The position numbers and the translations under genes are program-made. The notes under the pieces were generated by a model, which made no database searches, was not told the DNA's origin, and was given only the letters and a program-made list of their open reading frames with translations. Positions 1 through 64,000 of a stretch of 64,000 nt of DNA are shown here, piece after piece. Origin of the DNA: Antiquaquibacter oligotrophicus (GTDB taxonomy: Bacteria; Actinomycetota; Actinomycetes; Actinomycetales; Microbacteriaceae). The stretch is from the NCBI RefSeq assembly GCF_020535405.1, contig NZ_CP085036.1, forward strand, positions 2,418,001 through 2,482,000, written 5' to 3'. Numbering within the stretch: position 1 is the first letter of the stretch; the number at the start of each line of letters is the position of its first letter.

Positions 1-315
1 CGCCAGCTGTACTTCCTCCTCGGCGACCTCATCGACAAGCTCGAGTACCTCCACTACGGCATCGCGTTCATCCTCGGCTTCATCGGTGTGAAGCTGTTCT
101 TCCACGCCCTCCACGTCAACGAGCTGCCGTTCATCAACGGTGGAGAACACGTCGACTGGGCGCCCGAGATCTCCACGTGGACGTCGCTCGCGGTGATCCT
201 CGCCGCCATGGCGGTCGCCGTCGTCGCCAGCCTCATCAAGATCAAGGTCGACTCGAACCGTTCACTCCGCGAGGAGATCAAGGAGAGCAGCATCCCGGGG
301 CCCGACGCCGAGTAG
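1..315 (+). CDS. TerC/Alx family integral membrane protein (C-terminal part)
   Basis: The gene enters from the left edge, so only its last 104 codons are visible. The fragment reads RQLYFLLGDLIDKLEYLHYG and continues with a hydrophobic segment (about residues 20-38), a polar loop ending WAPEISTWTS, a second membrane segment (about 60-80) and a charged tail. This is the usual C-terminal end of TerC/Alx proteins, which are linked to metal-ion (manganese) homeostasis and tellurite resistance at the cytoplasmic membrane. The family call is confident; the substrate cannot be inferred. The leu leader region follows directly. Confidence 0.85.
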   Translation, partial: RQLYFLLGDLIDKLEYLHYGIAFILGFIGVKLFFHALHVNELPFINGGEHVDWAPEISTWTSLAVILAAMAVAVVASLIKIKVDSNRSLREEIKESSIPGPDAE

Positions 316-468
316 CTGGCCTCCGAGTGCTACCCTCAGAGGATGCGTTTCGAGCTTCTTCTTCGTCGCCGCGACGAGGTCTAGTCCACCGGCCTCCCTC
401 GTCGCGGAGTCCGACTGCGCCAGGCAGCGACACGGGCTGGGCACTCGAAACGAAGAAGGACAGCATCC
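316..468 (+). promoter_or_regulatory. leuCD leader region, probable leucine attenuator
   Basis: This 153-nt leader upstream of leuC holds a TACCCT -10-like hexamer (331-336), a 13-codon ORF with three consecutive Leu codons (343-384) and several complementary segments. CCGCGACGAGG (369-379) is the exact reverse complement of CCTCGTCGCGG (397-407), giving an 11-bp stem. CGTTTCGAG (346-354) pairs with CTCGAAACG (444-452). The Leu-codon stretch CTTCTTCG (358-365) pairs exactly with CGAAGAAG (451-458), which overlaps the purine-rich leuC ribosome-binding region. The last two pairings are mutually exclusive. The complementarity is seen directly; control by ribosome stalling at Leu codons is inferred. 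Confidence 0.6.
343..384 (+). CDS. leu leader peptide
   Basis: The ORF encodes MRFELLLRRRDEV. Codons 5-7 are CTT-CTT-CTT, which stands out in a genome that prefers CTC and CTG. A TACCCT hexamer ends 6 nt before the ATG, matching the spacing at many apparently leaderless genes here, so the peptide may be translated from the 5' end of the transcript. Short peptides rich in the regulated amino acid upstream of its own biosynthetic genes are the classic sign of ribosome-mediated attenuation, and Leu-rich leaders have been predicted in actinobacteria. A chance ORF of this length is possible, but Leu triplet, position and RNA complementarity agree. Confidence 0.6.
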   Translation: MRFELLLRRRDEV

Positions 469-1902
469 ATGACTGAATCATCGCGACCTCGCACCCTCGC
501 TGAGAAAGTGTGGGACGACCACCTGGTGGTCAAGGGCGAGAACGGCAGCCCCGACCTCATCTACATCGACCTTCACCTGGTCCACGAGGTCACGAGCCCT
601 CAGGCATTCGACGGGCTTCGGATGGCGGGTCGCCCCGTGCGCCGCCCCGATCTGACGATCGCGACCGAGGATCACAACACTCCGACGCTCCTCATCGACC
701 GCCCTATCGCGGACCCGATCAGTCGCACCCAGATCGAGACGCTTCGCGCCAACGCCAAGGAGTTCGGCATCCGCCTGCACTCGCTGGGTGACATCGAGCA
801 GGGCATCGTGCACGTCGTCGGACCGCAGCTGGGCCTCACCATGCCGGGCATCACCGTCGTGTGCGGCGACTCGCACACCTCGACCCACGGCGCGTTCGGT
901 GCGATGGCGTTCGGTATCGGCACGAGCGAAGTCGAGCACGTCATGGCGACGCAGACGCTGCCGCTCAAGCCCTTCAAGACGATGGCGATCACCGTCGAGG
1001 GTGAGCTGAAGCCGGGTGTGACAGCGAAAGACATCATCCTCGCCGTCATCGCGAAGATTGGCACGGGTGGTGGCCAGGGCTACGTGCTCGAGTACCGTGG
1101 CAGCGCCATCCGCTCGCTCTCCATGGAGGGCCGCATGACGATCTGCAACATGTCCATCGAGGCAGGCGCCCGCGCCGGCATGGTGGCACCGGATGAAACG
1201 ACCTACGCCTACCTGAAGGGCCGCCCTCACGCGCCGGAGGGTCAGGACTGGGACGACGCGGTGACCTACTGGAACACGCTGCGCACCGACGACGACGCTG
1301 TCTTCGACGCCGAGGTGTACCTCGACGCGAACGAGCTGGAGCCGTTCGTCACGTGGGGCACCAACCCCGGTCAGGGTGTGTCGCTGAGCGGCACGGTTCC
1401 GCAGCCCACCGACTTCGATGACCCCAACGACAGGGCAGCCGCCGAGCGCGCGCTCGAGTACATGGACCTCACCCCGGGAACCCCGCTCAAGGAGATCCCC
1501 GTCGACGCGGTTTTCATGGGCTCGTGCACGAACAGCCGCATCGAGGACCTGCGAGCGTTCGCCGCGATCATCAAGGGCCAGAAGAAGGCCGACGGCGTGC
1601 GTGTCATGGTCGTACCGGGTTCAGCGCGTGTGCGCATCGAGGCTGAGGCTGAAGGAATCGACAAGATCGTCGAGGAGTTCGGTGCCGAATGGCGTTTTGC
1701 CGGATGCTCGATGTGCCTCGGTATGAACCCCGACCAGCTCGCCCCGGGGGAGCGGTGCGCGTCCACGTCGAACCGCAACTTCGAGGGTCGGCAGGGTAAG
1801 GGCGGTCGCACGCACCTCGTGTCGCCCGTCGTGGCCGCGGCCACCGCCATTCGCGGAACCCTCTCAAGCCCGAGCGACCTGCGCGTGGAGGTGGGCGTCT
1901 GA
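469..1902 (+). CDS. leuC: 3-isopropylmalate dehydratase large subunit
   Basis: LeuC (477 aa, normal length) forms isopropylmalate isomerase with LeuD, converting 2-isopropylmalate to 3-isopropylmalate in leucine synthesis. It belongs to the aconitase family and carries a [4Fe-4S] cluster. The cluster ligands are visible as C353 (GSCTNSR) and C413/C416 (CSMC). The N-terminal half shows the conserved [20 protein letters not shown] stretch. AGAAGG lies 10 nt upstream of the ATG. The stop overlaps the leuD start by one base (TGATG), so the two are translationally coupled. Expression is probably set by the leader region upstream. Confidence 0.97.
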
Positions 1903-2519
1903 TGGAACCGATCAGCACCGTCACCGGCATTGCCGTTCCCCTGCAGCGCTCGAACGTCGACACCGACCAGATCATCCCGGCGCAGTTCCTGAAGCGCGTG
2001 ACCAAAACCGGCTTCGACGACGCCCTGTTCTACCAGTGGCGTCAGGACCCGGACTTTGTGCTCAACCGCGAACCGTACGGGGTGGCGAAGCCCGGCACCG
2101 AGACGCGTATCCTCGTCGCCGGCCCCGACTTCGGTACGGGCTCGAGCCGTGAGCACGCCGTCTGGGCGCTCCGCGACTATGGGTTCGCCGCCGTGCTGTC
2201 GAGTCGATTCGGCGACATCTTCCGCGGTAACTCCGGCAAGCAGGGGCTCCTCGCGGCCCAGTTGAGCGACGCCGACATCGAGACGATCTGGCTCATCGTC
2301 GACGAGCACCCGGGAATAGAAGCATCCGTTGATCTGGTTGCCAAAACGGTGACCGTCGGCACCGCGAGCTTCCCCTTCGAGATCGACGACTACACCCGAT
2401 GGCGCCTGCTGGAAGGCCTCGACGACATCGGTCTGACACTTCGGGATGAGACGCACATCACCGAGTTCGAGAGCCGCCGCGAAAGTTGGCGGCCCACCAC
2501 CCTCCCGGCCAAAAGCTGA
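1902..2519 (+). CDS. leuD: 3-isopropylmalate dehydratase small subunit
   Basis: LeuD (205 aa) supplies the swivelling domain of isopropylmalate isomerase. The N-terminus has the family pattern [20 protein letters not shown], and [13 protein letters not shown] around residues 75-87 is the substrate-binding signature. It begins on the last base of leuC and is cotranscribed with it. leuA and leuB are not nearby. Confidence 0.97.
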
Positions 2520-2545
2520 GTGAACCCAGGTAGACAGAGGTATAC

Positions 2546-3913
2546 ATGAATTCGGTGACGAAGGACGCACGAAAGGCGGCCGCACGAGTGGGTCTTTCCT
2601 CGGACGAGATCATCATCAACGGCGGCAAGCCGCTCCGTGGTCGTGTCGACGTGCGTGGGGCCAAGAACCTCGCCACGAAGGCGATGGTCGCGGCCCTCCT
2701 CGCCGACACCCCGAGTCACCTGCAAGACGTGCCCGACATCAGCGATGTTGGCGTTGTCACCGGGATGCTCGGTGCCTACGGTGTCACGGTCACGAAGGTC
2801 GGCGAGGGCGAGTTGATCCTCGACCCCTCCAACGTGCTCAAAGCACACTTCGCCCAGATTGACGCGCTCGCAGGCTCCAGCCGCATCCCCATCCTGTTCT
2901 GCGGACCTCTTCTCCACCGTCTCGGTGAGGCGCTCATCCCCGACCTCGGCGGCTGCCGCATCGGCGACCGCCCCATCGACTTCCACATGGACGCGTTGCG
3001 CGCGTTCGGTGCGATCGTCGACAAGAGCTATGAGGGCATCCGCCTCACCGCTCCGAACGGTCTCAAGGGCGCCAACATCGAGCTTCCGTACCCGAGTGTC
3101 GGCGCGACCGAGCAGGTGCTCCTCACCGCGGTCCTCGCCGAGGGTGTCACCGAGCTCAAGAATGCGGCCATCGAGCCCGAGATCATGGACCTCATCGCGA
3201 TCCTGCAGAAGATGGGCGCGATCATCAACGTCGAGCCCAACCGCGTGATCTTCATCGAGGGTGTCGACAAGCTGCAGGGGTACACACACCGCGCACTCTT
3301 CGACCGGAACGAGGCCGCGAGCTGGGCATCCGCCGCTCTGGCCACGGGGGGCGACATCTTTGTCGCCGGCGCGAAGCAGCAGGAGCTCATGACGTTCCTC
3401 AACATCTACCGCAAGGTGGGTGGAGCCTTCGACATCCAGGAGGACGGCATCCGGTTCTGGCACCCGGGTGGAACCCTCAAGCCCGTTGTTGTCGAAACCG
3501 ACGTGCACCCCGGATTCATGACCGACTGGCAGCAGCCCCTCATCGTCGCGCTCACGCAGGCCGAGGGTCGCAGCGTCGTTCACGAGACCGTGTACGAGAA
3601 CCGTTTCGGGTTCACGGACGCGCTCATCGAGATGGGTGCCGACATCGTTGTGCACAAGGACGGTCTGGAGTCGGTCACGCGCCGCGTTCCGCGTCGCCCG
3701 CTGGAGCAGGCCGCCGTCATCATCGGTCCGACCCCGCTCAAGGGTGCGGATGTCGAGATCCCCGACCTGCGCGGTGGCTTCAGCCACCTCATCGCGGCGC
3801 TCACCGCGGAAGGCCAGTCCCGCGTGACAAACATCGGCATCATCAGTCGTGGGTACGAGCACTTCATCGACAAGCTCTCGGACCTCGGAGCCGACTTCAT
3901 CTACGAGGGCTGA
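2546..3913 (+). CDS. murA: UDP-N-acetylglucosamine 1-carboxyvinyltransferase
   Basis: MurA (455 aa) transfers enolpyruvate from PEP to UDP-GlcNAc, the first committed step of peptidoglycan synthesis, in the cytoplasm. The EPSP-synthase fold is evident, with the catalytic-loop motif GGCRIGDRPIDFH holding Cys at position 137. Mycobacterial MurA has Asp there and is fosfomycin-resistant, so this enzyme is of the Cys, potentially sensitive, type. The first 20 residues extend slightly beyond the usual start; the ATG at 2546 has a weak AGAGG upstream. It sits 26 nt after leuD and 2 nt before the acyltransferase gene. Confidence 0.96.
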   Translation: MNSVTKDARKAAARVGLSSDEIIINGGKPLRGRVDVRGAKNLATKAMVAALLADTPSHLQDVPDISDVGVVTGMLGAYGVTVTKVGEGELILDPSNVLKAHFAQIDALAGSSRIPILFCGPLLHRLGEALIPDLGGCRIGDRPIDFHMDALRAFGAIVDKSYEGIRLTAPNGLKGANIELPYPSVGATEQVLLTAVLAEGVTELKNAAIEPEIMDLIAILQKMGAIINVEPNRVIFIEGVDKLQGYTHRALFDRNEAASWASAALATGGDIFVAGAKQQELMTFLNIYRKVGGAFDIQEDGIRFWHPGGTLKPVVVETDVHPGFMTDWQQPLIVALTQAEGRSVVHETVYENRFGFTDALIEMGADIVVHKDGLESVTRRVPRRPLEQAAVIIGPTPLKGADVEIPDLRGGFSHLIAALTAEGQSRVTNIGIISRGYEHFIDKLSDLGADFIYEG

Positions 3914-3915
3914 GC

Positions 3916-4659
3916 GTGGCGGGTACGACTCGGAGCGAGAAGACCGTCGGATGGCGGCTCCTCTCGTTCATAGTCATCCCTTTCCTGCTGCTTGTCGGGC
4001 GGTACCGCTTTCGCAACGTGGACAAGCTTCCGGCTGGTGCGTTCATTCTCGCGCCCAACCACTACTCAAACTTCGACCCGCTCGTGACTGCCTACGCGCT
4101 CTGGCGGGCCGGGCGCGTGCCGCGTTTTCTCGCGAAGGCGAGCCTGTTCAGGGTTCCGGTTCTGGGGGCAATTCTTCGCGCCACGGGCCAGATTCCCGTG
4201 GAGCGGGCCGGAACCACGGCGGGAGCAGATCCGCTCGCGGCGGCGTCCCGGCTCGTGGATGACGGTCTCGCGGTGATCGTGTATCCGGAGGGCACCCTCA
4301 CGCGTGACCCGCAGATGTGGCCGATGAGGGGCAGGTTCGGTGCGGTGCGTCTGTCGTTGGAGCACGGCATCCCGATAGTTCCGTGTGCCCACTGGGGTGT
4401 GCAGGAGATCCTGCCGCGCTATTCGAAGAAGCTCAGCATCTTCCCTCGTAAGAACGTGGATGTGATCTTCGGTGAGCCGGTCGACCTGTCGCCTTGGCAG
4501 GACAAGCCGAAGACGGGCGCGACGTATGCCGCGGCGACTACCGCGGTCATGCAGTCGATCACGAAGCTTCTCGAGGAGCTTCGCGGCGAGAGGGCGCCCC
4601 TCGAGCGCTGGGATCCGGCGGAGCACGGTCAGACCGAGTTCGGCCGGCTCGAAAACTAG
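3916..4659 (+). CDS. plsC: 1-acyl-sn-glycerol-3-phosphate acyltransferase (PlsC family)
   Basis: This 247-aa membrane-associated enzyme adds the second acyl chain in phospholipid synthesis, making phosphatidic acid. The catalytic HX4D box is NHYSNFD (H49, D54), preceded by a hydrophobic anchor (about residues 14-29), and the second conserved block is YPEGTLTRD. It starts with GTG 2 nt after murA and probably shares its transcript; a murA-plsC-gpsA-ddl order is common in actinobacteria. The end overlaps the convergent GyrI-like gene by 4 nt. The acyl acceptor is inferred from the family. Confidence 0.9.
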   Translation: MAGTTRSEKTVGWRLLSFIVIPFLLLVGRYRFRNVDKLPAGAFILAPNHYSNFDPLVTAYALWRAGRVPRFLAKASLFRVPVLGAILRATGQIPVERAGTTAGADPLAAASRLVDDGLAVIVYPEGTLTRDPQMWPMRGRFGAVRLSLEHGIPIVPCAHWGVQEILPRYSKKLSIFPRKNVDVIFGEPVDLSPWQDKPKTGATYAAATTAVMQSITKLLEELRGERAPLERWDPAEHGQTEFGRLEN

Positions 4660-5294
4660 GCCTGCTTCGCGACCGGCTGCCGCAGGAGTGTCCGCAGCTT
4701 CGATGGCTCGACTTTGCGGAAGTCGCTGAAGTAGATCTCGTGGTGAGTTCCGGTCATCGCAAGCCCGTTGGCGGGGATGAAGTCGTCGTGCATGGTCGCG
4801 AGGATGCCCGCCTCGTCGTCGAACGATCCGACGTGCAGCGTCTGAACACAGAGCCCCTCGTCGAGTGACTCCAGTCGGACCAGGTCGAGTGAGGTCGGAG
4901 GGGTTTTCGCCCCGGCGGCGGTGATCGCGGCATCCACCATCTCCTGGGAGATCCACTCCGGGGTCATGATCATGAGCGTCCAGTTCCAGCGCGACTTGTC
5001 GCGTGCGCTCGTGAAAGCGCTCAGGTCGGGGGACCACCACAGGCCTTCGAGTGGGGGCACAACGTAGTCGCGTTCCAGCTCCCGTTTGCTTGCGAACTTG
5101 AGTTTGTAGGCAACCGGATACAACGCCGTGATGGCGTCCGCGAAGGCGGGAGACGTGTTGGGGTCCCCGTGACCGTCAACCATGAGGTACTGCATCGTCG
5201 GCACCTCGAGAATACGGAACTGCCCCCGCCGACCCTCATAGGCGCCGAGTGTCTTCTTGAAGTCGATTGTGGAGGATGTCGCTGCCGGGGCCAT
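4656..5294 (-). CDS. GyrI-like small-molecule-binding domain protein
   Basis: A 212-aa protein resembling the GyrI-like (effector-binding, SOUL/AraC-C-terminal fold) family. It lacks a DNA-binding domain. Recognisable stretches are RILEVPTMQYLMVDGHGDP near the N-terminus, PPLEGLWWSPD in the middle and HHEIYFSDFRKVEPSKLRT near the C-terminus, all typical of stand-alone members of unknown function. Stand-alone GyrI domains bind small hydrophobic or cationic molecules, and some hydrolyse them. A -10-like TAGAAT (5305-5300) lies 5 nt before the ATG, with a perfect 20-bp palindrome upstream, so the gene is probably repressed by a dimeric regulator. Confidence 0.75.
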   Translation of the reverse strand: MAPAATSSTIDFKKTLGAYEGRRGQFRILEVPTMQYLMVDGHGDPNTSPAFADAITALYPVAYKLKFASKRELERDYVVPPLEGLWWSPDLSAFTSARDKSRWNWTLMIMTPEWISQEMVDAAITAAGAKTPPTSLDLVRLESLDEGLCVQTLHVGSFDDEAGILATMHDDFIPANGLAMTGTHHEIYFSDFRKVEPSKLRTLLRQPVAKQA

Positions 5295-5311
5295 GCTCGA
5301 TTCTACCAGAG

Positions 5312-5331
5312 ACTAGAACGTATGTTCTAGT
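5312..5331. promoter_or_regulatory. Perfect 20-bp palindrome, probable operator of the GyrI-like gene
   Basis: ACTAGAACGTATGTTCTAGT is an inverted repeat of 8-bp arms around GTAT. It lies 6 nt upstream of the TAGAAT -10-like hexamer of the reverse-strand gene, so a bound dimer would cover the -35 region. The core GAAC-N4-GTTC resembles actinobacterial LexA boxes but has A instead of C before GAAC. A TetR- or MarR-type operator is equally possible. Confidence 0.55.
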
Positions 5332-5414
5332 GGTTTCCGGCCTTTTCGCGAACCGAACGGACTCGATGCCCGGCGGTACCGGCCCAGCGCGCCCCCATGC
5401 CGCACAATGGTCGA

Positions 5415-6437
5415 GTGCCACAGAACGCCGTGACCCCTGCCCGTCGTGTCGCCGTTCTCGGTGCCGGATCGTGGGGGACCACCTTCTCGAAGATCCTCGC
5501 CGACGGGGGAGCGGATGTCGCGATCTGGGCCCGCCGTTCGGAGCTCGCCCGCGAGATCACCCAATCCCACCGCAACAGCGACTACCTGCCAGGCATCAAC
5601 CTCCCGCGCAACCTGTGGGCCACATCACGACTTCCGGAAGCGCTTGACGGTGCGGAGCAGGTCTACCTTTCGGTGCCGTCCCAGTCGCTGCGTGAGAACC
5701 TCCGCATCGTGCGCGACCTCATTCCGCAGTCCGCAATCGTCGTGTCGCTCATGAAGGGTGTCGAAAAGGGTACGGGGGCACGCATGAGTGAGGTGATTCG
5801 CCAGGAGCTCGGGTTCGGCCCAGAGCGGGTGGCCGTGGCATCCGGCCCCAATCTCGCGCTCGAGATCGCGAAGGAACAACCCACCGCAGCCGTCATCTCG
5901 TCGGAGGAGATCGAGACCGCCACCACGGTCGCCATGACCGCCACCAACCCGTACTTCCGCAGCTTCGTCAACACGGATGTCATCGGCACCGAGTTCGGCG
6001 GAGTGCTCAAGAACCTCGTGGCCGTGGCGATCGGCATCGTCGACGGTGTCGGCTACGGCGAAAACACTAAGGCATCCATCATCACGCGCGGGCTCGCCGA
6101 GATGACCGACTTCGCGGTCGCCTACGGTGCCAAGGCCGAGACACTCGCGGGCCTCGCTGGCCTCGGCGACCTCATCGCCACGTGCGAGTCGAGCCTCAGT
6201 CGCAACAACACGGCGGGCAGGCTCCTCGGTCAGGGGTACAGCTACTCCGAGGTCATCGCGCAGATGAACCAAACCGCGGAAGGGCTCTCCTCCGTCGCAC
6301 CCGTGCTGGAACTCGCGCTCGCGAAGGGTGTACAGATGCCCATTGTGAGTCAGGTCGCCGAAGTGCTTGCCGGTACTCTGGCACCGCGGGACATCGCACC
6401 GCACCTCACCACCGACGAACTGCCGCAGGGAGAGTAG
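5415..6437 (+). CDS. gpsA: NAD(P)-dependent glycerol-3-phosphate dehydrogenase
   Basis: GpsA reduces dihydroxyacetone phosphate to sn-glycerol 3-phosphate for phospholipids. From the GTG at 5415 it is 340 aa. The Rossmann signature AVLGAGSWGTTF starts at about residue 13, and the conserved GGVLKNLVAVAIGIVDG with the catalytic Lys lies in the C-terminal half. An ATG at 5397 would add six residues. The GTG is preferred because a CACAAT -10-like hexamer ends 6 nt before it, the spacing used by other leaderless starts here. It ends one base before ddl. Confidence 0.95.
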   Translation: MPQNAVTPARRVAVLGAGSWGTTFSKILADGGADVAIWARRSELAREITQSHRNSDYLPGINLPRNLWATSRLPEALDGAEQVYLSVPSQSLRENLRIVRDLIPQSAIVVSLMKGVEKGTGARMSEVIRQELGFGPERVAVASGPNLALEIAKEQPTAAVISSEEIETATTVAMTATNPYFRSFVNTDVIGTEFGGVLKNLVAVAIGIVDGVGYGENTKASIITRGLAEMTDFAVAYGAKAETLAGLAGLGDLIATCESSLSRNNTAGRLLGQGYSYSEVIAQMNQTAEGLSSVAPVLELALAKGVQMPIVSQVAEVLAGTLAPRDIAPHLTTDELPQGE

Positions 6438-6438
6438 C

Positions 6439-7530
6439 GTGACCACACTGACCGTCGCCCTCCTGTTCGGCGGCCGGTCATCCGAGCATGAGATCAGCTG
6501 CTCGACGGCCTCCGGTGTGCTTTCGGCCATCGACCGCAGCAAGTACAACGTCATCGCGATCGGTATCACCAAGTCCGGTGCCGTGACCCTCCAGCCGGAC
6601 GACGCCGCCATGTTCGCGATGAACCCCGACGCCATGCCCGTCGTTCCCGACAACGGCACCCGAGTGCATTGGCCGGAGTCGTCGACAACCCGCGAGCTGA
6701 CGGTGACGGATGCCTCGGGTGTTACTCGCTCGCTCGGTGACGTCGATGTGGTGTTCCCCATCCTGCACGGGCCCTTTGGGGAGGACGGCACGGTGCAGGG
6801 GCTCCTGGAACTGGTCGGACTCCCGTACGTCGGCAACGGCGTGCTCGCGTCCGCCCTCGGTATGGACAAGCACTTCGCCAAAACCGCCCTGGAGGGGGCG
6901 GGCGTCGCGGTAGCTCCGTGGGTCACGGTAAGTCCCTACGGCTGGCAGCAGGAGCGCGACAGGATCACAGCGGACATCCGCGAGCTCGGGTTGCCGCTCT
7001 TCGTCAAGCCAGCGCGTGCCGGATCGTCGGTCGGGGTGAGCAAGGTGACGTCGCTCGACGAACTCGACGCCGCACTGACGGTGGCGTTCGCGGAAGATTC
7101 GCGCGCCCTCGTCGAGGCGGCGATCAGCGGTCGCGAGGTCGAGTGCGGCGTGCTTTCGGGGCGGGGCGGTGAGCCGCCGCGTGTGAGTGTCGCCGGCGAG
7201 ATCATCATGCACGGTCGCGACTTCTACGACTTCGAGGCTAAGTACATCGACCCGGATGCCGCAGAACTTGTGTGCCCGGCATCCCTCGAACCGGATGAGC
7301 TCGCGCAGATGCAGCGCATCGCCGCGCGCGCCTTCGACGCAATCGGGGGGTCTGGGCTCGCGCGGGTCGACTTCTTCTTCACCGGCACCGAGTTCATCGT
7401 CAACGAGCTCAACACCATGCCGGGATTCACACCCATCTCGATGTACCCCAAGTGCTGGCAGGCGAGCGGCCTCAGCTACACGGAACTCATCGACGAGCTC
7501 ATCCAGCTCGGCCTGGAGGCCGTGCGCTAG
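6439..7530 (+). CDS. ddl: D-alanine--D-alanine ligase
   Basis: Ddl (363 aa) joins two D-alanines with ATP for the peptidoglycan stem peptide. It is an ATP-grasp enzyme: the N-terminal LFGGRSSEHEIS, the central FVKPARAGSSVGVSKV and the C-terminal RVDFFFTGTEFIVNELNTMP blocks are all present. The GTG at 6439, one base after the gpsA stop, gives the canonical N-terminus MTTLTVALLFGG. Gene order gpsA-ddl is conserved in actinobacteria. A REP-like palindrome follows. Confidence 0.96.
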   Translation: MTTLTVALLFGGRSSEHEISCSTASGVLSAIDRSKYNVIAIGITKSGAVTLQPDDAAMFAMNPDAMPVVPDNGTRVHWPESSTTRELTVTDASGVTRSLGDVDVVFPILHGPFGEDGTVQGLLELVGLPYVGNGVLASALGMDKHFAKTALEGAGVAVAPWVTVSPYGWQQERDRITADIRELGLPLFVKPARAGSSVGVSKVTSLDELDAALTVAFAEDSRALVEAAISGREVECGVLSGRGGEPPRVSVAGEIIMHGRDFYDFEAKYIDPDAAELVCPASLEPDELAQMQRIAARAFDAIGGSGLARVDFFFTGTEFIVNELNTMPGFTPISMYPKCWQASGLSYTELIDELIQLGLEAVR

Positions 7531-7552
7531 CGCGCCCGTGTTGCGCGGGGTT

Positions 7553-7589
7553 GGTTTCGAGACGCTCGCTGCGCGAGCTCCTCAACCGG
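7553..7589. repeat. REP-like palindrome
   Basis: The stretch GGTTTCGAGACGCTCGCTGC, continuing GCGAGCTCCTCAACCGG, contains the inverted repeat CTCGC-TG-CGCGAG and lies between the convergent ddl and DUF3515 genes. Elements of this type are scattered through Microbacteriaceae genomes (recalled, not searched). Only one copy is seen here. It may act as a bidirectional terminator. Confidence 0.5.
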
Positions 7590-7607
7590 CAGCTAGGCCG
7601 CGAGGCG

Positions 7608-8063
7608 CTAGCCCGCGTCCTCGAGGGCCACACACTCGCCAGAGGCCGGCAGCCTGCCCACGGCGGGTGCCAGTGCGGTGAGCACGTCCAGCCCGGATGC
7701 CACCTCCGAGTCGACGATCACTTCGACGGCGGGTTCGCGGCCGTAGCTCGTGAAGACGTAGTCGGGGGCATCCGTGTCATCCCGCAGCCAGTCGATTCCC
7801 TCGACGGTCACACACGGCAGTTCGGCGGTGGGGGCCGGCGACGGCACACCGCAGCGGACGATGACGGCGGTCGGCTCGCCCCACGCTCCCGTGGCTTGAG
7901 CATTGGTCTCGCGTGCCGTGAGATCGTCGACACTGTCGGGCAGCCGAACGCTCACTTCGGCGCACAGGGGGTCGGCGGCGTCCGCGGCAGGCTCCAACGC
8001 AACGGTCGGCGCGCAGCCAGCGAGGAGCAGCACGAGGGCGCCGAGGGGGAGCAGGAGTCTCAT
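7608..8063 (-). CDS. DUF3515 family lipoprotein
   Basis: A 151-aa exported protein. Residues 1-16 form a signal peptide and LLAGC (13-17) is a lipobox, so Cys17 is probably lipidated. Two further Cys pairs, within DPLCAEVSV, IVRCGVPSP, ELPCVTVEG and SGECVALED, suggest disulfides outside the membrane. The pattern ATGAWGEPTAVIVRCGVP is characteristic of DUF3515, an actinobacterial family of unknown function that sits beside ddl and thiL, as here. The start at 8063 lies 23 nt from the divergent thiL start. Confidence 0.85.
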   Translation of the reverse strand: MRLLLPLGALVLLLAGCAPTVALEPAADAADPLCAEVSVRLPDSVDDLTARETNAQATGAWGEPTAVIVRCGVPSPAPTAELPCVTVEGIDWLRDDTDAPDYVFTSYGREPAVEVIVDSEVASGLDVLTALAPAVGRLPASGECVALEDAG

Positions 8064-8086
8064 CCCCTTCAGGCTAGCGTGGTCGC
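8064..8086. promoter_or_regulatory. Compact bidirectional promoter of thiL and the DUF3515 gene
   Basis: Only 23 nt separate the two divergent start codons. The forward strand has TAGCGT (8075-8080) ending 6 nt before the thiL ATG. The reverse strand has TAGCCT ending 7 nt before the lipoprotein ATG. Both hexamers share the CTAG at 8074-8077. Both transcripts would start at or next to the start codon, and simultaneous polymerase binding seems sterically impossible. Confidence 0.55.
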
Positions 8087-9040
8087 ATGACCACTCTCGG
8101 CGCCCTCGGTGAGTCCGCCGTTCTCGCCCGAATCTTCCCCAGGCTGCCTCAGGCAGACGCGCAGCTTGTGGGCCCGGGTGACGATGCCGCCGTGATCGCG
8201 GCGCCGGACGGCCGCTATGTCGTGACGACGGACATGATGATTCACGGCCCCGACTTCCGTCTCGCGTGGTCGAGCCCGAGGGATCTCGGGTGGAAGGCGG
8301 CAGCATCCAATCTCGCCGACGTAGCCGCGATGGGGGCGGTGCCGTCCGCGCTCGTGGTCGCGCTGGCAGCCCCCGCCGACACGTCGATCGACTTCTTGGA
8401 GGCGTTCGCCGACGGACTCCGCGACGGCTGTGCCGAACTCTCGCCGGGTGCGGGTGTCGTCGGCGGTGACCTTTCCGTGTCCGACGTGTTGACCATCGCG
8501 GTGACAGCTTTCGGAGACCTCGAGGGTCGGCAGCCCGTGCTGCGTTCCGGTGCACACCCCGGCGACGTTGTTGGGCTGGCCGGGGTGCCGGGGCTCGCGG
8601 CGGAGGGGCTCCGCCTGTTGTTCGAGCACGGGGTCTCAGATGGTGTGCCGGATGCCTCGGCCGCAGCACGAGTAGCTGCCGAGCATCCCGTTCCGGTTGC
8701 CGCCCAGCTGAGGCCGCGGCCGCCGATCTCGAGCGGCAGGGACGCGGCGATGGCGGGCGCGACGGCGATGCTCGACACGAGCGATGGTCTCGCGATCGAT
8801 GCTGCACGCATCGCGAGCGCGAGCGGTGTCAGGCTCGATGTGCGCGGGTTGTCACGTGAGGAGTTCCTCGGTGGTGAGGACCACTGTCTTCTGGCTACGT
8901 TCCCCTCGGATGCGCAAATTCCGGAGGGATTCCGCGTGATCGGGAGTGTTGCGGAGGGCTCTGGGCTGTCACTCGACGGTGTGACCGTCGGCGGTGACGG
9001 GTGGGACCCGTACCGTGGCTGGAACGGCGGCGCTGGCTAG
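8087..9040 (+). CDS. thiL: Thiamine-monophosphate kinase
   Basis: ThiL (317 aa) phosphorylates thiamine monophosphate to the active cofactor thiamine diphosphate. It belongs to the PurM/SelD superfamily: LVGPGDDAAVIAAPDGRYVV near the N-terminus binds Mg-ATP, DLGWKAAASNLADVAAMGA is the conserved core helix, and AMLDTSDGLAIDAARIA is the C-terminal acidic motif. It probably starts leaderless from TAGCGT at 8075. The 3' end overlaps the convergent rsmD gene by 4 nt. Confidence 0.94.
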   Translation: MTTLGALGESAVLARIFPRLPQADAQLVGPGDDAAVIAAPDGRYVVTTDMMIHGPDFRLAWSSPRDLGWKAAASNLADVAAMGAVPSALVVALAAPADTSIDFLEAFADGLRDGCAELSPGAGVVGGDLSVSDVLTIAVTAFGDLEGRQPVLRSGAHPGDVVGLAGVPGLAAEGLRLLFEHGVSDGVPDASAAARVAAEHPVPVAAQLRPRPPISSGRDAAMAGATAMLDTSDGLAIDAARIASASGVRLDVRGLSREEFLGGEDHCLLATFPSDAQIPEGFRVIGSVAEGSGLSLDGVTVGGDGWDPYRGWNGGAG

Positions 9041-9600
9041 TCGGCTTCGGCCACGAGCCAGTAGATCGCGGTGTCTCCGTAGTTTTTGCGACGCTCCCAC
9101 TCGAGTCCGTCGGGCAGTTCGGGTTCGTCGCTGCGCACGCTGCGTTCGACGACCACGACGGCATCGGGGCTCAGCCGCGGGGCGAGCGCCGCGAGGTTGC
9201 GTTCGAGTTCCGCGGTGGACAGCTCATACGGGGGGTCGAGAAACACGAGGTCCCAGAACGTCCGCGCCTCGTCGAGAAAGGCTTGGACGGACTGGGAGGA
9301 CGTCGCGACCTCGGGCTTTCCGGGCCCACGAGCTTGGCGCAGCACGATGGCTGCGTTGTGTTTGGCGGTCGTGATCGAGCGATCGACGAGTGTTGCGTGG
9401 GCGGCCCCTCGGGATACGGCTTCGAGTCCGAGCGCTCCGGACCCGGCGTAAAGGTCGAGGACTCGCATCCCGCTCACTGCGTCACGCGCCTCGAGTGCGG
9501 AGAAAAGGGCTTCGCGCACGCGATCACTTGTCGGTCTGGTTCCGCTCCCGGGAACCTTGAGCGCGAGAGATCCGGCGAAGCCGGCGATGATGCGCGTCAT
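9037..9600 (-). CDS. rsmD: 16S rRNA (guanine(966)-N(2))-methyltransferase
   Basis: RsmD (187 aa) methylates G966 of 16S rRNA with SAM. The N-terminal TRPTSDRVREALFSAL is family-specific. SAM motif I is DLYAGSGALGLEA (49-61) and the catalytic motif IV is DPPY (122-125). A TAGCCT hexamer ends 6 nt before the ATG on the reverse strand. It overlaps the 3' end of thiL by 4 nt and diverges from recG. Confidence 0.94.
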   Translation of the reverse strand: MTRIIAGFAGSLALKVPGSGTRPTSDRVREALFSALEARDAVSGMRVLDLYAGSGALGLEAVSRGAAHATLVDRSITTAKHNAAIVLRQARGPGKPEVATSSQSVQAFLDEARTFWDLVFLDPPYELSTAELERNLAALAPRLSPDAVVVVERSVRSDEPELPDGLEWERRKNYGDTAIYWLVAEAD

Positions 9601-9664
9601 GCTCCCAGGCTATCGAGGTGTGCGCGATGGGCGTGCTGTCGGGCTTCGCGGGTAACCTCGACGC

Positions 9665-11815
9665 GTGGATTCACCGCTCGATGCCAAGCTCGCTTCCGTC
9701 TTGGGCGGACGCACGGCATCGGCGTTCGAGCGCGGCCTCGGCCTGACCACGGTCGGCGACCTCCTCAGCCACTACCCGCGGCGATACGCGAAGCGCGGTG
9801 AGTTGACCGCACTCACCGAACTGCCGCTCGATACGAACGTGACGATCGTCGCCGAGGTCGTGAAGGCGGTCTCCCGTTCGATGCAGGCCAGGCGCGGGTC
9901 GATCCTCGAGGTGACTATTTCTGATGGCACGGGAATCCTCACTCTCACGTTCTTTAACCAGAAGTGGCGCGAGAACGAACTGAAGCCGGGCGTTCGCGGC
10001 ATCTTCGCGGGCAAGGTTGGCGCGTACCGGGGCAATCGTCAGCTGGCGCATCCGGACTACGAACTCTTCGACGAGGATGCCGACCCTGCCGCCGTGCAGA
10101 AGTGGGCCGAACTGCCGATCCCGATCTACCCGGCAACGTCGACGGTGGCGAGCTGGCAGATCCAGAAGGCGGTGGCTATCGTCCTCGATTCCCTCGGTGA
10201 ACTCGAGGACCCGATTCCACAGGGGCTTCGCACCGAGCGGAAACTTGTGTCGTTCCGCCGGGCGCTCGATCTCGTCCACCGGCCGACCAAGGACTCGGAC
10301 TGGGGTGTCGCCCGGGCCACGCTGCGGTTTCAGGAGGCGTTTGTTCTGCAGGCGGCCCTCCTTCGCCAGCGTGAGCGACTGCGCGAGACGGCCGCGACGA
10401 GCCGTGAACCGGGTGACTTGCTGGCGACGTTCGACGCGGAACTCCCGTTCGAGCTCACGGGGGATCAGCGCGCGGTTGGCGAGGAGGTCTCGAAAGATCT
10501 CGCTGCCGAGGTGCCCATGAATCGACTCATCCAGGGCGAGGTCGGCTCGGGTAAGACCCTTGTGGCGCTTCGGGCCATGCTCGCCGTCGCCGAATCCGGT
10601 GGACAGTCCGCGCTGCTGGCACCCACCGAGGTTCTCGCCCACCAGCACCTGAGGTCGATCGTTCGCACACTCGGCCCGGACCGCGCGGCAGCCCTACGGC
10701 CGACCATCCTCACCGGGCAACTGACGGCGGCGGAGCGACGCAAGGCGCTGCTGGCGATCGTGTCGGGATCAGCGAGGATCGTCGTCGGCACCCACGCCTT
10801 GCTGGGGGATGCCGTTACTTTCTTCGATCTCGGACTCGTCGTCGTCGACGAGCAGCACCGTTTCGGTGTCGAGCAACGCGAAGCGCTTCGCGTGAAGGCG
10901 GAGCGACCGCCGCACGTGCTGGTCCTCACGGCAACACCGATCCCTCGAACGGTCGCCATGACGGTGTTCGGTGATCTCGACGTCTCCACCATTCGTGAGC
11001 TGCCCGCCGGTCGACAGCCGATCACGTCGCACGTTGTTCCCCTCGCTGAGCGTCCGGGGTGGATGGGCCGCGTGTGGGAGCGGCTGAGCGAGGAACTCGA
11101 GAAGGGCCACCAGGGTTTTGTCGTGTGTCCGGCGATCGATTCGACTCACAGTGAGCCGGCGGATGCCGAACCCGATGCACTGGAGGGGGCAGCCTCTGGG
11201 CGCGCTGCGACGGTAACCGAGACCCTCGCAGCGTTGCGCGCCGACCCGCTCTTCGCGGGTCGGCGGATCGAGGTCCTTCACGGGCGTCTCTCCAGCGACG
11301 ATAAGGACTCGCTGATGAGGGCGTTCGCGGCCGGGGACATCGACGTGCTCGTCTCCACGACCGTCATCGAGGTCGGTGTCGACGTTCCGAACGCTTCCGC
11401 GATGGTGGTGCTGGACGCCGATCGGTTCGGGGTGTCGCAGTTACACCAGCTTCGCGGTCGTGTCGGTCGTGGTTCCGTTCCCGGACTGTGTTTGCTCGTG
11501 ACGGGGGCGGAGGAGGGCAGCGTCGCGCGCGAGCGAGTGGAGGCCGTGGCATCCACCCTCGATGGTTTCGAGCTGGCGGGGAAGGACCTCGAGCTGCGCC
11601 AGGAGGGCGACGTGCTCGGCAGCACCCAGTCGGGAGGGCGCTCGAGTTTGAGACTCGTGCGGGTCACGCGCGACGGCGATCTCATTGCCGAAGCGAGGGA
11701 GCTGGCTGCCGGTGTGCTCGCCGCGGATCCGCGGCTCGATCAACACCCTGCCTTGCGTGATGCTCTCGACAGACGGCTCGACGCGGAGGCTGAGGCGTAC
11801 CTGGCGAAGAACTGA
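9665..11815 (+). CDS. recG: ATP-dependent DNA helicase RecG
   Basis: RecG (716 aa, normal length) remodels stalled replication forks and Holliday junctions. An N-terminal OB-fold wedge domain (VTISDGTGILTLTFFNQKWR, about residues 80-99) precedes the helicase core. Walker A is QGEVGSGKTLVALRA (about 290-304), the Walker B/DEXH equivalent is VVVDEQHRFGVEQRE, motif III is LTATPIPRT, and the C-terminal lobe has QLRGRVGRG. The start is GTG with TAACCT ending 6 nt upstream, consistent with leaderless translation. Confidence 0.96.
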   Translation: MDSPLDAKLASVLGGRTASAFERGLGLTTVGDLLSHYPRRYAKRGELTALTELPLDTNVTIVAEVVKAVSRSMQARRGSILEVTISDGTGILTLTFFNQKWRENELKPGVRGIFAGKVGAYRGNRQLAHPDYELFDEDADPAAVQKWAELPIPIYPATSTVASWQIQKAVAIVLDSLGELEDPIPQGLRTERKLVSFRRALDLVHRPTKDSDWGVARATLRFQEAFVLQAALLRQRERLRETAATSREPGDLLATFDAELPFELTGDQRAVGEEVSKDLAAEVPMNRLIQGEVGSGKTLVALRAMLAVAESGGQSALLAPTEVLAHQHLRSIVRTLGPDRAAALRPTILTGQLTAAERRKALLAIVSGSARIVVGTHALLGDAVTFFDLGLVVVDEQHRFGVEQREALRVKAERPPHVLVLTATPIPRTVAMTVFGDLDVSTIRELPAGRQPITSHVVPLAERPGWMGRVWERLSEELEKGHQGFVVCPAIDSTHSEPADAEPDALEGAASGRAATVTETLAALRADPLFAGRRIEVLHGRLSSDDKDSLMRAFAAGDIDVLVSTTVIEVGVDVPNASAMVVLDADRFGVSQLHQLRGRVGRGSVPGLCLLVTGAEEGSVARERVEAVASTLDGFELAGKDLELRQEGDVLGSTQSGGRSSLRLVRVTRDGDLIAEARELAAGVLAADPRLDQHPALRDALDRRLDAEAEAYLAKN

Positions 11816-11879
11816 GCATCCGCGGACATTTACCGTCATTGTCACGAATCGGTAACACCGACCGGCTATCGTGAGGGAC

Positions 11880-12374
11880 ATGAGCAGGATCGCCGTTGTT
11901 CCTGGGTCCTTCGACCCGATCACCCTCGGACACCTCGATGTGATCGAACGGGCGGCGAATCTCTTCGACGAGATTCACGTTCTCGTTGTTCACAATCCCG
12001 ACAAGACTGCGCTCCTTCCGATTGCCCAACGGGTCTCGCTCATTCACGAAGCGATCGTGGAGGCTGGGCTCCCCGAGAACATCGCCGTCACGAGCTGGAG
12101 CGTCGGACTTCTCGTCGACTACTGCCGCGATGTCGGAGCGACGGTACTGGTCAAGGGAATCCGATCGGAAGTCGACGTCGCGTACGAAACTCCGATGGCG
12201 ATCGTCAACCGCAACCTCGCGGGAGTCGAAACCGTCTTCCTCCTTCCCAACCCAGAGCATTCGCACGTGTCGAGCTCGCTCGTCCGGCAGGTGTCCGCAC
12301 TCGGTGGGGACGTTTCGCCCTACGTGCCTCCCGTGGTTGCGCGGTTCCTCCAGACTCCGGGCGACGTGGACTAG
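11880..12374 (+). CDS. coaD: Phosphopantetheine adenylyltransferase
   Basis: CoaD (164 aa) adenylates 4'-phosphopantetheine, the penultimate step of coenzyme A synthesis. The nucleotidyltransferase motif [14 protein letters not shown] lies at the N-terminus, and the C-terminal [10 protein letters not shown] matches the family ISSTxxR region. The ATG at 11880 is chosen over an in-frame GTG at 11871 because it gives the canonical [11 protein letters not shown] and has TATCGT (11867-11872) 7 nt upstream. Confidence 0.95.
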
Positions 12375-12439
12375 CGTTCACGCCCGAACGGGGTACAGAT
12401 GCACGGGGCCGCGCTGCCCTAGGGTGGTGGGACTGAACT

Positions 12440-12465
12440 TGCGAGGCCGCGACAGTGGCCTCGCA
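12440..12465. terminator. Hairpin downstream of coaD
   Basis: TGCGAGGCC (12440-12448) and GGCCTCGCA (12457-12465) form a perfect 9-bp stem around an 8-nt loop. It lies 66 nt after the coaD stop. No clean T-run follows (TTCGTGCATT), so it is either a weak terminator or a leader structure of the next gene, which starts 46 nt downstream. Confidence 0.4.
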
Positions 12466-12510
12466 TTCGTGCATTAACGAGACTTGCGCCATGCCGTGGG
12501 GGTAAACGAC

Positions 12511-13176
12511 ATGACCGATACGCCGACGCCGCCCGTTGGCGCCCCGTTTGCTACCGGTTCCACACCTCCACCACCCACAAGTCCCGGGTGGGCGGGGGCG
12601 GCCACAGCGATCCATGGCCTGCAGCAGATCGCGCGCCCCATGCTGATGTCGCTTTCGCCTGCGGACTTCGGAACGATCGCCATCGATCTGCGGCACCAGG
12701 AGTACGTGTGGTCGGTGCCACTCGACCAGTTCCCTGCGGAGCCTTCGGATGTCGCGGTCGCGACCTACCCCATCGCGGGCGACGATCCCGGACTCGCAGG
12801 GCCGACCCTCGGCCTCGACCCGTTGCTGTGGCTCATCGGATTGCACGCGTTCCGCGGGGGCCGGGCATCCTGGCTCCGACCCGGTGACAAGTACCGCCTC
12901 AAATGGTGGCCAGAGTTAGATCTACTGACGGCCACCGACGATCAGCTCCACATCGTGAAGACTCTCGCCCAGGCGCTTATGACGGTCGAGAAGACGGCGC
13001 AGCGCGCTCGCCGACCCGTCGAGGAGGTTCAGCAGGTGGTCAACGCCCTCAGCCTCATGAGCGCCCTGCGACGTATTGAGGGGAAGGGTGGGTCACCGGT
13101 GCTCCCACCGATGGCGGGTGTCGTGGAGGCCCAACCGACCCGCATTCGGGGCAGGCACGTGCGTCGAGGGGGCTGA
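12511..13176 (+). CDS. Uncharacterised protein
   Basis: A 221-aa protein I do not recognise. It opens with a Pro/Thr-rich disordered stretch (about residues 1-30), followed by a mixed region and a conserved-looking WLRPGDKYRLKWWPELDLL (about 128-146). The C-terminal half is helical (QLHIVKTLAQALMTVEKTAQ onward) and the tail is basic. There is no signal peptide or clear membrane helix. The ATG at 12511 follows GGGGG at a usable spacing; a 27-nt longer start is possible. The gene lies between coaD and a convergent TfoX-like gene. Confidence 0.6.
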   Translation: MTDTPTPPVGAPFATGSTPPPPTSPGWAGAATAIHGLQQIARPMLMSLSPADFGTIAIDLRHQEYVWSVPLDQFPAEPSDVAVATYPIAGDDPGLAGPTLGLDPLLWLIGLHAFRGGRASWLRPGDKYRLKWWPELDLLTATDDQLHIVKTLAQALMTVEKTAQRARRPVEEVQQVVNALSLMSALRRIEGKGGSPVLPPMAGVVEAQPTRIRGRHVRRGG

Positions 13177-13178
13177 CG

Positions 13179-13529
13179 CTAGCGCTTCTTTTGCTCCTTC
13201 GGGGGCAGTTCCCGCAGTTGGGAGTAGGCAACCGCGAGCCAGTCACTCAGCTCATCCCGCGGCCAGTCCACCGGAAAGCCGACGTACTCGCGCAACGGTT
13301 CTCCACCGGGGCCGAACGCGACGGTTCCCGGAGTGGATCGCGCTTCACGCAAGAGATCTTCGTCGAGGAGTTTGACCCCGACGACGTTTCCGAGCAGCCC
13401 AGCGAACATGTGGCCGTTCACGAATGCTCCGAGGTTTGCGAACATGGGGCGGACAGAGGCCTCGGCGAAGTCGCCGACCAGTTCGCGAAAGCGTTCTTTG
13501 GCCTCGTCGCTCGGCCGCGGCATCTTCAT
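13179..13529 (-). CDS. TfoX N-terminal domain protein
   Basis: A 116-aa single-domain protein. The segment SVRPMFANLGAFVNGHMFAGLLGNVVGVKL matches the TfoX/Sxy N-terminal domain, in which MFG is usually conserved; here it is MFA. Stand-alone TfoX-N proteins are widespread and of unknown function. Full TfoX activates competence genes in proteobacteria, but that should not be transferred here. A Lys-rich tail (PPKEQKKR) ends the protein. It converges with the preceding gene, leaving a 2-nt gap. Confidence 0.8.
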   Translation of the reverse strand: MKMPRPSDEAKERFRELVGDFAEASVRPMFANLGAFVNGHMFAGLLGNVVGVKLLDEDLLREARSTPGTVAFGPGGEPLREYVGFPVDWPRDELSDWLAVAYSQLRELPPKEQKKR

Positions 13530-13564
13530 GCCGTCAGGTTACTTCTCGCCGGGGACGCCGCGGG

Positions 13565-14377
13565 TTAGCCCATAAGTGTTCGCAGAGAGGCGATGTACGC
13601 GCCCGGCGTCATCCCGACCGCGTCGCGAAAGTCATTGATGAGGTGCGCCTGATCGCTGTAGCCGAGCTTGGCGGCCGCGGCTGTTGGGGACTCGTCAGAC
13701 GAAAGTAAGCGGACGACGTCTTGCAGTCGCAGCCACCGGGCCACCCATTTCGGTCCTTGGCCGAGGGTGGCGCGCAGGGCTCGTTGAATCGAACGCTCGC
13801 TTGTGGCAAATCGGGCGGCCAGCTCGGCGACAGAAGGTCCGTCCTGCCCGATCGCGGCAACCACGTCGTTCGCCAGTCGGCCCACGCGTGAAATGGGTCG
13901 CTCGCCGAGCATCTCGAGGATCAATGAATCTGCGGCGTCTGCTCGTTCCCGAGGTGAGCCGTTTGGCAAGGTCGAGAGGAGAGAGTGCGAGCGTGAGTCG
14001 AGCGCCTCGGTGACGGGCAGCGTCGAGTTCATGATCGCGAGTGGCACGAGGTCGGTGAGGACGGCGAGCCCAGCGGGGCGAAGTCGGATGGCGAAAACCT
14101 CGCCTGCTCCCTGAATCGTTCTCTCCCACGCCCTGTCGTAGACGCCGGTCAGCACAAACGGGGCGGGCACGGCGCCGCGCTCGAGAGTCAATGTCACGGA
14201 AGGTGAGGCGATGATCTTCTGACGGATCGGCTCGTCGAGGCTCCAGTTCACATGCCAGTACTGATCGACCACGTCGGCCACCGCCGGATGTGGATCGATC
14301 CAACCCGCGCTGTAGCGGGCGAGGTTGCGCGGATGCAGCACGCCGTTGCGCTCACCAGGATCGATCCGGCGACCCAT
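13565..14377 (-). CDS. AraC family transcriptional regulator
   Basis: A 270-aa regulator whose C-terminal 100 residues carry two AraC helix-turn-helix motifs: SVAELAARFATSERSIQRAL and TAAAAKLGYSDQAHLINDFR, followed by GMTPGAYIAS. The N-terminal domain (DVVDQYWHVNWSL...) resembles the DUF6597-type sensor common in actinobacterial AraC proteins. The ATG at 14377 starts MGRRIDPGERNG; an upstream GTG is in frame. It is divergent from the DUF6157 gene with 61 nt between them and may control it. Confidence 0.88.
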   Translation of the reverse strand: MGRRIDPGERNGVLHPRNLARYSAGWIDPHPAVADVVDQYWHVNWSLDEPIRQKIIASPSVTLTLERGAVPAPFVLTGVYDRAWERTIQGAGEVFAIRLRPAGLAVLTDLVPLAIMNSTLPVTEALDSRSHSLLSTLPNGSPRERADAADSLILEMLGERPISRVGRLANDVVAAIGQDGPSVAELAARFATSERSIQRALRATLGQGPKWVARWLRLQDVVRLLSSDESPTAAAAKLGYSDQAHLINDFRDAVGMTPGAYIASLRTLMG

Positions 14378-14438
14378 TCCCACACCTCTCGTCGCATTTC
14401 TCCAATACGCGCACACAGCCACGTAGAACGATGGTCAC

Positions 14439-14858
14439 ATGCACTCCACCAATTACTTCGACACCTTCATCCTGGTTGCCGACGATAGCCCTGCGCTGGA
14501 GGGTGTTGTTCCTCCCACACGACCGTCACCGAGTGTCGCCGAGATGACGTATCGGATGATTGCCCAGAACCCGTACGGTCACACATCGGATGACGTGATC
14601 TTCACCGTGTGGGCGGATCGTCGTGGCATTCCGCATGACGAAAGAGTGCAGGCTCGCGAGGAGTTTTTCGCGAAAGGACAACCGTGCTTGCGTTCGAGCG
14701 ACCTCGGCAAACGCTACGGCTGGGGAATTCACTCCGATAGTGAGGGTCGGGTCGCTCTTGTCGCTGTAGACACACCCGAATACGCGATGCTCGCCGCAGG
14801 GTCGAGTCCGGAAGAGGGTCGCGTTCGAGTCACGCGGGCAATGCGCTCGAAGCGTTAG
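14439..14858 (+). CDS. DUF6157 family protein
   Basis: A 139-aa soluble protein of unknown function. Its opening MHSTNYFDTFILVADDSPA, the NPYGHTSDDVIFTVWADR block (about residues 44-61) and KGQPCLRSSDLGKRYGWGIH match the DUF6157 pattern as I know it. A TAGAAC -10-like element (14424-14429) precedes the ATG with no Shine-Dalgarno sequence. The divergent AraC gene is the likely regulator. Confidence 0.75.
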   Translation: MHSTNYFDTFILVADDSPALEGVVPPTRPSPSVAEMTYRMIAQNPYGHTSDDVIFTVWADRRGIPHDERVQAREEFFAKGQPCLRSSDLGKRYGWGIHSDSEGRVALVAVDTPEYAMLAAGSSPEEGRVRVTRAMRSKR

Positions 14859-15082
14859 GCCCGCGCGTAGAGGCCGTCGAGTGCTGCCTCGATCGTGGGG
14901 AAGTTGCCGACCGTCCGGCCGTTTTCATTTCGCAAGCGAAAGCCGCCAGCGGTGCGCAGGATGGTGCCCGCGAAAAAATCCGTGATCTGGTGACGGATGA
15001 TCCAATGCCCGTGCCCATCCTCGATGAGCGAGAAGTGCTCCGTGTGATCCACGAGTTTCAGTGTGCCCGCACCGGGCGACAT
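14855..15082 (-). CDS. Small uncharacterised protein
   Basis: A 75-aa ORF (MSPGAGTLKLVDHTEHFSLI...) with a compact alternating pattern, GHGHWIIRHQITDFFAGTIL followed by GGFRLRNENGRTVGNFPTIE, and no membrane segment. I do not recognise it. Longer in-frame starts reach 15214. The ATG at 15082 is chosen because the sequence upstream of it looks non-coding. Its stop overlaps the DUF6157 stop by 4 nt. Confidence 0.5.
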   Translation of the reverse strand: MSPGAGTLKLVDHTEHFSLIEDGHGHWIIRHQITDFFAGTILRTAGGFRLRNENGRTVGNFPTIEAALDGLYARA

Positions 15083-15228
15083 TCGGATCGGACCGCGGGT
15101 GAACGCTCGGTGAACTCGGGCCCGTAACATCCGGCGCGCGCTCGACGCAAGGGGGTTGATGGTCTCGGCGACCGATGGAAGCGTAGATGTCACGTCGAAC
15201 CACACGCTGAACAAGGAAAGGAAAGCAC

Positions 15229-15510
15229 ATGCTTACCCTCACGGAAACAGCAAGTACGGTCGTCAAGTCGATCATCGACCGCGATCCGAACGTGAACGAC
15301 GGGGCACTGCGCATCGCCAGCGGAACAAGCGAACGCGACTTCGCTATCGCCGTGGTCTCCGGCCCTGAGCCGGGAGATGACCTGGTGGAGTCCGATGGCG
15401 CGCGTGTCTTTTTGGAGCAGGGCGCCTCGCAGGCGCTCGGTGACAAGACGCTGGACGCTCAGGTGTCCGAGACGGGGTCTGTGACCTTCGCTCTCGTGCC
15501 CCAGGGCTGA
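15229..15510 (+). CDS. HesB/IscA-like fold protein lacking cysteines
   Basis: A 93-aa protein resembling the A-type Fe-S carrier fold: [20 protein letters not shown], then [20 protein letters not shown] and [20 protein letters not shown]. True IscA/SufA/HesB proteins bind iron or clusters through three Cys; this protein has none, so it cannot act as a standard carrier. Cys-free members are known in actinobacteria and have no defined role. GGAAAGG upstream gives a good ribosome-binding site. It precedes the F420 gene cofE. Confidence 0.7.
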
Positions 15511-15602
15511 CGGCTCCGCAGGATTCGGGCCCGGTGACTTCGGTCGCCGGGTCCGATCCCGTTAGCCGGAGTACTGCTCGCCCCGAGTCCTACGCTGGGG
15601 GG

Positions 15603-16367
15603 ATGCTCACTCTCTTCGCCCTCGACGGGATCCCCGAAATCGTTCCGGGGGACGACCTCGGTCAGATCATCGGCGATGCCGCGAGCGAGTTGCTCGACGG
15701 CGACATCGTGGTTGTGACGTCGAAGATCGTCAGCAAAGCCGAGGGACGGGTGGTGAATGCCACCGATCGCGAGGCCGCGATCGACGCCGAAACGGTGCGC
15801 ATCGTCGCGACGCGAGAGCACGCCGGAGGAGTCACGCGCATCGTCGAAACTCGCCAGGGTCTCGTGCTCGCCGCGGCCGGGGTCGACGCGTCGAACACTC
15901 CCGACGGCACCGTTCTGCTCCTGCCGGTGGACCCGGATGCCTCGGCGAACACGATCGCGCGAACCCTCCGTGATCGCTTCCGTGTCGCCGTAGGGGTGCT
16001 CGTCACGGACACCCTGGGACGCCCCTGGCGGGAAGGGCAGACGGATGTGGCGATCGGGGCGGCGGGCATCCGTGTGCTCGATGATCTGCGGGGAACCCGC
16101 GACTCGTCGGGGCGCCGGCTCGACGCGACAATCGCGGCCGTCGCCGACGAGATCGCTGGTGCCGCGGACCTCGTCAAAGGCAAAACGTCTGGTCGACCCG
16201 TTGCGATCGTTCGTGGCCTGGGTCATCTGGTGGGGTCGCTCGAGCTTCCCGGGGCCCGTGCGATCGTGCGGCCAGCCGCCGACGACATGTTTCGACTCGG
16301 GTCGGCGGAAGCGTGGGCCGAAGGCTTCCGTGCCGGCAGCTCTCGTGAGGAGGGAACCCGCGGGTAG
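15603..16367 (+). CDS. cofE: Coenzyme F420-0:L-glutamate ligase
   Basis: CofE (254 aa) adds gamma-linked glutamates to F420-0 using GTP, completing the deazaflavin cofactor F420. The N-terminal pattern [34 protein letters not shown] is family-specific, and [20 protein letters not shown] contains conserved active-site residues. Mycobacterial FbiB carries an extra C-terminal FMN-reductase domain; this protein stops at the CofE domain. The ATG follows TACGCT by 6 nt (leaderless pattern). cofC lies 360 nt downstream. Confidence 0.92.
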
Positions 16368-16376
16368 CATCGAAGG

Positions 16377-16718
16377 ATGCACGTGGTTCTCGGTCTCGCC
16401 ATCCTGGTGGCGACCATTTACAGCCTCGTGGACGCCATCCGTATCGATTCGTCACGTGTGAAACACATCGACAAGATCGCTTGGGTGCTGCTCATCATCT
16501 TCATTCCGCTTGTTGGCACGATTTTGTGGTGGACGATGGGCCGAGAGTACTGGCCCCGCCCGTCCCGCACCGTCGAGGTGCAGCCCTACCGTGCATCCCG
16601 CGAGCCGCTCACCGACGACGAGATCGACGCTGCCGTTGAGGCGGAGATCACCCGCCATGAGAACGAGGCGCGCATCCGTCGACTCGAGCGCGAATTGCGC
16701 GACCTCAAGGGGGAGTAG
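16377..16718 (+). CDS. PLDc N-terminal domain membrane protein
   Basis: A 113-aa protein with two membrane helices (about residues 2-20 and 35-55) and the pattern DKIAWVLLIIFIPLVGTILW, typical of PLDc_N, the domain that anchors cardiolipin synthases. No phospholipase catalytic domain is present. The C-terminus is a charged helix. TAGCAT (16365-16370), overlapping the cofE stop, ends 6 nt before the ATG, so the gene may have its own promoter inside the cofE-cofC cluster. Confidence 0.85.
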   Translation: MHVVLGLAILVATIYSLVDAIRIDSSRVKHIDKIAWVLLIIFIPLVGTILWWTMGREYWPRPSRTVEVQPYRASREPLTDDEIDAAVEAEITRHENEARIRRLERELRDLKGE

Positions 16719-16726
16719 CCACCACC

Positions 16727-17302
16727 GTGCAGGAGTGGTCGGTGATTATCCCTGTCAAGGGCGCGCGGCAGGCGTCCAAATCGCGGTTCGGCCCCGGCGA
16801 CCATCGTGATCTCGCGCTCGCGATGGCGCTCGACACTGTCGCGGCAGCCCTCGTGGTCGCACCCGTAGTGGTGGTGACGGTGGGCGGTGCCGAGTTCCAG
16901 TCCCTCGGCGCGCGTGTGGTTCAGGATGCCGGACTGGGCCTGAACGCGGCGATCCAGTCTGGCCTTGCCGTTGTGGACGGCTCCACAACGGGCACGGTAG
17001 CGCTCTTGGCTGATCATCCCGCACTCCAGCCAACGGAGCTGCGGGAGGCTCTCGCTGCCGCGGAAGAGTTCGAGCGCTCGATGGTCGCCGACAGCGACGG
17101 TTCCGGGACGGCCCTCGTCGCAGCACGGGCCGGTGTGGGCCACGACCTGGCGTTCGGCGCCAACTCGCGCGCCGCTCATCGCGCTCGGGGGTACGTCGAA
17201 CTCGACGGCGGATGGCCTGGTCTCCGGCGCGATATCGATGTGCCAGACCACTTCGGCGGCCTCAACCTCGGCCCCCGCACTCTCGAGTTCGTCCAGCGCT
17301 GA
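16727..17302 (+). CDS. cofC: 2-phospho-L-lactate (or PEP) guanylyltransferase, F420 biosynthesis
   Basis: A 191-aa nucleotidyltransferase that activates 2-phospholactate or, in mycobacteria (FbiD), phosphoenolpyruvate with GTP for F420-0 assembly. The N-terminal VIIPVKGARQASKSRF is the GTP-binding signature, LLADHPALQP holds the metal-binding Asp, and the C-terminal ANSRAAHRARGYVEL and WPGLRRDIDVPDH blocks match the family. It starts with GTG 9 nt after the PLDc_N gene. Which substrate is used cannot be read from sequence by eye. Confidence 0.88.
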   Translation: MQEWSVIIPVKGARQASKSRFGPGDHRDLALAMALDTVAAALVVAPVVVVTVGGAEFQSLGARVVQDAGLGLNAAIQSGLAVVDGSTTGTVALLADHPALQPTELREALAAAEEFERSMVADSDGSGTALVAARAGVGHDLAFGANSRAAHRARGYVELDGGWPGLRRDIDVPDHFGGLNLGPRTLEFVQR

Positions 17303-17351
17303 CGGTCAATTCACAGGGAGAGATCACACGAGGGTATGTCAGAGTCGAGGG

Positions 17352-18365
17352 GTGGACGACACCCGATCTGACCTCGCCGCCGTGCCGGGATCGATGACAC
17401 CGGACGAATTCCATGCGAGGGCGCAAGCGGTGCTCCGAAGCATGGAAAGCGTCATCGATGGCAAACGCTCGGCCCTCGAAACCGCGCTCACTGTACTTCT
17501 CGCCGAGGGGCACCTGCTCATTGAGGACGTTCCCGGTGTGGGCAAAACCATGCTGGCGAGGGCGATGGCGCGTTCCGTGGATTGCTCGGTCTCGCGCATC
17601 CAGTTCACCCCTGACCTGCTCCCCGCCGACATCACGGGTGTCTCGATCTATAACCAGGCCGACCGCCAGTTCGAGTTCAAGCCGGGCCCTGTGTTCGCGA
17701 ACATCGTTATCGGGGACGAGATCAACCGAGCGAGTCCGAAGACCCAGTCGGCTCTCCTGGAAAGCATGGAAGAGCGGCAGGTGACGGTCGACGGTCGCAC
17801 GTACACACTTGCGACCCCGTTCATCGTTGTCGCGACCCAGAACCCGATCGAGATGGAGGGTACGTATCCGCTTCCGGAGGCCCAGCGGGACCGCTTCATG
17901 GCACGGATTTCGATGGGATATCCGGATGCCGGGGCCGAACTAGAGATGGTGCGAAGCCGCGATCTCGTCAGCCCCCTCGACGCGCTGCGCCCGGTGGTGA
18001 CGAGCCACCAACTGGTTGCGATGATCGGCACCGTTCGCCGGGTTTATGCGAGCCCGGCTGTCGAGGAGTACGCGGTGGCCCTCGCACAGGCCACGCGGCG
18101 CGACCCCGACCTGCGCCTCGGTGCCAGTCCCCGCGCGACACTCCAACTCGTGCGCGCAGCGAAGGCACGAGCGGCTCTTGCCGGTCGTGACTTCGTCCTG
18201 CCGGACGACATCGACGCCCTGGTTGTCCCCGTCTTCGCTCACCGTGTCATCGGTGCACGACGCCTGTCGGGTGGTGCGGCGAACTCCAGCACGGCCGTGG
18301 CCGATGTGCTCCAGCGAATCGCCGCAACCACTCCCGTGCCTCTCGGGTCGGCCGCGCAGTCCTGA
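17352..18365 (+). CDS. MoxR family AAA+ ATPase
   Basis: A 337-aa AAA+ ATPase acting as a chaperone-like activator. Walker A is EDVPGVGKTMLARA, Walker B is NIVIGDEINRASPKTQSALL and the sensor region is VVATQNPIEMEGTYPLPEAQ, all typical of MoxR. The GTG at 17352 gives the longest start without overlapping cofC; an ATG at 17394 is an alternative. It forms an operon with the DUF58 gene, with stop and start overlapping, and the transglutaminase gene, a module conserved in actinobacteria. Partner proteins are probably the DUF58 and membrane proteins downstream. Confidence 0.92.
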   Translation: MDDTRSDLAAVPGSMTPDEFHARAQAVLRSMESVIDGKRSALETALTVLLAEGHLLIEDVPGVGKTMLARAMARSVDCSVSRIQFTPDLLPADITGVSIYNQADRQFEFKPGPVFANIVIGDEINRASPKTQSALLESMEERQVTVDGRTYTLATPFIVVATQNPIEMEGTYPLPEAQRDRFMARISMGYPDAGAELEMVRSRDLVSPLDALRPVVTSHQLVAMIGTVRRVYASPAVEEYAVALAQATRRDPDLRLGASPRATLQLVRAAKARAALAGRDFVLPDDIDALVVPVFAHRVIGARRLSGGAANSSTAVADVLQRIAATTPVPLGSAAQS

Positions 18366-19657
18366 TGCCGCGAGACCGGGAGCGCTACGGCGCGCTTCAC
18401 ACGCAGGGATTCCGCCTGACCCGTCGCGGGTGGGGCTTTTTGGTCGTGTCGGGTGTCACCGCGTTTGCGGCATATGTAGGGGCGCGCGGCATCCTGCTTT
18501 TTGTCGCGGCGCTCCTCGTTGTACTGCCGATCGGCGCGCTGCTGTTGGTGATCCTGCGCCGGCCCCGTATCTCGGTGACCCGCCACTTCTCACCAGAACT
18601 GGTGCCCGTCGGTTCCTCGACTCGCGTGCGCCTGACCCTCCGTAACACGGCACGGCTGCCGAGCCTGCCCGCGCTGTGGAGCGATGAGGTGCCCTGGTAC
18701 CCCTTCGCGACGGCGTGGTCCGACCTGCCCTCGATCCCGCGGCGTGGTGTGCTCATCGCCGAATACGACCTCCCGGCACCGGTGCGTGGCCTTGTCGAGG
18801 TGGGGCCGCTGTCGGTGCGGATCTCCGACGGGTTCGGACTCGCGACCAACACGGTGAGCCTCGGCGCGTCGAAGTCTCTTGTGGTGACACCGGACGTCGT
18901 CGAGCTGCCGAGCGCGTCTCTCGTGATCCCCGCGGGCGATGGGGAAGCGACACTCGTGCAACGCCGAGCATCCGGCGACGACGATGACACGATGACGCGG
19001 GAGTACCGCCGGGGCGATTCGATGCGCAGGGTGCACTGGCGGGCATCCGCGCGTCACGGTGATCTCATGGTGCGCCAGGAGGAGCAACGTAGCTTTCCCG
19101 AAGCTCGCCTCCTGATCGACACGGAGGAATCGGGCTACCCCGATCACGATGGACTCCAGAGCGACGCTTTCGAGTGGGTTGTACGGATGCTCGCGTCGAG
19201 CTCGGTGAACCTGCGCCGCAACGGTTTCCACGTGTCGATCGAGGAGTCGGGTGCCGCGCAACTCGCTGCCGTCGCAAACACACGCCAGCGCACGTGGGGT
19301 GATGAGGAACTCCTGCTGAAACTCGCGGAGCTCGATCTCACTCCCGTGGCCGGCGAGCGTCGGCCACGTTCGGCACGGGAATCCGGGCCCATCATCGCGC
19401 TGGTCAGTGCACCGTCACCCGCGGTGATCGAGTGGATGCTCGGCAAACGTCAACGCGGAGAGTTGGCGGTCGCCTTCATCGCGCGGGGGTTGACCGCGGC
19501 CGATCACATCGGCTTCGGCGGACATTCGCCGTCCGAAGCCGCCCGTCGTTTTGCGGAGGACGGCTGGCTCATCGTGCCCGTGCGCTCGGACGACGACCCC
19601 GCAGCCGCGTGGGAGGCCATCGTCGTCGAATCGGGGAGAGCCCGTGCCGCGGACTAA
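18365..19657 (+). CDS. DUF58 domain-containing protein
   Basis: A 430-aa protein with two N-terminal membrane helices (about residues 19-60) and the DUF58 signature EYRRGDSMRRVHWRASARHG near residue 215. A von Willebrand A-like region follows (LIDTEES...), typical of DUF58 proteins that work with MoxR ATPases. It starts on the last base of the moxR stop. The biochemical role is unknown; models favour assembly or activation of envelope complexes. Confidence 0.9.
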   Translation: MPRDRERYGALHTQGFRLTRRGWGFLVVSGVTAFAAYVGARGILLFVAALLVVLPIGALLLVILRRPRISVTRHFSPELVPVGSSTRVRLTLRNTARLPSLPALWSDEVPWYPFATAWSDLPSIPRRGVLIAEYDLPAPVRGLVEVGPLSVRISDGFGLATNTVSLGASKSLVVTPDVVELPSASLVIPAGDGEATLVQRRASGDDDDTMTREYRRGDSMRRVHWRASARHGDLMVRQEEQRSFPEARLLIDTEESGYPDHDGLQSDAFEWVVRMLASSSVNLRRNGFHVSIEESGAAQLAAVANTRQRTWGDEELLLKLAELDLTPVAGERRPRSARESGPIIALVSAPSPAVIEWMLGKRQRGELAVAFIARGLTAADHIGFGGHSPSEAARRFAEDGWLIVPVRSDDDPAAAWEAIVVESGRARAAD

Positions 19658-21869
19658 ACCCGTCATGGGTGCAGGCAGACGGTGGGTCGTGAGCGGACTC
19701 CTGCTCGCGGCGATCGGGATCGCCTTCTCGAGCCTCGCTCCGGCGTTCGAGGGCTCGGACTGGTGGCTCCGCGGCATGGTCGTGAGTGCGGCGATTCTGC
19801 TCGCGGCATCCGCCACACGTTCGCTCACGCGCGTGCGTGTTCTGGCCTCGGTGATCGCCCTAGTCGTCGCCATCGTCGTCATGACGTTCTTTTTTGTGCC
19901 GTCCACGGCGATCTTCGGGGTGATCCCGACGGGCGAGAGTTTTGCTGCGTTCCGTGAACTGGATGTCGCGGGCAACAACGACATCGCGACCCAGACGGTT
20001 CCCGCGGAGGCGACGGAGGGCATCCGGTTCCTCCTCTGCCTCGGGGTCGCGGCCGTGACGATCGCGGTGGACGCGCTTGTGCAGCTCTTCCGAGTGCCGG
20101 CGCTCGCGGGCATCCCGCTGCTCATACTCCTGCTCGTGCCCGGCCTCATTCGGGCGGAGTTCGCTGACCCGGCGCCCTTCGCATTTGTCGCCGCCATCTG
20201 GCTCGCAGTGCTCATCGTCAGCTCTGGTAGGTCGGTCACGCGTGCCACCGTGGTGACGGGTGCGGTGGCGCTCGTGGCGGCCCTCATCGTTCCCGCGTTC
20301 CTGCCGGGTATCGAGGCGCCAGAGTCCTCGTCTGCCGCTGGCGGTTCCGGCGCGACCGCGAGCCTCAATCCGATCATCACACTCGGCGCCGACCTGCGAA
20401 ACGGAGCGCCCGTTGACGCACTCGAGTACCGCACGAGCGACGACAGTCCGCAGTACTTGCGGCTCACCGCGCTGAGTAATTTCACAGGTGAGTCCTGGGC
20501 CCCGACCGGTCTCCCGCGCGACGGAACCGACATCGAGGAGATGGGCCCGGTGCCCGGCCTCGGCGAGGGCATCACGGCGACGCCGCTCACGACGACCGTC
20601 GAGGTCGAGGGTGTTTCGAGCAGGTGGCTGCCGGTGCCCTACGCCGCATCGGGTATCACTGGCCTCGACGGAGAGTGGAATTGGGAATCGGAGGGCCTCA
20701 CCGTTCGCTCGGCCGACAGCAACGCTCGTGATCAGCAGTTCGAGGTGAGTAGTGTGCGCGCCGAGCCTTCCGTGGAGCAACTCGTCGCCTCGGACGCGAC
20801 CCCCGTCACCGGTATGGAGCAATACCTGGAGTTGCCGGACGAGCTCCCGGCCATCGTGGGGGAGACCGCCGCCGAGGTCGTGCTGGGCGCCGGCTCGTCG
20901 TACGAGCGGGCGATCGCCCTGCAGGCGTTTTTCCGCGCTGGTAGCTTCACCTACTCGGAGGATGCACCCGTCGATCAGGACTTCGACGGCTCCGGTGCCG
21001 AGGTACTCGCGCCATTCCTCGAGGTGAGGTCCGGGTACTGCGTTCACTTCTCTTCCGCGATGGCTGCCATGGCGCGGACCCTCGGGATCCCCTCGCGTGT
21101 GATCGTTGGCTTCACACCGGGCCTACCCTTCCCGAGTGGTCAGAACGGCCAGTTCACGAGCTACCAGGTCACCACCGAAAACCTCCACGCCTGGCCGGAG
21201 CTGTATTTCGGCGGTATCGGGTGGGTGCGCTTCGAGCCGACCCCCACACGCGGTGTTCCACCACAGTTCGCGCCGCTGGATGCCGATGACCCCAGCACAC
21301 CGGACGTCGACGAGTCGGTGCCACCGCCGACCGAAACCGACCCGCAACCCGTGCCGACACCGACCACGACGGCCGAAGCGCCCGAGAACCTGGGCCCGGA
21401 CGCGGCGGACGAGAACACACCAGCCGATACGAGACAGTCGGGCATCCCGCTCGGACTCGTGGTGTCCGCGCTCGCCGTGCTCGTGGTGCTGAGCCCGGCG
21501 CTCCTGAGGGCGCTAGTGCGTGCTCGACGTCTCCGTGCCGTGGCGCGAGGTTCCGCGCTCGACGCGTGGAAGGAACTCCGCGACACTCTCGACGACCTGG
21601 GGCATCGTGTCGGGGAGGAGTTGACACCTCAGCAACTGGTCGCGGAACTCGCGCCGGTGCTCGACGCCGAGGGTGCAGCAGCTCTGTCGAGAGTGCGAGA
21701 CGCGGTGGAGACCCACGCCTTCCGCCCGGCTCCCGCCGAACCCGCTCCCGCCGACCTCCGCCGTGTGCTGCGCTCGATGTACCGATCGGCAGGTGTCGGA
21801 CGCAGTCTCCTTGCCGTCCTCGCGCCGAGGTCTCTCGTGAGACCGTTCCTCCCCGACGTGGCCGTTTAG
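19644..21869 (+). CDS. TgpA-type membrane transglutaminase-like protein
   Basis: A 741-aa protein with five or six N-terminal membrane helices (about residues 10-220), a large external domain, one more helix (about 600-622) and a cytoplasmic tail. The transglutaminase core shows Cys466 in RSGYCVHFSSAMAAMARTLG and His515 in ENLHAWPELYF. The third residue position reads WVRFEPTP, where many relatives have DPT. A Pro/Thr-rich linker precedes the last helix. GTG at 19644 overlaps DUF58 by 14 nt and has GGGGAG at good spacing. An envelope-linked function is inferred from the module. Confidence 0.88.
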   Translation: MPRTKPVMGAGRRWVVSGLLLAAIGIAFSSLAPAFEGSDWWLRGMVVSAAILLAASATRSLTRVRVLASVIALVVAIVVMTFFFVPSTAIFGVIPTGESFAAFRELDVAGNNDIATQTVPAEATEGIRFLLCLGVAAVTIAVDALVQLFRVPALAGIPLLILLLVPGLIRAEFADPAPFAFVAAIWLAVLIVSSGRSVTRATVVTGAVALVAALIVPAFLPGIEAPESSSAAGGSGATASLNPIITLGADLRNGAPVDALEYRTSDDSPQYLRLTALSNFTGESWAPTGLPRDGTDIEEMGPVPGLGEGITATPLTTTVEVEGVSSRWLPVPYAASGITGLDGEWNWESEGLTVRSADSNARDQQFEVSSVRAEPSVEQLVASDATPVTGMEQYLELPDELPAIVGETAAEVVLGAGSSYERAIALQAFFRAGSFTYSEDAPVDQDFDGSGAEVLAPFLEVRSGYCVHFSSAMAAMARTLGIPSRVIVGFTPGLPFPSGQNGQFTSYQVTTENLHAWPELYFGGIGWVRFEPTPTRGVPPQFAPLDADDPSTPDVDESVPPPTETDPQPVPTPTTTAEAPENLGPDAADENTPADTRQSGIPLGLVVSALAVLVVLSPALLRALVRARRLRAVARGSALDAWKELRDTLDDLGHRVGEELTPQQLVAELAPVLDAEGAAALSRVRDAVETHAFRPAPAEPAPADLRRVLRSMYRSAGVGRSLLAVLAPRSLVRPFLPDVAV

Positions 21870-21886
21870 GTCTCCCCGGTCGGGTT

Positions 21887-23227
21887 CTATGCCCGCGACG
21901 CCGCGGCGAGGGCACTCGCGATCACCTCGACGTCGTCTCTGACGAGGCCGACCGTGACGCGCACGTGAGGTTCGCCCGCGACCAGCCGGAACGGCGACCC
22001 GGGAGCCACACGGATGCCCGCTGCCGCAAGACTCACGAGGGCCGCCCGCTCGTCGGCAACGGGCAGCCAGGCGTTGAGTCCGTCCCCGTCCGGGAGGTCA
22101 ACGTCGAAGGCTCGCATCGCCGCGCGGAATTCGTCCTGGCGCCGTGCGTAGGCGTCGCGTGCGGCGTCGATCTGGCCCACCGACTCCGGGGCGGTGAGGA
22201 GAGTGAAAAGAATCGACTGAACCATACGCGACGTCCACCCGGGGCCGAGGAGGCGGCGTGCGACGATGCGATCGACCAGATCACGGGGACCGCCGAGCGC
22301 ACCGATCCTGAGGTCAGGCCCGTGACTCTTTGAGAAGCTCCGGATGTGCAGCACACGCTCCGGCAGCCACGTGGCGAGGCTCACATCGGGCGCGGTCGAG
22401 ATCGCCCCGGAATGGTCGTCCTCGACCACCACGGTTGCCTGGGCGGTACGCGACCGGCGCAGAGCCCGAGCCAGTTGTTCCGCGCGGGACGGCGTCATCG
22501 ATACCCCTGTCGGGTTGTGTGCGCGGGGCTGCAGCAACACGATCGTGGGCGAAGCGCTCAGGGCCCGAGTGAACTGGTCGACCCGCATTCCGTCCGCGTC
22601 AAGAGCGACGGGGATGCCCTCGAGACCGTACTGCTCCAGCAGGTCGAGAAACGGCGGGAAGGTCGGATTCTCCACCACAACCCTGTCCCCGAAACGCACG
22701 AGTGAGGCAAGCACCCGATCGATGGCGTCGAGCGCACCATTGGTGACCGTGATCGATTCGACCGGAGCGGGCCAGGTATCCCTCAGCAGGTCGTGCAGGT
22801 GCGGGATGTCGGGCTTGAGCTGATAGCTCTGCGTGTCGGCGAGGGCGCCAGCGCGATCCAGCGCGATGCGGGGGAGAAGCTCGGGATCTGGGGTGCCACG
22901 AGAGAGGTCGAGGCGGGCATCCGTCTCGCCTTCAAAGTCGCGATAGCGCAACGGCAACCATTCGCGGGGCACTGCCCGCACGGTGCTTCCGCTGCGACCA
23001 CGCGTGACGATGAGCCCGGCCGCGGCAAGGGTCTGCCACGCGTGGGAGACCGTCGCGGGGCTGACCCCCAGTTCCGCGGCGAGGGCTCGCACGGTCGGTA
23101 GGCGGTCGCCCGGCGCGAGGTCGCCGGTTGTGATGAGCCGCGAGATTCCGGCCGCGATGCCTCGCGGTGTGGGCTCGTCGATCGCGAGGACTACCGACTT
23201 CACTCCGGCCCCCGTAGTGTTACGCAC
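21887..23227 (-). CDS. MocR-type regulator (GntR HTH fused to PLP aminotransferase domain)
   Basis: A 446-aa (or 438-aa from the GTG at 23203) MocR regulator. Residues about 20-85 form a GntR winged helix (LAPGDRLPTVRALAAELGVS). The remainder is a fold-type I aminotransferase domain with the PLP lysine in HIRSFSKSHGPDLRIGALGG. MocR proteins use PLP or amino-acid ligands as effectors. It diverges from the pyrimidine-catabolic operon and is the obvious candidate regulator. A palindrome covers the upstream start codon, which favours the downstream GTG. Confidence 0.9.
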   Translation of the reverse strand: MRNTTGAGVKSVVLAIDEPTPRGIAAGISRLITTGDLAPGDRLPTVRALAAELGVSPATVSHAWQTLAAAGLIVTRGRSGSTVRAVPREWLPLRYRDFEGETDARLDLSRGTPDPELLPRIALDRAGALADTQSYQLKPDIPHLHDLLRDTWPAPVESITVTNGALDAIDRVLASLVRFGDRVVVENPTFPPFLDLLEQYGLEGIPVALDADGMRVDQFTRALSASPTIVLLQPRAHNPTGVSMTPSRAEQLARALRRSRTAQATVVVEDDHSGAISTAPDVSLATWLPERVLHIRSFSKSHGPDLRIGALGGPRDLVDRIVARRLLGPGWTSRMVQSILFTLLTAPESVGQIDAARDAYARRQDEFRAAMRAFDVDLPDGDGLNAWLPVADERAALVSLAAAGIRVAPGSPFRLVAGEPHVRVTVGLVRDDVEVIASALAAASRA

Positions 23228-23263
23228 ACGTCATGAGGCGTAACGTTCGAGAAATGTTTACGC
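23219..23263. promoter_or_regulatory. Candidate MocR operator with three half-sites
   Basis: GTTACGC (23219-23225) and GCGTAAC (23238-23244) form a perfect 7-bp inverted repeat with a 12-nt spacer. A third related half-site, TTTACGC (23257-23263), follows in direct orientation to the first. The sites lie between the regulator and the first catabolic gene. Two or three half-sites are usual for MocR/GntR-type regulators. Confidence 0.5.
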
Positions 23264-23300
23264 TCCAGAATAACAAAGGCCAGTTGCAAGGAGAGCACCC

Positions 23301-24149
23301 ATGACCGTCATTCGCGCAGCGATCACCCAGACCACCTGGACGGGCGACAAAGAGTCCATGCTCGATAAGCACGAGCAGTTTGCGCGGGATGCCGCGGCCG
23401 ACGGAGCGCAGGTGATCTGCTTCCAGGAGCTCTTCTACGGCCCGTACTTCGGTATCACCGAAGACAAGAAGTACTACCGCTACGCGGAGCCGGCAGACGG
23501 CCCGATAGTTCAGAGATTTGCCGAGCTTGCGAAGGAGCTCGGCATTGTCATGATCCTCCCCATCTACGAGGAGGACATCACCGGGGTCTACTACAACACC
23601 GCCGTTGTGGTCGACGCTGACGGCACCATCCTCGGTAAGTACCGAAAGCACCACATCCCGCACCTTGACCGGTTCTGGGAGAAGTTCTACTTCCGCCCGG
23701 GCAACCTCGGCTACCCGGTTTTCGACACGGCGGTCGGCAAGATCGGTGTCTACATTTGCTACGACCGACACTTCCCCGAGGGATGGCGCGAGTTGGGCCT
23801 TAACGGCGCTCACATGGTCTTCAACCCCAACGCCACCAAGCCGGGCCTCTCGAACCGCCTGTGGGAGGTCGAAGGGCCCGCCGCCGCGGTCGCCAACGGC
23901 TACTTCGTGTTGCAGCCCAACCGCGTCGGTCGCGAAGACAACGAGTACGGCGACCTCGCGGTCGACTTCTACGGCACGAGCCAGATCATCGACCCGCGCG
24001 GCAACTTCGTCGGTGAGAAGGGATCCGGCGAGCACGAGGAGATCCTCATTCGCGACATCGACCTCGACATGGTCCAGCAGATGCGCGACGACTGGCAGTT
24101 CTACCGCGACCGCCGCCCCGAGTCCTACACGTCGATTCCGAAGCCGTAG
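23301..24149 (+). CDS. Nitrilase-superfamily N-carbamoyl hydrolase (beta-ureidopropionase-like)
   Basis: A 282-aa carbon-nitrogen hydrolase. The Glu-Lys-Cys triad is visible as E43 (CFQELFYGPYF), K116 (GKYRKHHIP) and C153 (YICYDRHFPEG). The HLDRFWEKFYFRPGN stretch is typical of beta-ureidopropionases and N-carbamoyl amino-acid hydrolases, which release CO2 and ammonia from N-carbamoyl-beta-alanine, the third step of reductive pyrimidine breakdown. AGGAG lies 8 nt before the ATG. First gene of the operon; hydantoin-derived substrates are an alternative. Confidence 0.88.
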   Translation: MTVIRAAITQTTWTGDKESMLDKHEQFARDAAADGAQVICFQELFYGPYFGITEDKKYYRYAEPADGPIVQRFAELAKELGIVMILPIYEEDITGVYYNTAVVVDADGTILGKYRKHHIPHLDRFWEKFYFRPGNLGYPVFDTAVGKIGVYICYDRHFPEGWRELGLNGAHMVFNPNATKPGLSNRLWEVEGPAAAVANGYFVLQPNRVGREDNEYGDLAVDFYGTSQIIDPRGNFVGEKGSGEHEEILIRDIDLDMVQQMRDDWQFYRDRRPESYTSIPKP

Positions 24150-24171
24150 CCGACAGCAGGAGGTAACAGCC

Positions 24172-25608
24172 ATGGCCACCACACTCATCACGGGAGGGAC
24201 GGTCGTCACGGCGACGGGCCGTTCCCTCGCGGACGTGCTCATCGACGGCGAGACGATCGTGGGCGTCCTGGCGCCGGGCTCGCAGCTGCTCGGTACGGAC
24301 CTCGCGGCATCCGTCGACACGGTCATCGACGCGACGGGCAAATACGTCATTCCCGGCGGCGTTGACGCCCACACCCACATGGAGTTGCCGTTCGGCGGCA
24401 CGTTCGCCTCGGACACCTTCGAGACCGGCACCCGCGCCGCCGCGTGGGGCGGAACGACAACGATCATCGACTTCGCCGTCCAGACCTACGGCGAGCGTGT
24501 GATGGATGGCCTTGCCGCGTGGCACGCGAAGGCCGCTGGCAATTGCGCCATCGACTATGCCTTCCACCAGATCATCGGCGAGGTCAACGACGACTCCTTG
24601 CAGGCGATGCGCGCGCTTCCCGAGGAAGGTGTCTCGAGCTTCAAGCTCTTCATGGCCTACCCGGGCGTGTTTTATTCGGATGACGCGCAGATTCTCAAGG
24701 CAATGCAGGTCTCGGCCGACACGGGTCTCATGACGATGATGCACGCCGAAAACGGGCCCGTCATCGACGTGCTGGCGGCCCAACTCATCGAGAAGGGCAA
24801 AACCGACCCGTACTTCCACGGAGTGGCGCGCGCCTGGCAGATGGAGGAGGAGGCCACCCACCGCGCGATCATGCTCGGCAACCTCACGGGTGCGCCGCTC
24901 TACGTCGTGCACGTCTCCGCCAAGCAGGCCGTTGAGCAGCTCGCGTGGGCCCGCGACAACGGACAGAACGTGTTCGGTGAGACGTGCCCGCAGTACCTGT
25001 ACCTCTCCCTCGAGGATCAGCTCGGGGCATCCAGCGAGGAGTGGGGCACCTTCGAGGGAGCCAAGTGGGTGTGTTCGACACCGTTGCGCTCCAAGCACGA
25101 GGGCCACCAGCACCACATGTGGCAAGCGTTGCGCACCAACGACATTCAGATGGTCTCCACGGATCACTGCCCGTTCTGCATGAAGGGCCAGAAAGACCTG
25201 GGACTCGATGACTTCCGAAAAATCCCCAACGGTATCGGCTCGGTCGAGCACCGCATGGATCTGCTCTACCAGGGTGTCGTGACGGGGCAACTCACCCTCG
25301 AACGCTGGGTGGAGGTCACCTCGACGACTCCCGCGCGCATGTTCGGGCTCTACGGCAAAAAGGGTGTCATCCAGCCGGGCGCCGACGCGGACATCGTTGT
25401 GTACGACCCCAACGGCCACACCTCGATCGGCGTGGGAAAAACCCACCACATGAACATGGACTACTCGGCCTGGGAGGGTTACGAGATCGACGGTCACGTC
25501 GACACCGTGCTCTCCCGCGGCAAGGTCATCGTCGACGACAACCAGTACCTGGGTGCCAAGGGCGACGGCCAGTTCGTCAAGCGCGGACTCTCGCAGTACC
25601 TGATCTAA
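24172..25608 (+). CDS. hydA: Dihydropyrimidinase / hydantoinase
   Basis: A 478-aa cyclic amidohydrolase opening dihydrouracil, dihydrothymine or hydantoin rings. The binuclear metal site is complete: VDAHTHME supplies two His, SSFKLFMAYPG the carbamylated Lys, MMHAENG and YVVHVSAKQ the further His, and STDHCPFC the Asp. The ATG at 24172 follows AGGAGG with good spacing and lies 22 nt after the hydrolase gene. With its neighbours it forms the middle step of pyrimidine degradation. Confidence 0.93.
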   Translation: MATTLITGGTVVTATGRSLADVLIDGETIVGVLAPGSQLLGTDLAASVDTVIDATGKYVIPGGVDAHTHMELPFGGTFASDTFETGTRAAAWGGTTTIIDFAVQTYGERVMDGLAAWHAKAAGNCAIDYAFHQIIGEVNDDSLQAMRALPEEGVSSFKLFMAYPGVFYSDDAQILKAMQVSADTGLMTMMHAENGPVIDVLAAQLIEKGKTDPYFHGVARAWQMEEEATHRAIMLGNLTGAPLYVVHVSAKQAVEQLAWARDNGQNVFGETCPQYLYLSLEDQLGASSEEWGTFEGAKWVCSTPLRSKHEGHQHHMWQALRTNDIQMVSTDHCPFCMKGQKDLGLDDFRKIPNGIGSVEHRMDLLYQGVVTGQLTLERWVEVTSTTPARMFGLYGKKGVIQPGADADIVVYDPNGHTSIGVGKTHHMNMDYSAWEGYEIDGHVDTVLSRGKVIVDDNQYLGAKGDGQFVKRGLSQYLI

Positions 25609-25616
25609 GGAACACC

Positions 25617-26642
25617 ATGGAATTCGGTGCAGTACTCCAGACCCACCCGCCGGCATCACGCACGGTGTATCTCGCCAAGCTCGCGGAGCAGTACGGCTTC
25701 GAGTACGTGTGGACGTTCGACTCTCACCTCCTCTGGGAGGAGCCCTACGTCATCTACTCCGCGATCCTCGCCCAGACCCACCGGGTGATCGTTGGCCCCA
25801 TGGTGACGAACCCCGCCACACGCGACTGGACGGTCACGGCATCCGTCTTCGCAACACTCAACGAGATGTACGGCAATCGCACCATCATCGGTATCGGCCG
25901 TGGCGATTCGGCCGTACGAGTGACGAACGGTAAGCCGACAACTCTCGCCGAGTTGCGCGAATCGATTCACGTCATCCGGGAGCTCGCCAACTCGCGCTCC
26001 GTCGACTACAACGGCGCTGAGTTGCGCTTCCCGTGGTCGAAGGGCTCAGAGGTCGACGTATGGGTTGCCGCCTACGGTCCGCTCGCCCTCAAACTCACGG
26101 GCGAGGTGGGTGACGGGTTCATCCTCCAGCTCGCCGATCTCGACATCGCCGAATGGATGATCAAGACGGTTCGGGATGCCGCGGAGAAGGCCGGCCGTGA
26201 CCCCATGTCTGTGAAATTCTGCGTCGCCGCCCCCATGTACATCGGGGACGACTGGGACCACATGCGCGAGCAGACCCGCTGGTTCGGTGGCATGGTTGGC
26301 AACCACGTGGCCGACATCGTCGCCAAGTACGGCACGGATGGCGCGGTACCGAAGGCCCTGACCGACTACATCGCCGCACGCCAGGGTTACGACTACAACG
26401 AACACGGTCAGGCGGGTAACACCCACACCGACTTCGTGCCGGACGAGATCGTCGACCGATTTTGCGTGCTCGGCTCGGCGGCGGACCACATCGAGAAGCT
26501 CAAGGCCCTCAAGGAGCTGGGTGTCGACCAGTTCGCTGGCTACCTGCAGCACGACAACAAGGAAGAGACCCTCCGCGTGTACGGCGAGACGGTGATGCCC
26601 GCACTGCGCGAGCACGTCATCGCCAAGAAAACCGACGCATGA
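25617..26642 (+). CDS. LLM-class (luciferase-like, F420-dependent type) oxidoreductase
   Basis: A 341-aa TIM-barrel protein of the luciferase-like superfamily, close to the methylene-tetrahydromethanopterin reductase/TIGR03842-type branch. Features are AEQYGFEYVWTFDSHLLWEE, MVTNPATRDWTVTASVFATL and GIGRGDSAVR. Many members use F420, others FMN. It sits 8 nt after dihydropyrimidinase and overlaps the permease start by 4 nt, so it is part of the operon. No dihydropyrimidine dehydrogenase is encoded in the window. The inferred role is the redox step on the pyrimidine ring; a RutA-like oxygenase role is the alternative. Confidence 0.85.
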   Translation: MEFGAVLQTHPPASRTVYLAKLAEQYGFEYVWTFDSHLLWEEPYVIYSAILAQTHRVIVGPMVTNPATRDWTVTASVFATLNEMYGNRTIIGIGRGDSAVRVTNGKPTTLAELRESIHVIRELANSRSVDYNGAELRFPWSKGSEVDVWVAAYGPLALKLTGEVGDGFILQLADLDIAEWMIKTVRDAAEKAGRDPMSVKFCVAAPMYIGDDWDHMREQTRWFGGMVGNHVADIVAKYGTDGAVPKALTDYIAARQGYDYNEHGQAGNTHTDFVPDEIVDRFCVLGSAADHIEKLKALKELGVDQFAGYLQHDNKEETLRVYGETVMPALREHVIAKKTDA

Positions 26643-27544
26643 GCGAACGCGCCCGTAGCATTCTGCGATCCACCCTCCTCGGGATCGCCGGTGTGCTCGC
26701 GCTCGTTGCCATCTGGGAGTTGTACAAGTTTTTGGGACCGCAGGAGGGTGTTGTCATCGGGTCGGTCGAAGGGGAAACCGGCTCGGGCGTCATGATCCTG
26801 CCGCGCACCAACGACCGTGCCATGCCGCACGTGTGGGAGATGGTCGCGAGGCTCGGTCAGTCAGCGAGTGGTGGCAACACCCCGCCGCTCATCGTGCCCG
26901 TCGTCACCGCTGCGCTCACGACGCTCGGTATCGCGGCGGTGGGGTGGATCATCGGTGTTGCTGTCGGCATCGTGCTGGGTGTCGTCATGCAGCGGTGGCG
27001 CCTGGCCGAATGGGGTCTCCTGCCCTGGATCGTCGTCAGCCAGACGGTGCCGCTCATCGCGTTCGCACCGGTGGTCAACAGCATCGGGTTGCAGATCGAT
27101 CGCGGCGGCACCCCGTGGCCGCAATGGCTGTCGGTGGCGGTGATCGCCTCCTATCTCGCATTTTTCCCCGTCGCCGTGGGAGTGCTCCGCGGGCTCGAGT
27201 CGCCCGACAGCATTCACCGCGACCTTATGCGCACCTACGCGGCCGGGTACTGGCAGACGCTCTTCCGGCTGCGGTTCCCCGCCGCCGTTCCGCACCTGTT
27301 GCCGGCGCTTCGACTCGCGGCCGCCAGCGCCGTCGTCGGAGCCGTTGTCGCGGAAGTGTCGATCGGCATGCGCGGCGGAATCGGGCGGATGCTCATCCAG
27401 CTTGCCGGGCAGGGCTCGAGTGACCCGGCAGCACCGTGGGGGCCCGTGTTCGGCGCGATCGCCCTCGGCCTCGTCGCCGTTGGGTCCGTCGCCATCGTCG
27501 GGCTCGGTCTGAAGAACTACCGCAGGGGAGAAGCCACAGCGTGA
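26639..27544 (+). CDS. ABC transporter permease
   Basis: A 301-aa BPD_transp_1-type permease with about six membrane helices. The cytoplasmic EAA loop reads MRTYAAGYWQTLFRLRFPAA. Its N-terminal half carries an unusual insertion (GVVIGSVEGETGSGVMILPR, residues about 37-56) before the second helix. It overlaps the oxidoreductase stop by 4 nt. With the next three genes it forms a taurine/nitrate/thiamine-precursor-type importer, and the operon context points to a pyrimidine or hydantoin substrate. Confidence 0.88.
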   Translation: MSERARSILRSTLLGIAGVLALVAIWELYKFLGPQEGVVIGSVEGETGSGVMILPRTNDRAMPHVWEMVARLGQSASGGNTPPLIVPVVTAALTTLGIAAVGWIIGVAVGIVLGVVMQRWRLAEWGLLPWIVVSQTVPLIAFAPVVNSIGLQIDRGGTPWPQWLSVAVIASYLAFFPVAVGVLRGLESPDSIHRDLMRTYAAGYWQTLFRLRFPAAVPHLLPALRLAAASAVVGAVVAEVSIGMRGGIGRMLIQLAGQGSSDPAAPWGPVFGAIALGLVAVGSVAIVGLGLKNYRRGEATA

Positions 27545-28350
27545 ACGACAAGACAGCCAGCGAGGCGCTCGCGGTTCGGGCATCCGGTGTCGGCAAGATC
27601 TTCCCCGCGCGCGAGGGCGACGTCACGGCACTCCTCGGGGTTGACCTCGAGGTGCGCGACGGCGAGTTCGTCTCGCTCATCGGCCCGTCCGGGTGTGGCA
27701 AGTCCACGCTGTTGCGGCTCATCGCCGACCTCGACCCGGCGAGTTCGGGCGAGCTCACGATCTTCGGAAAACCCGCCCGCCAGGCGCGCGTCGACCAGGA
27801 CTACGGCATCGCGTTCCAACAAGCGGGTCTGCTGCCGTGGCGCACCGTCGCCGGCAACATCGCCCTCCCGCTCGAACTGCACAAGGTCGACCGCACCGAG
27901 CGTGCATCACGGGTAGCTGAACTGGCCGAACTCGTCGGCCTCACGGAGTTCGTCGACCGCTACCCCGACCAGCTCTCGGGAGGAATGCAGCAGCGTGTCG
28001 CCATTGCGCGAGCCCTGGCTTCCCGGCCCCGGCTCCTGCTCATGGACGAGCCGTTCGGCGCCCTCGACGAGATGACACGCGAATACCTCCAGTCCGAGCT
28101 CGCGCGCATCGCCGCCGAGACCGGGGCGGCCGTGGTATTCGTCACGCACTCCATTCCCGAGGCGGTGTTCCTGTCGGATCGGGTTGTCGTCATGAGCCCG
28201 CGTCCCGGCCGCATCACACACATCGTCGAGACCGACCTCGGGCCGAATCGCGATGAGACGCTCCGGGAGTCACCCGAGTACTTCGACCGCGTCACCGCGG
28301 TTCGCGAGGCGCTGCACGGTGCCCCCGTCGAGAGGGCGAACGAGCGGTGA
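27541..28350 (+). CDS. ABC transporter ATP-binding protein
   Basis: A 269-aa ATPase of the SsuB/TauB/ThiZ type. Walker A is GPSGCGKSTLLR, the Q-loop is IAFQQAGLLPWRT, the signature is LSGGMQQRVAIARAL, Walker B is LLLMDEPFGALDEMT and the H-loop is FVTHSIPEA. The GTG start overlaps the upstream permease stop by 4 nt. It powers the importer formed with the two flanking permeases. Confidence 0.94.
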   Translation: MNDKTASEALAVRASGVGKIFPAREGDVTALLGVDLEVRDGEFVSLIGPSGCGKSTLLRLIADLDPASSGELTIFGKPARQARVDQDYGIAFQQAGLLPWRTVAGNIALPLELHKVDRTERASRVAELAELVGLTEFVDRYPDQLSGGMQQRVAIARALASRPRLLLMDEPFGALDEMTREYLQSELARIAAETGAAVVFVTHSIPEAVFLSDRVVVMSPRPGRITHIVETDLGPNRDETLRESPEYFDRVTAVREALHGAPVERANER

Positions 28351-29132
28351 CCCTCCGACAGGATGCCCCGGCCAGCTACCCGCAGTGGGTGCGTGTTGTC
28401 GCGCCCATCGCCGTCGGGGTGCTGGGTCTTGCCGTGTGGACCCTCTACGTGGACGTTTTGGGTGCCGCACCTCGGATGCTCCCGAGCCCGCTCGCGATCC
28501 TCGAGGAGTTCGTGAAGCGCTGGGACATCATCTGGGCGGCGATGACGGTGACGGCCACGAACGCTCTCGTGGGGCTCGCGGCGGGTGCCATCATCGCGAT
28601 CGTGCTCGCGGGAATCGCGGCATCGTTCCGAACGGTCGACGGGATGCTCGCACCACTCGTCGCGGCGCTCGCCGTGATCCCGATCGTCGCCCTCACACCC
28701 ATCTTCAACACCATGTTCGGCGCGTCGAGCCAGTTCGGGCGCCAGGCCGTTGCCGCGATCGCCGCCTTCATTCCCGTTTTCGTCAATGTGCTGCGCGGAC
28801 TGCTGCAGACGAGACCCGTGCACCGCGACCTCCTGAGGGCATCCGCGGCCACCCCCGGCCAGACATTCCGCACGCTCACACTTCCGACCGCGCTCCCGTA
28901 CCTCATGACGGGATTGCGGATCGCGAGTTCGCTCGCCGTGATCGCCGCCCTCGTCGCCGAGTACTTCGGCGGTCCCGCCGACGGGGTGGGTACGGCGATC
29001 GCGAGCTACGCGAAGTCCGGCAGGGCAACCCTCGCGTGGGCGTTCGTCGGCGGGGGCATCCTCATCGGCCTCGTATTCTTCCTCGTTACGTCGCTCCTGG
29101 AGCGGCTCGTGACGAGGCGACCGCCGGTCTGA
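28347..29132 (+). CDS. ABC transporter permease
   Basis: A 261-aa permease with about six helices and an EAA loop LRASAATPGQTFRTLTLPTA. It differs clearly from the first permease, so the transporter core is a heterodimer, as in RibXY/ThiX-like importers with two permease genes. The GTG start overlaps the ATPase stop by 4 nt. Confidence 0.92.
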   Translation: MTLRQDAPASYPQWVRVVAPIAVGVLGLAVWTLYVDVLGAAPRMLPSPLAILEEFVKRWDIIWAAMTVTATNALVGLAAGAIIAIVLAGIAASFRTVDGMLAPLVAALAVIPIVALTPIFNTMFGASSQFGRQAVAAIAAFIPVFVNVLRGLLQTRPVHRDLLRASAATPGQTFRTLTLPTALPYLMTGLRIASSLAVIAALVAEYFGGPADGVGTAIASYAKSGRATLAWAFVGGGILIGLVFFLVTSLLERLVTRRPPV

Positions 29133-29181
29133 CCGGCACTCCCTTCACAGCACCACCTAGGCACCACGAAAGGACAACAGC

Positions 29182-30348
29182 ATGAGACTCCGCACTCGGC
29201 GCGGCATCGCCGCGCTCTCGGCTGCCGCGATCACCGCACTCGCGTTGACAGCTTGCGCAGCCCCGGCGGCTGACGACTCCGCATCAGGGGACTTCGAGCC
29301 GCTCACCGACATCAAGCTGCAGCTGCAGTGGCTGCCGCAGGCGCAGTTCGCGGGCTACTACGTGGCACTCGACCAGGGCTACTTCGAGGAGGAGGGCTTC
29401 GACTCCGTCGAGGTTCTCCCGTCGGGTGGCGACATCGTTCCCCAGGACGCGCTTGTCGCGGGCGACGTGGACTTCGCGATCGCGTGGGTGCCGAAGGTGC
29501 TCGGAACACTCGAGGCGCAGGGGGTCGAACTGACGAACATCGCGCAGGTGTTCCAGGACTCCGGCACCCTTCAGGTGTCGTGGGCCGACAGCGGCATCGA
29601 GTCGGTCGCCGACTTCGAAGGCAAGCGCATCGGCTCGTGGGGCTTCGGTAACGAGTGGGAGATCTTCGCCGCGATGGCGGCGGAGGGCCTCGACTCGACG
29701 TCGGTGTCGATCACCACGCAGGACTTCAGCATGAACGCCCTGCTCGACCGGGACGTCGACGCAGCCCAGGCGATGACCTACAACGAGTGGGCGCAGATTC
29801 TCGAGGTCGTGAACCCGGCAACGGGCGAGCTGTACCAGCCGGAGGACTTCAACGTCATCTCGTACGCGGACACCGAGGGTGCCATGCTGCAGGACGCGAT
29901 CTGGGCAGACACGGCTCGACTCGCCGATGACCCCGCCTACGCGGACGCCGCCGTGCGCTTCCTCAAGGCCGTCATCAAGGGCTGGGTGTTCGCTCGCGAC
30001 AACCCGGAGGAGGCGGCAGACATCACGTACAACGCGGCCATCGAAGCCGAGGCTGCCTTCCCCGTCGGCCCGACCCACCAGCTGTGGCAGATGAACGAGG
30101 TGAACAAGCTCATCTGGACCGGTGGCGAGTTCGGCCTCATCGACCCGGCCGCGTGGGACAAGACGGTTGCTGGCGCACTCTCGGCCACCAACCAGGACGG
30201 TCTGGAACTCATCACCACCGAGCCGCCGGCATCCGCCTACTCGAACGACTACATCGAGCAGGCCCTTGCGGCACTCGCCGAGGAGGGTGTCGTCGTTGAC
30301 GGCGAGTACACCCCGATCGACGTCGTCCTCACCGAGGGCGGCCAGTAA
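29182..30348 (+). CDS. ABC transporter substrate-binding lipoprotein (NMT1/THI5-like)
   Basis: A 388-aa lipoprotein. The signal peptide has a twin-Arg-like start (MRLRTRRGIAALSAAAITAL) and a lipobox LTAC at about residues 22-25. The mature part begins with KLQLQWLPQAQFAGYYVALD, the hallmark of NMT1/THI5-like proteins that bind pyrimidine-related ligands such as hydroxymethyl- or formylaminopyrimidine and riboflavin precursors. AAAGGAC precedes the ATG. The ligand is probably a pyrimidine or a reduced derivative. Confidence 0.9.
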   Translation: MRLRTRRGIAALSAAAITALALTACAAPAADDSASGDFEPLTDIKLQLQWLPQAQFAGYYVALDQGYFEEEGFDSVEVLPSGGDIVPQDALVAGDVDFAIAWVPKVLGTLEAQGVELTNIAQVFQDSGTLQVSWADSGIESVADFEGKRIGSWGFGNEWEIFAAMAAEGLDSTSVSITTQDFSMNALLDRDVDAAQAMTYNEWAQILEVVNPATGELYQPEDFNVISYADTEGAMLQDAIWADTARLADDPAYADAAVRFLKAVIKGWVFARDNPEEAADITYNAAIEAEAAFPVGPTHQLWQMNEVNKLIWTGGEFGLIDPAAWDKTVAGALSATNQDGLELITTEPPASAYSNDYIEQALAALAEEGVVVDGEYTPIDVVLTEGGQ

Positions 30349-30354
30349 CACTCC

Positions 30355-30392
30355 GCTCGGGTGGGGTGGGAACAGCCCCGCCCCACCCGAGC
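30355..30392. terminator. Strong hairpin between the binding-protein and transaminase genes
   Basis: GCTCGGGTGGGG (30355-30366) pairs perfectly with CCCCACCCGAGC (30381-30392), a 12-bp GC-rich stem with a 14-nt loop. No T-run follows. The transaminase gene starts 21 nt later. A processing or 3'-end stabilising hairpin that raises binding-protein mRNA level, common after such genes, is as likely as termination. Confidence 0.55.
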
Positions 30393-30413
30393 ACCGAACA
30401 GAAAGCACCACCC

Positions 30414-31748
30414 ATGAACGACCAGCTCGCGAATCTCGACCCCGCCGACGGTGACCTCGCCTACGAACTCGACCGTGCCCACGTCTTCCACTCGTGGTCG
30501 GCGCAAGGCGCCCTCAAACCTCTCGTCATCGCCGGGGGTGCCGGATGCGAGGTGTGGGACTACGCCGGTACCCGCTACCTCGACTTCTCGAGCCAGCTCG
30601 TCAACACGAACATCGGCCACCAGCATCCGGCCGTCGTCGACGCCATCAAGAAGCAGGCGGACATCCTCACGACTATCGCCCCCGCCACGGCAAACCTCGC
30701 TCGTGGCGAGGCAGCCAAGCGAATCCTCGCGCGCGCCGGATCGCACTTCGGCAAGGTCTTCTTCACCAACGGCGGTGCGGATGCCAACGAAAACGCCATC
30801 CGCATGGCGCGACTGACCACGGGGCGCGACAAGGTGCTTTCGGCCTACCGGTCGTACCACGGCAACACGGGCGCAGCGATCGTCGCCACGGGTGACTGGC
30901 GCCGTGTGCCTAACGAGTACTCGCGGGGCCACGCCCACTTCTTCGGACCGTTCGCGTACCGCAGCGACTTCTGGTCGGAGACGCCGGAGCAGGAGACCGA
31001 GCGCGCACTCCACCACCTCGAGCGGGTCGTCGTCTCTGAGGGCGCAGCCTCGATCGCTGCGATCCTCCTCGAGACCGTCCCCGGCACGGCCGGTGTGCTC
31101 GTTCCGCCGCCCGGATACCTGCAGGGTGTTCGCGAGCTGTGCGACAAGTACGGCATCGTGCTCATCTTCGATGAGGTCATGTGCGGCTTCGGGCGCACGG
31201 GCGAGTGGTTCGCGTGGCAGGGATTCGGCGTGACCCCGGACCTCATCACCTTCGCGAAGGGGGTCAACTCCGGATATGTGCCGATCGGTGGTGTCGTGAT
31301 CTCCGAGTCCATCGCGAACGCGTTCGAGGATCAGGTGTTCCCCGGTGGGCTCACCTACTCCGGGCATCCGTTGGCCGCCGCATCCGTTGTCGCCGCGCTC
31401 GACGCGATGGAGAGCGAGGGCATCGTGGAGAACGCCAAGTCCATTGGGGCCGAGCACCTCGGCCCGGGGCTCGCGGCACTCGCGGAGAAGCATCCGCTCA
31501 TCGGAGAGGTACGCGGGCTCGGCGTCTTCTGGGCGCTCGATCTCGTCGACGACCCCGAGACGCGGCAGCCCATCTCGGCAGGCCTTATGGGTGCCCTCAA
31601 GACGGCGCTGGTCTCCCGCGGTCTCCTGCCGTTTGTCGCCGACAACCGTATCCACGTCGTGCCGCCGTGCATCGTGACCCCTGACGAGGTCGCGAAGGCG
31701 CTCGCCATCTACGACGAGGCCTTCACCGAGGTCGAGTCGACGCTCTAG
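30414..31748 (+). CDS. Class III (omega) aminotransferase, probable beta-alanine transaminase
   Basis: A 444-aa PLP enzyme of the class III family. The PLP-binding Lys is K282 in TFAKGVNSGYVPIGG; upstream are YHGNTGAAIVATGDWRR and IFDEVMCGFGRTGEWFAWQG. It is close to beta-alanine/4-aminobutyrate transaminases. As last gene of the pyrimidine operon it would convert beta-alanine (from uracil) or 3-aminoisobutyrate (from thymine) to a semialdehyde. Start ATG 30414 gives MNDQLANLDPADGD. Confidence 0.9.
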   Translation: MNDQLANLDPADGDLAYELDRAHVFHSWSAQGALKPLVIAGGAGCEVWDYAGTRYLDFSSQLVNTNIGHQHPAVVDAIKKQADILTTIAPATANLARGEAAKRILARAGSHFGKVFFTNGGADANENAIRMARLTTGRDKVLSAYRSYHGNTGAAIVATGDWRRVPNEYSRGHAHFFGPFAYRSDFWSETPEQETERALHHLERVVVSEGAASIAAILLETVPGTAGVLVPPPGYLQGVRELCDKYGIVLIFDEVMCGFGRTGEWFAWQGFGVTPDLITFAKGVNSGYVPIGGVVISESIANAFEDQVFPGGLTYSGHPLAAASVVAALDAMESEGIVENAKSIGAEHLGPGLAALAEKHPLIGEVRGLGVFWALDLVDDPETRQPISAGLMGALKTALVSRGLLPFVADNRIHVVPPCIVTPDEVAKALAIYDEAFTEVESTL

Positions 31749-31805
31749 CTCCTGTTGCCGTTCCTGACGGAATGGGCGGGGCTTCGCGCCGTAGAATCTT
31801 CTACC

Positions 31806-32357
31806 GTGTCACACAACAAGAGCCCGTACGCCGTTTCGGTGATAGACCTCATGCACCGCCCCGGCGAGATGCGTGAGAAGTCGCTCGACATCACTGAGGT
31901 GGATGGCTTCGGCAACGCCGTCATCGGAGTCCGGCAGGGCTCGGAGGTGCGCATCGATGTGCGACTCGAGTCCCTGCACGACGGAATCCTCGCGTCCGGA
32001 ACGGTGGATGCCGTGGCCGAGGGCGAGTGCGTACGGTGCTTGACCGACGTCTCACTGCCCCTCGAGGTCGAATTCCAGGAGCTTTTCGCGTACTCTGAGG
32101 ACGAAGCTTTTGACTACACGGTGCACGAAGACCATGTGGACCTCGAACCGGTAGTCAGGGATGCGGTGGTCTTGGCACTACCGTTCCAGCCGGTCTGTCA
32201 AGAAGATTGCCTCGGTCTGTGCCCGCAGTGTGGGGTGCGGCTTCTCGACAATCCCGGTCACCAGCATGAGGCGCCCGTCGATCCACGGTGGGCTGCGCTT
32301 GCCGGTCTGGAGGGCCTCACCGAGGGTGATCGACCCGCCGACGACACAGATCTTTAG
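31806..32357 (+). CDS. DUF177 (YceD) family protein
   Basis: A 183-aa YceD-like protein, nearly always encoded just before rpmF as here. Features are LASGTVDAVAEGECVRCLTD and the C-terminal cysteine cluster CQEDCLGLCPQCGVRLL, which probably binds zinc. Homologues are implicated in 23S rRNA/large-subunit metabolism. The GTG at 31806 follows a TAGAAT -10 (31792-31797) by 8 nt; the upstream in-frame ATG is rejected because it lies before that promoter. It starts the rpmF-rnc-mutM operon. Confidence 0.9.
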   Translation: MSHNKSPYAVSVIDLMHRPGEMREKSLDITEVDGFGNAVIGVRQGSEVRIDVRLESLHDGILASGTVDAVAEGECVRCLTDVSLPLEVEFQELFAYSEDEAFDYTVHEDHVDLEPVVRDAVVLALPFQPVCQEDCLGLCPQCGVRLLDNPGHQHEAPVDPRWAALAGLEGLTEGDRPADDTDL

Positions 32358-32378
32358 CACGACAGAAAAGAGAGAACC

Positions 32379-32582
32379 ATGGCAGTTCCCAAGCGCAAGA
32401 TGTCCCGCGCCTCCACCCGTATGCGCCGCGCGCAGTGGAAGGCCGACGCCCCCACGCTCGTCAAGACCATCGAGAACGGCAAGGTCACCTACAGCCTCCC
32501 GCACCGCGCGAAGGTTGTTGAGGACTCGGCCGGCACGCCCCTGTACATGGAGTACAAGGGCCGCAAGGTCGCCGACGTCTAA
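32379..32582 (+). CDS. rpmF: 50S ribosomal protein L32
   Basis: L32, 67 aa, with the conserved N-terminus [20 protein letters not shown]. It is a large-subunit protein near the peptidyl transferase centre. AGAGAG precedes the ATG, 21 nt after the DUF177 gene. It has no zinc-binding Cys, so it is the Cys-less form. Confidence 0.97.
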
Positions 32583-32586
32583 ATTT

Positions 32587-33333
32587 ATGGCTCGCCCTTC
32601 GGGCGATGCGATCGGCCCCGACTCGTCCGCCTCTTCGGCGGGTGGGCCGGGGTCGACTTCCGCCATCTCTCTTCTTCAGCAGCTCGGTGTCGATATCGAC
32701 CCCGAGCTGCTTGAGCTTGCCCTCACGCACCGCTCGTTCGCGTACGAGCATCCGGGTGTCTCCCACAATGAGCGTCTCGAGTTTTTGGGCGACTCGATTC
32801 TCGGTCAGGCCGTGACCGTGATGCTGTACAACGACTACCCGAGCTTGGACGAAGGGGAGCTCGCGAAGCGTCGCGCGAGCCTGGTCTCCTCGGTCGCCCT
32901 CGCCGAGATCGCCCGGTCGATCGGTCTGGGCCAGTACGTGCGTCTCGGCCGCGGTGAGGAACTCACGGGAGGGCGCGATAAGTCCTCCATCCTCGCCGAC
33001 ACGGTCGAGGCCCTCATCGGTGCGACCTACCTCCACTGCGGTGGGGCCGAGGCCACCCAAATGGTGCTGCGCCTCATCCGTCCTCTGCTTGAGAGCCCTG
33101 ATCGTTTTGGCGCCGCCATGGACCCGAAGACGAGCCTCCAGGAACTCGCGGCGCGGCTCGGTCACGGCCTACCCGTCTACGAGGTCACCGACTCCGGTCC
33201 TGATCATTCGAAGCTCTTCGAGGCGACCGTTGTGCTGAGCGGCAAAAAGATCTCGACCGGTTCCGGGTCGAGCAAAAAGCAGGCAGAGATGGCCGCCGCC
33301 CTCGAGGCCTGGACGACTCTGCAAGCGGGCTGA
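32587..33333 (+). CDS. rnc: Ribonuclease III
   Basis: RNase III (248 aa) cleaves double-stranded RNA, including rRNA precursors. The signature HNERLEFLGDSILG (61-74) and the second acidic motif DTVEALIGATYL are present; a dsRNA-binding domain occupies about residues 175-245. The first 22 residues are a Ser/Gly-rich extension. The ATG at 32587 lies 4 nt after the rpmF stop with a poor Shine-Dalgarno, suggesting coupling. Confidence 0.95.
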   Translation: MARPSGDAIGPDSSASSAGGPGSTSAISLLQQLGVDIDPELLELALTHRSFAYEHPGVSHNERLEFLGDSILGQAVTVMLYNDYPSLDEGELAKRRASLVSSVALAEIARSIGLGQYVRLGRGEELTGGRDKSSILADTVEALIGATYLHCGGAEATQMVLRLIRPLLESPDRFGAAMDPKTSLQELAARLGHGLPVYEVTDSGPDHSKLFEATVVLSGKKISTGSGSSKKQAEMAAALEAWTTLQAG

Positions 33334-33334
33334 C

Positions 33335-34210
33335 GTGCCGGAGCTTCCCGAGGTCGAGGTCGTTCGTGTCGGCCTCCTACCAGCGGTGACCGGCGCCATC
33401 GTGACCTCGGTCGACGTGCTCGACGAGCGCTCGCTCCGCCGCCACGCTGGACCGGCCGAAGATTTCGCCGACCGTCTTGTCGGCGCCCGGATGCTCGAGC
33501 CGAAGCGACGCGGAAAGTTCCTCTGGATTCCTCTCGAGGAGCAGGGCTCCGGCACCCCGAGTGCCCTCGTGGTGCACCTCGGAATGAGCGGTCAGGTACT
33601 GCTGCGCTCTCCCGACGCGGTCGACCCACTCACGCGCATCCGGATCGGAATCCGTCACCCCGTCGAGGGCGACTTGAGACTCAACTTCGTTGACCAGCGG
33701 ATCTTCGGGTCGATGGCGATCGACCAGCTCATTGATGTCGGCGGGGGAGAGTTCATCCCGTCGCAGGTCGTCCACATCGGTCGCGACCCTCTCGACCCGA
33801 AGTTCGACGATGCGGCGTTCCTGCGTCGGCTGCGTGCCAAGCGCACGACGGTCAAGCGTGCTCTCCTCGACCAGACGCTCGTGAGCGGCATCGGCAACAT
33901 CTACGCCGACGAGTCGTTGTGGGCGGCGCGGGTTCACTACGACCAGCCAACGGAGACGCTGAGCGCGGTGAAGGCCGGGCGACTGCTCGCGGAGGTGCGT
34001 GTGGTGTTGCGTCGCGCGCTGGAGGAGGGCGGCACGAGCTTCGACACCCAGTACGTGAACGTCAACGGTCAGTCCGGGTACTTTTCCCACTCGTTGCGTG
34101 CGTACGGCCAGCAGGGCAAACCGTGCGAGCGCTGTGGTCGTCCGATCGTGCGCGAGCAGTTCATGAACCGCGGCTCGCACTACTGCCCGACCTGCCAGCG
34201 CATCCGCTGA
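33335..34210 (+). CDS. mutM: Formamidopyrimidine-DNA glycosylase
   Basis: MutM/Fpg (291 aa) removes 8-oxoguanine and formamidopyrimidines. The N-terminus PELPEVEVVR carries the catalytic Pro (P2 after the start Met) and Glu3. A helix-two-turn-helix (QTLVSGIGNIYADESLWAAR) and a C-terminal zinc finger (CERC...CPTC) complete the family set. It starts with GTG one base after the rnc stop. Confidence 0.96.
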   Translation: MPELPEVEVVRVGLLPAVTGAIVTSVDVLDERSLRRHAGPAEDFADRLVGARMLEPKRRGKFLWIPLEEQGSGTPSALVVHLGMSGQVLLRSPDAVDPLTRIRIGIRHPVEGDLRLNFVDQRIFGSMAIDQLIDVGGGEFIPSQVVHIGRDPLDPKFDDAAFLRRLRAKRTTVKRALLDQTLVSGIGNIYADESLWAARVHYDQPTETLSAVKAGRLLAEVRVVLRRALEEGGTSFDTQYVNVNGQSGYFSHSLRAYGQQGKPCERCGRPIVREQFMNRGSHYCPTCQRIR

Positions 34211-34282
34211 CCGCCCGTACCCCGCCCCCGCTCCCGCCGCCCCGCGTCCTGCCCGCCCCGCCCGATCCGTCCGACCCGGTAC

Positions 34283-34351
34283 GTTGCGGAGGAAGCCACG
34301 CCGTGCGGGCACCGCGGGGGTGGGCTGCAGCCGCGCGTCGTCCTCCGCACC
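34283..34351. repeat. Dispersed palindromic element, copy A
   Basis: Outer arms TGCGGAGGA (34285-34293) and TCCTCCGCA (34341-34349) pair perfectly. The inner arm AGCCACGCCGTGC is shared with the other copies. It is nearly identical to copy B across its whole length, including the loop. Confidence 0.75.
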
Positions 34352-34375
34352 GCACCGGGCCTACCTCGTGCCCCC

Positions 34376-34413
34376 GCCTCGCGACCTCGCGTCGGAACAA
34401 CCCTGCCCGCACC
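34376..34413. repeat. 38-bp direct repeat, first copy
   Basis: The unit begins GCCTCGCGACCTCGCGTCGG and recurs at 34577-34614 with 36 of 38 positions identical. It lies between palindrome copies A and B; the second copy lies after B. This suggests local duplication of a longer block that included the palindrome. Confidence 0.65.
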
Positions 34414-34444
34414 GGCGCCCCGCACGCACCCTGCCCGATCCGGA

Positions 34445-34517
34445 ACGGTGCGGAGGATGCCACGCCGTGCGAGCACCGCGGGGGTAGGTTGCAGCCGCGC
34501 GTCATCCTCCGCACCGT
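34445..34517. repeat. Dispersed palindromic element, copy B
   Basis: ACGGTGCGGAGGATG (34445-34459) and CATCCTCCGCACCGT (34503-34517) are perfect 15-bp inverted arms enclosing 43 nt. The inner sequence CCACGCCGTGC is shared with copies A, C and D. Confidence 0.8.
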
Positions 34518-34576
34518 AACAGGCCCATCTCGTGGCCCGCGTCGGGAACCACACCGCCCGTACCCGTACCGGGGCC

Positions 34577-34614
34577 GCCTCGCGACCCCGCGTCGGAACA
34601 ACCCGGCCCGCACC
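34577..34614. repeat. 38-bp direct repeat, second copy
   Basis: Second copy of the unit at 34376-34413, differing at two positions. It ends 52 nt before smc. Confidence 0.65.
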
Positions 34615-34666
34615 CATCTAGTACCGTTGACGCAAGCTTCGCGGCGCGAGAAGAAGGGCAGGCCAC

Positions 34667-37600
34667 GTGTATCTGAAGAGCCTGACCCTCAAGGGGTTCA
34701 AGTCCTTCGCGCAGCCGACGACCTTCGCCTTCGAGACGGGCGTGACGTGTGTTGTCGGGCCCAACGGTTCTGGCAAGTCCAACATCGTGGATGCCCTCGC
34801 CTGGGTCATGGGCGAGCAGGGGGCCAAGACGCTCCGCGGCGGCAAGATGGAGGACGTCATCTTCGCCGGTACCGCCACGAAGGGCCCGCTCGGCCGCGCC
34901 GAGGTGGTGCTCACCATCGACAACTCGGATGGCGCCCTGCCGATCGAGTACTCCGAGGTGACGATCAGCCGCACGTTGTTCCGCAACGGCGGCAGCGAGT
35001 ACGCGATCAACGGCGAACAGTGCCGTCTCCTCGACGTGCAGGAGCTTCTCTCCGACTCGGGTCTCGGGCGTGAGATGCACGTCATCGTCGGGCAGGGGCA
35101 ACTGGATGCCGTGCTCCACGCCACCCCGGAGGACCGGAGGGGTTTCATCGAGGAGGCGGCGGGCATCCTCAAGCACCGCAGGCGCAAGGAGAAGACTCTC
35201 CGCAAGCTCGACGCGATGCAGGCCAACCTCACCCGCTTGAGTGATCTGGCCGGCGAGATCCGGCGTCAGCTGAAGCCGTTGGGCGCTCAGGCCGAGGTTG
35301 CCAAGGAGGCGGCATCCATCGCGGCGATCGTGCGCGACGCGCGCGCGAGGCTTCTCGCCGACGAGGTCGTGGAGCTGCGTTCCGCGATCACGGCCTTCTC
35401 GCGCAGCGAGTCCGAGCGCAAGTCCGAGCGAATCGTGTTGCAGGAGCAACTCGATCAGGCAAAACTCCGCGCGAATCGACTCGAGCAGGCGCAGGTGAGT
35501 GACGCCGTCGATGCGGCCCGTCGCACGGCGTTCGGCCTCGAGAGTGTGCAGGAGCGCTTGCGCAGCCTCTTCACTCTCGCGAACCAACAGCTCGCCCTCC
35601 TCGGCCAGCAGGCTGAGGCGCCGGCGCTCGGCACAACCACGAGCGAGTCTGCCGTGACGGATGCCCGCGCCGAGGCCGATCGCCTCGCCGAAACGGTTGC
35701 CGAGGCCGAGGAAGCGGTCGGCGCCGCGGCCGCAGCGACCGCCACCGCGAAGGCTTCCCTCGATTCGCTCGACGAGGAGATCGCGGCCCAGAGCGCGCTC
35801 GTCTCCCGCCACTCGCTCGAACTCGCCGGGCTCGCGGCGAGGGTCGACGTCGCGCGCACCTCCCTCGCCTCTGCGCGCGGTGAGCTCTTGCGGCAGCAGA
35901 ACGCTCTCGAGGCGGCCGAGCAGCGCCGCGACTCGACGCGCACGGAGTTCGTGGCGCTGGAGGCGGAGGCCGCGACGACGACCGAGGGCGATGGTTCGCT
36001 CGATTCCGCGTACGAGGAAGCCGAGGCGGTTGTTGCCGCGATCACGGCCGAGATCGAGGCGCTGCGTGACGAGGTTCACGCGCACGAGCGCGAGCGTGAT
36101 GCCCTCGCGGCGAGAAACTCGGCGCTGTCTCTGGCCGTGGACCAGAAGGACGGCTCGAGCGCTCTCGTGGGGGCTCGGCTCAGTGGCATCCGTGGTCTTG
36201 TCGCGGAGCACGTGAAGATCGAATCGGGTTTCGAGGCGGCGATCGCGGCCGCGCTCGGCTCATTGTCGGATGCCGTGCTCGCTGAGTCCCGCGACTCCGC
36301 GTTCGACGCCCTCGAGCATTCGGCAACCAACGATTTCGGCCGGGTCGAGGTGGTCGTCTCCGACGCACCCGCCGGTTCCGCGACCGCCTTCGCTGCGGAG
36401 GGGGTGCGCCCCGCGGTCGACGTGATCGACGCACCGAGCGGTGTGCTGGGTCTCTTGGCCGGTGTCTCGATCGCCGACGATCTCGCGTCCGCGCGGGCCG
36501 CGTGGGCGTCCGCCCCGGAGGGCACAACGTTTGTCACTCGCGACGGTGACGTGCTCACCCAGTACGTGTTGCGCGGTGGCTCCGGGGCGGGACAGTCGCG
36601 CGTGGAGCTCGTTGCAGAGCGGGATGCCGCCGCCGCGAGACTCGCGACGGTCACAACCCAGATCGAGCGCACCCGATTCGCGCTCGCCGAACGTCGTGGC
36701 GCTCTCGAGACGGCGAAGGCCGAGGCGGCGACAGCGCTTCAGGCTCTTCGCGAGTACGACGCACAACTCGCGGCGCACTCCGAGCAGCTCGGACGCTACC
36801 GCATTCAGCTCGAAGCGGCGCAGGCGGAGTGGGAGCGTCTCTCCGAGGCCGTTGGCATCTCCACGGAAGCCGTGCGCGAGGCGGAGGCCGAGGTCGAGCG
36901 GGCCAAGGCCAGCCACGACGAGTACGAGGCGAAGCCGCGACCGATCCTCGATGTCTCCGCCCGCGATGGCGTGCTCGCCGAGGTTGAGGCGGCCCGCGCC
37001 GCAGAGCTCGAGAAGCGCATGGCGCTCGAGACCATCCGGGAGCGGGTCCGCGCGCAGCGCGCCCACGCGGAACAGCTGGCCCGGCAGGTTGTTGCCGAGC
37101 GCGAAGCGGCAGAGGAGCAGGCCCGGCTCGCCGTCATCCGTCGCCACCAGATGGATGCCGCGAACGAGGTCATCGCGGCCCTGCCCGCAGTGCTCGACGT
37201 CGCGGACCGCTCCGTGTCGGAGGCGCGCGTCCAGCTCGCGGCGGCGGAAGCGGAGCGCGCGGCCCAGAACCAAGAGCTCGCGGATCTTCGTCGCGAGGAG
37301 GCCGCTCTGCGGGAGCGGCTGCACGGTGTGAGCGAGAACGTGCACGGTCTCGAGATGCAGATCTACGAGAAGAAGCTGCACCTCTCGACGCTGTTGGAGC
37401 GCGCGGGGGAGGAGCTGGGCCTCGTCGAGGATGTGCTCGTCGCCGAGTATGGCCCGCAGGTTCCGGTGCCGGATGACGCCGACCTCACCACACCCCCCGC
37501 GCCATCGACCACTTCTCCGGAGGTTTCGGGTGTGGAAGCGCTCTCCGAGGCCGACACGCCGGGGGAGAGCTCGGATGCTCCGGAGAACAGTGTCATCGAG

Positions 37601-38284
37601 GCGACGGGTAAGCCGTTCGTCCGCGCCGAACAGGAGGCCCGCCTTGCGCGCGCCGAGCGCAAGCTCGCCCAACTGGGTCGCGTGAACCCGCTCGCACTCG
37701 AAGAGTTCGCCGCCCTCGAGCAGCGCCACAAGTTCCTCACCGAGCAGCTCACCGACCTCACCAACACGCGTAAGGACTTGCTCACGATCATCGAGGAGCT
37801 CGACGAGAAGATGCAGGACATCTTCGCGAGCGCCTTCGAGGACACCAAGGCGGCGTTCGGGCAGGTGTTCCCCGTCTTGTTCCCGGGCGGGACGGGCAGC
37901 ATCCATCTGACTGACCCCGAGAACATGCTCACGACGGGAATCGAGGTGAGTGTGAAGCCGGCCGGCAAAAAGATCGAGCGACTCTCTCTGCTGAGCGGCG
38001 GTGAGCGGTCGCTCGCGGCGGTCGCGCTCCTCATCGCCATCTTCAAGGCGAGGCCCAGCCCGTTCTACATCATGGACGAGGTTGAGGCGGCGCTCGACGA
38101 TGCCAACCTCGGCCGCCTGCTCGCGATTTTTGAGGATCTTCGCCAGAGTTCGCAGCTCATCGTCATCACACACCAGAAGCGCACCATGGAGATCGCGGAC
38201 GCCCTCTACGGGGTCAGCATGCGTGCCGACGGCATCAGCGCCGTTGTGGGACAGCGCGTCGGCGATCGCGCCGCCGCGGGCTAG
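34667..38284 (+). CDS. smc: Chromosome segregation protein SMC
   Basis: SMC (1205 aa) is the core of bacterial condensin with ScpA/ScpB. Walker A is VVGPNGSGKSNIVDA (about 30-44), followed by two long Ala/Glu/Arg-rich coiled coils around a hinge (about 515-650). The C-terminal head has the signature LSGGERSLAAVALLIA (about 1107) and Walker B FYIMDEVEAALDD. A Pro/Ser/Thr-rich non-coil insertion occupies about residues 930-985, just before the C-terminal head. GTG start. The end overlaps the convergent GH13 gene by 4 nt. Confidence 0.97.
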   Translation: MYLKSLTLKGFKSFAQPTTFAFETGVTCVVGPNGSGKSNIVDALAWVMGEQGAKTLRGGKMEDVIFAGTATKGPLGRAEVVLTIDNSDGALPIEYSEVTISRTLFRNGGSEYAINGEQCRLLDVQELLSDSGLGREMHVIVGQGQLDAVLHATPEDRRGFIEEAAGILKHRRRKEKTLRKLDAMQANLTRLSDLAGEIRRQLKPLGAQAEVAKEAASIAAIVRDARARLLADEVVELRSAITAFSRSESERKSERIVLQEQLDQAKLRANRLEQAQVSDAVDAARRTAFGLESVQERLRSLFTLANQQLALLGQQAEAPALGTTTSESAVTDARAEADRLAETVAEAEEAVGAAAAATATAKASLDSLDEEIAAQSALVSRHSLELAGLAARVDVARTSLASARGELLRQQNALEAAEQRRDSTRTEFVALEAEAATTTEGDGSLDSAYEEAEAVVAAITAEIEALRDEVHAHERERDALAARNSALSLAVDQKDGSSALVGARLSGIRGLVAEHVKIESGFEAAIAAALGSLSDAVLAESRDSAFDALEHSATNDFGRVEVVVSDAPAGSATAFAAEGVRPAVDVIDAPSGVLGLLAGVSIADDLASARAAWASAPEGTTFVTRDGDVLTQYVLRGGSGAGQSRVELVAERDAAAARLATVTTQIERTRFALAERRGALETAKAEAATALQALREYDAQLAAHSEQLGRYRIQLEAAQAEWERLSEAVGISTEAVREAEAEVERAKASHDEYEAKPRPILDVSARDGVLAEVEAARAAELEKRMALETIRERVRAQRAHAEQLARQVVAEREAAEEQARLAVIRRHQMDAANEVIAALPAVLDVADRSVSEARVQLAAAEAERAAQNQELADLRREEAALRERLHGVSENVHGLEMQIYEKKLHLSTLLERAGEELGLVEDVLVAEYGPQVPVPDDADLTTPPAPSTTSPEVSGVEALSEADTPGESSDAPENSVIEATGKPFVRAEQEARLARAERKLAQLGRVNPLALEEFAALEQRHKFLTEQLTDLTNTRKDLLTIIEELDEKMQDIFASAFEDTKAAFGQVFPVLFPGGTGSIHLTDPENMLTTGIEVSVKPAGKKIERLSLLSGGERSLAAVALLIAIFKARPSPFYIMDEVEAALDDANLGRLLAIFEDLRQSSQLIVITHQKRTMEIADALYGVSMRADGISAVVGQRVGDRAAAG

Positions 38285-39957
38285 GCGAGCCGTTTGCCGG
38301 ATGGCCGGATGAACCGCAACCAGCGGTAGCCGTACCCGTCCATCGAGAGACTGATGCTCCCGTCACTCTCGGCGGTGACGGTTCGGTTCTCCACGAGCAG
38401 GTCGACGAGGATCTCGCTCGGGTCGTAGTCGCGGATGCGGAAGCTGACGGTCGAAGGCTCCGACGAGAAGTTGTGTACCGCGAGCATCCGGCCCTCTTCG
38501 CCCGTGAGTGTGTGTACGAGCACTCCCTCGGTCGACTGCTCGATGACCTCGCACACCCCCCAGCCCATCTCGGGCGAGGCTCGGTAGCGCTCGGCGAGAC
38601 GTTTGATGAAGTTCAACAACGAGTCGGGATCGTGGCGCTGGTCGGAGACGTTGACGTGCTCGGGACCGAACGGCCCCGTCACGACCGGTGAGACGAGTCG
38701 TCGCGGCGGGGCGTCGGAGAAACCGCCGTTCTTCTCGGCAGTCCACTGCATCGGGGTCCGAACCGCGGTACGGTCGCCCGCCTCCAGGTTTTCTCCCATA
38801 CCGATCTCTTCGCCGTAAAAAAGAACCGGGGTGCCGGGGAGGGAGAACATCAGGCTGTAGACCATACGAATACGGCGCGGGTCACCACCGAGCATGGGCG
38901 GTAGACGACGGATGATGCCGCGACCGTAGACCTGCATATGCTCCTCCGGCCCGAAGGCCGCGAAAACCTCCTCGCGCTCGGCATCCGTGAGCTTGTCCAG
39001 GGTGAGCTCGTCGTGGTTGCGCACGAAGTTCGCCCACTGGGACTGGATGGAGACCTCCGGGCGTGACTGAAGCGCCGTGACGAGTGCCGCCGGGTTTTCT
39101 CGCGCGAGCGAGAGGAACAGGTTCTGCATCGTGATGAAGTCGAACTGCATGGTCAGTCCGTCGGCGCCGTCGCCCCCGAAGTACTCGACTTGCTCGTCTC
39201 GCGGCAGGTTGGCCTCGCCCAGCATGATGGCGTCCCCGGAGCGGCGACCGAGGAACGCCCGCAGCGATCGCAGGAACTTCAGCGGGTCTCCGAGGGCGTC
39301 CTGCTCCTCCTCGACGCCGGTGGGGTCGAGAAGGAAGGGCACGGCATCAACTCGGAAGCCGGAAACGCCCAGCTGGAGCCAGAGGTCCATGATCTTGGCG
39401 ACTTCGTCTCGAACCTTGGGGTTGGTGATGTTGAGGTCGGGCTGGAACGAGTAGAAGTGGTGCAGGTAGTACTGGCCCGCTTTCTCGTCGTAGCTCCAGA
39501 TTCCGTCCTCGACGTCAGGGAAGACGTTGGGTGTCTTCTTGCGCGGCTTGGTGTCGCGCCAGACGTAGTAGTCCCGATAGGGCGACTCGGGGTCGGAGCG
39601 TGCCGCCGTGAACCACGGGTGCTGATCGGAGGTGTGGTTGATGACGAGATCGATGATCACCCGGATGCCGCGGTCTCCGGCCATCCGGATCATCTCCACA
39701 AAATCGCCGAGATTGCCGAGTTCTGGCTGCACCCCGTAGTAATCGGAGATGTCGTACCCGTCGTCCTTACCGGGTGTCGGGTAGAACGGCATGAGCCACA
39801 GGCACGTGACCCCGAGCTCTTCGAGGTAGTCCATGCGGTGCGCCAAACCTTCGAAGTCGCCGCACCCGTCGTCGTTGAAGTCGAGAAAGGTCTCGACGTC
39901 GAGGCAATAGACGACGGCGGTTTTCCACCACAGGTCGCTTGTGTCCGTAATTCGCAT
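38281..39957 (-). CDS. GH13 alpha-amylase family protein (trehalose-synthase-like), second paralogue
   Basis: A 558-aa GH13 enzyme. The triad is visible as D204 (GFRVDAVPF), E248 (MLGEANLP) and D316 (VRNHDEL), and the domain-B entry DLVINHTSDQHPWF is intact. The N-terminus (SDLWWKTAVVYCLDVETFLD) and small C-terminal beta domain resemble the trehalose synthase/alpha-amylase branch, which interconverts or hydrolyses maltose-type sugars. There is no signal peptide, so it is cytoplasmic. It follows its same-length paralogue by 26 nt in one operon. Confidence 0.88.
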   Translation of the reverse strand: MRITDTSDLWWKTAVVYCLDVETFLDFNDDGCGDFEGLAHRMDYLEELGVTCLWLMPFYPTPGKDDGYDISDYYGVQPELGNLGDFVEMIRMAGDRGIRVIIDLVINHTSDQHPWFTAARSDPESPYRDYYVWRDTKPRKKTPNVFPDVEDGIWSYDEKAGQYYLHHFYSFQPDLNITNPKVRDEVAKIMDLWLQLGVSGFRVDAVPFLLDPTGVEEEQDALGDPLKFLRSLRAFLGRRSGDAIMLGEANLPRDEQVEYFGGDGADGLTMQFDFITMQNLFLSLARENPAALVTALQSRPEVSIQSQWANFVRNHDELTLDKLTDAEREEVFAAFGPEEHMQVYGRGIIRRLPPMLGGDPRRIRMVYSLMFSLPGTPVLFYGEEIGMGENLEAGDRTAVRTPMQWTAEKNGGFSDAPPRRLVSPVVTGPFGPEHVNVSDQRHDPDSLLNFIKRLAERYRASPEMGWGVCEVIEQSTEGVLVHTLTGEEGRMLAVHNFSSEPSTVSFRIRDYDPSEILVDLLVENRTVTAESDGSISLSMDGYGYRWLRFIRPSGKRLA

Positions 39958-39983
39958 CGTTCAACCTCCTGGTGGGTCGGCGC

Positions 39984-41660
39984 TCAGCCGAGTCGTTTGG
40001 TCTCGGCCGGCAGTACCCGCAACCAGCGATAGTCGTAGCCGTCGAGGGGAATCGTGATGGTGCCGTCCCCGTCGTAGGACATGGTGCGGTCGTTCACGAG
40101 AAGATCGACGAGTGTGCTGCCGTGTTCCATCCCCTCGAGCGCGAGTGTGACCGTCGCTGGTTCGGGTGCGAAGTTGTGGAGTGCGAGCATCCGCCCCTCC
40201 TCGCCGGTGAGGGTGTGTGCGAGCACGGTCGGGGCGTCGTGGTCGTACACCTCGCACTGGCCCCAACCCATCTCCGCGGATGCCCGATACCGCTCGATGA
40301 TGCGTTTCATGAAGTTCAGCATCGAGTCGTCGTCGTGGCGCTGGTCGGTGGCGTTCACGTGTTCGGGACCGTACGCACCCTCCGTCACGGGCCTCACGAG
40401 CTTCCGCCGCGGTGCGTGGGAGAAGCCGCCGCCAGCTTCGTTCGTCCACTGCATGGGGGTTCGTACTCCGGTGCGATCGTCTAGATCCGGGTTCTCGCCC
40501 ATCCCGATTTCTTCGCCGTAGTACAGCACCGGGGTGCCCGGGAGGCTGAACATGAGGCTGTAGGCCATCCGCACGCGCCGAGGGTCGCCGCCGAGCATGG
40601 GCGGCAACCGACGCGTGATGCCGCGTCCGTGGAATCGCATCTCCGGTTCCGGGGCGAAGGCGTCGAAGACTTCGTCACGCTCGGACTCGCTCAGTTTGTC
40701 GAGGGTGAGCTCGTCGTGGTTGCGCACGAAGTTGGCCCACTGCGACTCGATGGCGATGTCGGGTCGGGCCTTCAAAGCCTCGACGAGTGGCGTTGGATCT
40801 TGGCGGGCGAGGGCGAGATACATCTGCTGGTTGGCGACGAAGTCGAACTGCATGGTGAGGCCGTCGCCGTCGCTCCCGCCGAAGTACGCGACCTGTTCGT
40901 CGTGCGGGATGTTGGCCTCTCCGAGCATCATCGCGTCACCGGAACGCCGGCCGAGGAAGGCACGGAGCGACTTGAGGAAGTCGAGGGGGTCGTCGAGGGC
41001 ACCGGGCGCGTCCTCGGCGCCGGAATGGTCGATGAGGAAGGGGACGGCGTCAACCCTGAACCCCGAGACGCCCAACTGCAACCAGAAGCCCATGATTTTG
41101 GCCACGGCATCCCGAACTGCGGGGTTGGTCACGTTGAGGTCTGGCTGGAACGAGTAGAACCGATGTTGGTAGTACTGCTCGGCCTTCTCGTCGTAGCTCC
41201 AGATGCCGTCCTCCACGTCGGGGAACTCGTTCTGCTCCTTGGTACGCGGTGTGCGGTCGCGCCACACGTAGAAGTCGCGGTACGGCGACTCGGGGTCGGA
41301 GCGGGCGGCTGTGAACCACGGATGCTGGTCCGACGTGTGATTGACGACGAGGTCGACGATGACCCGGATGCCCCGATCCTCCGCCATGCGGATCATCTCC
41401 ACGAAGTCGCCCAAATCCCCGAGCTCCCGGCGAATTCCGTAGTACTCGGACACGTCGTACCCATCGTCACCGCCCGGGCTCGGGTAGAACGGCATGAGCC
41501 ACAGGCACGTGACGCCCAGTTCCTGTAGATAGTCGATGCGGTGGGCGAGGCCCGCGAAGTCGCCGACACCGTCATCGTCGTAGTCGAGGAAAGTCGCGAC
41601 ATCGAGGCAGTAGATGACAGCCGACTTCCACCACAGGTCACTCGTGTCGGTGATCCTCAT
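39984..41660 (-). CDS. GH13 alpha-amylase family protein (trehalose-synthase-like), first paralogue
   Basis: Also 558 aa and colinear with the downstream protein: the catalytic residues fall at the same positions (D204, E248, D316). The ATG at 41660 starts MRITDTSDLWWKS, and the ORF is open far upstream but only noise precedes this start. It overlaps the LLM oxidoreductase stop by 4 nt. The sequences diverge mainly in the insert after D204 and the C-terminal beta domain, suggesting duplication and substrate divergence. Confidence 0.88.
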   Translation of the reverse strand: MRITDTSDLWWKSAVIYCLDVATFLDYDDDGVGDFAGLAHRIDYLQELGVTCLWLMPFYPSPGGDDGYDVSEYYGIRRELGDLGDFVEMIRMAEDRGIRVIVDLVVNHTSDQHPWFTAARSDPESPYRDFYVWRDRTPRTKEQNEFPDVEDGIWSYDEKAEQYYQHRFYSFQPDLNVTNPAVRDAVAKIMGFWLQLGVSGFRVDAVPFLIDHSGAEDAPGALDDPLDFLKSLRAFLGRRSGDAMMLGEANIPHDEQVAYFGGSDGDGLTMQFDFVANQQMYLALARQDPTPLVEALKARPDIAIESQWANFVRNHDELTLDKLSESERDEVFDAFAPEPEMRFHGRGITRRLPPMLGGDPRRVRMAYSLMFSLPGTPVLYYGEEIGMGENPDLDDRTGVRTPMQWTNEAGGGFSHAPRRKLVRPVTEGAYGPEHVNATDQRHDDDSMLNFMKRIIERYRASAEMGWGQCEVYDHDAPTVLAHTLTGEEGRMLALHNFAPEPATVTLALEGMEHGSTLVDLLVNDRTMSYDGDGTITIPLDGYDYRWLRVLPAETKRLG

Positions 41661-42613
41661 GCGGCGAACTCCGGCAGCACGTTCTGCGCGTAGGTGTCGA
41701 TGAAGGGTTTCTGGTTCTTGCCCACGTGATGCACGTAGACCGAATCGAACCCGAGGTCCAGATAGCGGCGGAGGGTGTCCCGATGCACCGCGGGATCGGA
41801 GGACACCAGCACACCCTGCGCGACGTCCTCGGGTCGGACCCGCTCGGACGCTACCTCGAACGCTTCGACCGTCTCCAGGTCCCACGAGACGGGGGCCGCG
41901 AACGTGTTGTTGCGCCACTGATCGAACGCGATCTCCAGGGCCTCGGCATCCGTCGGCGCCCACGAGACGTGCACCTGAACGATAAGCGGGCCGGCGCCCC
42001 CGCCATCGCGATAGGCGTCGATGACACGCGTGAGGTCGTCGTCGGGCTGGGCGACGGTGGCGAGGCCGTCGGCCCAACCGCCCGCCCAACGTGCCGTTTC
42101 GGCGCTCACGGCCGCGGCAAGGAGTTGCGGCTTCTGCTGAGGGAGGGTCCACAGTTTGGCGCGATCCACGGTGACGAGCCCGTCGTGACTGACGACCTCG
42201 CCGTCGAACAGCGCGCGCATCACCTCAACACATTCGAGCAGGCGCTGGTTGCGGAGTTCTTTGCGCGGCCATCCCTCACCGGTGATGTGCTCGTTGAGGG
42301 CCTCGCCGGATCCGAGTGCCACCCACACCCTGCCCTCGTACATCTGCCCGAGGGTGGCGAGAGCTTGAGCGATGATGGCCGGGTGGTAGCGCTGGCCGGG
42401 TGCGTTGACGGCGCCGAACGAGAGGCTCGTCGCCTGCAGCGCCGAGCCGAGCCAGCTCCAGGCGAACCCCGATTCGCCCTGCCGTTCGCTCCACGGCGCG
42501 AAGTGATCCGAACACATTGCCGCCTCAAAGCCAGCGGATTCTGCGAGCTGCACCGCTTCCAGCAGGCTCGCGGGCGACAGTTGCTCGTGGGATGCGTGAA
42601 AGCCGATTGCCAT
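41657..42613 (-). CDS. LLM-class oxidoreductase (TIGR03885-like)
   Basis: A 318-aa luciferase-like protein. The opening IGFHASHEQLSPASLLEAVQ, AMCSDHFAPWSERQGESGFA and NAPGQRYHPAIIAQALATLG are typical of the TIGR03885-type clade, described as possibly having reverted from F420 to a flavin. A sugar-phosphate dehydrogenase-like role has been assumed for relatives. It leads the operon with the two GH13 genes, overlapping the first by 4 nt, so its substrate may be a trehalose- or maltose-derived sugar. Confidence 0.85.
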   Translation of the reverse strand: MAIGFHASHEQLSPASLLEAVQLAESAGFEAAMCSDHFAPWSERQGESGFAWSWLGSALQATSLSFGAVNAPGQRYHPAIIAQALATLGQMYEGRVWVALGSGEALNEHITGEGWPRKELRNQRLLECVEVMRALFDGEVVSHDGLVTVDRAKLWTLPQQKPQLLAAAVSAETARWAGGWADGLATVAQPDDDLTRVIDAYRDGGGAGPLIVQVHVSWAPTDAEALEIAFDQWRNNTFAAPVSWDLETVEAFEVASERVRPEDVAQGVLVSSDPAVHRDTLRRYLDLGFDSVYVHHVGKNQKPFIDTYAQNVLPEFAA

Positions 42614-42691
42614 CCATCAACCCTTCGCGACGGGTGGTGGCGCGGTCAACGACTTGACACCCGTCCCTCCGTCAGGCCATAGCCTTGGATC

Positions 42692-43558
42692 ATGGCGAGT
42701 TGGTCACTGGGTGGAGCCCTCAAAGGCATGTTCTCTCGAGCGACGATCGACGAGACGACGTGGGAAGACCTCGAGGATGCCCTGCTCGGGGCCGACTTCG
42801 GGCCCGACATCACCGAGTCCATCGTCGATGAGCTTCGCGCGAGCGTTGCCAAGTACCGCACGACGGACCCTGCCGACCTACGACGGATGCTCCGCGAGAA
42901 CCTCGAGGAGCGTCTCTCGCGACTCGACCCGACCCTCAAGCTCACCGCCCGCCCCGCCGTTGTGCTCGTTGTTGGCGTCAATGGTGTCGGCAAGACGACA
43001 ACGATCGGCAAGTTCGCGAAGTTCCTCGTCGGTTACGGGCGGACCGTGGTTGTGGGTGCGGCTGACACGTTCCGCGCGGCGGCGGTGGAGCAGCTCGCGA
43101 CGTGGGCCGAGCGGGGTGGCGCCGAGATCGTGCGACCTCAACAGCAGGGTCAGGATCCGGCATCCGTCGCCTTCCAAACGGTGGAGCGTGCGCAGCGCGA
43201 CGGCATCGACATCGCGATCATCGATACCGCCGGTCGGCTCCAAACCAAGAGCGGGCTCATGGATGAGCTCGGCAAGATCCGCCGCGTGATCGAGAAGCAG
43301 ACCGAGATCGCCGAGGTGCTCCTCGTTCTGGATGCGACGACCGGCCAGAACGGACTCGCTCAAGCCGAGGCGTTCATCCAGCACGCCGGTGTGACCGGGC
43401 TCGTGCTCACCAAACTCGACGGCTCCGCGAAGGGGGGCTTTGTGCTCGCGGTCCAGGAGAAGACCGGCATCCCCATCAAGCTGGTCGGCCAGGGGGAGGG
43501 AATCGGGGACCTCACGGGCTTCACTCCGCACGTCTTCGTGCAGGGACTCGTCGGGTAA
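42692..43558 (+). CDS. ftsY: Signal recognition particle receptor FtsY
   Basis: FtsY (288 aa) receives SRP-ribosome complexes at the membrane. It is the NG-domain only: N domain (1-85), then GVNGVGKTTTIGKFAKFL, DTFRAAAVEQL, IDTAGRLQTK and TKLDGSAKGG. The acidic A domain of E. coli FtsY is absent and replaced by a short amphipathic start (ASWSLGGALKGMF). TAGCCT ends 6 nt before the ATG. Confidence 0.96.
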   Translation: MASWSLGGALKGMFSRATIDETTWEDLEDALLGADFGPDITESIVDELRASVAKYRTTDPADLRRMLRENLEERLSRLDPTLKLTARPAVVLVVGVNGVGKTTTIGKFAKFLVGYGRTVVVGAADTFRAAAVEQLATWAERGGAEIVRPQQQGQDPASVAFQTVERAQRDGIDIAIIDTAGRLQTKSGLMDELGKIRRVIEKQTEIAEVLLVLDATTGQNGLAQAEAFIQHAGVTGLVLTKLDGSAKGGFVLAVQEKTGIPIKLVGQGEGIGDLTGFTPHVFVQGLVG

Positions 43559-43562
43559 GCGC

Positions 43563-44549
43563 GTGACCGGACCCGATCAGTGGACACCGCCAGTCCAGGT
43601 GAACGTGCCCGATCCGCGACAGCCGCAATCGGGCCCCGGCGCGCCCATTCCGCCGGTGCACTTTCCCACACCAGCCCCACCATCACGCTCGCCGCGCCGA
43701 CCCTGGATCATCCCCCTCGTAGTGGCGACGGTCGTCGTGCTCGTCGGGGCCACCGCGGGGTCCTACGCGGCAGTCTCCGCCGCTTTTGACGCGCCCCGAG
43801 CTACCCCGACACCTCAGGAGACACCGGTTGTTGCACTCGAGGACCAGCCCCTCGTAGTGGGAGAGCCAGGTTCGCCGGTCGCTGTGGAACCCGTGCAGTG
43901 CCCTGATTCCTGCTTCGACGCCACCAGCATTCTCACTCTCGAGATGGACGAGTGGGATTTCGACAAACACGGCTTCCCCGTTCCGATCTCGCTGGACGAC
44001 GCGGACGAGACCGCCGCTGTGAGCGCCGCGATCGAAAGATTCCTTGGCGGTGCGCAGGCTGGCGCAAATCCGGATGCGTGCCTCTTTGCCGAACCCGGGG
44101 CTCCGATCTCCACCTTCACGGATGCCGACCGCGCAAGCTCTGACCTCCTCGTCACCCTGGCGAAGTACTCCGACGATGCGCGTCACGATGAGGCAACACA
44201 ATCCGTTCGGCTCTTCCCGTCCACTGAAGCGGCCGCCTCCTATCTGAGCGAGCTCAGCTGGGGGGTAAAGTCGTGTGCCGCCGCGGCGGCAGAGCGAGCC
44301 GTTGTCACCTCGGCTCCCGGGCTCGAAGTCCCCGACTCTCTGGCCGATGTCGGATGGGTCGCGACATCCGAGCCAGGTGTCGGCTGGCGCCGATATGTCT
44401 TCAACATCCAGGCTGCTAATGCCGTCGTTCGCTTCGAGTACGTTACCGATGGCTCGGTGACCGAGAAGCGAATTCGTAGCTCGGTGCAGTTCTATCTCAC
44501 GCAGCTTGCGTACAACCTGCCGCGTGCGGGGGAGGGAGCGGTGGGATGA
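43563..44549 (+). CDS. Membrane-anchored extracytoplasmic protein with paired cysteines, paralogue 1
   Basis: A 328-aa protein: Pro-rich cytoplasmic N-terminus (1-43), one membrane helix (about 44-68) and an external domain. The external part holds CPDSCFD, DACLF and KSCAAAA, i.e. four Cys likely in two disulfides, and ends with RYVFNIQAANAVVRFEYVTD. This pattern recalls PknH-type sensor domains and Lpp lipoproteins, but the match is only by eye. It starts with GTG 4 nt after ftsY and overlaps its paralogue by 4 nt. Confidence 0.65.
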   Translation: MTGPDQWTPPVQVNVPDPRQPQSGPGAPIPPVHFPTPAPPSRSPRRPWIIPLVVATVVVLVGATAGSYAAVSAAFDAPRATPTPQETPVVALEDQPLVVGEPGSPVAVEPVQCPDSCFDATSILTLEMDEWDFDKHGFPVPISLDDADETAAVSAAIERFLGGAQAGANPDACLFAEPGAPISTFTDADRASSDLLVTLAKYSDDARHDEATQSVRLFPSTEAAASYLSELSWGVKSCAAAAAERAVVTSAPGLEVPDSLADVGWVATSEPGVGWRRYVFNIQAANAVVRFEYVTDGSVTEKRIRSSVQFYLTQLAYNLPRAGEGAVG

Positions 44550-45421
44550 GCGACCACTCACCGGACACGAAAACCAACCGCTCGGCCTGGCCGTGGGGAT
44601 TATTCGTCGGAGTTCTGTCGGCCGCTCTCGTCGTCGGAGGCACCGTCGGCGCTGCTGGCGCGCTCGTGAATCAGCTCGTTGGGTCTTTCGTGTCCGAGCA
44701 GCCCTCGGCGTCCGACCAGGCTATTCAGCCGGGCGATCCTGGCAGCCCAACTGCCGTGGCGCCGTTGGAATGTGAAGGGCCCTGTTTCGGCTCGGTCGGC
44801 GTGCGAGACTTCATGAACGACCGCACGATGTTTACCGACGTGGGCCTGGACAATCGAACCGTTGAGTGGATGACGACTTCGCCTTTCCCTGTTTCCGAGC
44901 TCTACGCGAGAGACCTGGCGGTGTGGGACCAATGGGGAGGGCAGATCGACGACTGCTTCGTCGCCTTTACTGTTGGGCCGTACGCGCCCTTTGTGGGGCA
45001 CAGTGACGCGGCCGACGACGATGAGATCTGGTATCTCATTGCCCACAGTGACTGGGAGGAGAACAGCACGGCCTATCAATCGCTTCGACTGTTCGACGAC
45101 ACCTCAGCGGCTACACGGCACATGGCCGAGGTAGCTCAGAGTGCAGCTACTTGTGCCGAGCAAACGACGTCGCTCACTCGCTTCCCCGGCAACGTCAGCC
45201 AACTTGCCGCCCTCGAACTCCCCGAATCGGTCGCTGCGGTCGGTGTCGTTGCGGAGAGCACTCCTGGGCGGGGATGGCGCGTGTACTCCTGGGATGTACA
45301 GCGTGGCAATGCCGTTGCGCGACTACAGATTTACACAGACGGCACAACCACGGACCAGCATGTACGCGCTATCGCCGAGAAGTATGCGGCCGAGCTCGCA
45401 AGTATCTCTCCGGAACGCTAG
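44546..45421 (+). CDS. Membrane-anchored extracytoplasmic protein with paired cysteines, paralogue 2
   Basis: A 291-aa relative of the preceding protein with the same plan: short polar N-terminus, membrane helix (about 16-45), linker with GDPGSPTAVAPLECEGPCFG, then DDCFV, ATCAEQT and a C-terminal RVYSWDVQRGNAVARLQIYT. The four Cys and the final strand pattern align with paralogue 1, while the middle is strongly diverged. It is translationally coupled to it. Function unknown; a surface sensor or binding pair is possible. Confidence 0.65.
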   Translation: MSDHSPDTKTNRSAWPWGLFVGVLSAALVVGGTVGAAGALVNQLVGSFVSEQPSASDQAIQPGDPGSPTAVAPLECEGPCFGSVGVRDFMNDRTMFTDVGLDNRTVEWMTTSPFPVSELYARDLAVWDQWGGQIDDCFVAFTVGPYAPFVGHSDAADDDEIWYLIAHSDWEENSTAYQSLRLFDDTSAATRHMAEVAQSAATCAEQTTSLTRFPGNVSQLAALELPESVAAVGVVAESTPGRGWRVYSWDVQRGNAVARLQIYTDGTTTDQHVRAIAEKYAAELASISPER

Positions 45422-45433
45422 CCGCGTACAACC

Positions 45434-45745
45434 TCAGGGGTTGTAGAACAGAGCCAACGTTGTCACGACGGCGGCGATGAGCAGCACGGTCGCCAGCCGA
45501 TTCCAGCGCGCGGGCCGGTAGCGCAGCACCGCCGGGATCACGGAAAGCCAGAGCCCAGCCGGTACGAGCCACCATCCCCAGAAGCCGTACTGATCCCACG
45601 GCCAGTGAGAAACTTCGCCCCGCGAGACGACCGCAGGGGTGAGGGCAGCTATCGACACGATCGGTATGACCACGGCGCAAAGCACCACGATGATGGTGGT
45701 GATGCGGCGGCGATCGACCGGGCGGACAGTTGTCGGGTGATCCAC
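45434..45745 (-). CDS. Small membrane protein of unknown function
   Basis: A 103-aa protein with three predicted helices (about residues 15-37, 54-72 and 80-99) and a Trp-rich loop (HWPWDQYGFWGWWLVP). I do not recognise a family. It lies convergent to the paired Cys-rich proteins and 48 nt after the carbonic anhydrase gene on the same strand. Confidence 0.65.
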   Translation of the reverse strand: MDHPTTVRPVDRRRITTIIVVLCAVVIPIVSIAALTPAVVSRGEVSHWPWDQYGFWGWWLVPAGLWLSVIPAVLRYRPARWNRLATVLLIAAVVTTLALFYNP

Positions 45746-45793
45746 GGGGCGGCCTCCGGGTAGCTCGTCATCGAGTGCACGCCATAGTAACTC

Positions 45794-46306
45794 TCACGCC
45801 CGCGCGTGCGCGGCACTCAGCTCGAGGTAGTGTGCCGCGTTGGTGCGGATGCCCGCCTTCTCGTCATCGGTGAGCTCGCGCCGCACCTTGCCGGGCACAC
45901 CCGCTACGAGCGAACCGGGTGGCACGATCGTGCCCTCGAGCACAACGGCTCCCGCCGCTACGAGCGAACCGGAACCGATGACGGCACCGTTCAACACGGT
46001 CGCACCCATGCCGATGAGGCAGTCGTCCTCGATGGTGCAACCGTGAAGGATCGCGCCGTGGCCGACGCTCACCCCAGCGCCCACAATCGTCGGCACACCG
46101 GCGTCGCAGTGCACGGTGACGTTGTCTTGCAGGTTGCTATCCCGACCGACGGAGATGCGGTCGGAGTCGGCGCGCAGCACCGAGCCGTAGAACACGCTCG
46201 CGCGCTCGCCGAGGGTCACCGCCCCGACGAGTGTCGCGTTGGGAGCAACCCAAGCGCTGGAGGCGATCGACGGGGCGGAACCATTGAGGGGAACGAGGAG
46301 GGCCAT
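45794..46306 (-). CDS. Gamma carbonic anhydrase family protein
   Basis: A 170-aa left-handed beta-helix hexapeptide-repeat protein. The metal-binding His pattern is present in NVTVHCDAGVPTIVGAGVSV and GHGAILHGCTIEDDCLIGMG. Such YrdA/PaaY-like proteins bind Zn or Fe and may hydrate CO2 or act on thioesters. TAGCCT ends 6 nt before the ATG on the reverse strand. Confidence 0.9.
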   Translation of the reverse strand: MALLVPLNGSAPSIASSAWVAPNATLVGAVTLGERASVFYGSVLRADSDRISVGRDSNLQDNVTVHCDAGVPTIVGAGVSVGHGAILHGCTIEDDCLIGMGATVLNGAVIGSGSLVAAGAVVLEGTIVPPGSLVAGVPGKVRRELTDDEKAGIRTNAAHYLELSAAHARA

Positions 46307-46343
46307 TCCACCAGGCTAGTGAGGCGGCCACTACCGTGGAACC
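46307..46343. promoter_or_regulatory. Bidirectional promoter region with two leaderless-type -10 elements
   Basis: The 37-nt gap has TAGCCT on the reverse strand, 6 nt before the carbonic anhydrase ATG, and TACCGT (46332-46337) on the forward strand, 6 nt before the oxidoreductase GTG. No Shine-Dalgarno is evident on either side. Confidence 0.5.
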
Positions 46344-47732
46344 GTGGATCACTTCGAGGTAGTTGTCATCGGGGCGGGGCCGGCCGGCACCGCAGCAGCC
46401 CTCCGCGCGGCAGAACTGGGGGCATCCGTCGCCGTCGTCGAGGCGTCACGCACTGGCGGGACGTGCGTGAATACGGGCTGCGTTCCCACGCGTGTGCTCG
46501 CCAAAACGGCACGGCTCGTGCGTGAGGTTCAGACGGCGAAGGCCTACGGCATCCTCGGTTCCGGCCCCGAGCTCGACTGGTCGGCGACGGTGACGCGGGT
46601 GAGGGCGACGGTCGATCGGGTCCGCGGCATGAAGAACGAGGCCGAGCGCTTCGCTGCGGCAGGGATCGAGCTCATTCTCGAAGGCAAGGCACGGTTCGCG
46701 GCTGCCTCGACGCTCCAGCTCGACTCCGGGCGGCGCATCACAGCCGACTCGATCATCGTGGCCGTCGGCGGTCACTCACGCCTCCTGCCGATCCCGGGCG
46801 CGGAACTCGCCGTCGTACCGGAGCACGTTCTCGACCTTCCCGCGCTGCCGCAACGGGTCGCGATCATCGGTGCGGGCAATACGGGCGCGCAGCTGACGAC
46901 GATCTTCAGCGCGTTCGGGTCACAGGTGACGCTGCTCGACCTCGCGCCGCGCATCCTCATGCCGTCTGACCCGGACATCTCGCGCGCGGTCGCCGACGCG
47001 TTCACAGCGCAGGGGATCGACGTGCGTACGGGCATCGACACCGTCACCTCGCTCGAGCGAGCGGATGACGGCACCGTCACCATCACGTGGGCTGAGGGCG
47101 GCGCACCCGTCGCAGCCTCCGTCGACGCCGTGGTCATGGCGACTGGCTGGCCCGCCGACGTCGAGGATCTCGGCCTGTCAAATGCGGGAATCGAGGTCGT
47201 GCGTTCCTCGATTCCGGTCGACCAGTACTTCCGGAGCTCGGTACCGCACGTCTTCGCCGTTGGTGACGCCAACGGGCGCGACATGCTCGTGCAGGCCGCG
47301 CACTTCGAAGGAGAGGCCGCCGCGGAAAACGCGGTCCTCGACGCGAACCGCCGCACGCCCCACCACTTGCTTCCCGCCGGCGGGTTCACCGATCCCGACT
47401 ACGCGGGTGTCGGGCTCACGGAGGAGCAGGCGCGCGAGCGCGATCCGCGGTGCCTCGTGGCCACGATCCCCTTCTCGAGCGTCGATCGAGCGGTCATCGA
47501 CGACCGCGAGACCGGTTTTCTCAAGCTCATCACCGACCGTCGGCGCGAACTCATCCTCGGAGCTCACGCGGTGGGCGAGAACGCGGTCGAGGTCGTGCAG
47601 TCGGTGACAACGGCGATGGCGGCTGGCATTGACGTCTCAACACTCGGGGGCGTGAAGTTCGCGTATCCGACCTACAGTGCCGTCATCGGTATGGCGGCTC
47701 GAGCGCTGCTCGCAGAACCCTCCGAGCCCTGA
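46344..47732 (+). CDS. FAD-dependent pyridine nucleotide-disulfide oxidoreductase
   Basis: A 462-aa class I flavin disulfide reductase. It shows the FAD-binding VVIGAGPAGTAAALRAAELG, the redox-active CVNTGCVPT, a central NAD(P) site VAIIGAGNTGAQL, the second FAD motif HVFAVGDANG and a C-terminal dimerisation domain. The usual C-terminal HPT-type His-Glu pair of lipoamide dehydrogenase is not seen where expected (KFAYPTYS), so it is closer to mercuric-reductase-like or soluble transhydrogenase-like relatives. Substrate uncertain. Confidence 0.88.
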   Translation: MDHFEVVVIGAGPAGTAAALRAAELGASVAVVEASRTGGTCVNTGCVPTRVLAKTARLVREVQTAKAYGILGSGPELDWSATVTRVRATVDRVRGMKNEAERFAAAGIELILEGKARFAAASTLQLDSGRRITADSIIVAVGGHSRLLPIPGAELAVVPEHVLDLPALPQRVAIIGAGNTGAQLTTIFSAFGSQVTLLDLAPRILMPSDPDISRAVADAFTAQGIDVRTGIDTVTSLERADDGTVTITWAEGGAPVAASVDAVVMATGWPADVEDLGLSNAGIEVVRSSIPVDQYFRSSVPHVFAVGDANGRDMLVQAAHFEGEAAAENAVLDANRRTPHHLLPAGGFTDPDYAGVGLTEEQARERDPRCLVATIPFSSVDRAVIDDRETGFLKLITDRRRELILGAHAVGENAVEVVQSVTTAMAAGIDVSTLGGVKFAYPTYSAVIGMAARALLAEPSEP

Positions 47733-47735
47733 GCT

Positions 47736-48395
47736 TCACGCTGCGTGTGCGCGGCGACGGTCCCGCACGGCGAACCACGCGATAGCGAGGAGCGCGACGG
47801 ACTCGAGGATGACGCGCGGTGCATCGAGAGCCGGAAGGGGAACGAGGGCGAGCAGGAGAACCAGCACGGTTGCCACGGGCAACCACACGGGAACGGTTTT
47901 CGAGACAAACAGTGCGATCAACTGGAGCAGCACACCGATGGGAATGACCAGGCTGCCGGAGGCGACAAGGAGAAGCGTCGTGATCTGGGGACCGGACTCG
48001 ATCCCACCGAGCAAGGTCGCGCCTGTGGCGGCGTCGACGATGCCGGGGTCGAGCGCGTAGCCCCACACGAGTCCCTCCGCGGCAAGCCCGAAAGCGAATG
48101 CCGTTCCGCCGATCGAGGCAACAACGCCACCGATGACGGCGAGTAGGCCGCCGCGCTCCCGCGTCATCGTTGCCGTGATCGCGGCGAACCCGACGAAGAG
48201 CGCCACGAAACCGGGCGCACCAACGAAAAAGTGGAACCAAAAATAGCTGTCGGCGAAGGCGCTCACCTGGTCGTAGTCGTAGAAGTCGATACTGAATGGC
48301 GGATGCCACAGCAGGAAGGCCGCGCGAAGCGCGGTCCCCACAACAACGAGGGCGATGGCCACGGCGAACGCGGGGCGGGCAACGGTGACGGGCAT
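47736..48395 (-). CDS. Multi-pass membrane protein of unknown function
   Basis: A 219-aa protein with about six hydrophobic helices and a His/Phe-rich first loop (LLWHPPFSIDFYDYDQVSAF). AAGGAG lies 6 nt before the ATG at 48395, one of the clearest Shine-Dalgarno sites in the window, which decides the start over longer ORF forms. It may be a partner of the LuxR regulator encoded upstream on the same strand. No family recognised. Confidence 0.75.
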   Translation of the reverse strand: MPVTVARPAFAVAIALVVVGTALRAAFLLWHPPFSIDFYDYDQVSAFADSYFWFHFFVGAPGFVALFVGFAAITATMTRERGGLLAVIGGVVASIGGTAFAFGLAAEGLVWGYALDPGIVDAATGATLLGGIESGPQITTLLLVASGSLVIPIGVLLQLIALFVSKTVPVWLPVATVLVLLLALVPLPALDAPRVILESVALLAIAWFAVRDRRRAHAA

Positions 48396-48492
48396 GGGTA
48401 ACTCCTTCGACGGTGATGCGGATGTGTCGAGCATCCGTCGACGGCTAGTCCCGGGGCATCCGTGCTGGCACTGAATTGTGCCGACGCACCGC

Positions 48493-49707
48493 TCAGAATC
48501 CGGATTCGTGCCACATGCGGGTCGCGGCAACACGACGATTGGTGTTGTCGTCAGCGGCGAGCCCGAGCTTCGTGTAGAGGTTACGAACGTGGCTCTCCAC
48601 AGTGCGTTCGCTGAGGTGCAGGCTGGCCGCGATGTCAGCATTGCCGAGGCCCGCGGCAACTTTCGACAGCACCTCGGTCTCTCGCGCGCTGAGAGAGCCG
48701 AGCCGATCGGCGACCGGCGGAGGGGCCAGCATCCGCGCGATCGCTCGAGAAGCTGCGAACACGATTGCCATCGACGCGATGGTGACTGCTGCCACGAGAA
48801 CTGCCGACAGGGTTGTGCCGTGCCGCAGCGAGGAGGCCACGAGAGCGGTTCCCGCCACCACGATCGCAACGATGAGCGCGACGATCACCGTGGCAACTGC
48901 GATCCGCCGTGCGTTGTGCGCCCCGACCTCCGCCGCCGTTGCCGTGGCGAAGGCCGAACTCAAAGCCCCGAGGGCGAGCACAACAACAAACGCGACCGAC
49001 CCGTTCGTCGGATCGACGCCGCCCTGACCGCGGAAAACGGAGAGGCCCAAACAGAAAGCGACCACAATCACCGGGATTATCGACGCGACAGTCAGAACGA
49101 GCATCCGGGGACGACCGTCGCGGGGCGCGCGCCCGAGGTGCACGGCGAACCAGATCGGGGCGACGAGCAGAGCCGCGAGAGCAAGCGAGCTCGTGATATC
49201 GGCGATGAGCGGAGAATCCAGGTCGGCGGCGGTCGCGACGGTCTCGACGTCGGGTCGAATAACCGCGACGGCCACGATGGCCGCAGCGACACTCGCGATG
49301 CCGGGGATGAGAAGCCAGCGTCGTGGCGCCTGTCCGGCGCTGAGCGCCGCGAGCTGTGGGAGAACGATCGGCGCGATCCACAGCACGCTCCAGACCCGTG
49401 CGGCCACCGGGGCGGACACCGAACTGGATGGCGCCAAAACGAGCAGCCCCAGCGCGAGGTAGAGGGCGAGACTGAGTGACGTCGCGAGAAGTGAGCGCCG
49501 TGCCCCACGAGACGGTGCGCGGCGAGCGATCACGGCGACGGCAATCGCCGCGACAGTAAGGGCCCCGACGGCGAGCGGATGCCCAGGAAAACCCCGCGTC
49601 GACGACGGCAGCAGGAGTGACAGTGCCGCGAACCCGACCGCCGCAGCGGCGATCACCGGGGCCGCCCAGCGTGCCGACCCCAGCGTGGCGACTCGGTCGG
49701 CGCTCAT
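48493..49707 (-). CDS. Membrane-bound LuxR-family transcriptional regulator
   Basis: A 404-aa protein with eight to ten hydrophobic N-terminal helices (to about residue 325) and a C-terminal LuxR/GerE domain: LSARETEVLSKVAAGLGNAD, then HLSERTVESHVRNLYTKLGL. This joins a membrane sensor and DNA-binding domain in one chain with no kinase or receiver domain. TACTGT ends 7 nt before the ATG. It is divergent from ffh, and the multi-pass protein downstream may be its target or partner. Confidence 0.85.
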   Translation of the reverse strand: MSADRVATLGSARWAAPVIAAAAVGFAALSLLLPSSTRGFPGHPLAVGALTVAAIAVAVIARRAPSRGARRSLLATSLSLALYLALGLLVLAPSSSVSAPVAARVWSVLWIAPIVLPQLAALSAGQAPRRWLLIPGIASVAAAIVAVAVIRPDVETVATAADLDSPLIADITSSLALAALLVAPIWFAVHLGRAPRDGRPRMLVLTVASIIPVIVVAFCLGLSVFRGQGGVDPTNGSVAFVVVLALGALSSAFATATAAEVGAHNARRIAVATVIVALIVAIVVAGTALVASSLRHGTTLSAVLVAAVTIASMAIVFAASRAIARMLAPPPVADRLGSLSARETEVLSKVAAGLGNADIAASLHLSERTVESHVRNLYTKLGLAADDNTNRRVAATRMWHESGF

Positions 49708-49753
49708 GCGCTCCACAGTACCCCCGGCATTGCGCGGGTAAACTAGCCCCACC

Positions 49754-51304
49754 ATGGCTCTCTTCGGAAACCTCTCGGATCGCCTCGCCGATACCTTCAC
49801 CAAGCTCCGCAGCAAGGGCAAGCTCAGCCCCGCTGACGTCGACGGCACTGTCCGCGAGATTCGCCGAGCTCTCCTCGAGGCCGACGTCGCCCTCGAGGTG
49901 GTCAAGGATTTCACCGGTCGTATTCGCGAGCGTGCACTCGGCGACGAGGTCAACAAGGCGCTCAACCCCGCCCAGCAGGTCGTGCAGATCGTCAACGAGG
50001 AGCTCATCGGCATCCTCGGCGGGCAGACACGTCGCCTCGAGTTCGCGAAGCAGCCCCCAACGGTCATCATGCTCGCAGGCCTCCAGGGTGCGGGTAAAAC
50101 GACGCTTGCCGGAAAGCTCTCGAAGTGGCTGAAGTCTGAGGGTCACACCCCGATGCTCGTCGCTGCTGACCTTCAGCGCCCGAACGCAGTCACCCAGCTC
50201 CAGGTTGTGGGGGAGCAGGCCGGTGTTCCCGTCTTCGCGCCCGAGCCCGGCAATGGCAAGGGCGACCCCATCAGGGTCGCAAAAGACGCCATCAAGGAAG
50301 CGAACCGCAAGCAGTACGACACGGTGATCGTCGACACCGCGGGTCGGCTTGGTGTTGATGCAGAGCTCATGAAGCAGGCGGCGGGCATCCGCAAGGCCGT
50401 CGATCCCGACGAAGTGCTCTTCGTTATCGACTCCCTCATCGGTCAGGACGCCGTGCAAACGGCTCGCGCCTTCCAGGACGGCGTCGATTTCACGGGTGTG
50501 GTGCTCACCAAGCTCGACGGCGATTCGCGCGGTGGTGCAGCACTCTCCGTGGCATCCGTCACCGGTCGTCCAATCATGTTTGCGTCCACCGGTGAAGGAT
50601 TGGATGACTTCGAGCCCTTCCACCCCGACCGCATGGCGAGCCGTATCCTCGACCTCGGCGACATCCTCACCCTCATCGAGCAGGCGCAGAAGACCTTCGA
50701 CGAGGAGCAGGCGCTCAAGACCGCGGAGAAGTTCGCGACCGACACCTTCACCCTCGAGGACTTCCTCGAGCAGATGCAGCAGCTCAAGAACATGGGCTCC
50801 ATCAAGAACATGCTCGGGATGCTTCCCGGTGGCAAGAACATGCGTCAGCAGCTCGACAGCTTCGACGAGAGTGAGATCACGCGCACCGAGGCCATCATCC
50901 GTTCGATGACCGTGCAGGAGCGCCGGCAGCCTAAGGTGCTCAACGGGTCACGCCGCCTTCGTATCGCGAAGGGTTCAGGAACGACGGTGACCGAGGTCAA
51001 CGCACTCGTGAACCGCTTCGAGCAGGCGGCGAAGATGATGAAAACCGTTGCCAAGGGCGGTACCCCGCAGATTCCGGGCATGGGTCCCATTCCCGGACAG
51101 AAGTTCGGTGGCGGCAAGTCTCAGCAGAAGAAGAAAGGTTCGCGGTCGGGCAACCCGGCAAAGCGAGCTGCCGAAAACGCGGCATTGGCTGCCGGCAAGT
51201 CGGCGACTCCCGCGGGCGGCGGCTCCGGGTTCGGCCTGGGCTCTAAGCCGGGCGGCCCGAGCGAAGAAGAACTGGCGAGCCTGCAGAAGTTCCTGGGGCG
51301 TTGA
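49754..51304 (+). CDS. ffh: Signal recognition particle protein
   Basis: Ffh (516 aa) binds signal sequences and SRP RNA. N domain (1-90), G domain with GLQGAGKTTLAGKLSKWL, ADLQRPNAVTQL, VDTAGRLGVD and TKLDGDSRGG, then the Met-rich M domain (about 300-440, MQQLKNMGSIKNMLGMLPGG). A Gly/Ala/Lys-rich tail follows. TAAACT ends 9 nt before the ATG. The stop overlaps the TTG start of the next gene. Confidence 0.96.
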   Translation: MALFGNLSDRLADTFTKLRSKGKLSPADVDGTVREIRRALLEADVALEVVKDFTGRIRERALGDEVNKALNPAQQVVQIVNEELIGILGGQTRRLEFAKQPPTVIMLAGLQGAGKTTLAGKLSKWLKSEGHTPMLVAADLQRPNAVTQLQVVGEQAGVPVFAPEPGNGKGDPIRVAKDAIKEANRKQYDTVIVDTAGRLGVDAELMKQAAGIRKAVDPDEVLFVIDSLIGQDAVQTARAFQDGVDFTGVVLTKLDGDSRGGAALSVASVTGRPIMFASTGEGLDDFEPFHPDRMASRILDLGDILTLIEQAQKTFDEEQALKTAEKFATDTFTLEDFLEQMQQLKNMGSIKNMLGMLPGGKNMRQQLDSFDESEITRTEAIIRSMTVQERRQPKVLNGSRRLRIAKGSGTTVTEVNALVNRFEQAAKMMKTVAKGGTPQIPGMGPIPGQKFGGGKSQQKKKGSRSGNPAKRAAENAALAAGKSATPAGGGSGFGLGSKPGGPSEEELASLQKFLGR

Positions 51305-52095
51305 CCAGGCGAGTCCGTATCGGCGCCCAGGTCGCACCCCAACATGCGACCTGGCACGAAATCTCGAGCGCGGTGCGACGAGCCGAGGACCTCGGGGTCG
51401 ACGTCATCTTCAACTGGGACCACTTTTTTCCGCTCACGGGTGACCCGGACGGCGCGCACTTCGAAGCGTGGACGATGCTCGCAGCTATGGCCGAGTCCAC
51501 CGAACGTGTCGAGTTCGGTCCGCTCGTCAATTGCACGATCTTCCGCAACGCCGACCTCCAGGCCGACATGGCGCGCACCATCGACCACATCAGTGGGGGA
51601 CGGTTCATCTTCGGCACGGGAGCCGGATGGTTCGAGCGTGAGTTCGACGAATACGGTTACCCCTTCGGTACCCCCGGGCAGCGGCTCGACATCCTGGCGG
51701 ACGACCTCGACCGCATTCGCGTCCGCTGGTCGAAGCTCAACCCGCCACCGTTGCGCGATATCCCCGTGCTCATCGGCGGCAAGGGGGAGCAGAAAACCCT
51801 GCGCATCGTCGCGCAGCACGCCGATATCTGGCACAGCTTCGTCGAGCCGGAGATCTACCGGCAGAAGGCCAAAGTGTTGGCCCGGTGGTGCCACGAGATC
51901 GGCAGGAGCATCTCCGACATCGAGTTCGCGTCGGGCACGGGCCCGCGTGGCCAGGGGTCGCTCGACCACGCCTACCTCGACGAGCAGCACGCTGTGGGAA
52001 TCACACTTTTCTCGGCGCCAATGATGGGGCCGGAGTTCGACGATTCCGCCGTGCGAGCGCTCCTGGAGTGGCGTGCGAGTCGGGGCTTGGAATAG
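51301..52095 (+). CDS. LLM-class F420-dependent-type oxidoreductase, paralogue 1
   Basis: A 264-aa luciferase-like TIM-barrel protein: RIGAQVAPQHATWHEISSAV, FNWDHFFPLTGDPDGAHFEA, TIDHISGGRFIFGTGAGWFE and PVLIGGKGEQKTLRIVAQHA. The TIDHxSGGRxxxGxGxGW block is typical of F420-dependent members. It starts with TTG inside TTGA, overlapping the ffh stop by 4 nt, so it is coupled to ffh. Substrate unknown. Confidence 0.85.
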   Translation: MTRRVRIGAQVAPQHATWHEISSAVRRAEDLGVDVIFNWDHFFPLTGDPDGAHFEAWTMLAAMAESTERVEFGPLVNCTIFRNADLQADMARTIDHISGGRFIFGTGAGWFEREFDEYGYPFGTPGQRLDILADDLDRIRVRWSKLNPPPLRDIPVLIGGKGEQKTLRIVAQHADIWHSFVEPEIYRQKAKVLARWCHEIGRSISDIEFASGTGPRGQGSLDHAYLDEQHAVGITLFSAPMMGPEFDDSAVRALLEWRASRGLE

Positions 52096-52123
52096 GCCGC
52101 AGCGTCTCACGTTCGCTTAAGGC

Positions 52124-52918
52124 ATGACCTCTCGACCCGTTCGCATCGGCGTTCAAGTTCAGCCGCAGCACGCGAGCTACGAGAAGATCCGGGCATCCGT
52201 GCTCGAACTCGAACAGCTCGGTGTCGACATCCTCTTCAATTGGGACCACTTCTTCCCGCTTTCCGGTGACCCGGACGGCCTGCACTTCGAGGCATGGACC
52301 GAACTCGCGTCGTGGGCCGAACTCACGACCCGCGTCGAGTTCGGCACGCTCGTCAACTGCAACAGCTACCGCAACCCCGACCTCCAGGCCGACATGGCGA
52401 GAACCATCGACCACATCAGCGGCAAGGGCACAGGAACGGGTCGCTTCATCTTCGGCACGGGCAGCGGATGGTTCGAGCGCGACTACGACGAATACGGCTA
52501 CGAGTTCGGTACGGCCGGGCAGCGACTGGATGCCCTCGCCGAGGCACTCCCGCGGATCGAGTCTCGCTGGCAGAAACTCAACCCGGCACCCTCCCGCGAC
52601 ATCCCCATCCTCATTGGAGGCGCGGGGGAGAAGAAGACACTCCGCATCGTCGCCAAGCACGCTGACATCTGGCACAGCTTCGTGAGCGCAGACGATCTGC
52701 CGCGCAAGCTGGACATCCTGCGTGAGCATGGCGAGTCAGTGGGTCGCGACGTGAGCGAGATCGAGCTCTCCAACGAGCCCCGCCGCAAAGATCTGCGGAT
52801 CGCGGACCAGTTGCGCGAGCAGGGTGTGACACTCTTCACGCTCGGCATTTCAGGGCCCGACTACGACACGCGTGTTGTGAAGGAGTGGCTCGCCTGGCGC
52901 GACACGCAGAACGCGTAG
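52124..52918 (+). CDS. LLM-class F420-dependent-type oxidoreductase, paralogue 2
   Basis: Also 264 aa and clearly related along its length to the preceding protein (RIGVQVQPQHASYEKIRASV, FNWDHFFPLSGDPDGLHFEA, IFGTGSGWFERDYDEYGYEF). It has a short insert (GKGTGTG) in the glycine loop and a shorter C-terminal region. It lies 28 nt after paralogue 1, a recent tandem duplication. Confidence 0.85.
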   Translation: MTSRPVRIGVQVQPQHASYEKIRASVLELEQLGVDILFNWDHFFPLSGDPDGLHFEAWTELASWAELTTRVEFGTLVNCNSYRNPDLQADMARTIDHISGKGTGTGRFIFGTGSGWFERDYDEYGYEFGTAGQRLDALAEALPRIESRWQKLNPAPSRDIPILIGGAGEKKTLRIVAKHADIWHSFVSADDLPRKLDILREHGESVGRDVSEIELSNEPRRKDLRIADQLREQGVTLFTLGISGPDYDTRVVKEWLAWRDTQNA

Positions 52919-52996
52919 CTGCCAGCTTTCGGCGGATTCGAGACAGCGTGCTGCCCTGCCGCTGTCGCGGTCGGTGGTGCGCACTAGCGTGAGCCT

Positions 52997-53932
52997 GTGA
53001 GCACCACAACCGAGGCCAAGATCACTCCGCTCGTCTACGTCGCGATCATTGTGACGATCCTCGCGTGGGCCAGCGCCTTCATCGTGATTCGCGGCACGGG
53101 GGTGCACTTCTCCGGTGGCGCGCTCGCACTCGGCAGGCTTGCCGTCGGTGCGCTGCTCCTCGGTATCGTCGTGGCGATTGGCCGCCGCTGGGTGTGGCCG
53201 AACCGAATCGAATGGTTGCAGCTCATCGGATTCGGTGTGCTGTGGTTCGGTGCCTACAACGTCGCCCTCAACATCGCCGAGCACACGCTCGACGCCGGCA
53301 CCACGGCCATGATCGTCAACCTCGGGCCCCTCCTCATCGCTATCGGTGCCGCGGTGTTCCTTCGGGAAGGCCTCACGACGTGGCTCGCGGTCGGAGCTGC
53401 CGTTGCCTTCATCGGTGTCATTCTCATTGGCGTGAGCTCGGGCAGCACCTCCTGGGGTGACCCCGGCGTCTTCTGGGCGCTCGTCGCTGCATTCACCTAC
53501 GCCGCGGGTGTGCTCCTGCAGAAACCCACGCTGCGCCGCCTCCCCAATGCTCAAGTGACGTTTATGGGCGCGGCGATCGGTCTCATCGTGTGCCTTCCGT
53601 TCACGGGAGAACTCCTACGCGATCTGCAGGATGCACCGGCATCGGCCGTCCTCGGAATGGTCTACCTCGGTGCCGTGCCCACGGCCCTCGCGTTCAGCAC
53701 GTGGGCGTATGCGTTGTCGCGTGTGCCCGCGGGGCAACTGGGAATCTCCACTTACGTGGTGCCGCCGCTCGCCATCATCATGGGGCTCATCGTCTTCGGC
53801 GAGGTGCCGGCTCCGCTCGCGATCCTCGGTGGCGCGGTGTGCCTCATTGGGGTGGCGTTGTCACGTCGGGGTTCGCGTGTCGCGGCGCGACGGGCATCCG
53901 TTTCTGATCGCGGCAAAACCGTGGCAGAATAG
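52997..53932 (+). CDS. EamA/DMT family transporter
   Basis: A 311-aa transporter with ten helices in two EamA repeats. The first contains IVTILAWASAFIVIRGTGVH and the second QVTFMGAAIGLIVCLPFTGE and VPTALAFSTWAYALSRVPAG. The substrate is unknown; relatives export amino acids or metabolites. TAGCGT ends 6 nt before the GTG start. Confidence 0.88.
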   Translation: MSTTTEAKITPLVYVAIIVTILAWASAFIVIRGTGVHFSGGALALGRLAVGALLLGIVVAIGRRWVWPNRIEWLQLIGFGVLWFGAYNVALNIAEHTLDAGTTAMIVNLGPLLIAIGAAVFLREGLTTWLAVGAAVAFIGVILIGVSSGSTSWGDPGVFWALVAAFTYAAGVLLQKPTLRRLPNAQVTFMGAAIGLIVCLPFTGELLRDLQDAPASAVLGMVYLGAVPTALAFSTWAYALSRVPAGQLGISTYVVPPLAIIMGLIVFGEVPAPLAILGGAVCLIGVALSRRGSRVAARRASVSDRGKTVAE

Positions 53933-54057
53933 CCAGTCGAGTCCTTTCGCCCCCGACCCTCTAATCAGGCGCGAATGGGATCCATCAGAGCTTTCGCGTT
54001 CGAGTGTGCCCCCACGCCCACGATCGCGAGTCCGCCACCACACACATCAGGAGAATT

Positions 54058-54585
54058 GTGGCTGTAAAGATTCGTTTGAAGCGCCTCGGCAAGATCCGTG
54101 CGCCCTACTACCGCATCGTCGTCGCCGACTCGCGCAACAAGCGCGACGGTCGTTCGATCGAAGAGATCGGTAAGTACCACCCCACCGAGGAGCCCTCGTT
54201 CATCGAGGTTGACTCCGAGCGTGCCCAGTACTGGCTGAGCGTTGGCGCACAGCCGAGCCCGCAGGTTGAGGCCATCCTCAAGCTCACGGGCGACTGGGGC
54301 AAGTTCAAGGGCGACAAGGACGCCAAGAGCACCGTCAAGACCAAAGAAGCGAAGGCCGAGTTCGTCGCTGACGAGTCGAAGAAGCCGGTTCTCAAGCCCA
54401 AGGCCGAGAAGACTGAGGCCAAGGTCGAGACCCCCGCAGAGGAGGCCCCTGCTGAGGAGGCTCCCGTGAGCGAGGGTGCGACCGAGGAGGCTCCCGCCCC
54501 CGAGGCCGCCGATGAGGCTCCCGCAGTGGGCGACGAGGCCCCGGCCGACGAGGCTGCTGCAGCCGACGACGCCGACAAGGCCTGA
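54058..54585 (+). CDS. rpsP: 30S ribosomal protein S16
   Basis: S16 (175 aa). Residues 1-85 are canonical: [40 protein letters not shown] and [20 protein letters not shown]. The remaining 90 residues are a Lys-, then Glu/Ala/Pro-rich tail, longer than in most bacteria but common in actinobacteria. The GTG at 54058 is preceded by CAGGAG at good spacing, so the longer in-frame start is rejected. It starts the rpsP-khpA-rimM operon. Confidence 0.96.
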
Positions 54586-54587
54586 TC

Positions 54588-54824
54588 TTGCTCGCTCCTG
54601 CTCTTGAGCACCTCGTCAAGGGGATCGTCGATCACCCGGACGAGGTGCAGGTCTCCTCGAAGTCGTCGCCGCGTGGGGATGTGCTCGAGGTGCGTGTCCA
54701 CCCGGACGACCTCGGTCGTGTGATCGGGCGCGCAGGCCGCACCGCCAAAGCTCTTCGCACCCTCGTTGGCGCTCTCGCCGACGGTCGACGGGTGCGTGTC
54801 GACGTCGTCGACACCGACCAGTAG
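54588..54824 (+). CDS. khpA: KH-domain RNA-binding protein KhpA
   Basis: KhpA (78 aa, normal length) is a single KH-domain protein that binds RNA, with KhpB in Firmicutes, influencing cell-wall and division genes. The KH signature is LGRVIGRAGRTAKALRTLVG. It starts with TTG 2 nt after rpsP and ends 2 nt before rimM, between which it is conserved. Confidence 0.92.
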   Translation: MLAPALEHLVKGIVDHPDEVQVSSKSSPRGDVLEVRVHPDDLGRVIGRAGRTAKALRTLVGALADGRRVRVDVVDTDQ

Positions 54825-54826
54825 CG

Positions 54827-55378
54827 GTGGCTGCCAGAAAGACCGCAGGCACCCAGCTCCGCGTGGGGCGCCTGACTAAGGCGCACGGCCTCAAGGGCGC
54901 CATCAAGATTGAGTTGTACACGGACGCCCCGGAACGACGTTTCGTTCCGGGCGCCGTGTTCACTCTCCAAGTGCCGACCACCTCACCGTGGCACGGCAAG
55001 AGTCTCGAGCTCCTGGAGCTCAAGTGGTTCAACGCGCAGCCGGTCGCGTTCTTCAAGGACGTGAACGATCGCACCACCGCCGAGACCCTCATCAAGGCCA
55101 TCCTGTGGATTGAACAGGACCCTGCCGAGGCGCCGGAGGATGACGCGTGGTTCGACCACCAGCTGGTCGGTCTCACAGCGCTTCGTGACGGCGTCAAGGT
55201 CGGCACTGTGACGCGCATCGACCACCTCCCGGCGCAGGACCTCCTCACCGTCGAGACGGAGAAGGGCGACGTGCTCGTTCCCTTCGTGAAGGCCATCGTG
55301 GCTGCCGTCGACATCGAGGCAGGAACCCTCACTCTCACCCCGCCGCTCGGCCTCTTCGAGGACCTGCCGGAGGAATAG
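54827..55378 (+). CDS. rimM: Ribosome maturation factor RimM
   Basis: RimM (183 aa) assists 30S head assembly and binds S19. The N-terminal RVGRLTKAHGLKGAIKIELY and the C-terminal PRC-barrel (WFDHQLVGLTALRDGVKVGT, LLTVETEKGDVLVPFVKAIV) are both present. GTG start 2 nt after khpA. In most bacteria trmD follows directly; here 1262 nt of inserted sequence intervene. Confidence 0.95.
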   Translation: MAARKTAGTQLRVGRLTKAHGLKGAIKIELYTDAPERRFVPGAVFTLQVPTTSPWHGKSLELLELKWFNAQPVAFFKDVNDRTTAETLIKAILWIEQDPAEAPEDDAWFDHQLVGLTALRDGVKVGTVTRIDHLPAQDLLTVETEKGDVLVPFVKAIVAAVDIEAGTLTLTPPLGLFEDLPEE

Positions 55379-55386
55379 GTCTCCGG

Positions 55387-55440
55387 CCCGCCCGGTGGAA
55401 CGTGCCCGCCCGGCGGAACGTTCCCGCGCGGCGGAACGTG
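55387..55440. repeat. Three tandem 18-bp repeats
   Basis: Units CCCGCCCGGTGGAACGTG (55387-55404), CCCGCCCGGCGGAACGTT (55405-55422) and CCCGCGCGGCGGAACGTG (55423-55440). They start 9 nt after rimM and precede palindrome copy C. Confidence 0.75.
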
Positions 55441-55474
55441 CCTCCGCTGCGCCCAGCGGGGCCCCGCGATTCAC

Positions 55475-55541
55475 GTTGCGGAGGATGGCACGCCGTGCAG
55501 CCAGCTCGTACCTCCGCCGTTGCGGCGTGGCATCCTCCGTA
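55475..55541. repeat. Dispersed palindromic element, copy C
   Basis: CGGAGGATGGCACGCCG (55479-55495) pairs with CGGCGTGGCATCCTCCG (55523-55539) at 16 of 17 positions, with a 27-nt loop. It lies 6 nt beyond the 3' end of the DUF559 gene and could terminate both that gene and rimM. Confidence 0.8.
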
Positions 55542-55546
55542 TGCGA

Positions 55547-56416
55547 CTACACGAGTCCTTCCCGACGGTGAGCCGCGGACCAGCGGTGTTCCCCGCGCCG
55601 CACAAGAGCTTGCACGGCCTGTTCGACGAGGTTCCATTCGTGGACCACGTGGTGGTACGCCACCCTGATGACGATGTGACCGCGGCTGACGAGGGCGAGG
55701 TCCCTCGTGCGGTCGCCCAGGAACGAAGCCTCGTGGAACTCTCGGCCATCCGTCTCAAGGATAATGCGGTCCGCAACAACGAGGTCCACTCGGCCGATCT
55801 CCTCGAACCAGACCTGCGAGCGAACCTGGAGCCCCAACTCACGAAGCCGGAACCGGCAGAGGCTCTCGAGGCCCGACTCGCTGCGGGCATCAACGTCCCG
55901 GAGTACTCGCGCGAATCGCGGGGGGAGCGTCGCGACGATGTTCCGCAGCGTCGCGAGTGTGAGCGACCTGCGATTGAGTGCCGAGTCGATGATCGCGAGC
56001 GCGTCTTCGTACTCCACGTGGGGGCACAGGAGGACCTGACGCACGATCGCGGGCACCGCCTCGACGGCGGAAGGGAGGGACGCCCACGTTCCGGATTGCC
56101 AGTGCTCCACGCATCCGGCCGAGTCACCGAACCTACGACCGGCGTGGGCGGGCCGCGCGATATGGAGTTCGTGATGTTCGGGGGCCCACAGGCCCCGCAG
56201 CCGCGACCCCGACACGCAGGCGAGACGCGCTCCGAGTGAGACTGCGCGCGCCAAGTCGGGTGGTGCGCTCGGGATGCTCAACCACCCCTTTCGAAGTCGC
56301 ACAAGTCCGCCGCTCGAGACCGCATCGCGGATGTCGGAGGATGTGGCTCCCGTTGCCCTCAACTGAGCGACGCGGAATACGCCGTGAGTCCGTCTGACCA
56401 GTTGTTCGTATCGCAT
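55547..56416 (-). CDS. AbiEi-like wHTH plus DUF559 (PD-(D/E)XK) nuclease-fold protein
   Basis: A 289-aa protein. Residues 1-75 form a winged-helix AbiEi-like/type IV antitoxin domain ([29 protein letters not shown]). The C-terminal 110 residues are DUF559/VSR-like with [37 protein letters not shown] and [17 protein letters not shown]. The Glu, Asp and ExD residues fit a PD-(D/E)XK active site. Such proteins are frequent, variable and scattered in actinobacteria, with no known role. It is inserted antisense between rimM and trmD and flanked by palindrome copies C and D. Confidence 0.85.
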
Positions 56417-56491
56417 TGGATGAGGGTGCAACGGTGGCGGCCAAGGCCGGTTCGGGTCCCGCGGTTCTGTGGAGTCACGGCTCCGGTGAGT

Positions 56492-56562
56492 CGTTGCGGA
56501 GGAGGGCACGCCGTGCGGTGCACGCCGTACCCGTCGATTGCGGCGTGCCATCCTCCGCAACG
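56492..56562. repeat. Dispersed palindromic element, copy D
   Basis: The left arm 56492-56513 (starting CGTTGCGGAGGAGGGCACG) and the right arm 56541-56562 are 22-nt inverted repeats matching at 21 positions, with a 27-nt loop. It lies 75 nt upstream of the DUF559 start and 78 nt before trmD. Confidence 0.82.
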
Positions 56563-56628
56563 TTTGGGTCGGGGGTCGGCCGAAAGGTGTGGAGTCGCCG
56601 CGCGGCGGCCGCTGCGTGGCCGCCCGCG

Positions 56629-56634
56629 TACGCT
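56629..56634 (+). promoter_or_regulatory. Probable trmD -10 element
   Basis: TACGCT ends 6 nt before the trmD ATG, the same spacing as at many other genes here. It implies that trmD has its own, probably leaderless, transcript and does not depend on the rpsP operon. Confidence 0.5.
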
Positions 56635-56640
56635 GGACGG

Positions 56641-57324
56641 ATGCGCATCGACATCGTCACGATTTTTCCCGAGTTCTTCGGTGTGCTCGATGTCTCACTG
56701 CTGGGTAAGGCGCGCGAGCGCGGGATCATCGATGTCGCCGTCCACGACCTGCGCGATTACACCCACGACCGACACAGGACTGTGGATGACACCCCTTACG
56801 GTGGTGGCGCCGGAATGGTCATGCGGCCGGAGCCGTGGGGCGAAGCACTCGACGAGGTGCTCACACCGGATGCGGTGCTTATTGTCCCTAGCCCGGCGGG
56901 AGAGCGGTTCACCCAGGCCTTGGCGAAGCAACTCGCCACCGAGAGTCGCCTCGTGTTCGCGTGCGGCCGGTACGAGGGCATCGACCAGCGAGTCGTGGAG
57001 CACGCGGCATCCGTCGCACGGGTACGCGAGGTGAGTCTCGGTGATTACGTGCTCAACGGGGGAGAGGTCGCCGCGATGGCGATGATTGAGGCAGTCGGCA
57101 GGCTGGTTCCGGGTGTCATCGGCAACCCGGAGAGTCTCGACGAGGAGAGCCACGAGGACGGCCTACTCGAGTATCCGAGTTACACGAAGCCCGCGGTGTG
57201 GCGCGAGCGTGAGGTGCCGCCCATCCTCCTGAGCGGCAACCACGGAGCGATCGCCGCGTGGCGCCGCGAGCAGCAGGTGGAACGCACCCGACGCGTTCGA
57301 CCCGATCTGCTGGGGGATGCATGA
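56641..57324 (+). CDS. trmD: tRNA (guanine-N(1)-)-methyltransferase
   Basis: TrmD (227 aa) makes m1G37 in tRNAs, preventing frameshifts; it is a SPOUT-class knotted methyltransferase. It shows [38 protein letters not shown], the SAM loop [13 protein letters not shown] and [20 protein letters not shown]. The ATG at 56641 gives the canonical N-terminus. Its stop overlaps the start of the next membrane-protein gene by 4 nt. Confidence 0.96.
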
Positions 57325-57797
57325 AGTTCTGGTACTGGTTACAGCCGGCTCTCGGGGCTGCCCTAGGGCTGCTGACGATCTACACGATCGTCATGCTCTC
57401 CACGCAATTGTTCTTGCTTCCGTCGCTGCAGTTCGTGGCGAATGGGCTCTTTGCGTTTCCGGGGCTGCTCATTTCGCTCGCGGTAAACCAGTTTGCTTTT
57501 CGTCGTCGACGGCCGAGGGCGATCACGCGAGCCGAACGCATCATGCTGGTCATCCTCGTGGCGATCGTCATTGCGATGGTCGCGGTGTCTTTCGACCTGG
57601 AGCTCGTCGGGTGGGCGCTGGGTTTTTACCCGGTGCTCATCCTCTACGCCCTCTCGTTCACCTTCGTGATCTCGTACACGAGTGCTGGCCTGGTTGCCCA
57701 GCCGGCAGCACACGCGGAGGAAGAACCCGAAGAGAGTGGAGACGATTCGCTCGACGAACTTTTCGGGCGTGAGGACCCTACGCCGCCGAAAGAATAA
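57321..57797 (+). CDS. Membrane protein of unknown function
   Basis: A 158-aa protein with four helices (about residues 5-28, 33-55, 74-91 and 98-122) and an acidic C-terminal tail. No family recognised. It is coupled to trmD by the overlap ATGA and overlaps the convergent map gene by 20 nt. Confidence 0.75.
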
Positions 57798-58542
57798 CGG
57801 GCCCGTCCTCGGTCACCGCGACCGTGTGCTCGAAGTGTGCAGCGCGGGACCCGTCGTCGCTGCGCAGCGTCCAGCCGTCGTCGTCGGTGTAGATCTTCTT
57901 CGTGCCGAGCATGAACCACGGCTCGATGGCGAAGACGAGACCCGGCTGCAACGGGAAGCCGCGTCGTGGACGGCCGTCGTTCGGCACGTGGAGGTCTCCG
58001 TGCATCTCCCGGCCGACGCTGTGCCCACCGAAGTCGAGGTTGACCTTGAGTCGTGCCCGACGGGCCACCTCACCAATCGCTGCCGAGACGTCGCCCATGC
58101 GGTTACCGACAACCGCAGCGGCGATGCCCGCATCGAGGGCTTGCTTCGTGACCTCGATGAGGCGCTGATCTTCTTCGCGCGGTGTGCCGACGATGAGCGA
58201 GATCGCCGAGTCGGAGACCCAGCCGTCGACGGATGCTGCGAAATCCAGTGTCAACAGATCCCCGTCGCGCAATGTGTAATCGTGCGGTAGCCCGTGCAGC
58301 GCGGCATCGTTCACCGACGTGCAGATCACTTTTCCGAACGGCGAACCGCCGAACGACGGGTGGTAGTCGATGTAACAGCTTTCGGCCCCACGGTCACGGA
58401 TCATGTCGTGGGCGAGCGCGTCGAGCTCGAGCAGGTTCACACCGACGTCGGCGGCACGGGATGTTGCATCCAGAACACTCGCGACGAACCTGCCGGCCTC
58501 GCGCATCTGGTCGAGTTCAGCGGGGGTGCGAAGCTCGATCAC
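57778..58542 (-). CDS. map: Type I methionine aminopeptidase
   Basis: MetAP (254 aa) removes N-terminal Met from nascent proteins. Metal ligands fall in LLTLDFAASVDGWVSDSA (two Asp), FGGHSVGREMHGD (His) and VFAIEPWFMLG plus [10 protein letters not shown] (Glu); CYIDYHPSFGGSPFGKVICT is typical of type I. The 20-nt overlap with the convergent upstream-strand gene is unusual. Its 5' end overlaps the TetR stop by 4 nt, so tetR and map form an operon. Confidence 0.95.
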   Translation of the reverse strand: MIELRTPAELDQMREAGRFVASVLDATSRAADVGVNLLELDALAHDMIRDRGAESCYIDYHPSFGGSPFGKVICTSVNDAALHGLPHDYTLRDGDLLTLDFAASVDGWVSDSAISLIVGTPREEDQRLIEVTKQALDAGIAAAVVGNRMGDVSAAIGEVARRARLKVNLDFGGHSVGREMHGDLHVPNDGRPRRGFPLQPGLVFAIEPWFMLGTKKIYTDDDGWTLRSDDGSRAAHFEHTVAVTEDGPVILSAA

Positions 58543-59174
58543 GCGGCGTCGTGCGCGTCGATGAACTCTTGGGTGAGTTCACGGAGGCGCGTGATGAAGC
58601 GCTCGTCACCCTGCTGGTCGTAACGGAAGGCACGGTGCAGGAGCGCATCGCCCACCTCAACGAGAACCTCGATGTCGAACTCGAGCTCCGGGGTGGAGTT
58701 GATGCCGTAGCGGGTAACGAGGATGTCCTTGAACATGGCAGCAAGGCCCGTCGAGCGCGCGGGCTCATCGCTGATGAAGCGGTCGTCGATCACATCGCCG
58801 AACCGGAGTGCACGGAAGCCGGCCTCCGAGCGGGCGAGCTCCAGGTACGCGTCGATCGCTGCGTTCATGGCGCCGAAAGAGTCGGAGGTGTCCTCTGGAA
58901 GCGTCTCCTGCAGTCGCGTCGTGAACTTGTCGAGGTTGCGTGCGGCCAGCGCCTTCAGGAGTGACTGGATGTTCGGGAAGTAGCGGTAGACGACACCCAC
59001 CGACGAACCGGAGCGAGTCGCGACGTCACTCGTGGTGAGGCCGTCGATGCCGTGCGAGTCAATGAGCTCGGCTGCGGCATCCAGCAGGCTCGTGATGCGC
59101 TCAGCGCTGCGCTGCTGAACGGGCTCCGCGCGAACGGAGAGGGAGCTTGCGGACAGTTCTGCCTTGAGGTTCAT
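58539..59174 (-). CDS. TetR family transcriptional regulator
   Basis: A 211-aa regulator. The N-terminal helix-turn-helix reads AAELIDSHGIDGLTTSDVAT and SGSSVGVVYRYFPNIQSLLK; the C-terminal ligand domain is not assignable. It precedes map with a 4-nt overlap. The target is unknown and an effect on map is possible but unproven. Confidence 0.92.
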   Translation of the reverse strand: MNLKAELSASSLSVRAEPVQQRSAERITSLLDAAAELIDSHGIDGLTTSDVATRSGSSVGVVYRYFPNIQSLLKALAARNLDKFTTRLQETLPEDTSDSFGAMNAAIDAYLELARSEAGFRALRFGDVIDDRFISDEPARSTGLAAMFKDILVTRYGINSTPELEFDIEVLVEVGDALLHRAFRYDQQGDERFITRLRELTQEFIDAHDAA

Positions 59175-59392
59175 TCGTCGTCTTTCTGTGTCTCGGTCCC
59201 CTGAAGATTAACGTGTGCGGAACGTCGGAGTACGGAGTGGCACGCCGACCGCATTCTGTGAGAGAATCGCTCTTCGTGTCCTGTTCCGGCTCTGCCACAG
59301 GGGTACCGGCATTCTACGAGACACACCTTCACCTTTCCTGAGTTTTATCAACACCGCGGTCGACCTGTGGCGGGCGCAGAGAGCGAAGAATC
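59175..59392. promoter_or_regulatory. Divergent promoter region of tetR and rplS
   Basis: This 218-nt gap must hold the tetR and rplS promoters. An imperfect inverted pair GCATTCT/AGAGAATCGC near 59250-59270 and a TTCTACGAGACACAC stretch near 59316 are visible. No definite operator or ribosomal-protein leader fold is recognised. Confidence 0.35.
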
Positions 59393-59740
59393 ATGCACAT
59401 CCTTGACAGCATCGATGCAGCATCCCTCAAGGACAACATCCCCGACTTCCGTGCCGGCGACACCGTCAAGGTGCACGTGAACATCATCGAAGGCACGCGC
59501 TCGCGTATTCAGGTCTTCCAGGGCGTCGTCATCGGCCGCTCGGGCGAGGGCGTGCGCGAGACCTTCACGGTCCGCAAGGTCAGCTTCCAGGTGGGCGTCG
59601 AGCGTACCTTCCCGGTGCACTCACCGGTGATCGACCACATCGAGGTCGTCACCCGCGGTGACGTGCGTCGCGCCAAGCTCTACTACCTCCGCGCTCTGCG
59701 CGGCAAGAAGGCCAAGATCAAGGAGAAGCGCGAGTTCTAA
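59393..59740 (+). CDS. rplS: 50S ribosomal protein L19
   Basis: L19 (115 aa), at the 30S-50S interface. Conserved blocks: [40 protein letters not shown] and [20 protein letters not shown]. It usually follows trmD; here it is separated by three genes. Confidence 0.97.
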
Positions 59741-59764
59741 TTCGCGTTCTCGCGTTGTCATCTA

Positions 59765-59803
59765 CCTGAGCTCCCTGCCGCTTACACTGGCAGGGAGCTC
59801 AGG
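59765..59803. terminator. Perfect 15-bp hairpin between rplS and lepB
   Basis: CCTGAGCTCCCTGCC (59765-59779) and GGCAGGGAGCTCAGG (59789-59803) enclose a 9-nt loop and are followed by GGTTTAATG, where ATG is the lepB start. It is a likely rplS terminator, but its right arm also carries the only purine-rich lepB ribosome-binding sequence, and TACACT in the loop (59783-59788) may be the lepB -10. Confidence 0.6.
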
Positions 59804-59809
59804 GGTTTA

Positions 59810-60589
59810 ATGACAGACAACACGATCAATGAGGCGGTCGCCGAAGACCAGCCGGCACCGTCGCGATCCAAGGGATGGAAGCTCTTCATCCGCGACGTCT
59901 TCCTCATCATCCTCGCGGCCCTGCTGATCTCGTTCCTCATCAAGACGTTCCTGATCCGCTCGTTCTACATCCCTTCTTCGTCGATGGAGGAGACCCTCCA
60001 GATCGACGATCGCATCATCGTCAACCAGCTCTCGCCCGAGCTCATGCCGGTCACCTACGGCGACGTCGTCGTGTTCCGTGACCCGGGTGGCTGGCTGACC
60101 CCGCAGCCCGTCCAGCCGCAGAACTGGTTTGTTGGCGCCGTCGATGCCGTGCTGTCGTTTGTTGGCCTCACGGCGCCTGACAGCAACGATCACCTCATCA
60201 AACGCATCATCGGGATGCCCGGCGACACGATCGTGTGCTGCAACGACCTCGGCCAGATCTCCGTCAACGGCGTGCCGCTCGACGAGCCGTACATCACGCT
60301 CCCGGACGGCGCCGATAAGGCAACTCGCGACGACTTCGAAGTCACCGTGCCCGAGGGCCACCTGTGGGTCATGGGCGACAACCGCTACAACTCGGCGGAT
60401 TCCTCGTATCACCGCAACGACCCGACTGGCGGGTTTGTGCCGATCGAGAACGTCGTGGGGCGCGCGCTCGTCGTCAGCTGGCCGGTAAATCACTGGACGT
60501 GGCTCGACAACTACCCGCTGACCTTCGCCGATGTGGAGGCCGCGCGCGAGGAGTCGAGCGAAGAGGCAACAACCGGGACCGATCAGTAG
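59810..60589 (+). CDS. lepB: Signal peptidase I
   Basis: LepB (259 aa) removes signal peptides of exported proteins. One N-terminal membrane helix (about residues 26-50) precedes the catalytic domain with Ser in YIPSSSMEETLQIDDRIIVN and Lys in HLIKRIIGMPGDTIV; GHLWVMGDNRYNSADSSYH is box E. The stop overlaps the rnhB GTG by one base. Confidence 0.96.
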   Translation: MTDNTINEAVAEDQPAPSRSKGWKLFIRDVFLIILAALLISFLIKTFLIRSFYIPSSSMEETLQIDDRIIVNQLSPELMPVTYGDVVVFRDPGGWLTPQPVQPQNWFVGAVDAVLSFVGLTAPDSNDHLIKRIIGMPGDTIVCCNDLGQISVNGVPLDEPYITLPDGADKATRDDFEVTVPEGHLWVMGDNRYNSADSSYHRNDPTGGFVPIENVVGRALVVSWPVNHWTWLDNYPLTFADVEAAREESSEEATTGTDQ

Positions 60590-61239
60590 TGCCCGTTGCA
60601 GACCCGACGCTGCGAGTCGAACGTTCGCTGCTGAAGTCCGGCGCGCGGTATGTGATCGGGTGCGACGAGGTTGGTCGCGGGGCCATCGCGGGGCCGGTCG
60701 CGGTCGGCGTCTCCGTCGTCGAGGCGGGGGTTCGTGCCATCCCCACAGGCCTCCGGGACTCGAAGCTCCTGAGCGAGAAGCGCCGCGAAGAACTCGCACC
60801 GGTGGCCGCTGCATGGGTGCGTTTCTCGGCGGTCGGGATGGCCGACGCCGAGGAAGTCGATCGACTCGGAATCATGGCTGCGCTCGGGCTGGCCGGCAAG
60901 CGCGCGCTCATAGCCGTGCACGAGGCCGGGGTGGGTATCCACGAAAGCGTCGTTCTCCTGGACGGCAAACACGATTGGCTGACTGTCGCGCTCACCAAGC
61001 CACCGCGAGTCCAGACGGTCGTGAAGGCAGACCGCGACTGTGCCTCCGTCGCAGCGGCATCCGTCATCGCCAAGGTGCAGCGCGATCGTCTGATGATCGA
61101 TGCGGATGCCTTCCACCCGGGCTACGGTTGGCCCGGCAACAAGGGCTACGGGTCGGCTGACCACTTCGCGGCGATCGAGAGCCTCGGCCCTTCGCCGCTG
61201 CACCGTCACACCTGGCTCAAACAACCCGCCCTCATCTAG
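60589..61239 (+). CDS. rnhB: Ribonuclease HII
   Basis: RNase HII (216 aa) removes ribonucleotides from DNA. The catalytic DEDD residues are visible in GCDEVGRGAIAGPVAVG (Asp, Glu), VVLLDGKHDW (Asp) and VKADRDCASVAAASVIAKVQ (Asp). The GTG start overlaps the last base of lepB. The lepB-rnhB-DUF2469 order is conserved in actinobacteria. Confidence 0.95.
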   Translation: MPVADPTLRVERSLLKSGARYVIGCDEVGRGAIAGPVAVGVSVVEAGVRAIPTGLRDSKLLSEKRREELAPVAAAWVRFSAVGMADAEEVDRLGIMAALGLAGKRALIAVHEAGVGIHESVVLLDGKHDWLTVALTKPPRVQTVVKADRDCASVAAASVIAKVQRDRLMIDADAFHPGYGWPGNKGYGSADHFAAIESLGPSPLHRHTWLKQPALI

Positions 61240-61268
61240 CGGCTTTCGCGTCTAGACTCGACCTCAGC

Positions 61269-61592
61269 ATGGATGAGGACGAGTTCGAGGACTACGACCG
61301 CGAGGTCGAACTGGCGCTGTACCGGGAGTACCGGGATGTCGTGAGCCAGTTCCGCTACGTCGTGGAGACTGAGCGGCGCTTCTATCTCGCCAATGAGGTC
61401 ACTCTCGTGCGTCAGGACACGGAGCACGATTTTTACTTCGAGCTCACTATGAACGACGTGTGGGTGTGGGACGTCTACCGTTCTGACCGCTTCGTGAAGA
61501 GCGTGCGGGTGCTCACCTTCAAGGACGTCAACGTGGAGGAACTCTCCGCAAAGGAGCTTGAGCTCCCGAAGGAACTCGCGCTCGACGAGTAA
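61269..61592 (+). CDS. DUF2469 family protein
   Basis: A 107-aa acidic protein, actinobacteria-specific and nearly always next to rnhB. It matches the family throughout: MDEDEFEDYDREVELALYRE, FRYVVETERRFYLANEVTL and VWDVYRSDRFVKSVRVLTF. Function unknown. TAGACT (61253-61258) lies 10 nt before the ATG. Confidence 0.93.
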   Translation: MDEDEFEDYDREVELALYREYRDVVSQFRYVVETERRFYLANEVTLVRQDTEHDFYFELTMNDVWVWDVYRSDRFVKSVRVLTFKDVNVEELSAKELELPKELALDE

Positions 61593-61602
61593 CCCCCTCT
61601 CC

Positions 61603-61664
61603 CGTGAGGTGCCCACTTCGGTGGGTATTTCTTGTCGTGCAGCCACCGAAGTCGGCACCTCACG
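61603..61664. repeat. 62-bp palindromic element of a second type
   Basis: Arms 61603-61624 (starting CGTGAGGTGCCCACTTCGG) and 61643-61664 are 22-nt inverted repeats matching at 21 positions around an 18-nt loop. It has the same architecture as copies C and D but an unrelated sequence. It follows the DUF2469 stop and precedes the SOS-type promoter. Confidence 0.75.
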
Positions 61665-61681
61665 AGCGTCGAATATATGTT

Positions 61682-61727
61682 TTGGCGTGTCGCGAGAATG
61701 CGACCTAGGATTCGAACACAAGTTCGA
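61682..61727 (+). promoter_or_regulatory. Promoter with perfect LexA (SOS) box
   Basis: TTGGCG (61682-61687) and TAGGAT (61706-61711), 18 nt apart, form a plausible promoter. TCGAAC-ACAA-GTTCGA (61712-61727) directly after the -10 is an exact match to the actinobacterial LexA consensus TCGAAC-N4-GTTCGA. LexA bound here would block transcription until DNA damage. Confidence 0.75.
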
Positions 61728-61743
61728 GTGCCGAGGAGTTGCC

Positions 61744-61995
61744 ATGTCCCTGATCGATGCCACACGCCTCACGATTTGGTTCGAGGGCAGCGTGCCCTAC
61801 GGCCTCGTGTGGGAGGGTCGCCACTATCGCGTGACCGATACACCCACCCGTCTCGAAGACGAGGTGCTCGGGTTTACGCATCCGCTCGACATCATCGGCT
61901 GGCGGTTTCAGGGGACGGATGACGACGACCGTTCCCGCATGTTCGACGTGCGGCAGCTCGGCGGCGAATGGATCGTGGTGCGCGTTTACGACTGA
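61744..61995 (+). CDS. Small SOS-controlled protein, possibly DUF6504-like
   Basis: An 83-aa soluble protein: RLTIWFEGSVPYGLVWEGRH, then DIIGWRFQGTDDDDRSRMFD and GGEWIVVRVYD. The beta-rich pattern with GRHYRV and a final EWxVxRVYD recalls DUF6504 proteins, often encoded with ImuB/DnaE2-type mutasome genes, but the match is by eye. GAGGAG lies 6 nt before the ATG. The LexA box upstream predicts damage induction. It overlaps the convergent lysG gene by 10 nt. Confidence 0.65.
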   Translation: MSLIDATRLTIWFEGSVPYGLVWEGRHYRVTDTPTRLEDEVLGFTHPLDIIGWRFQGTDDDDRSRMFDVRQLGGEWIVVRVYD

Positions 61996-62852
61996 GCGAG
62001 GCCGCGGGCGGCGTCGGCGATGGCGGATGCCACACGCTCAAGTCCCCGCGTGTGCAGTGCCCATTGCTGCCAGTACAACTCCACGTACTCGTGCCGCGCG
62101 TCCAGCTCCACGAGCTCGCCGCGCACCTCCTCCTCGAGTGACTGCTGATCGGGCAGCATCGCCCACCCCATGCTCAGTCGCACCGCGGCAGCGAACTCCG
62201 TCGAGGCCGGCACGTAGTGCCGCGGGGGAGTGAGGCCGTCGCCGAAGTGGCGTAGGAAGCGATCCTGAATCTCGTCTTTACGGTCGAACACCACGACGGG
62301 CGCGACACCGAGGGTGCGTGCGGAGATCCCGTCCGCGAACCACCGCTCCACGAAGGCGGGCGTGGCCATGGGGCGGTACCGCATGACGCCAAGGCGCGTG
62401 GACGTGCATCCCTGCACCGGTCGCGCCTCAGTGGTGAGCGCCGCCATCACCGTTCCGTCGCGGAGGAGATCCCACGAGTGGTCCTGGTCTTCGCGGTGGA
62501 TGTCGAAAACGAGGTCGTGTGCCAGGGAGGCGAGAGCGGGGAGGGCCCAGGTCGCGAGCGAGTCACCGTTGATGGCGAGGGGGATGGTGGGGGTGGTCTC
62601 GGCTCCCGTTGCCTCGGCGCGGGCATCCGTGGTGAGCGCGTCGATTTGGCGGGCGAGGCGCAGGAGAGGGGTGCCGGCGGCGGTCGGGGTGACGGGTTTG
62701 CCGCGTGTGAGCAGGACCCCGCCAACGGAGTTCTCGAGTGCCCGGATGCGTTGGCTGATGGCAGACGGGGTGACGTGGAGGGCGCGCGCTGCGGCGTCGA
62801 AGGTTCCCGTGTCGACCGCTGCAGCTAGAGCCTGAAGTTGCCCGATATCCAT
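61986..62852 (-). CDS. lysG: LysR-family regulator LysG/ArgP
   Basis: A 288-aa LysR-type activator: helix-turn-helix TGTFDAAARALHVTPSAISQ with RIRALENSVGGVLL, then a LysR substrate domain. It is divergent from a LysE-type exporter gene, the arrangement of lysG-lysE in Corynebacterium glutamicum, where LysG with Lys, Arg or His activates lysE. It probably does the same here. Confidence 0.9.
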   Translation of the reverse strand: MDIGQLQALAAAVDTGTFDAAARALHVTPSAISQRIRALENSVGGVLLTRGKPVTPTAAGTPLLRLARQIDALTTDARAEATGAETTPTIPLAINGDSLATWALPALASLAHDLVFDIHREDQDHSWDLLRDGTVMAALTTEARPVQGCTSTRLGVMRYRPMATPAFVERWFADGISARTLGVAPVVVFDRKDEIQDRFLRHFGDGLTPPRHYVPASTEFAAAVRLSMGWAMLPDQQSLEEEVRGELVELDARHEYVELYWQQWALHTRGLERVASAIADAARGLAQS

Positions 62853-62853
62853 G

Positions 62854-62868
62854 ATTAGGCAGTCTAAT
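62854..62868. promoter_or_regulatory. Probable LysG-binding palindrome
   Basis: ATTAGGCAGTCTAAT is an inverted repeat (ATTAG/CTAAT) containing the LysR-type T-N11-A pattern (62855-62867), directly before the lysG start in the lysG-lysE gap. Confidence 0.5.
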
Positions 62869-62923
62869 GGTGCTACAGAAACCTGAACTGGAGTAATGGT
62901 CGCCAGGCTTCTACTCTCGGATC

Positions 62924-63538
62924 GTGCTTACCTCGTTGCTCGCGGGCCTCGGCCTCGGACTGTCGCTCATCATCGCCATCGGCGCCCAGAACGCCTTCGT
63001 GCTGCGTCAGGGCCTACGTCGCGAGCACGTGCTGCCGGTTGTCGCCATTTGTGCGGCGGCGGATGCCCTGCTCATCACGCTCGGGATCGCGGGTCTCGGT
63101 GCCATCATCCAGCAGGCCGAGTGGTTGCTCGTGGTGGTGCGCATCGGGGGCGCGGCGTTCCTCATCTGGTACGGCGTGAGGGCGGGCATCCGGGCGCTGC
63201 GTCCGTCGACGCTCGACACCGACCCCGCTGGCGCGCCCACCACTGTGCGTTCAGCCGTGCTCACTGTGCTCGCGCTGACGTTCCTCAACCCGCACGTCTA
63301 CCTTGACACGGTGGTGCTGCTCGGCTCGATCGGTGCAACGCACGGCGACGGTCGCTGGTGGTTTGCGGTGGGTGCCGCGCTCGGCAGCGTGCTGTGGTTC
63401 AGCGCGCTCGGCTTCGGTGCACGGATGCTCCGGCCCCTGTTCGCCAAGCCCGTGTCGTGGCGCATTCTCGACGGGGTGATCGCCGTCGTGATGATCGGGA
63501 TCGCGGTGAGCCTTCTATTGGGGCTACTGCCGCGCTAG
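62924..63538 (+). CDS. lysE: LysE/ArgO family amino-acid exporter
   Basis: A 204-aa exporter with about six helices. The family signature GLSLIIAIGAQNAFVLRQGL is at the N-terminus and FLNPHVYLDTVVLLGSIGAT in the middle. It exports basic amino acids (lysine or arginine) under control of the divergent LysG. TACTCT ends 6 nt before the GTG start. Confidence 0.94.
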   Translation: MLTSLLAGLGLGLSLIIAIGAQNAFVLRQGLRREHVLPVVAICAAADALLITLGIAGLGAIIQQAEWLLVVVRIGGAAFLIWYGVRAGIRALRPSTLDTDPAGAPTTVRSAVLTVLALTFLNPHVYLDTVVLLGSIGATHGDGRWWFAVGAALGSVLWFSALGFGARMLRPLFAKPVSWRILDGVIAVVMIGIAVSLLLGLLPR

Positions 63539-63539
63539 G

Positions 63540-63573
63540 CTAAATGACCAGAAACTCAAATCTGGTCATTTAG
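63540..63573. promoter_or_regulatory. Perfect 13-bp inverted repeat, probable TetR operator
   Basis: CTAAATGACCAGA (63540-63552) and TCTGGTCATTTAG (63561-63573) flank an 8-nt AT-rich spacer. It starts 2 nt after the lysE stop and ends 7 nt before the TetR GTG. It may serve as autoregulatory operator and, as RNA hairpin, as the lysE terminator. Confidence 0.6.
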
Positions 63574-63580
63574 GAGCCCT

Positions 63581-64000
63581 GTGCGACCCAGTATCCCCAC
63601 GAGTGACCTCCTCGATGCTGCTGCGTCCGTGATCGTCGATCGGGGATTCTCTGGCGTGCGCATGGATGCCGTGGCCGCTCGGGCCGGCGTCGCGAAGGGT
63701 GTGCCGTACGGACGATTCGCGAGCAAGCAGGAATTGCTGCTCGCCGTCATCGACCGGGAGCTGGTCGAGGCGATCCGGCACGCGGCGCGGCTCGTGGCCG
63801 ACGACCCGGAGGGTGGCCGTTTCTCGAGGCTGTGGTTGCATTCCAGCGCCGCGCTCGCATCGCGTCCCGTGCTCGTTCGCCTCTACGTGGACCCCGACTC
63901 GCCCTTGCCTGCCGCAGCGGAAGCTCGGCGGGATCGACTCGACGCTCGCGCCCTGCTCGGGGCCGAGTTCATCCGGGACTTGCAGCGCGCGGACCTTGTG
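63581..64000 (+). CDS. TetR family transcriptional regulator (N-terminal part)
   Basis: The gene runs off the right edge; 140 codons are visible from the GTG at 63581 (TAGGAG 5 nt upstream). The helix-turn-helix reads AAASVIVDRGFSGVRMDAVA and AGVAKGVPYGRFASKQELLL. The ligand domain is truncated. The perfect palindrome overlapping its 5' leader is probably its own operator. Confidence 0.88.
   Translation, partial: MRPSIPTSDLLDAAASVIVDRGFSGVRMDAVAARAGVAKGVPYGRFASKQELLLAVIDRELVEAIRHAARLVADDPEGGRFSRLWLHSSAALASRPVLVRLYVDPDSPLPAAAEARRDRLDARALLGAEFIRDLQRADLV

Follow-up and report, generated by a model that had tools for sequence, protein, structure and literature searches.

A predicted reductive pyrimidine degradation operon of Antiquaquibacter oligotrophicus with a TIGR03842 luciferase-like oxidoreductase, putatively F420H2-dependent, in the place of PreTA

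Reductive pyrimidine degradation is described with PreTA/PydA at its first step, while RutA is an FMN/O2-dependent uracil oxygenase of the luciferase-like (LLM) superfamily. TIGR03842 (F420_CPS_4043) is an NCBIfam hypothetical equivalog of unassigned function. An F420-dependent LLM step, with the family given as PF00296, is proposed for the urate pathway of Chloroflexota in the accessible excerpt of PMC12507026. The available sections of a 2021 review (PMC8498797) list the reason for F420 in Proteobacteria and Chloroflexi as unanswered and give only trace F420 in Paracoccus denitrificans. No claim of an F420-dependent pyrimidine reductase for TIGR03842 was found in a literature search that covered neither subscription papers nor preprints; the excerpts of PMC8097209 and PMC9045290 hold nothing on F420-linked pyrimidine reduction, and a term search of the accessible part of PMC7332683 returned no matches. 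Pyrimidine reduction as the function of the family is a proposal made here.

The window, meaning the whole 64,000-nucleotide stretch of DNA analysed, contains an operon that, judged from its sequence, would carry out reductive pyrimidine degradation with an F420H2-using TIGR03842 LLM enzyme replacing PreTA on uracil and probably thymine, a reading to which we give a probability of about 0.8. The operon and the nearby F420 genes comprise the following features.

15534..16367, plus strand: CofE, F420-0:glutamate ligase, outside the operon (TIGR01916, 240.3 bits, above 180.65)
16727..17302, plus strand: CofC/FbiD-type guanylyltransferase of F420 synthesis (TIGR03552, 107.9 bits, cut-off 105)
21887..23227, minus strand: MocR-type regulator (GntR plus aminotransferase-like), divergent; Pfam GntR and Aminotran_1_2 above cut-offs
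23228..23300, no strand: putative divergent promoter/operator between regulator and operon, proposed from the intergenic sequence
23301..24149, plus strand: CN-hydrolase, predicted beta-ureidopropionase (N-carbamoyl-beta-alanine amidohydrolase); CN_hydrolase Pfam
24172..25608, plus strand: dihydropyrimidinase (TIGR02033, 541.8 bits, above the cut-off of 393.25)
25617..26642, plus strand: TIGR03842 LLM oxidoreductase, predicted F420H2-dependent uracil/thymine reductase (TIGR03842 match)
26639..27544, plus strand: ABC permease (BPD_transp_1)
27541..28350, plus strand: ABC ATPase (ABC_tran)
28347..29132, plus strand: ABC permease (BPD_transp_1)
29182..30348, plus strand: NMT1/THI5-like substrate-binding lipoprotein, predicted pyrimidine binder (PF09084, 114.8 bits)
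30366..31748, plus strand: class III aminotransferase, predicted beta-alanine (3-aminoisobutyrate) transaminase (NF004718)

Gene content and order are observed, as are the family membership and genome co-occurrence described below, and every gene lies where the initial annotation had placed it. The divergent MocR regulator it described is likewise borne out by both Pfam domains, with PtsJ as the top NCBIfam match (266 bits, below the cut-off of 573). Consecutive plus-strand genes are separated by 22, 8, -4, -4, -4, 49 and 17 bases, short or overlapping gaps that fit a predicted single transcription unit; the true start of the aminotransferase may be a later in-frame ATG. In the proposed pathway, the ABC importer would take up a pyrimidine base, and the LLM enzyme would use the hydride of F420H2 to reduce the C5-C6 double bond of uracil, giving dihydrouracil. 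Dihydropyrimidinase would then open this ring, the CN-hydrolase would yield beta-alanine, ammonia and CO2, and the aminotransferase would strip the amino group from beta-alanine. The substrate, the cofactor binding, the direction and each of these reactions are what we infer from the genes.

The LLM protein is a full-length member of TIGR03842, scoring 591.4 bits against a curated cut-off of 295.45, with residues 2-330 aligned to positions 1-329 of the 329-position model. Its nearest solved relative in both sequence and fold is the F420-dependent Mer, whose two models it matches below their cut-offs (141.9 bits against 276 and 140.2 bits against 348.7). The top 15 structural entries for the LLM model are all F420 enzymes, though the fold alone is no proof of cofactor, as LLM proteins of the F420 and flavin types share one fold. 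The modelled protein has an F420-type LLM fold, and F420 binding and use are predicted.

The dihydropyrimidine dehydrogenase, previously noted as missing from the window, was not found elsewhere in the genome either: PreA gave no match, and the single DHO_dh family protein is a quinone-type PyrD; a PreA elsewhere in the genome was thus dropped as a candidate. The proximity of cofE and cofC to the operon is confirmed, with these genes sitting outside it and ending 9.2 kb and 8.3 kb ahead of the LLM gene, respectively. FbiC was found in the genome: its CofG part is above the cut-off, its CofH part reaches 295 bits against a cut-off of 374, and the whole-FbiC model scores below its cut-off. CofD, CofE and CofC are all above their cut-offs, and these genes together with FbiC indicate that the host would make or obtain F420.

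The placement of the LLM gene beside dihydropyrimidinase is conserved. A dihydropyrimidinase gene lies near it at 57 of 79 Actinomycetota loci by strict count (leaving out the window's own locus and the small over-cut-off fragments G106:C26 and G227:C40), against 0 of 20 hand-placed 19-kb control stretches taken from 20 of the same genomes and counted in the same way. The searches for dihydropyrimidinase used sequences of the window and of a Leisingera plasmid; the queries for M20-hydrolase, NCS1, ECF, aldehyde dehydrogenase, Fgd, the importer and two aminotransferases came from counted loci, and their counts include these source loci. Recurrence in other families and phyla, together with the empty controls, places this neighbourhood beyond chance; the Fisher values calculated take no account of relatedness. 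A pyrimidine or F420 neighbour is missing at 11 of the 79 loci, two of them full 19-kb stretches, and neither CofG nor CofD was found in five LLM-bearing Actinomycetota genomes, all of many contigs.

In Proteobacteria, the TIGR03842 gene occurs with F420 synthesis genes and an NADPH:F420 reductase (NpdG), often beside dihydropyrimidinase genes. We named 80 loci, the best 80 of 576 confirmed candidates when ranked by similarity to a Leisingera protein and thus a non-random set. Among these, 33 have the gene order cofG-H-D-C-E-npdG-LLM, including L122, whose title, Nocardioides marinus, probably marks a mislabelled record. The full cof/npdG/LLM set is present at 34, 21 of which add dihydropyrimidinase or carbamoyl-hydrolase genes; a transhydrogenase gene is near the LLM gene at nine, and seven are without a pyrimidine or F420 neighbour. 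L132 and L133 are pyrimidine-linked by 30-33% matches only, which the strict counts (57/79 and 21/34) exclude. A Pseudomonadota-wide draw held the LLM gene in 2 of 349 genomes, the centre genome included. As this number is too small to test co-occurrence, the analysis turned to the family of P. denitrificans, where the gene occurs in 9 of 198 genomes and in all eight with CofG. P. denitrificans itself, a laboratory organism that is harmless, carries the complete island, and PreA gave no match in it; PreA accompanies the LLM gene in 4 of 31 LLM genomes, two of which hold the full island and dihydropyrimidinase.

Because the enzyme co-travels with F420 synthesis genes and NpdG, NADPH would feed F420H2 in Proteobacteria, and F420H2 would in turn feed the pyrimidine; a pyrimidine-induced operon would explain the trace F420 of P. 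denitrificans. The initial suggestion that pyrimidine reduction falls to the LLM protein, perhaps with F420H2 as cofactor, gains strength as a prediction from the F420 genes of the genome, the lack of PreA and the Proteobacterial co-encoding. A mureidomycin enzyme that is inactive in vitro was counted against this reading. Also counted against it were the CofG-free Chloroflexi and Pleurocapsa MAGs, the Devosia and Pelagibacterium genomes without a CofG match, the five Actinomycetota genomes with neither CofG nor CofD, the genomes holding PreA, the loci without a pyrimidine or F420 neighbour, and the position of the cof genes outside the operon.

The identity of the substrate draws on the neighbouring proteins. 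The solved relatives of the CN-hydrolase include a Drosophila enzyme, 2vhh (183.7 bits), which we take to be a beta-ureidopropionase, a plant N-carbamoylputrescine amidohydrolase in a near tie with it (181.5 bits), and the human beta-ureidopropionase (about 169.5 bits). The AguB model reaches 246 bits, under its cut-off of 410, and N-carbamoyl-beta-alanine is predicted as substrate from gene context. Metal-site motifs were found in the dihydropyrimidinase and Glu/Lys/Cys motifs in the CN-hydrolase. The solved relatives of the dihydropyrimidinase are D-hydantoinases and dihydropyrimidinases, both covered by TIGR02033, and those of the NMT1 protein include 3ix1, an N-formyl-4-amino-5-aminomethyl-2-methylpyrimidine binding protein (E 6.6e-12). 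The aminotransferase exceeds the NF004718 cut-off (740.8 against 472 bits) in an unnamed subfamily, with taurine:2-oxoglutarate aminotransferase 6jix as its top solved relative. It is unlikely that the operon degrades a related ring instead (hydantoin-like, purine-derived, 5-substituted pyrimidine or thiamine pyrimidine), as might be read from thiamine-pyrimidine binders among NMT1 proteins, the single model spanning both hydrolases and the F420-type LLM proposed for a urate intermediate in the excerpt of PMC12507026: omega-amino type aminotransferases, beta-ureidopropionase-like hydrolases and the nucleobase-type NCS1 permeases of other LLM loci suit uracil and thymine, and the genes noted included none of a purine pathway.

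A pyrimidine reductase working on FMNH2 or another flavin is improbable, although both cofactor types occur on the LLM fold and CofG was not found in four of four Chloroflexi MAGs or in a MAG titled Pleurocapsa, all with LLM and dihydropyrimidinase genes. Against a flavin stand the nearest structures, the co-encoding of F420 synthesis and NpdG at the 33 ordered loci among the best 80 of 576, and the CofG genomes of the P. denitrificans family. CofG was likewise not found in three Devosia and one Pelagibacterium LLM genomes, whose loci have no pyrimidine genes within 10 kb of the LLM gene and carry CofE and a putative F420-0 importer; in the Devosia, this importer and an Fgd gene adjoin the LLM gene, which also speaks for F420. 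Extending the F420H2-dependent reading, we hold it an even chance that TIGR03842 as a whole is an F420H2:pyrimidine reductase, for which island-bearing Proteobacteria make F420 chiefly or only, with a deazaflavin importer instead in some Rhizobiales.

Uptake of substrates that are reduced beforehand (dihydrouracil, hydantoins), with an unrelated role for the LLM enzyme, is very unlikely: dihydropyrimidinases accept hydantoins, as the model name implies, but across many lineages the LLM gene sits beside genes for a dihydropyrimidinase, a carbamoyl-hydrolase or a transporter, with differing partners, and this reading gives no role to the LLM enzyme and its link to F420. A RutA-like enzyme that would use O2 to open the ring, raised earlier as an alternative, is scarcely credible and was set aside on family and fold ranking, as TIGR03842 is the top match far above its cut-off, the RutA family is absent among the 25 NCBIfam matches listed, RutA ranks below the F420 enzymes (Z) in structure comparison, the genes noted included no other Rut gene, and its product would not suit dihydropyrimidinase.

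If F420H2-dependent pyrimidine reduction holds, the orphan family TIGR03842 gains a function, pyrimidine degradation gains a third type of first step, and the question why Proteobacteria and Chloroflexi make F420 becomes testable. The operon could explain F420 production outside the well-known F420 groups, and, on the even-chance reading above, the Proteobacterial island would be a portable module of cofactor factory and single consumer. Compared with the PreTA/PydA pathway, the operon has the downstream genes and predicted overall chemistry in common, but it has no PreA or PreT, and an LLM enzyme of unrelated fold stands at the first step. Mer, at 142 bits below cut-offs of 276 and 349, is expected to act on another substrate. 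RutA shares the superfamily and, as predicted for the window enzyme, a pyrimidine substrate, while its family is not among the NCBIfam matches listed and its structural rank is lower. The urate proposal, in the excerpt of PMC12507026, similarly has an F420 LLM in place of a PydA/YgfK-type reductase that acts on a uracil-like ring, but in a purine pathway of Chloroflexota only, not in pyrimidine degradation.

The pyrimidine operon of the window has its genes located where the initial annotation had placed them, among them the TIGR03842-family luciferase-like oxidoreductase (LLM), a predicted F420H2-dependent uracil/thymine reductase:

21887-31748, the operon with its divergent MocR regulator; successive gaps between forward-strand genes of 22, 8, -4, -4, -4, 49 and 17 bases
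25617-26642 (+), LLM

The dihydropyrimidinase matches TIGR02033 (541.8 bits, above cut-off), and profiles assign the other products to a CN-hydrolase, an ABC importer with an NMT1 binding protein, a class III aminotransferase and the MocR regulator. The CN-hydrolase lies near beta-ureidopropionase and N-carbamoylputrescine amidase alike, and gene context predicts the former. The closest solved structure to the aminotransferase is taurine:2-oxoglutarate aminotransferase, a type that also accepts beta-alanine. In the proposed pathway, a pyrimidine base would be imported, LLM would move a hydride from F420H2 onto C5-C6, and ring opening, decarbamoylation and transamination would follow; the low potential of F420 would favour reduction. 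A second LLM-superfamily protein, encoded at 41657-42613 (-) close to alpha-amylase/trehalose-synthase-like ORFs, matches TIGR03885 (476 bits vs a cut-off of 399), which is labelled FMN-dependent yet nested with F420 glucose-6-phosphate dehydrogenases.

In Proteobacteria, LLM stands among F420 synthesis genes. On a Leisingera plasmid, cofG-cofH-cofD-cofC-cofE-npdG-LLM is oriented divergently to a group of genes for transhydrogenase, aminotransferase, M20 hydrolase, dihydropyrimidinase and NCS1. On a Paracoccus alcaliphilus plasmid, an ABC importer comes after the cof-npdG-LLM genes. Among the best 80 of 576 confirmed candidates, ranked by similarity to the Leisingera protein, cofG, H, D, E and npdG all accompany LLM at 34 loci, 33 of which have the order cofG-H-D-C-E-npdG-LLM; 21 of the 34 also carry a dihydropyrimidinase or carbamoyl-hydrolase gene (dihydropyrimidinase in 14). 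Across the same 80, an F420 gene occurs at 56, a pyrimidine gene at 45, both at 28, either at 73, transhydrogenase genes at 9 and PreA at none. Matches above cut-off class the aminotransferases of Leisingera and Halopseudomonas as AptA-type. One of the 33 ordered loci (L122, JAHVJD010000013.1), titled Nocardioides marinus, has a cof-npdG-LLM operon at 98% identity to Leisingera; the record is probably mislabelled or contaminated. Within the Paracoccus denitrificans family, CofG occurs in 8 of 198 genomes, all among the nine with LLM (Fisher 1.8e-13, or 3.9e-12 leaving out the centre genome; relatedness ignored), and in the ninth, G806, npdG and cofE adjoin LLM.

The association extends to Actinomycetota, where LLM is above cut-off in 79 of 396 genomes and CofG is found in 66 of these vs 125 of the remaining 317 (Fisher 7e-13, relatedness ignored). 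The window's own genome encodes the FbiC that the initial annotation had proposed to look for, as a 762-residue frame whose CofG part is above cut-off and whose CofH part is below it (295 bits vs 374; whole-FbiC model, 915 vs 1018), and its CofD, CofE and CofC are all above their cut-offs. Conservation of LLM near dihydropyrimidinase, for which the initial annotation had likewise proposed a test, was observed at 57 of 79 actinobacterial loci (78 genomes); a carbamoyl hydrolase lies nearby at 68 and PreA at none, and 20 control stretches contained none of the three. One large family combines an M20 carbamoylase-type hydrolase (TIGR01879, above cut-off) with an NCS1 permease, to which an ECF transporter is sometimes added, and others have a CN-hydrolase and ABC importer. 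Because the same LLM and dihydropyrimidinase recur amid differing hydrolases and transporters, these loci argue for one conserved pathway. An ECF S component occurs at 5 of the 79 loci; in some actinobacterial MAGs, ECF genes (QueT/riboflavin-type S component, CbiQ) lie downstream of LLM, for example at 5189-6835 of locus L038.

The initial annotation had also noted the missing dehydrogenase, and the absence holds genome-wide (2.9 Mb, one contig, 97.4% complete): PreA (model NF006183, picked via E. coli PreA) was not found, and the single DHO_dh-family match, above cut-off, is quinone-type PyrD. PreA occurs in 2 of 396 Actinomycetota genomes and is thus generally rare there; neither is among the 79 with LLM, an absence of overlap that alone is not significant. 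In the survey around the Leisingera protein, PreA is above cut-off in 4 of 31 LLM genomes, two of which (L173, L181) also hold the full cof-npdG-LLM set with dihydropyrimidinase, so LLM there is an addition to PreA, not a replacement.

The main fact against F420 as the LLM cofactor is the CofG-free Chloroflexi. Nineteen LLM genomes lack cofG at the locus; CofG lies elsewhere in 10 and has no match in nine. These nine comprise three Devosia and one Pelagibacterium genome, four from Chloroflexi, and a MAG that carries the title Pleurocapsa. The last (L197, JAHHHY010000023.1; Pleurocapsa minor) has a Chloroflexi-like LLM-dihydropyrimidinase pair, possibly contamination. Devosia-type loci, 9 of the best 80 of 576 (L167-L172, L176, L180 and L199, from Devosia, a Hyphomicrobiales MAG and Pelagibacterium), place CofE and an ABC importer beside LLM, with an Fgd gene in eight; at L168 (11175-15868) the binding protein is above the cut-off of TIGR03868, 'putative F420-0 ABC transporter'. 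CofG had no match in any of the four Devosia-type genomes searched. This gene content points to import of an F420 precursor and makes these organisms candidates for living on imported deazaflavin. Thirteen actinobacterial LLM genomes also lack CofG: eight have CofD, including two complete relatives of the window's family, and five are assemblies of 190-570 contigs. In one complete relative, G225, with CofD present and CofG not matched, cofE, cofC, cofD, an Fgd-like gene and an F420-0-type importer (sharing 54-59% identity with the putative F420-0 importer) cluster (L121, about 7.0-15.7 kb) roughly 10-20 kb away from the pyrimidine operon. The LLM gene of this single-contig genome is split over two frames (G225:C1:2193491-2194476; profile 1-66 and 64-329), so either the gene is disrupted or the sequence contains an error.

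A full-text literature search, not exhaustive, found no statement that pyrimidine degradation can begin with an F420-dependent step. A 2021 review reports trace F420 in P. denitrificans and poses as a question why Proteobacteria and Chloroflexi make F420 (PMC8498797). The nearest precedents are found in mureidomycins, where knockout and NMR showed that a putative F420/FMN oxidoreductase is required to reduce the uracil C5-C6 bond, in vitro activity not having been obtained (PMC10714638), and in a Chloroflexota urate pathway, for which an F420 LLM has been proposed (PMC12507026). Judged from its genes, the window pathway is predicted to be a variant of known reductive pyrimidine degradation in which the first step would be F420-dependent.
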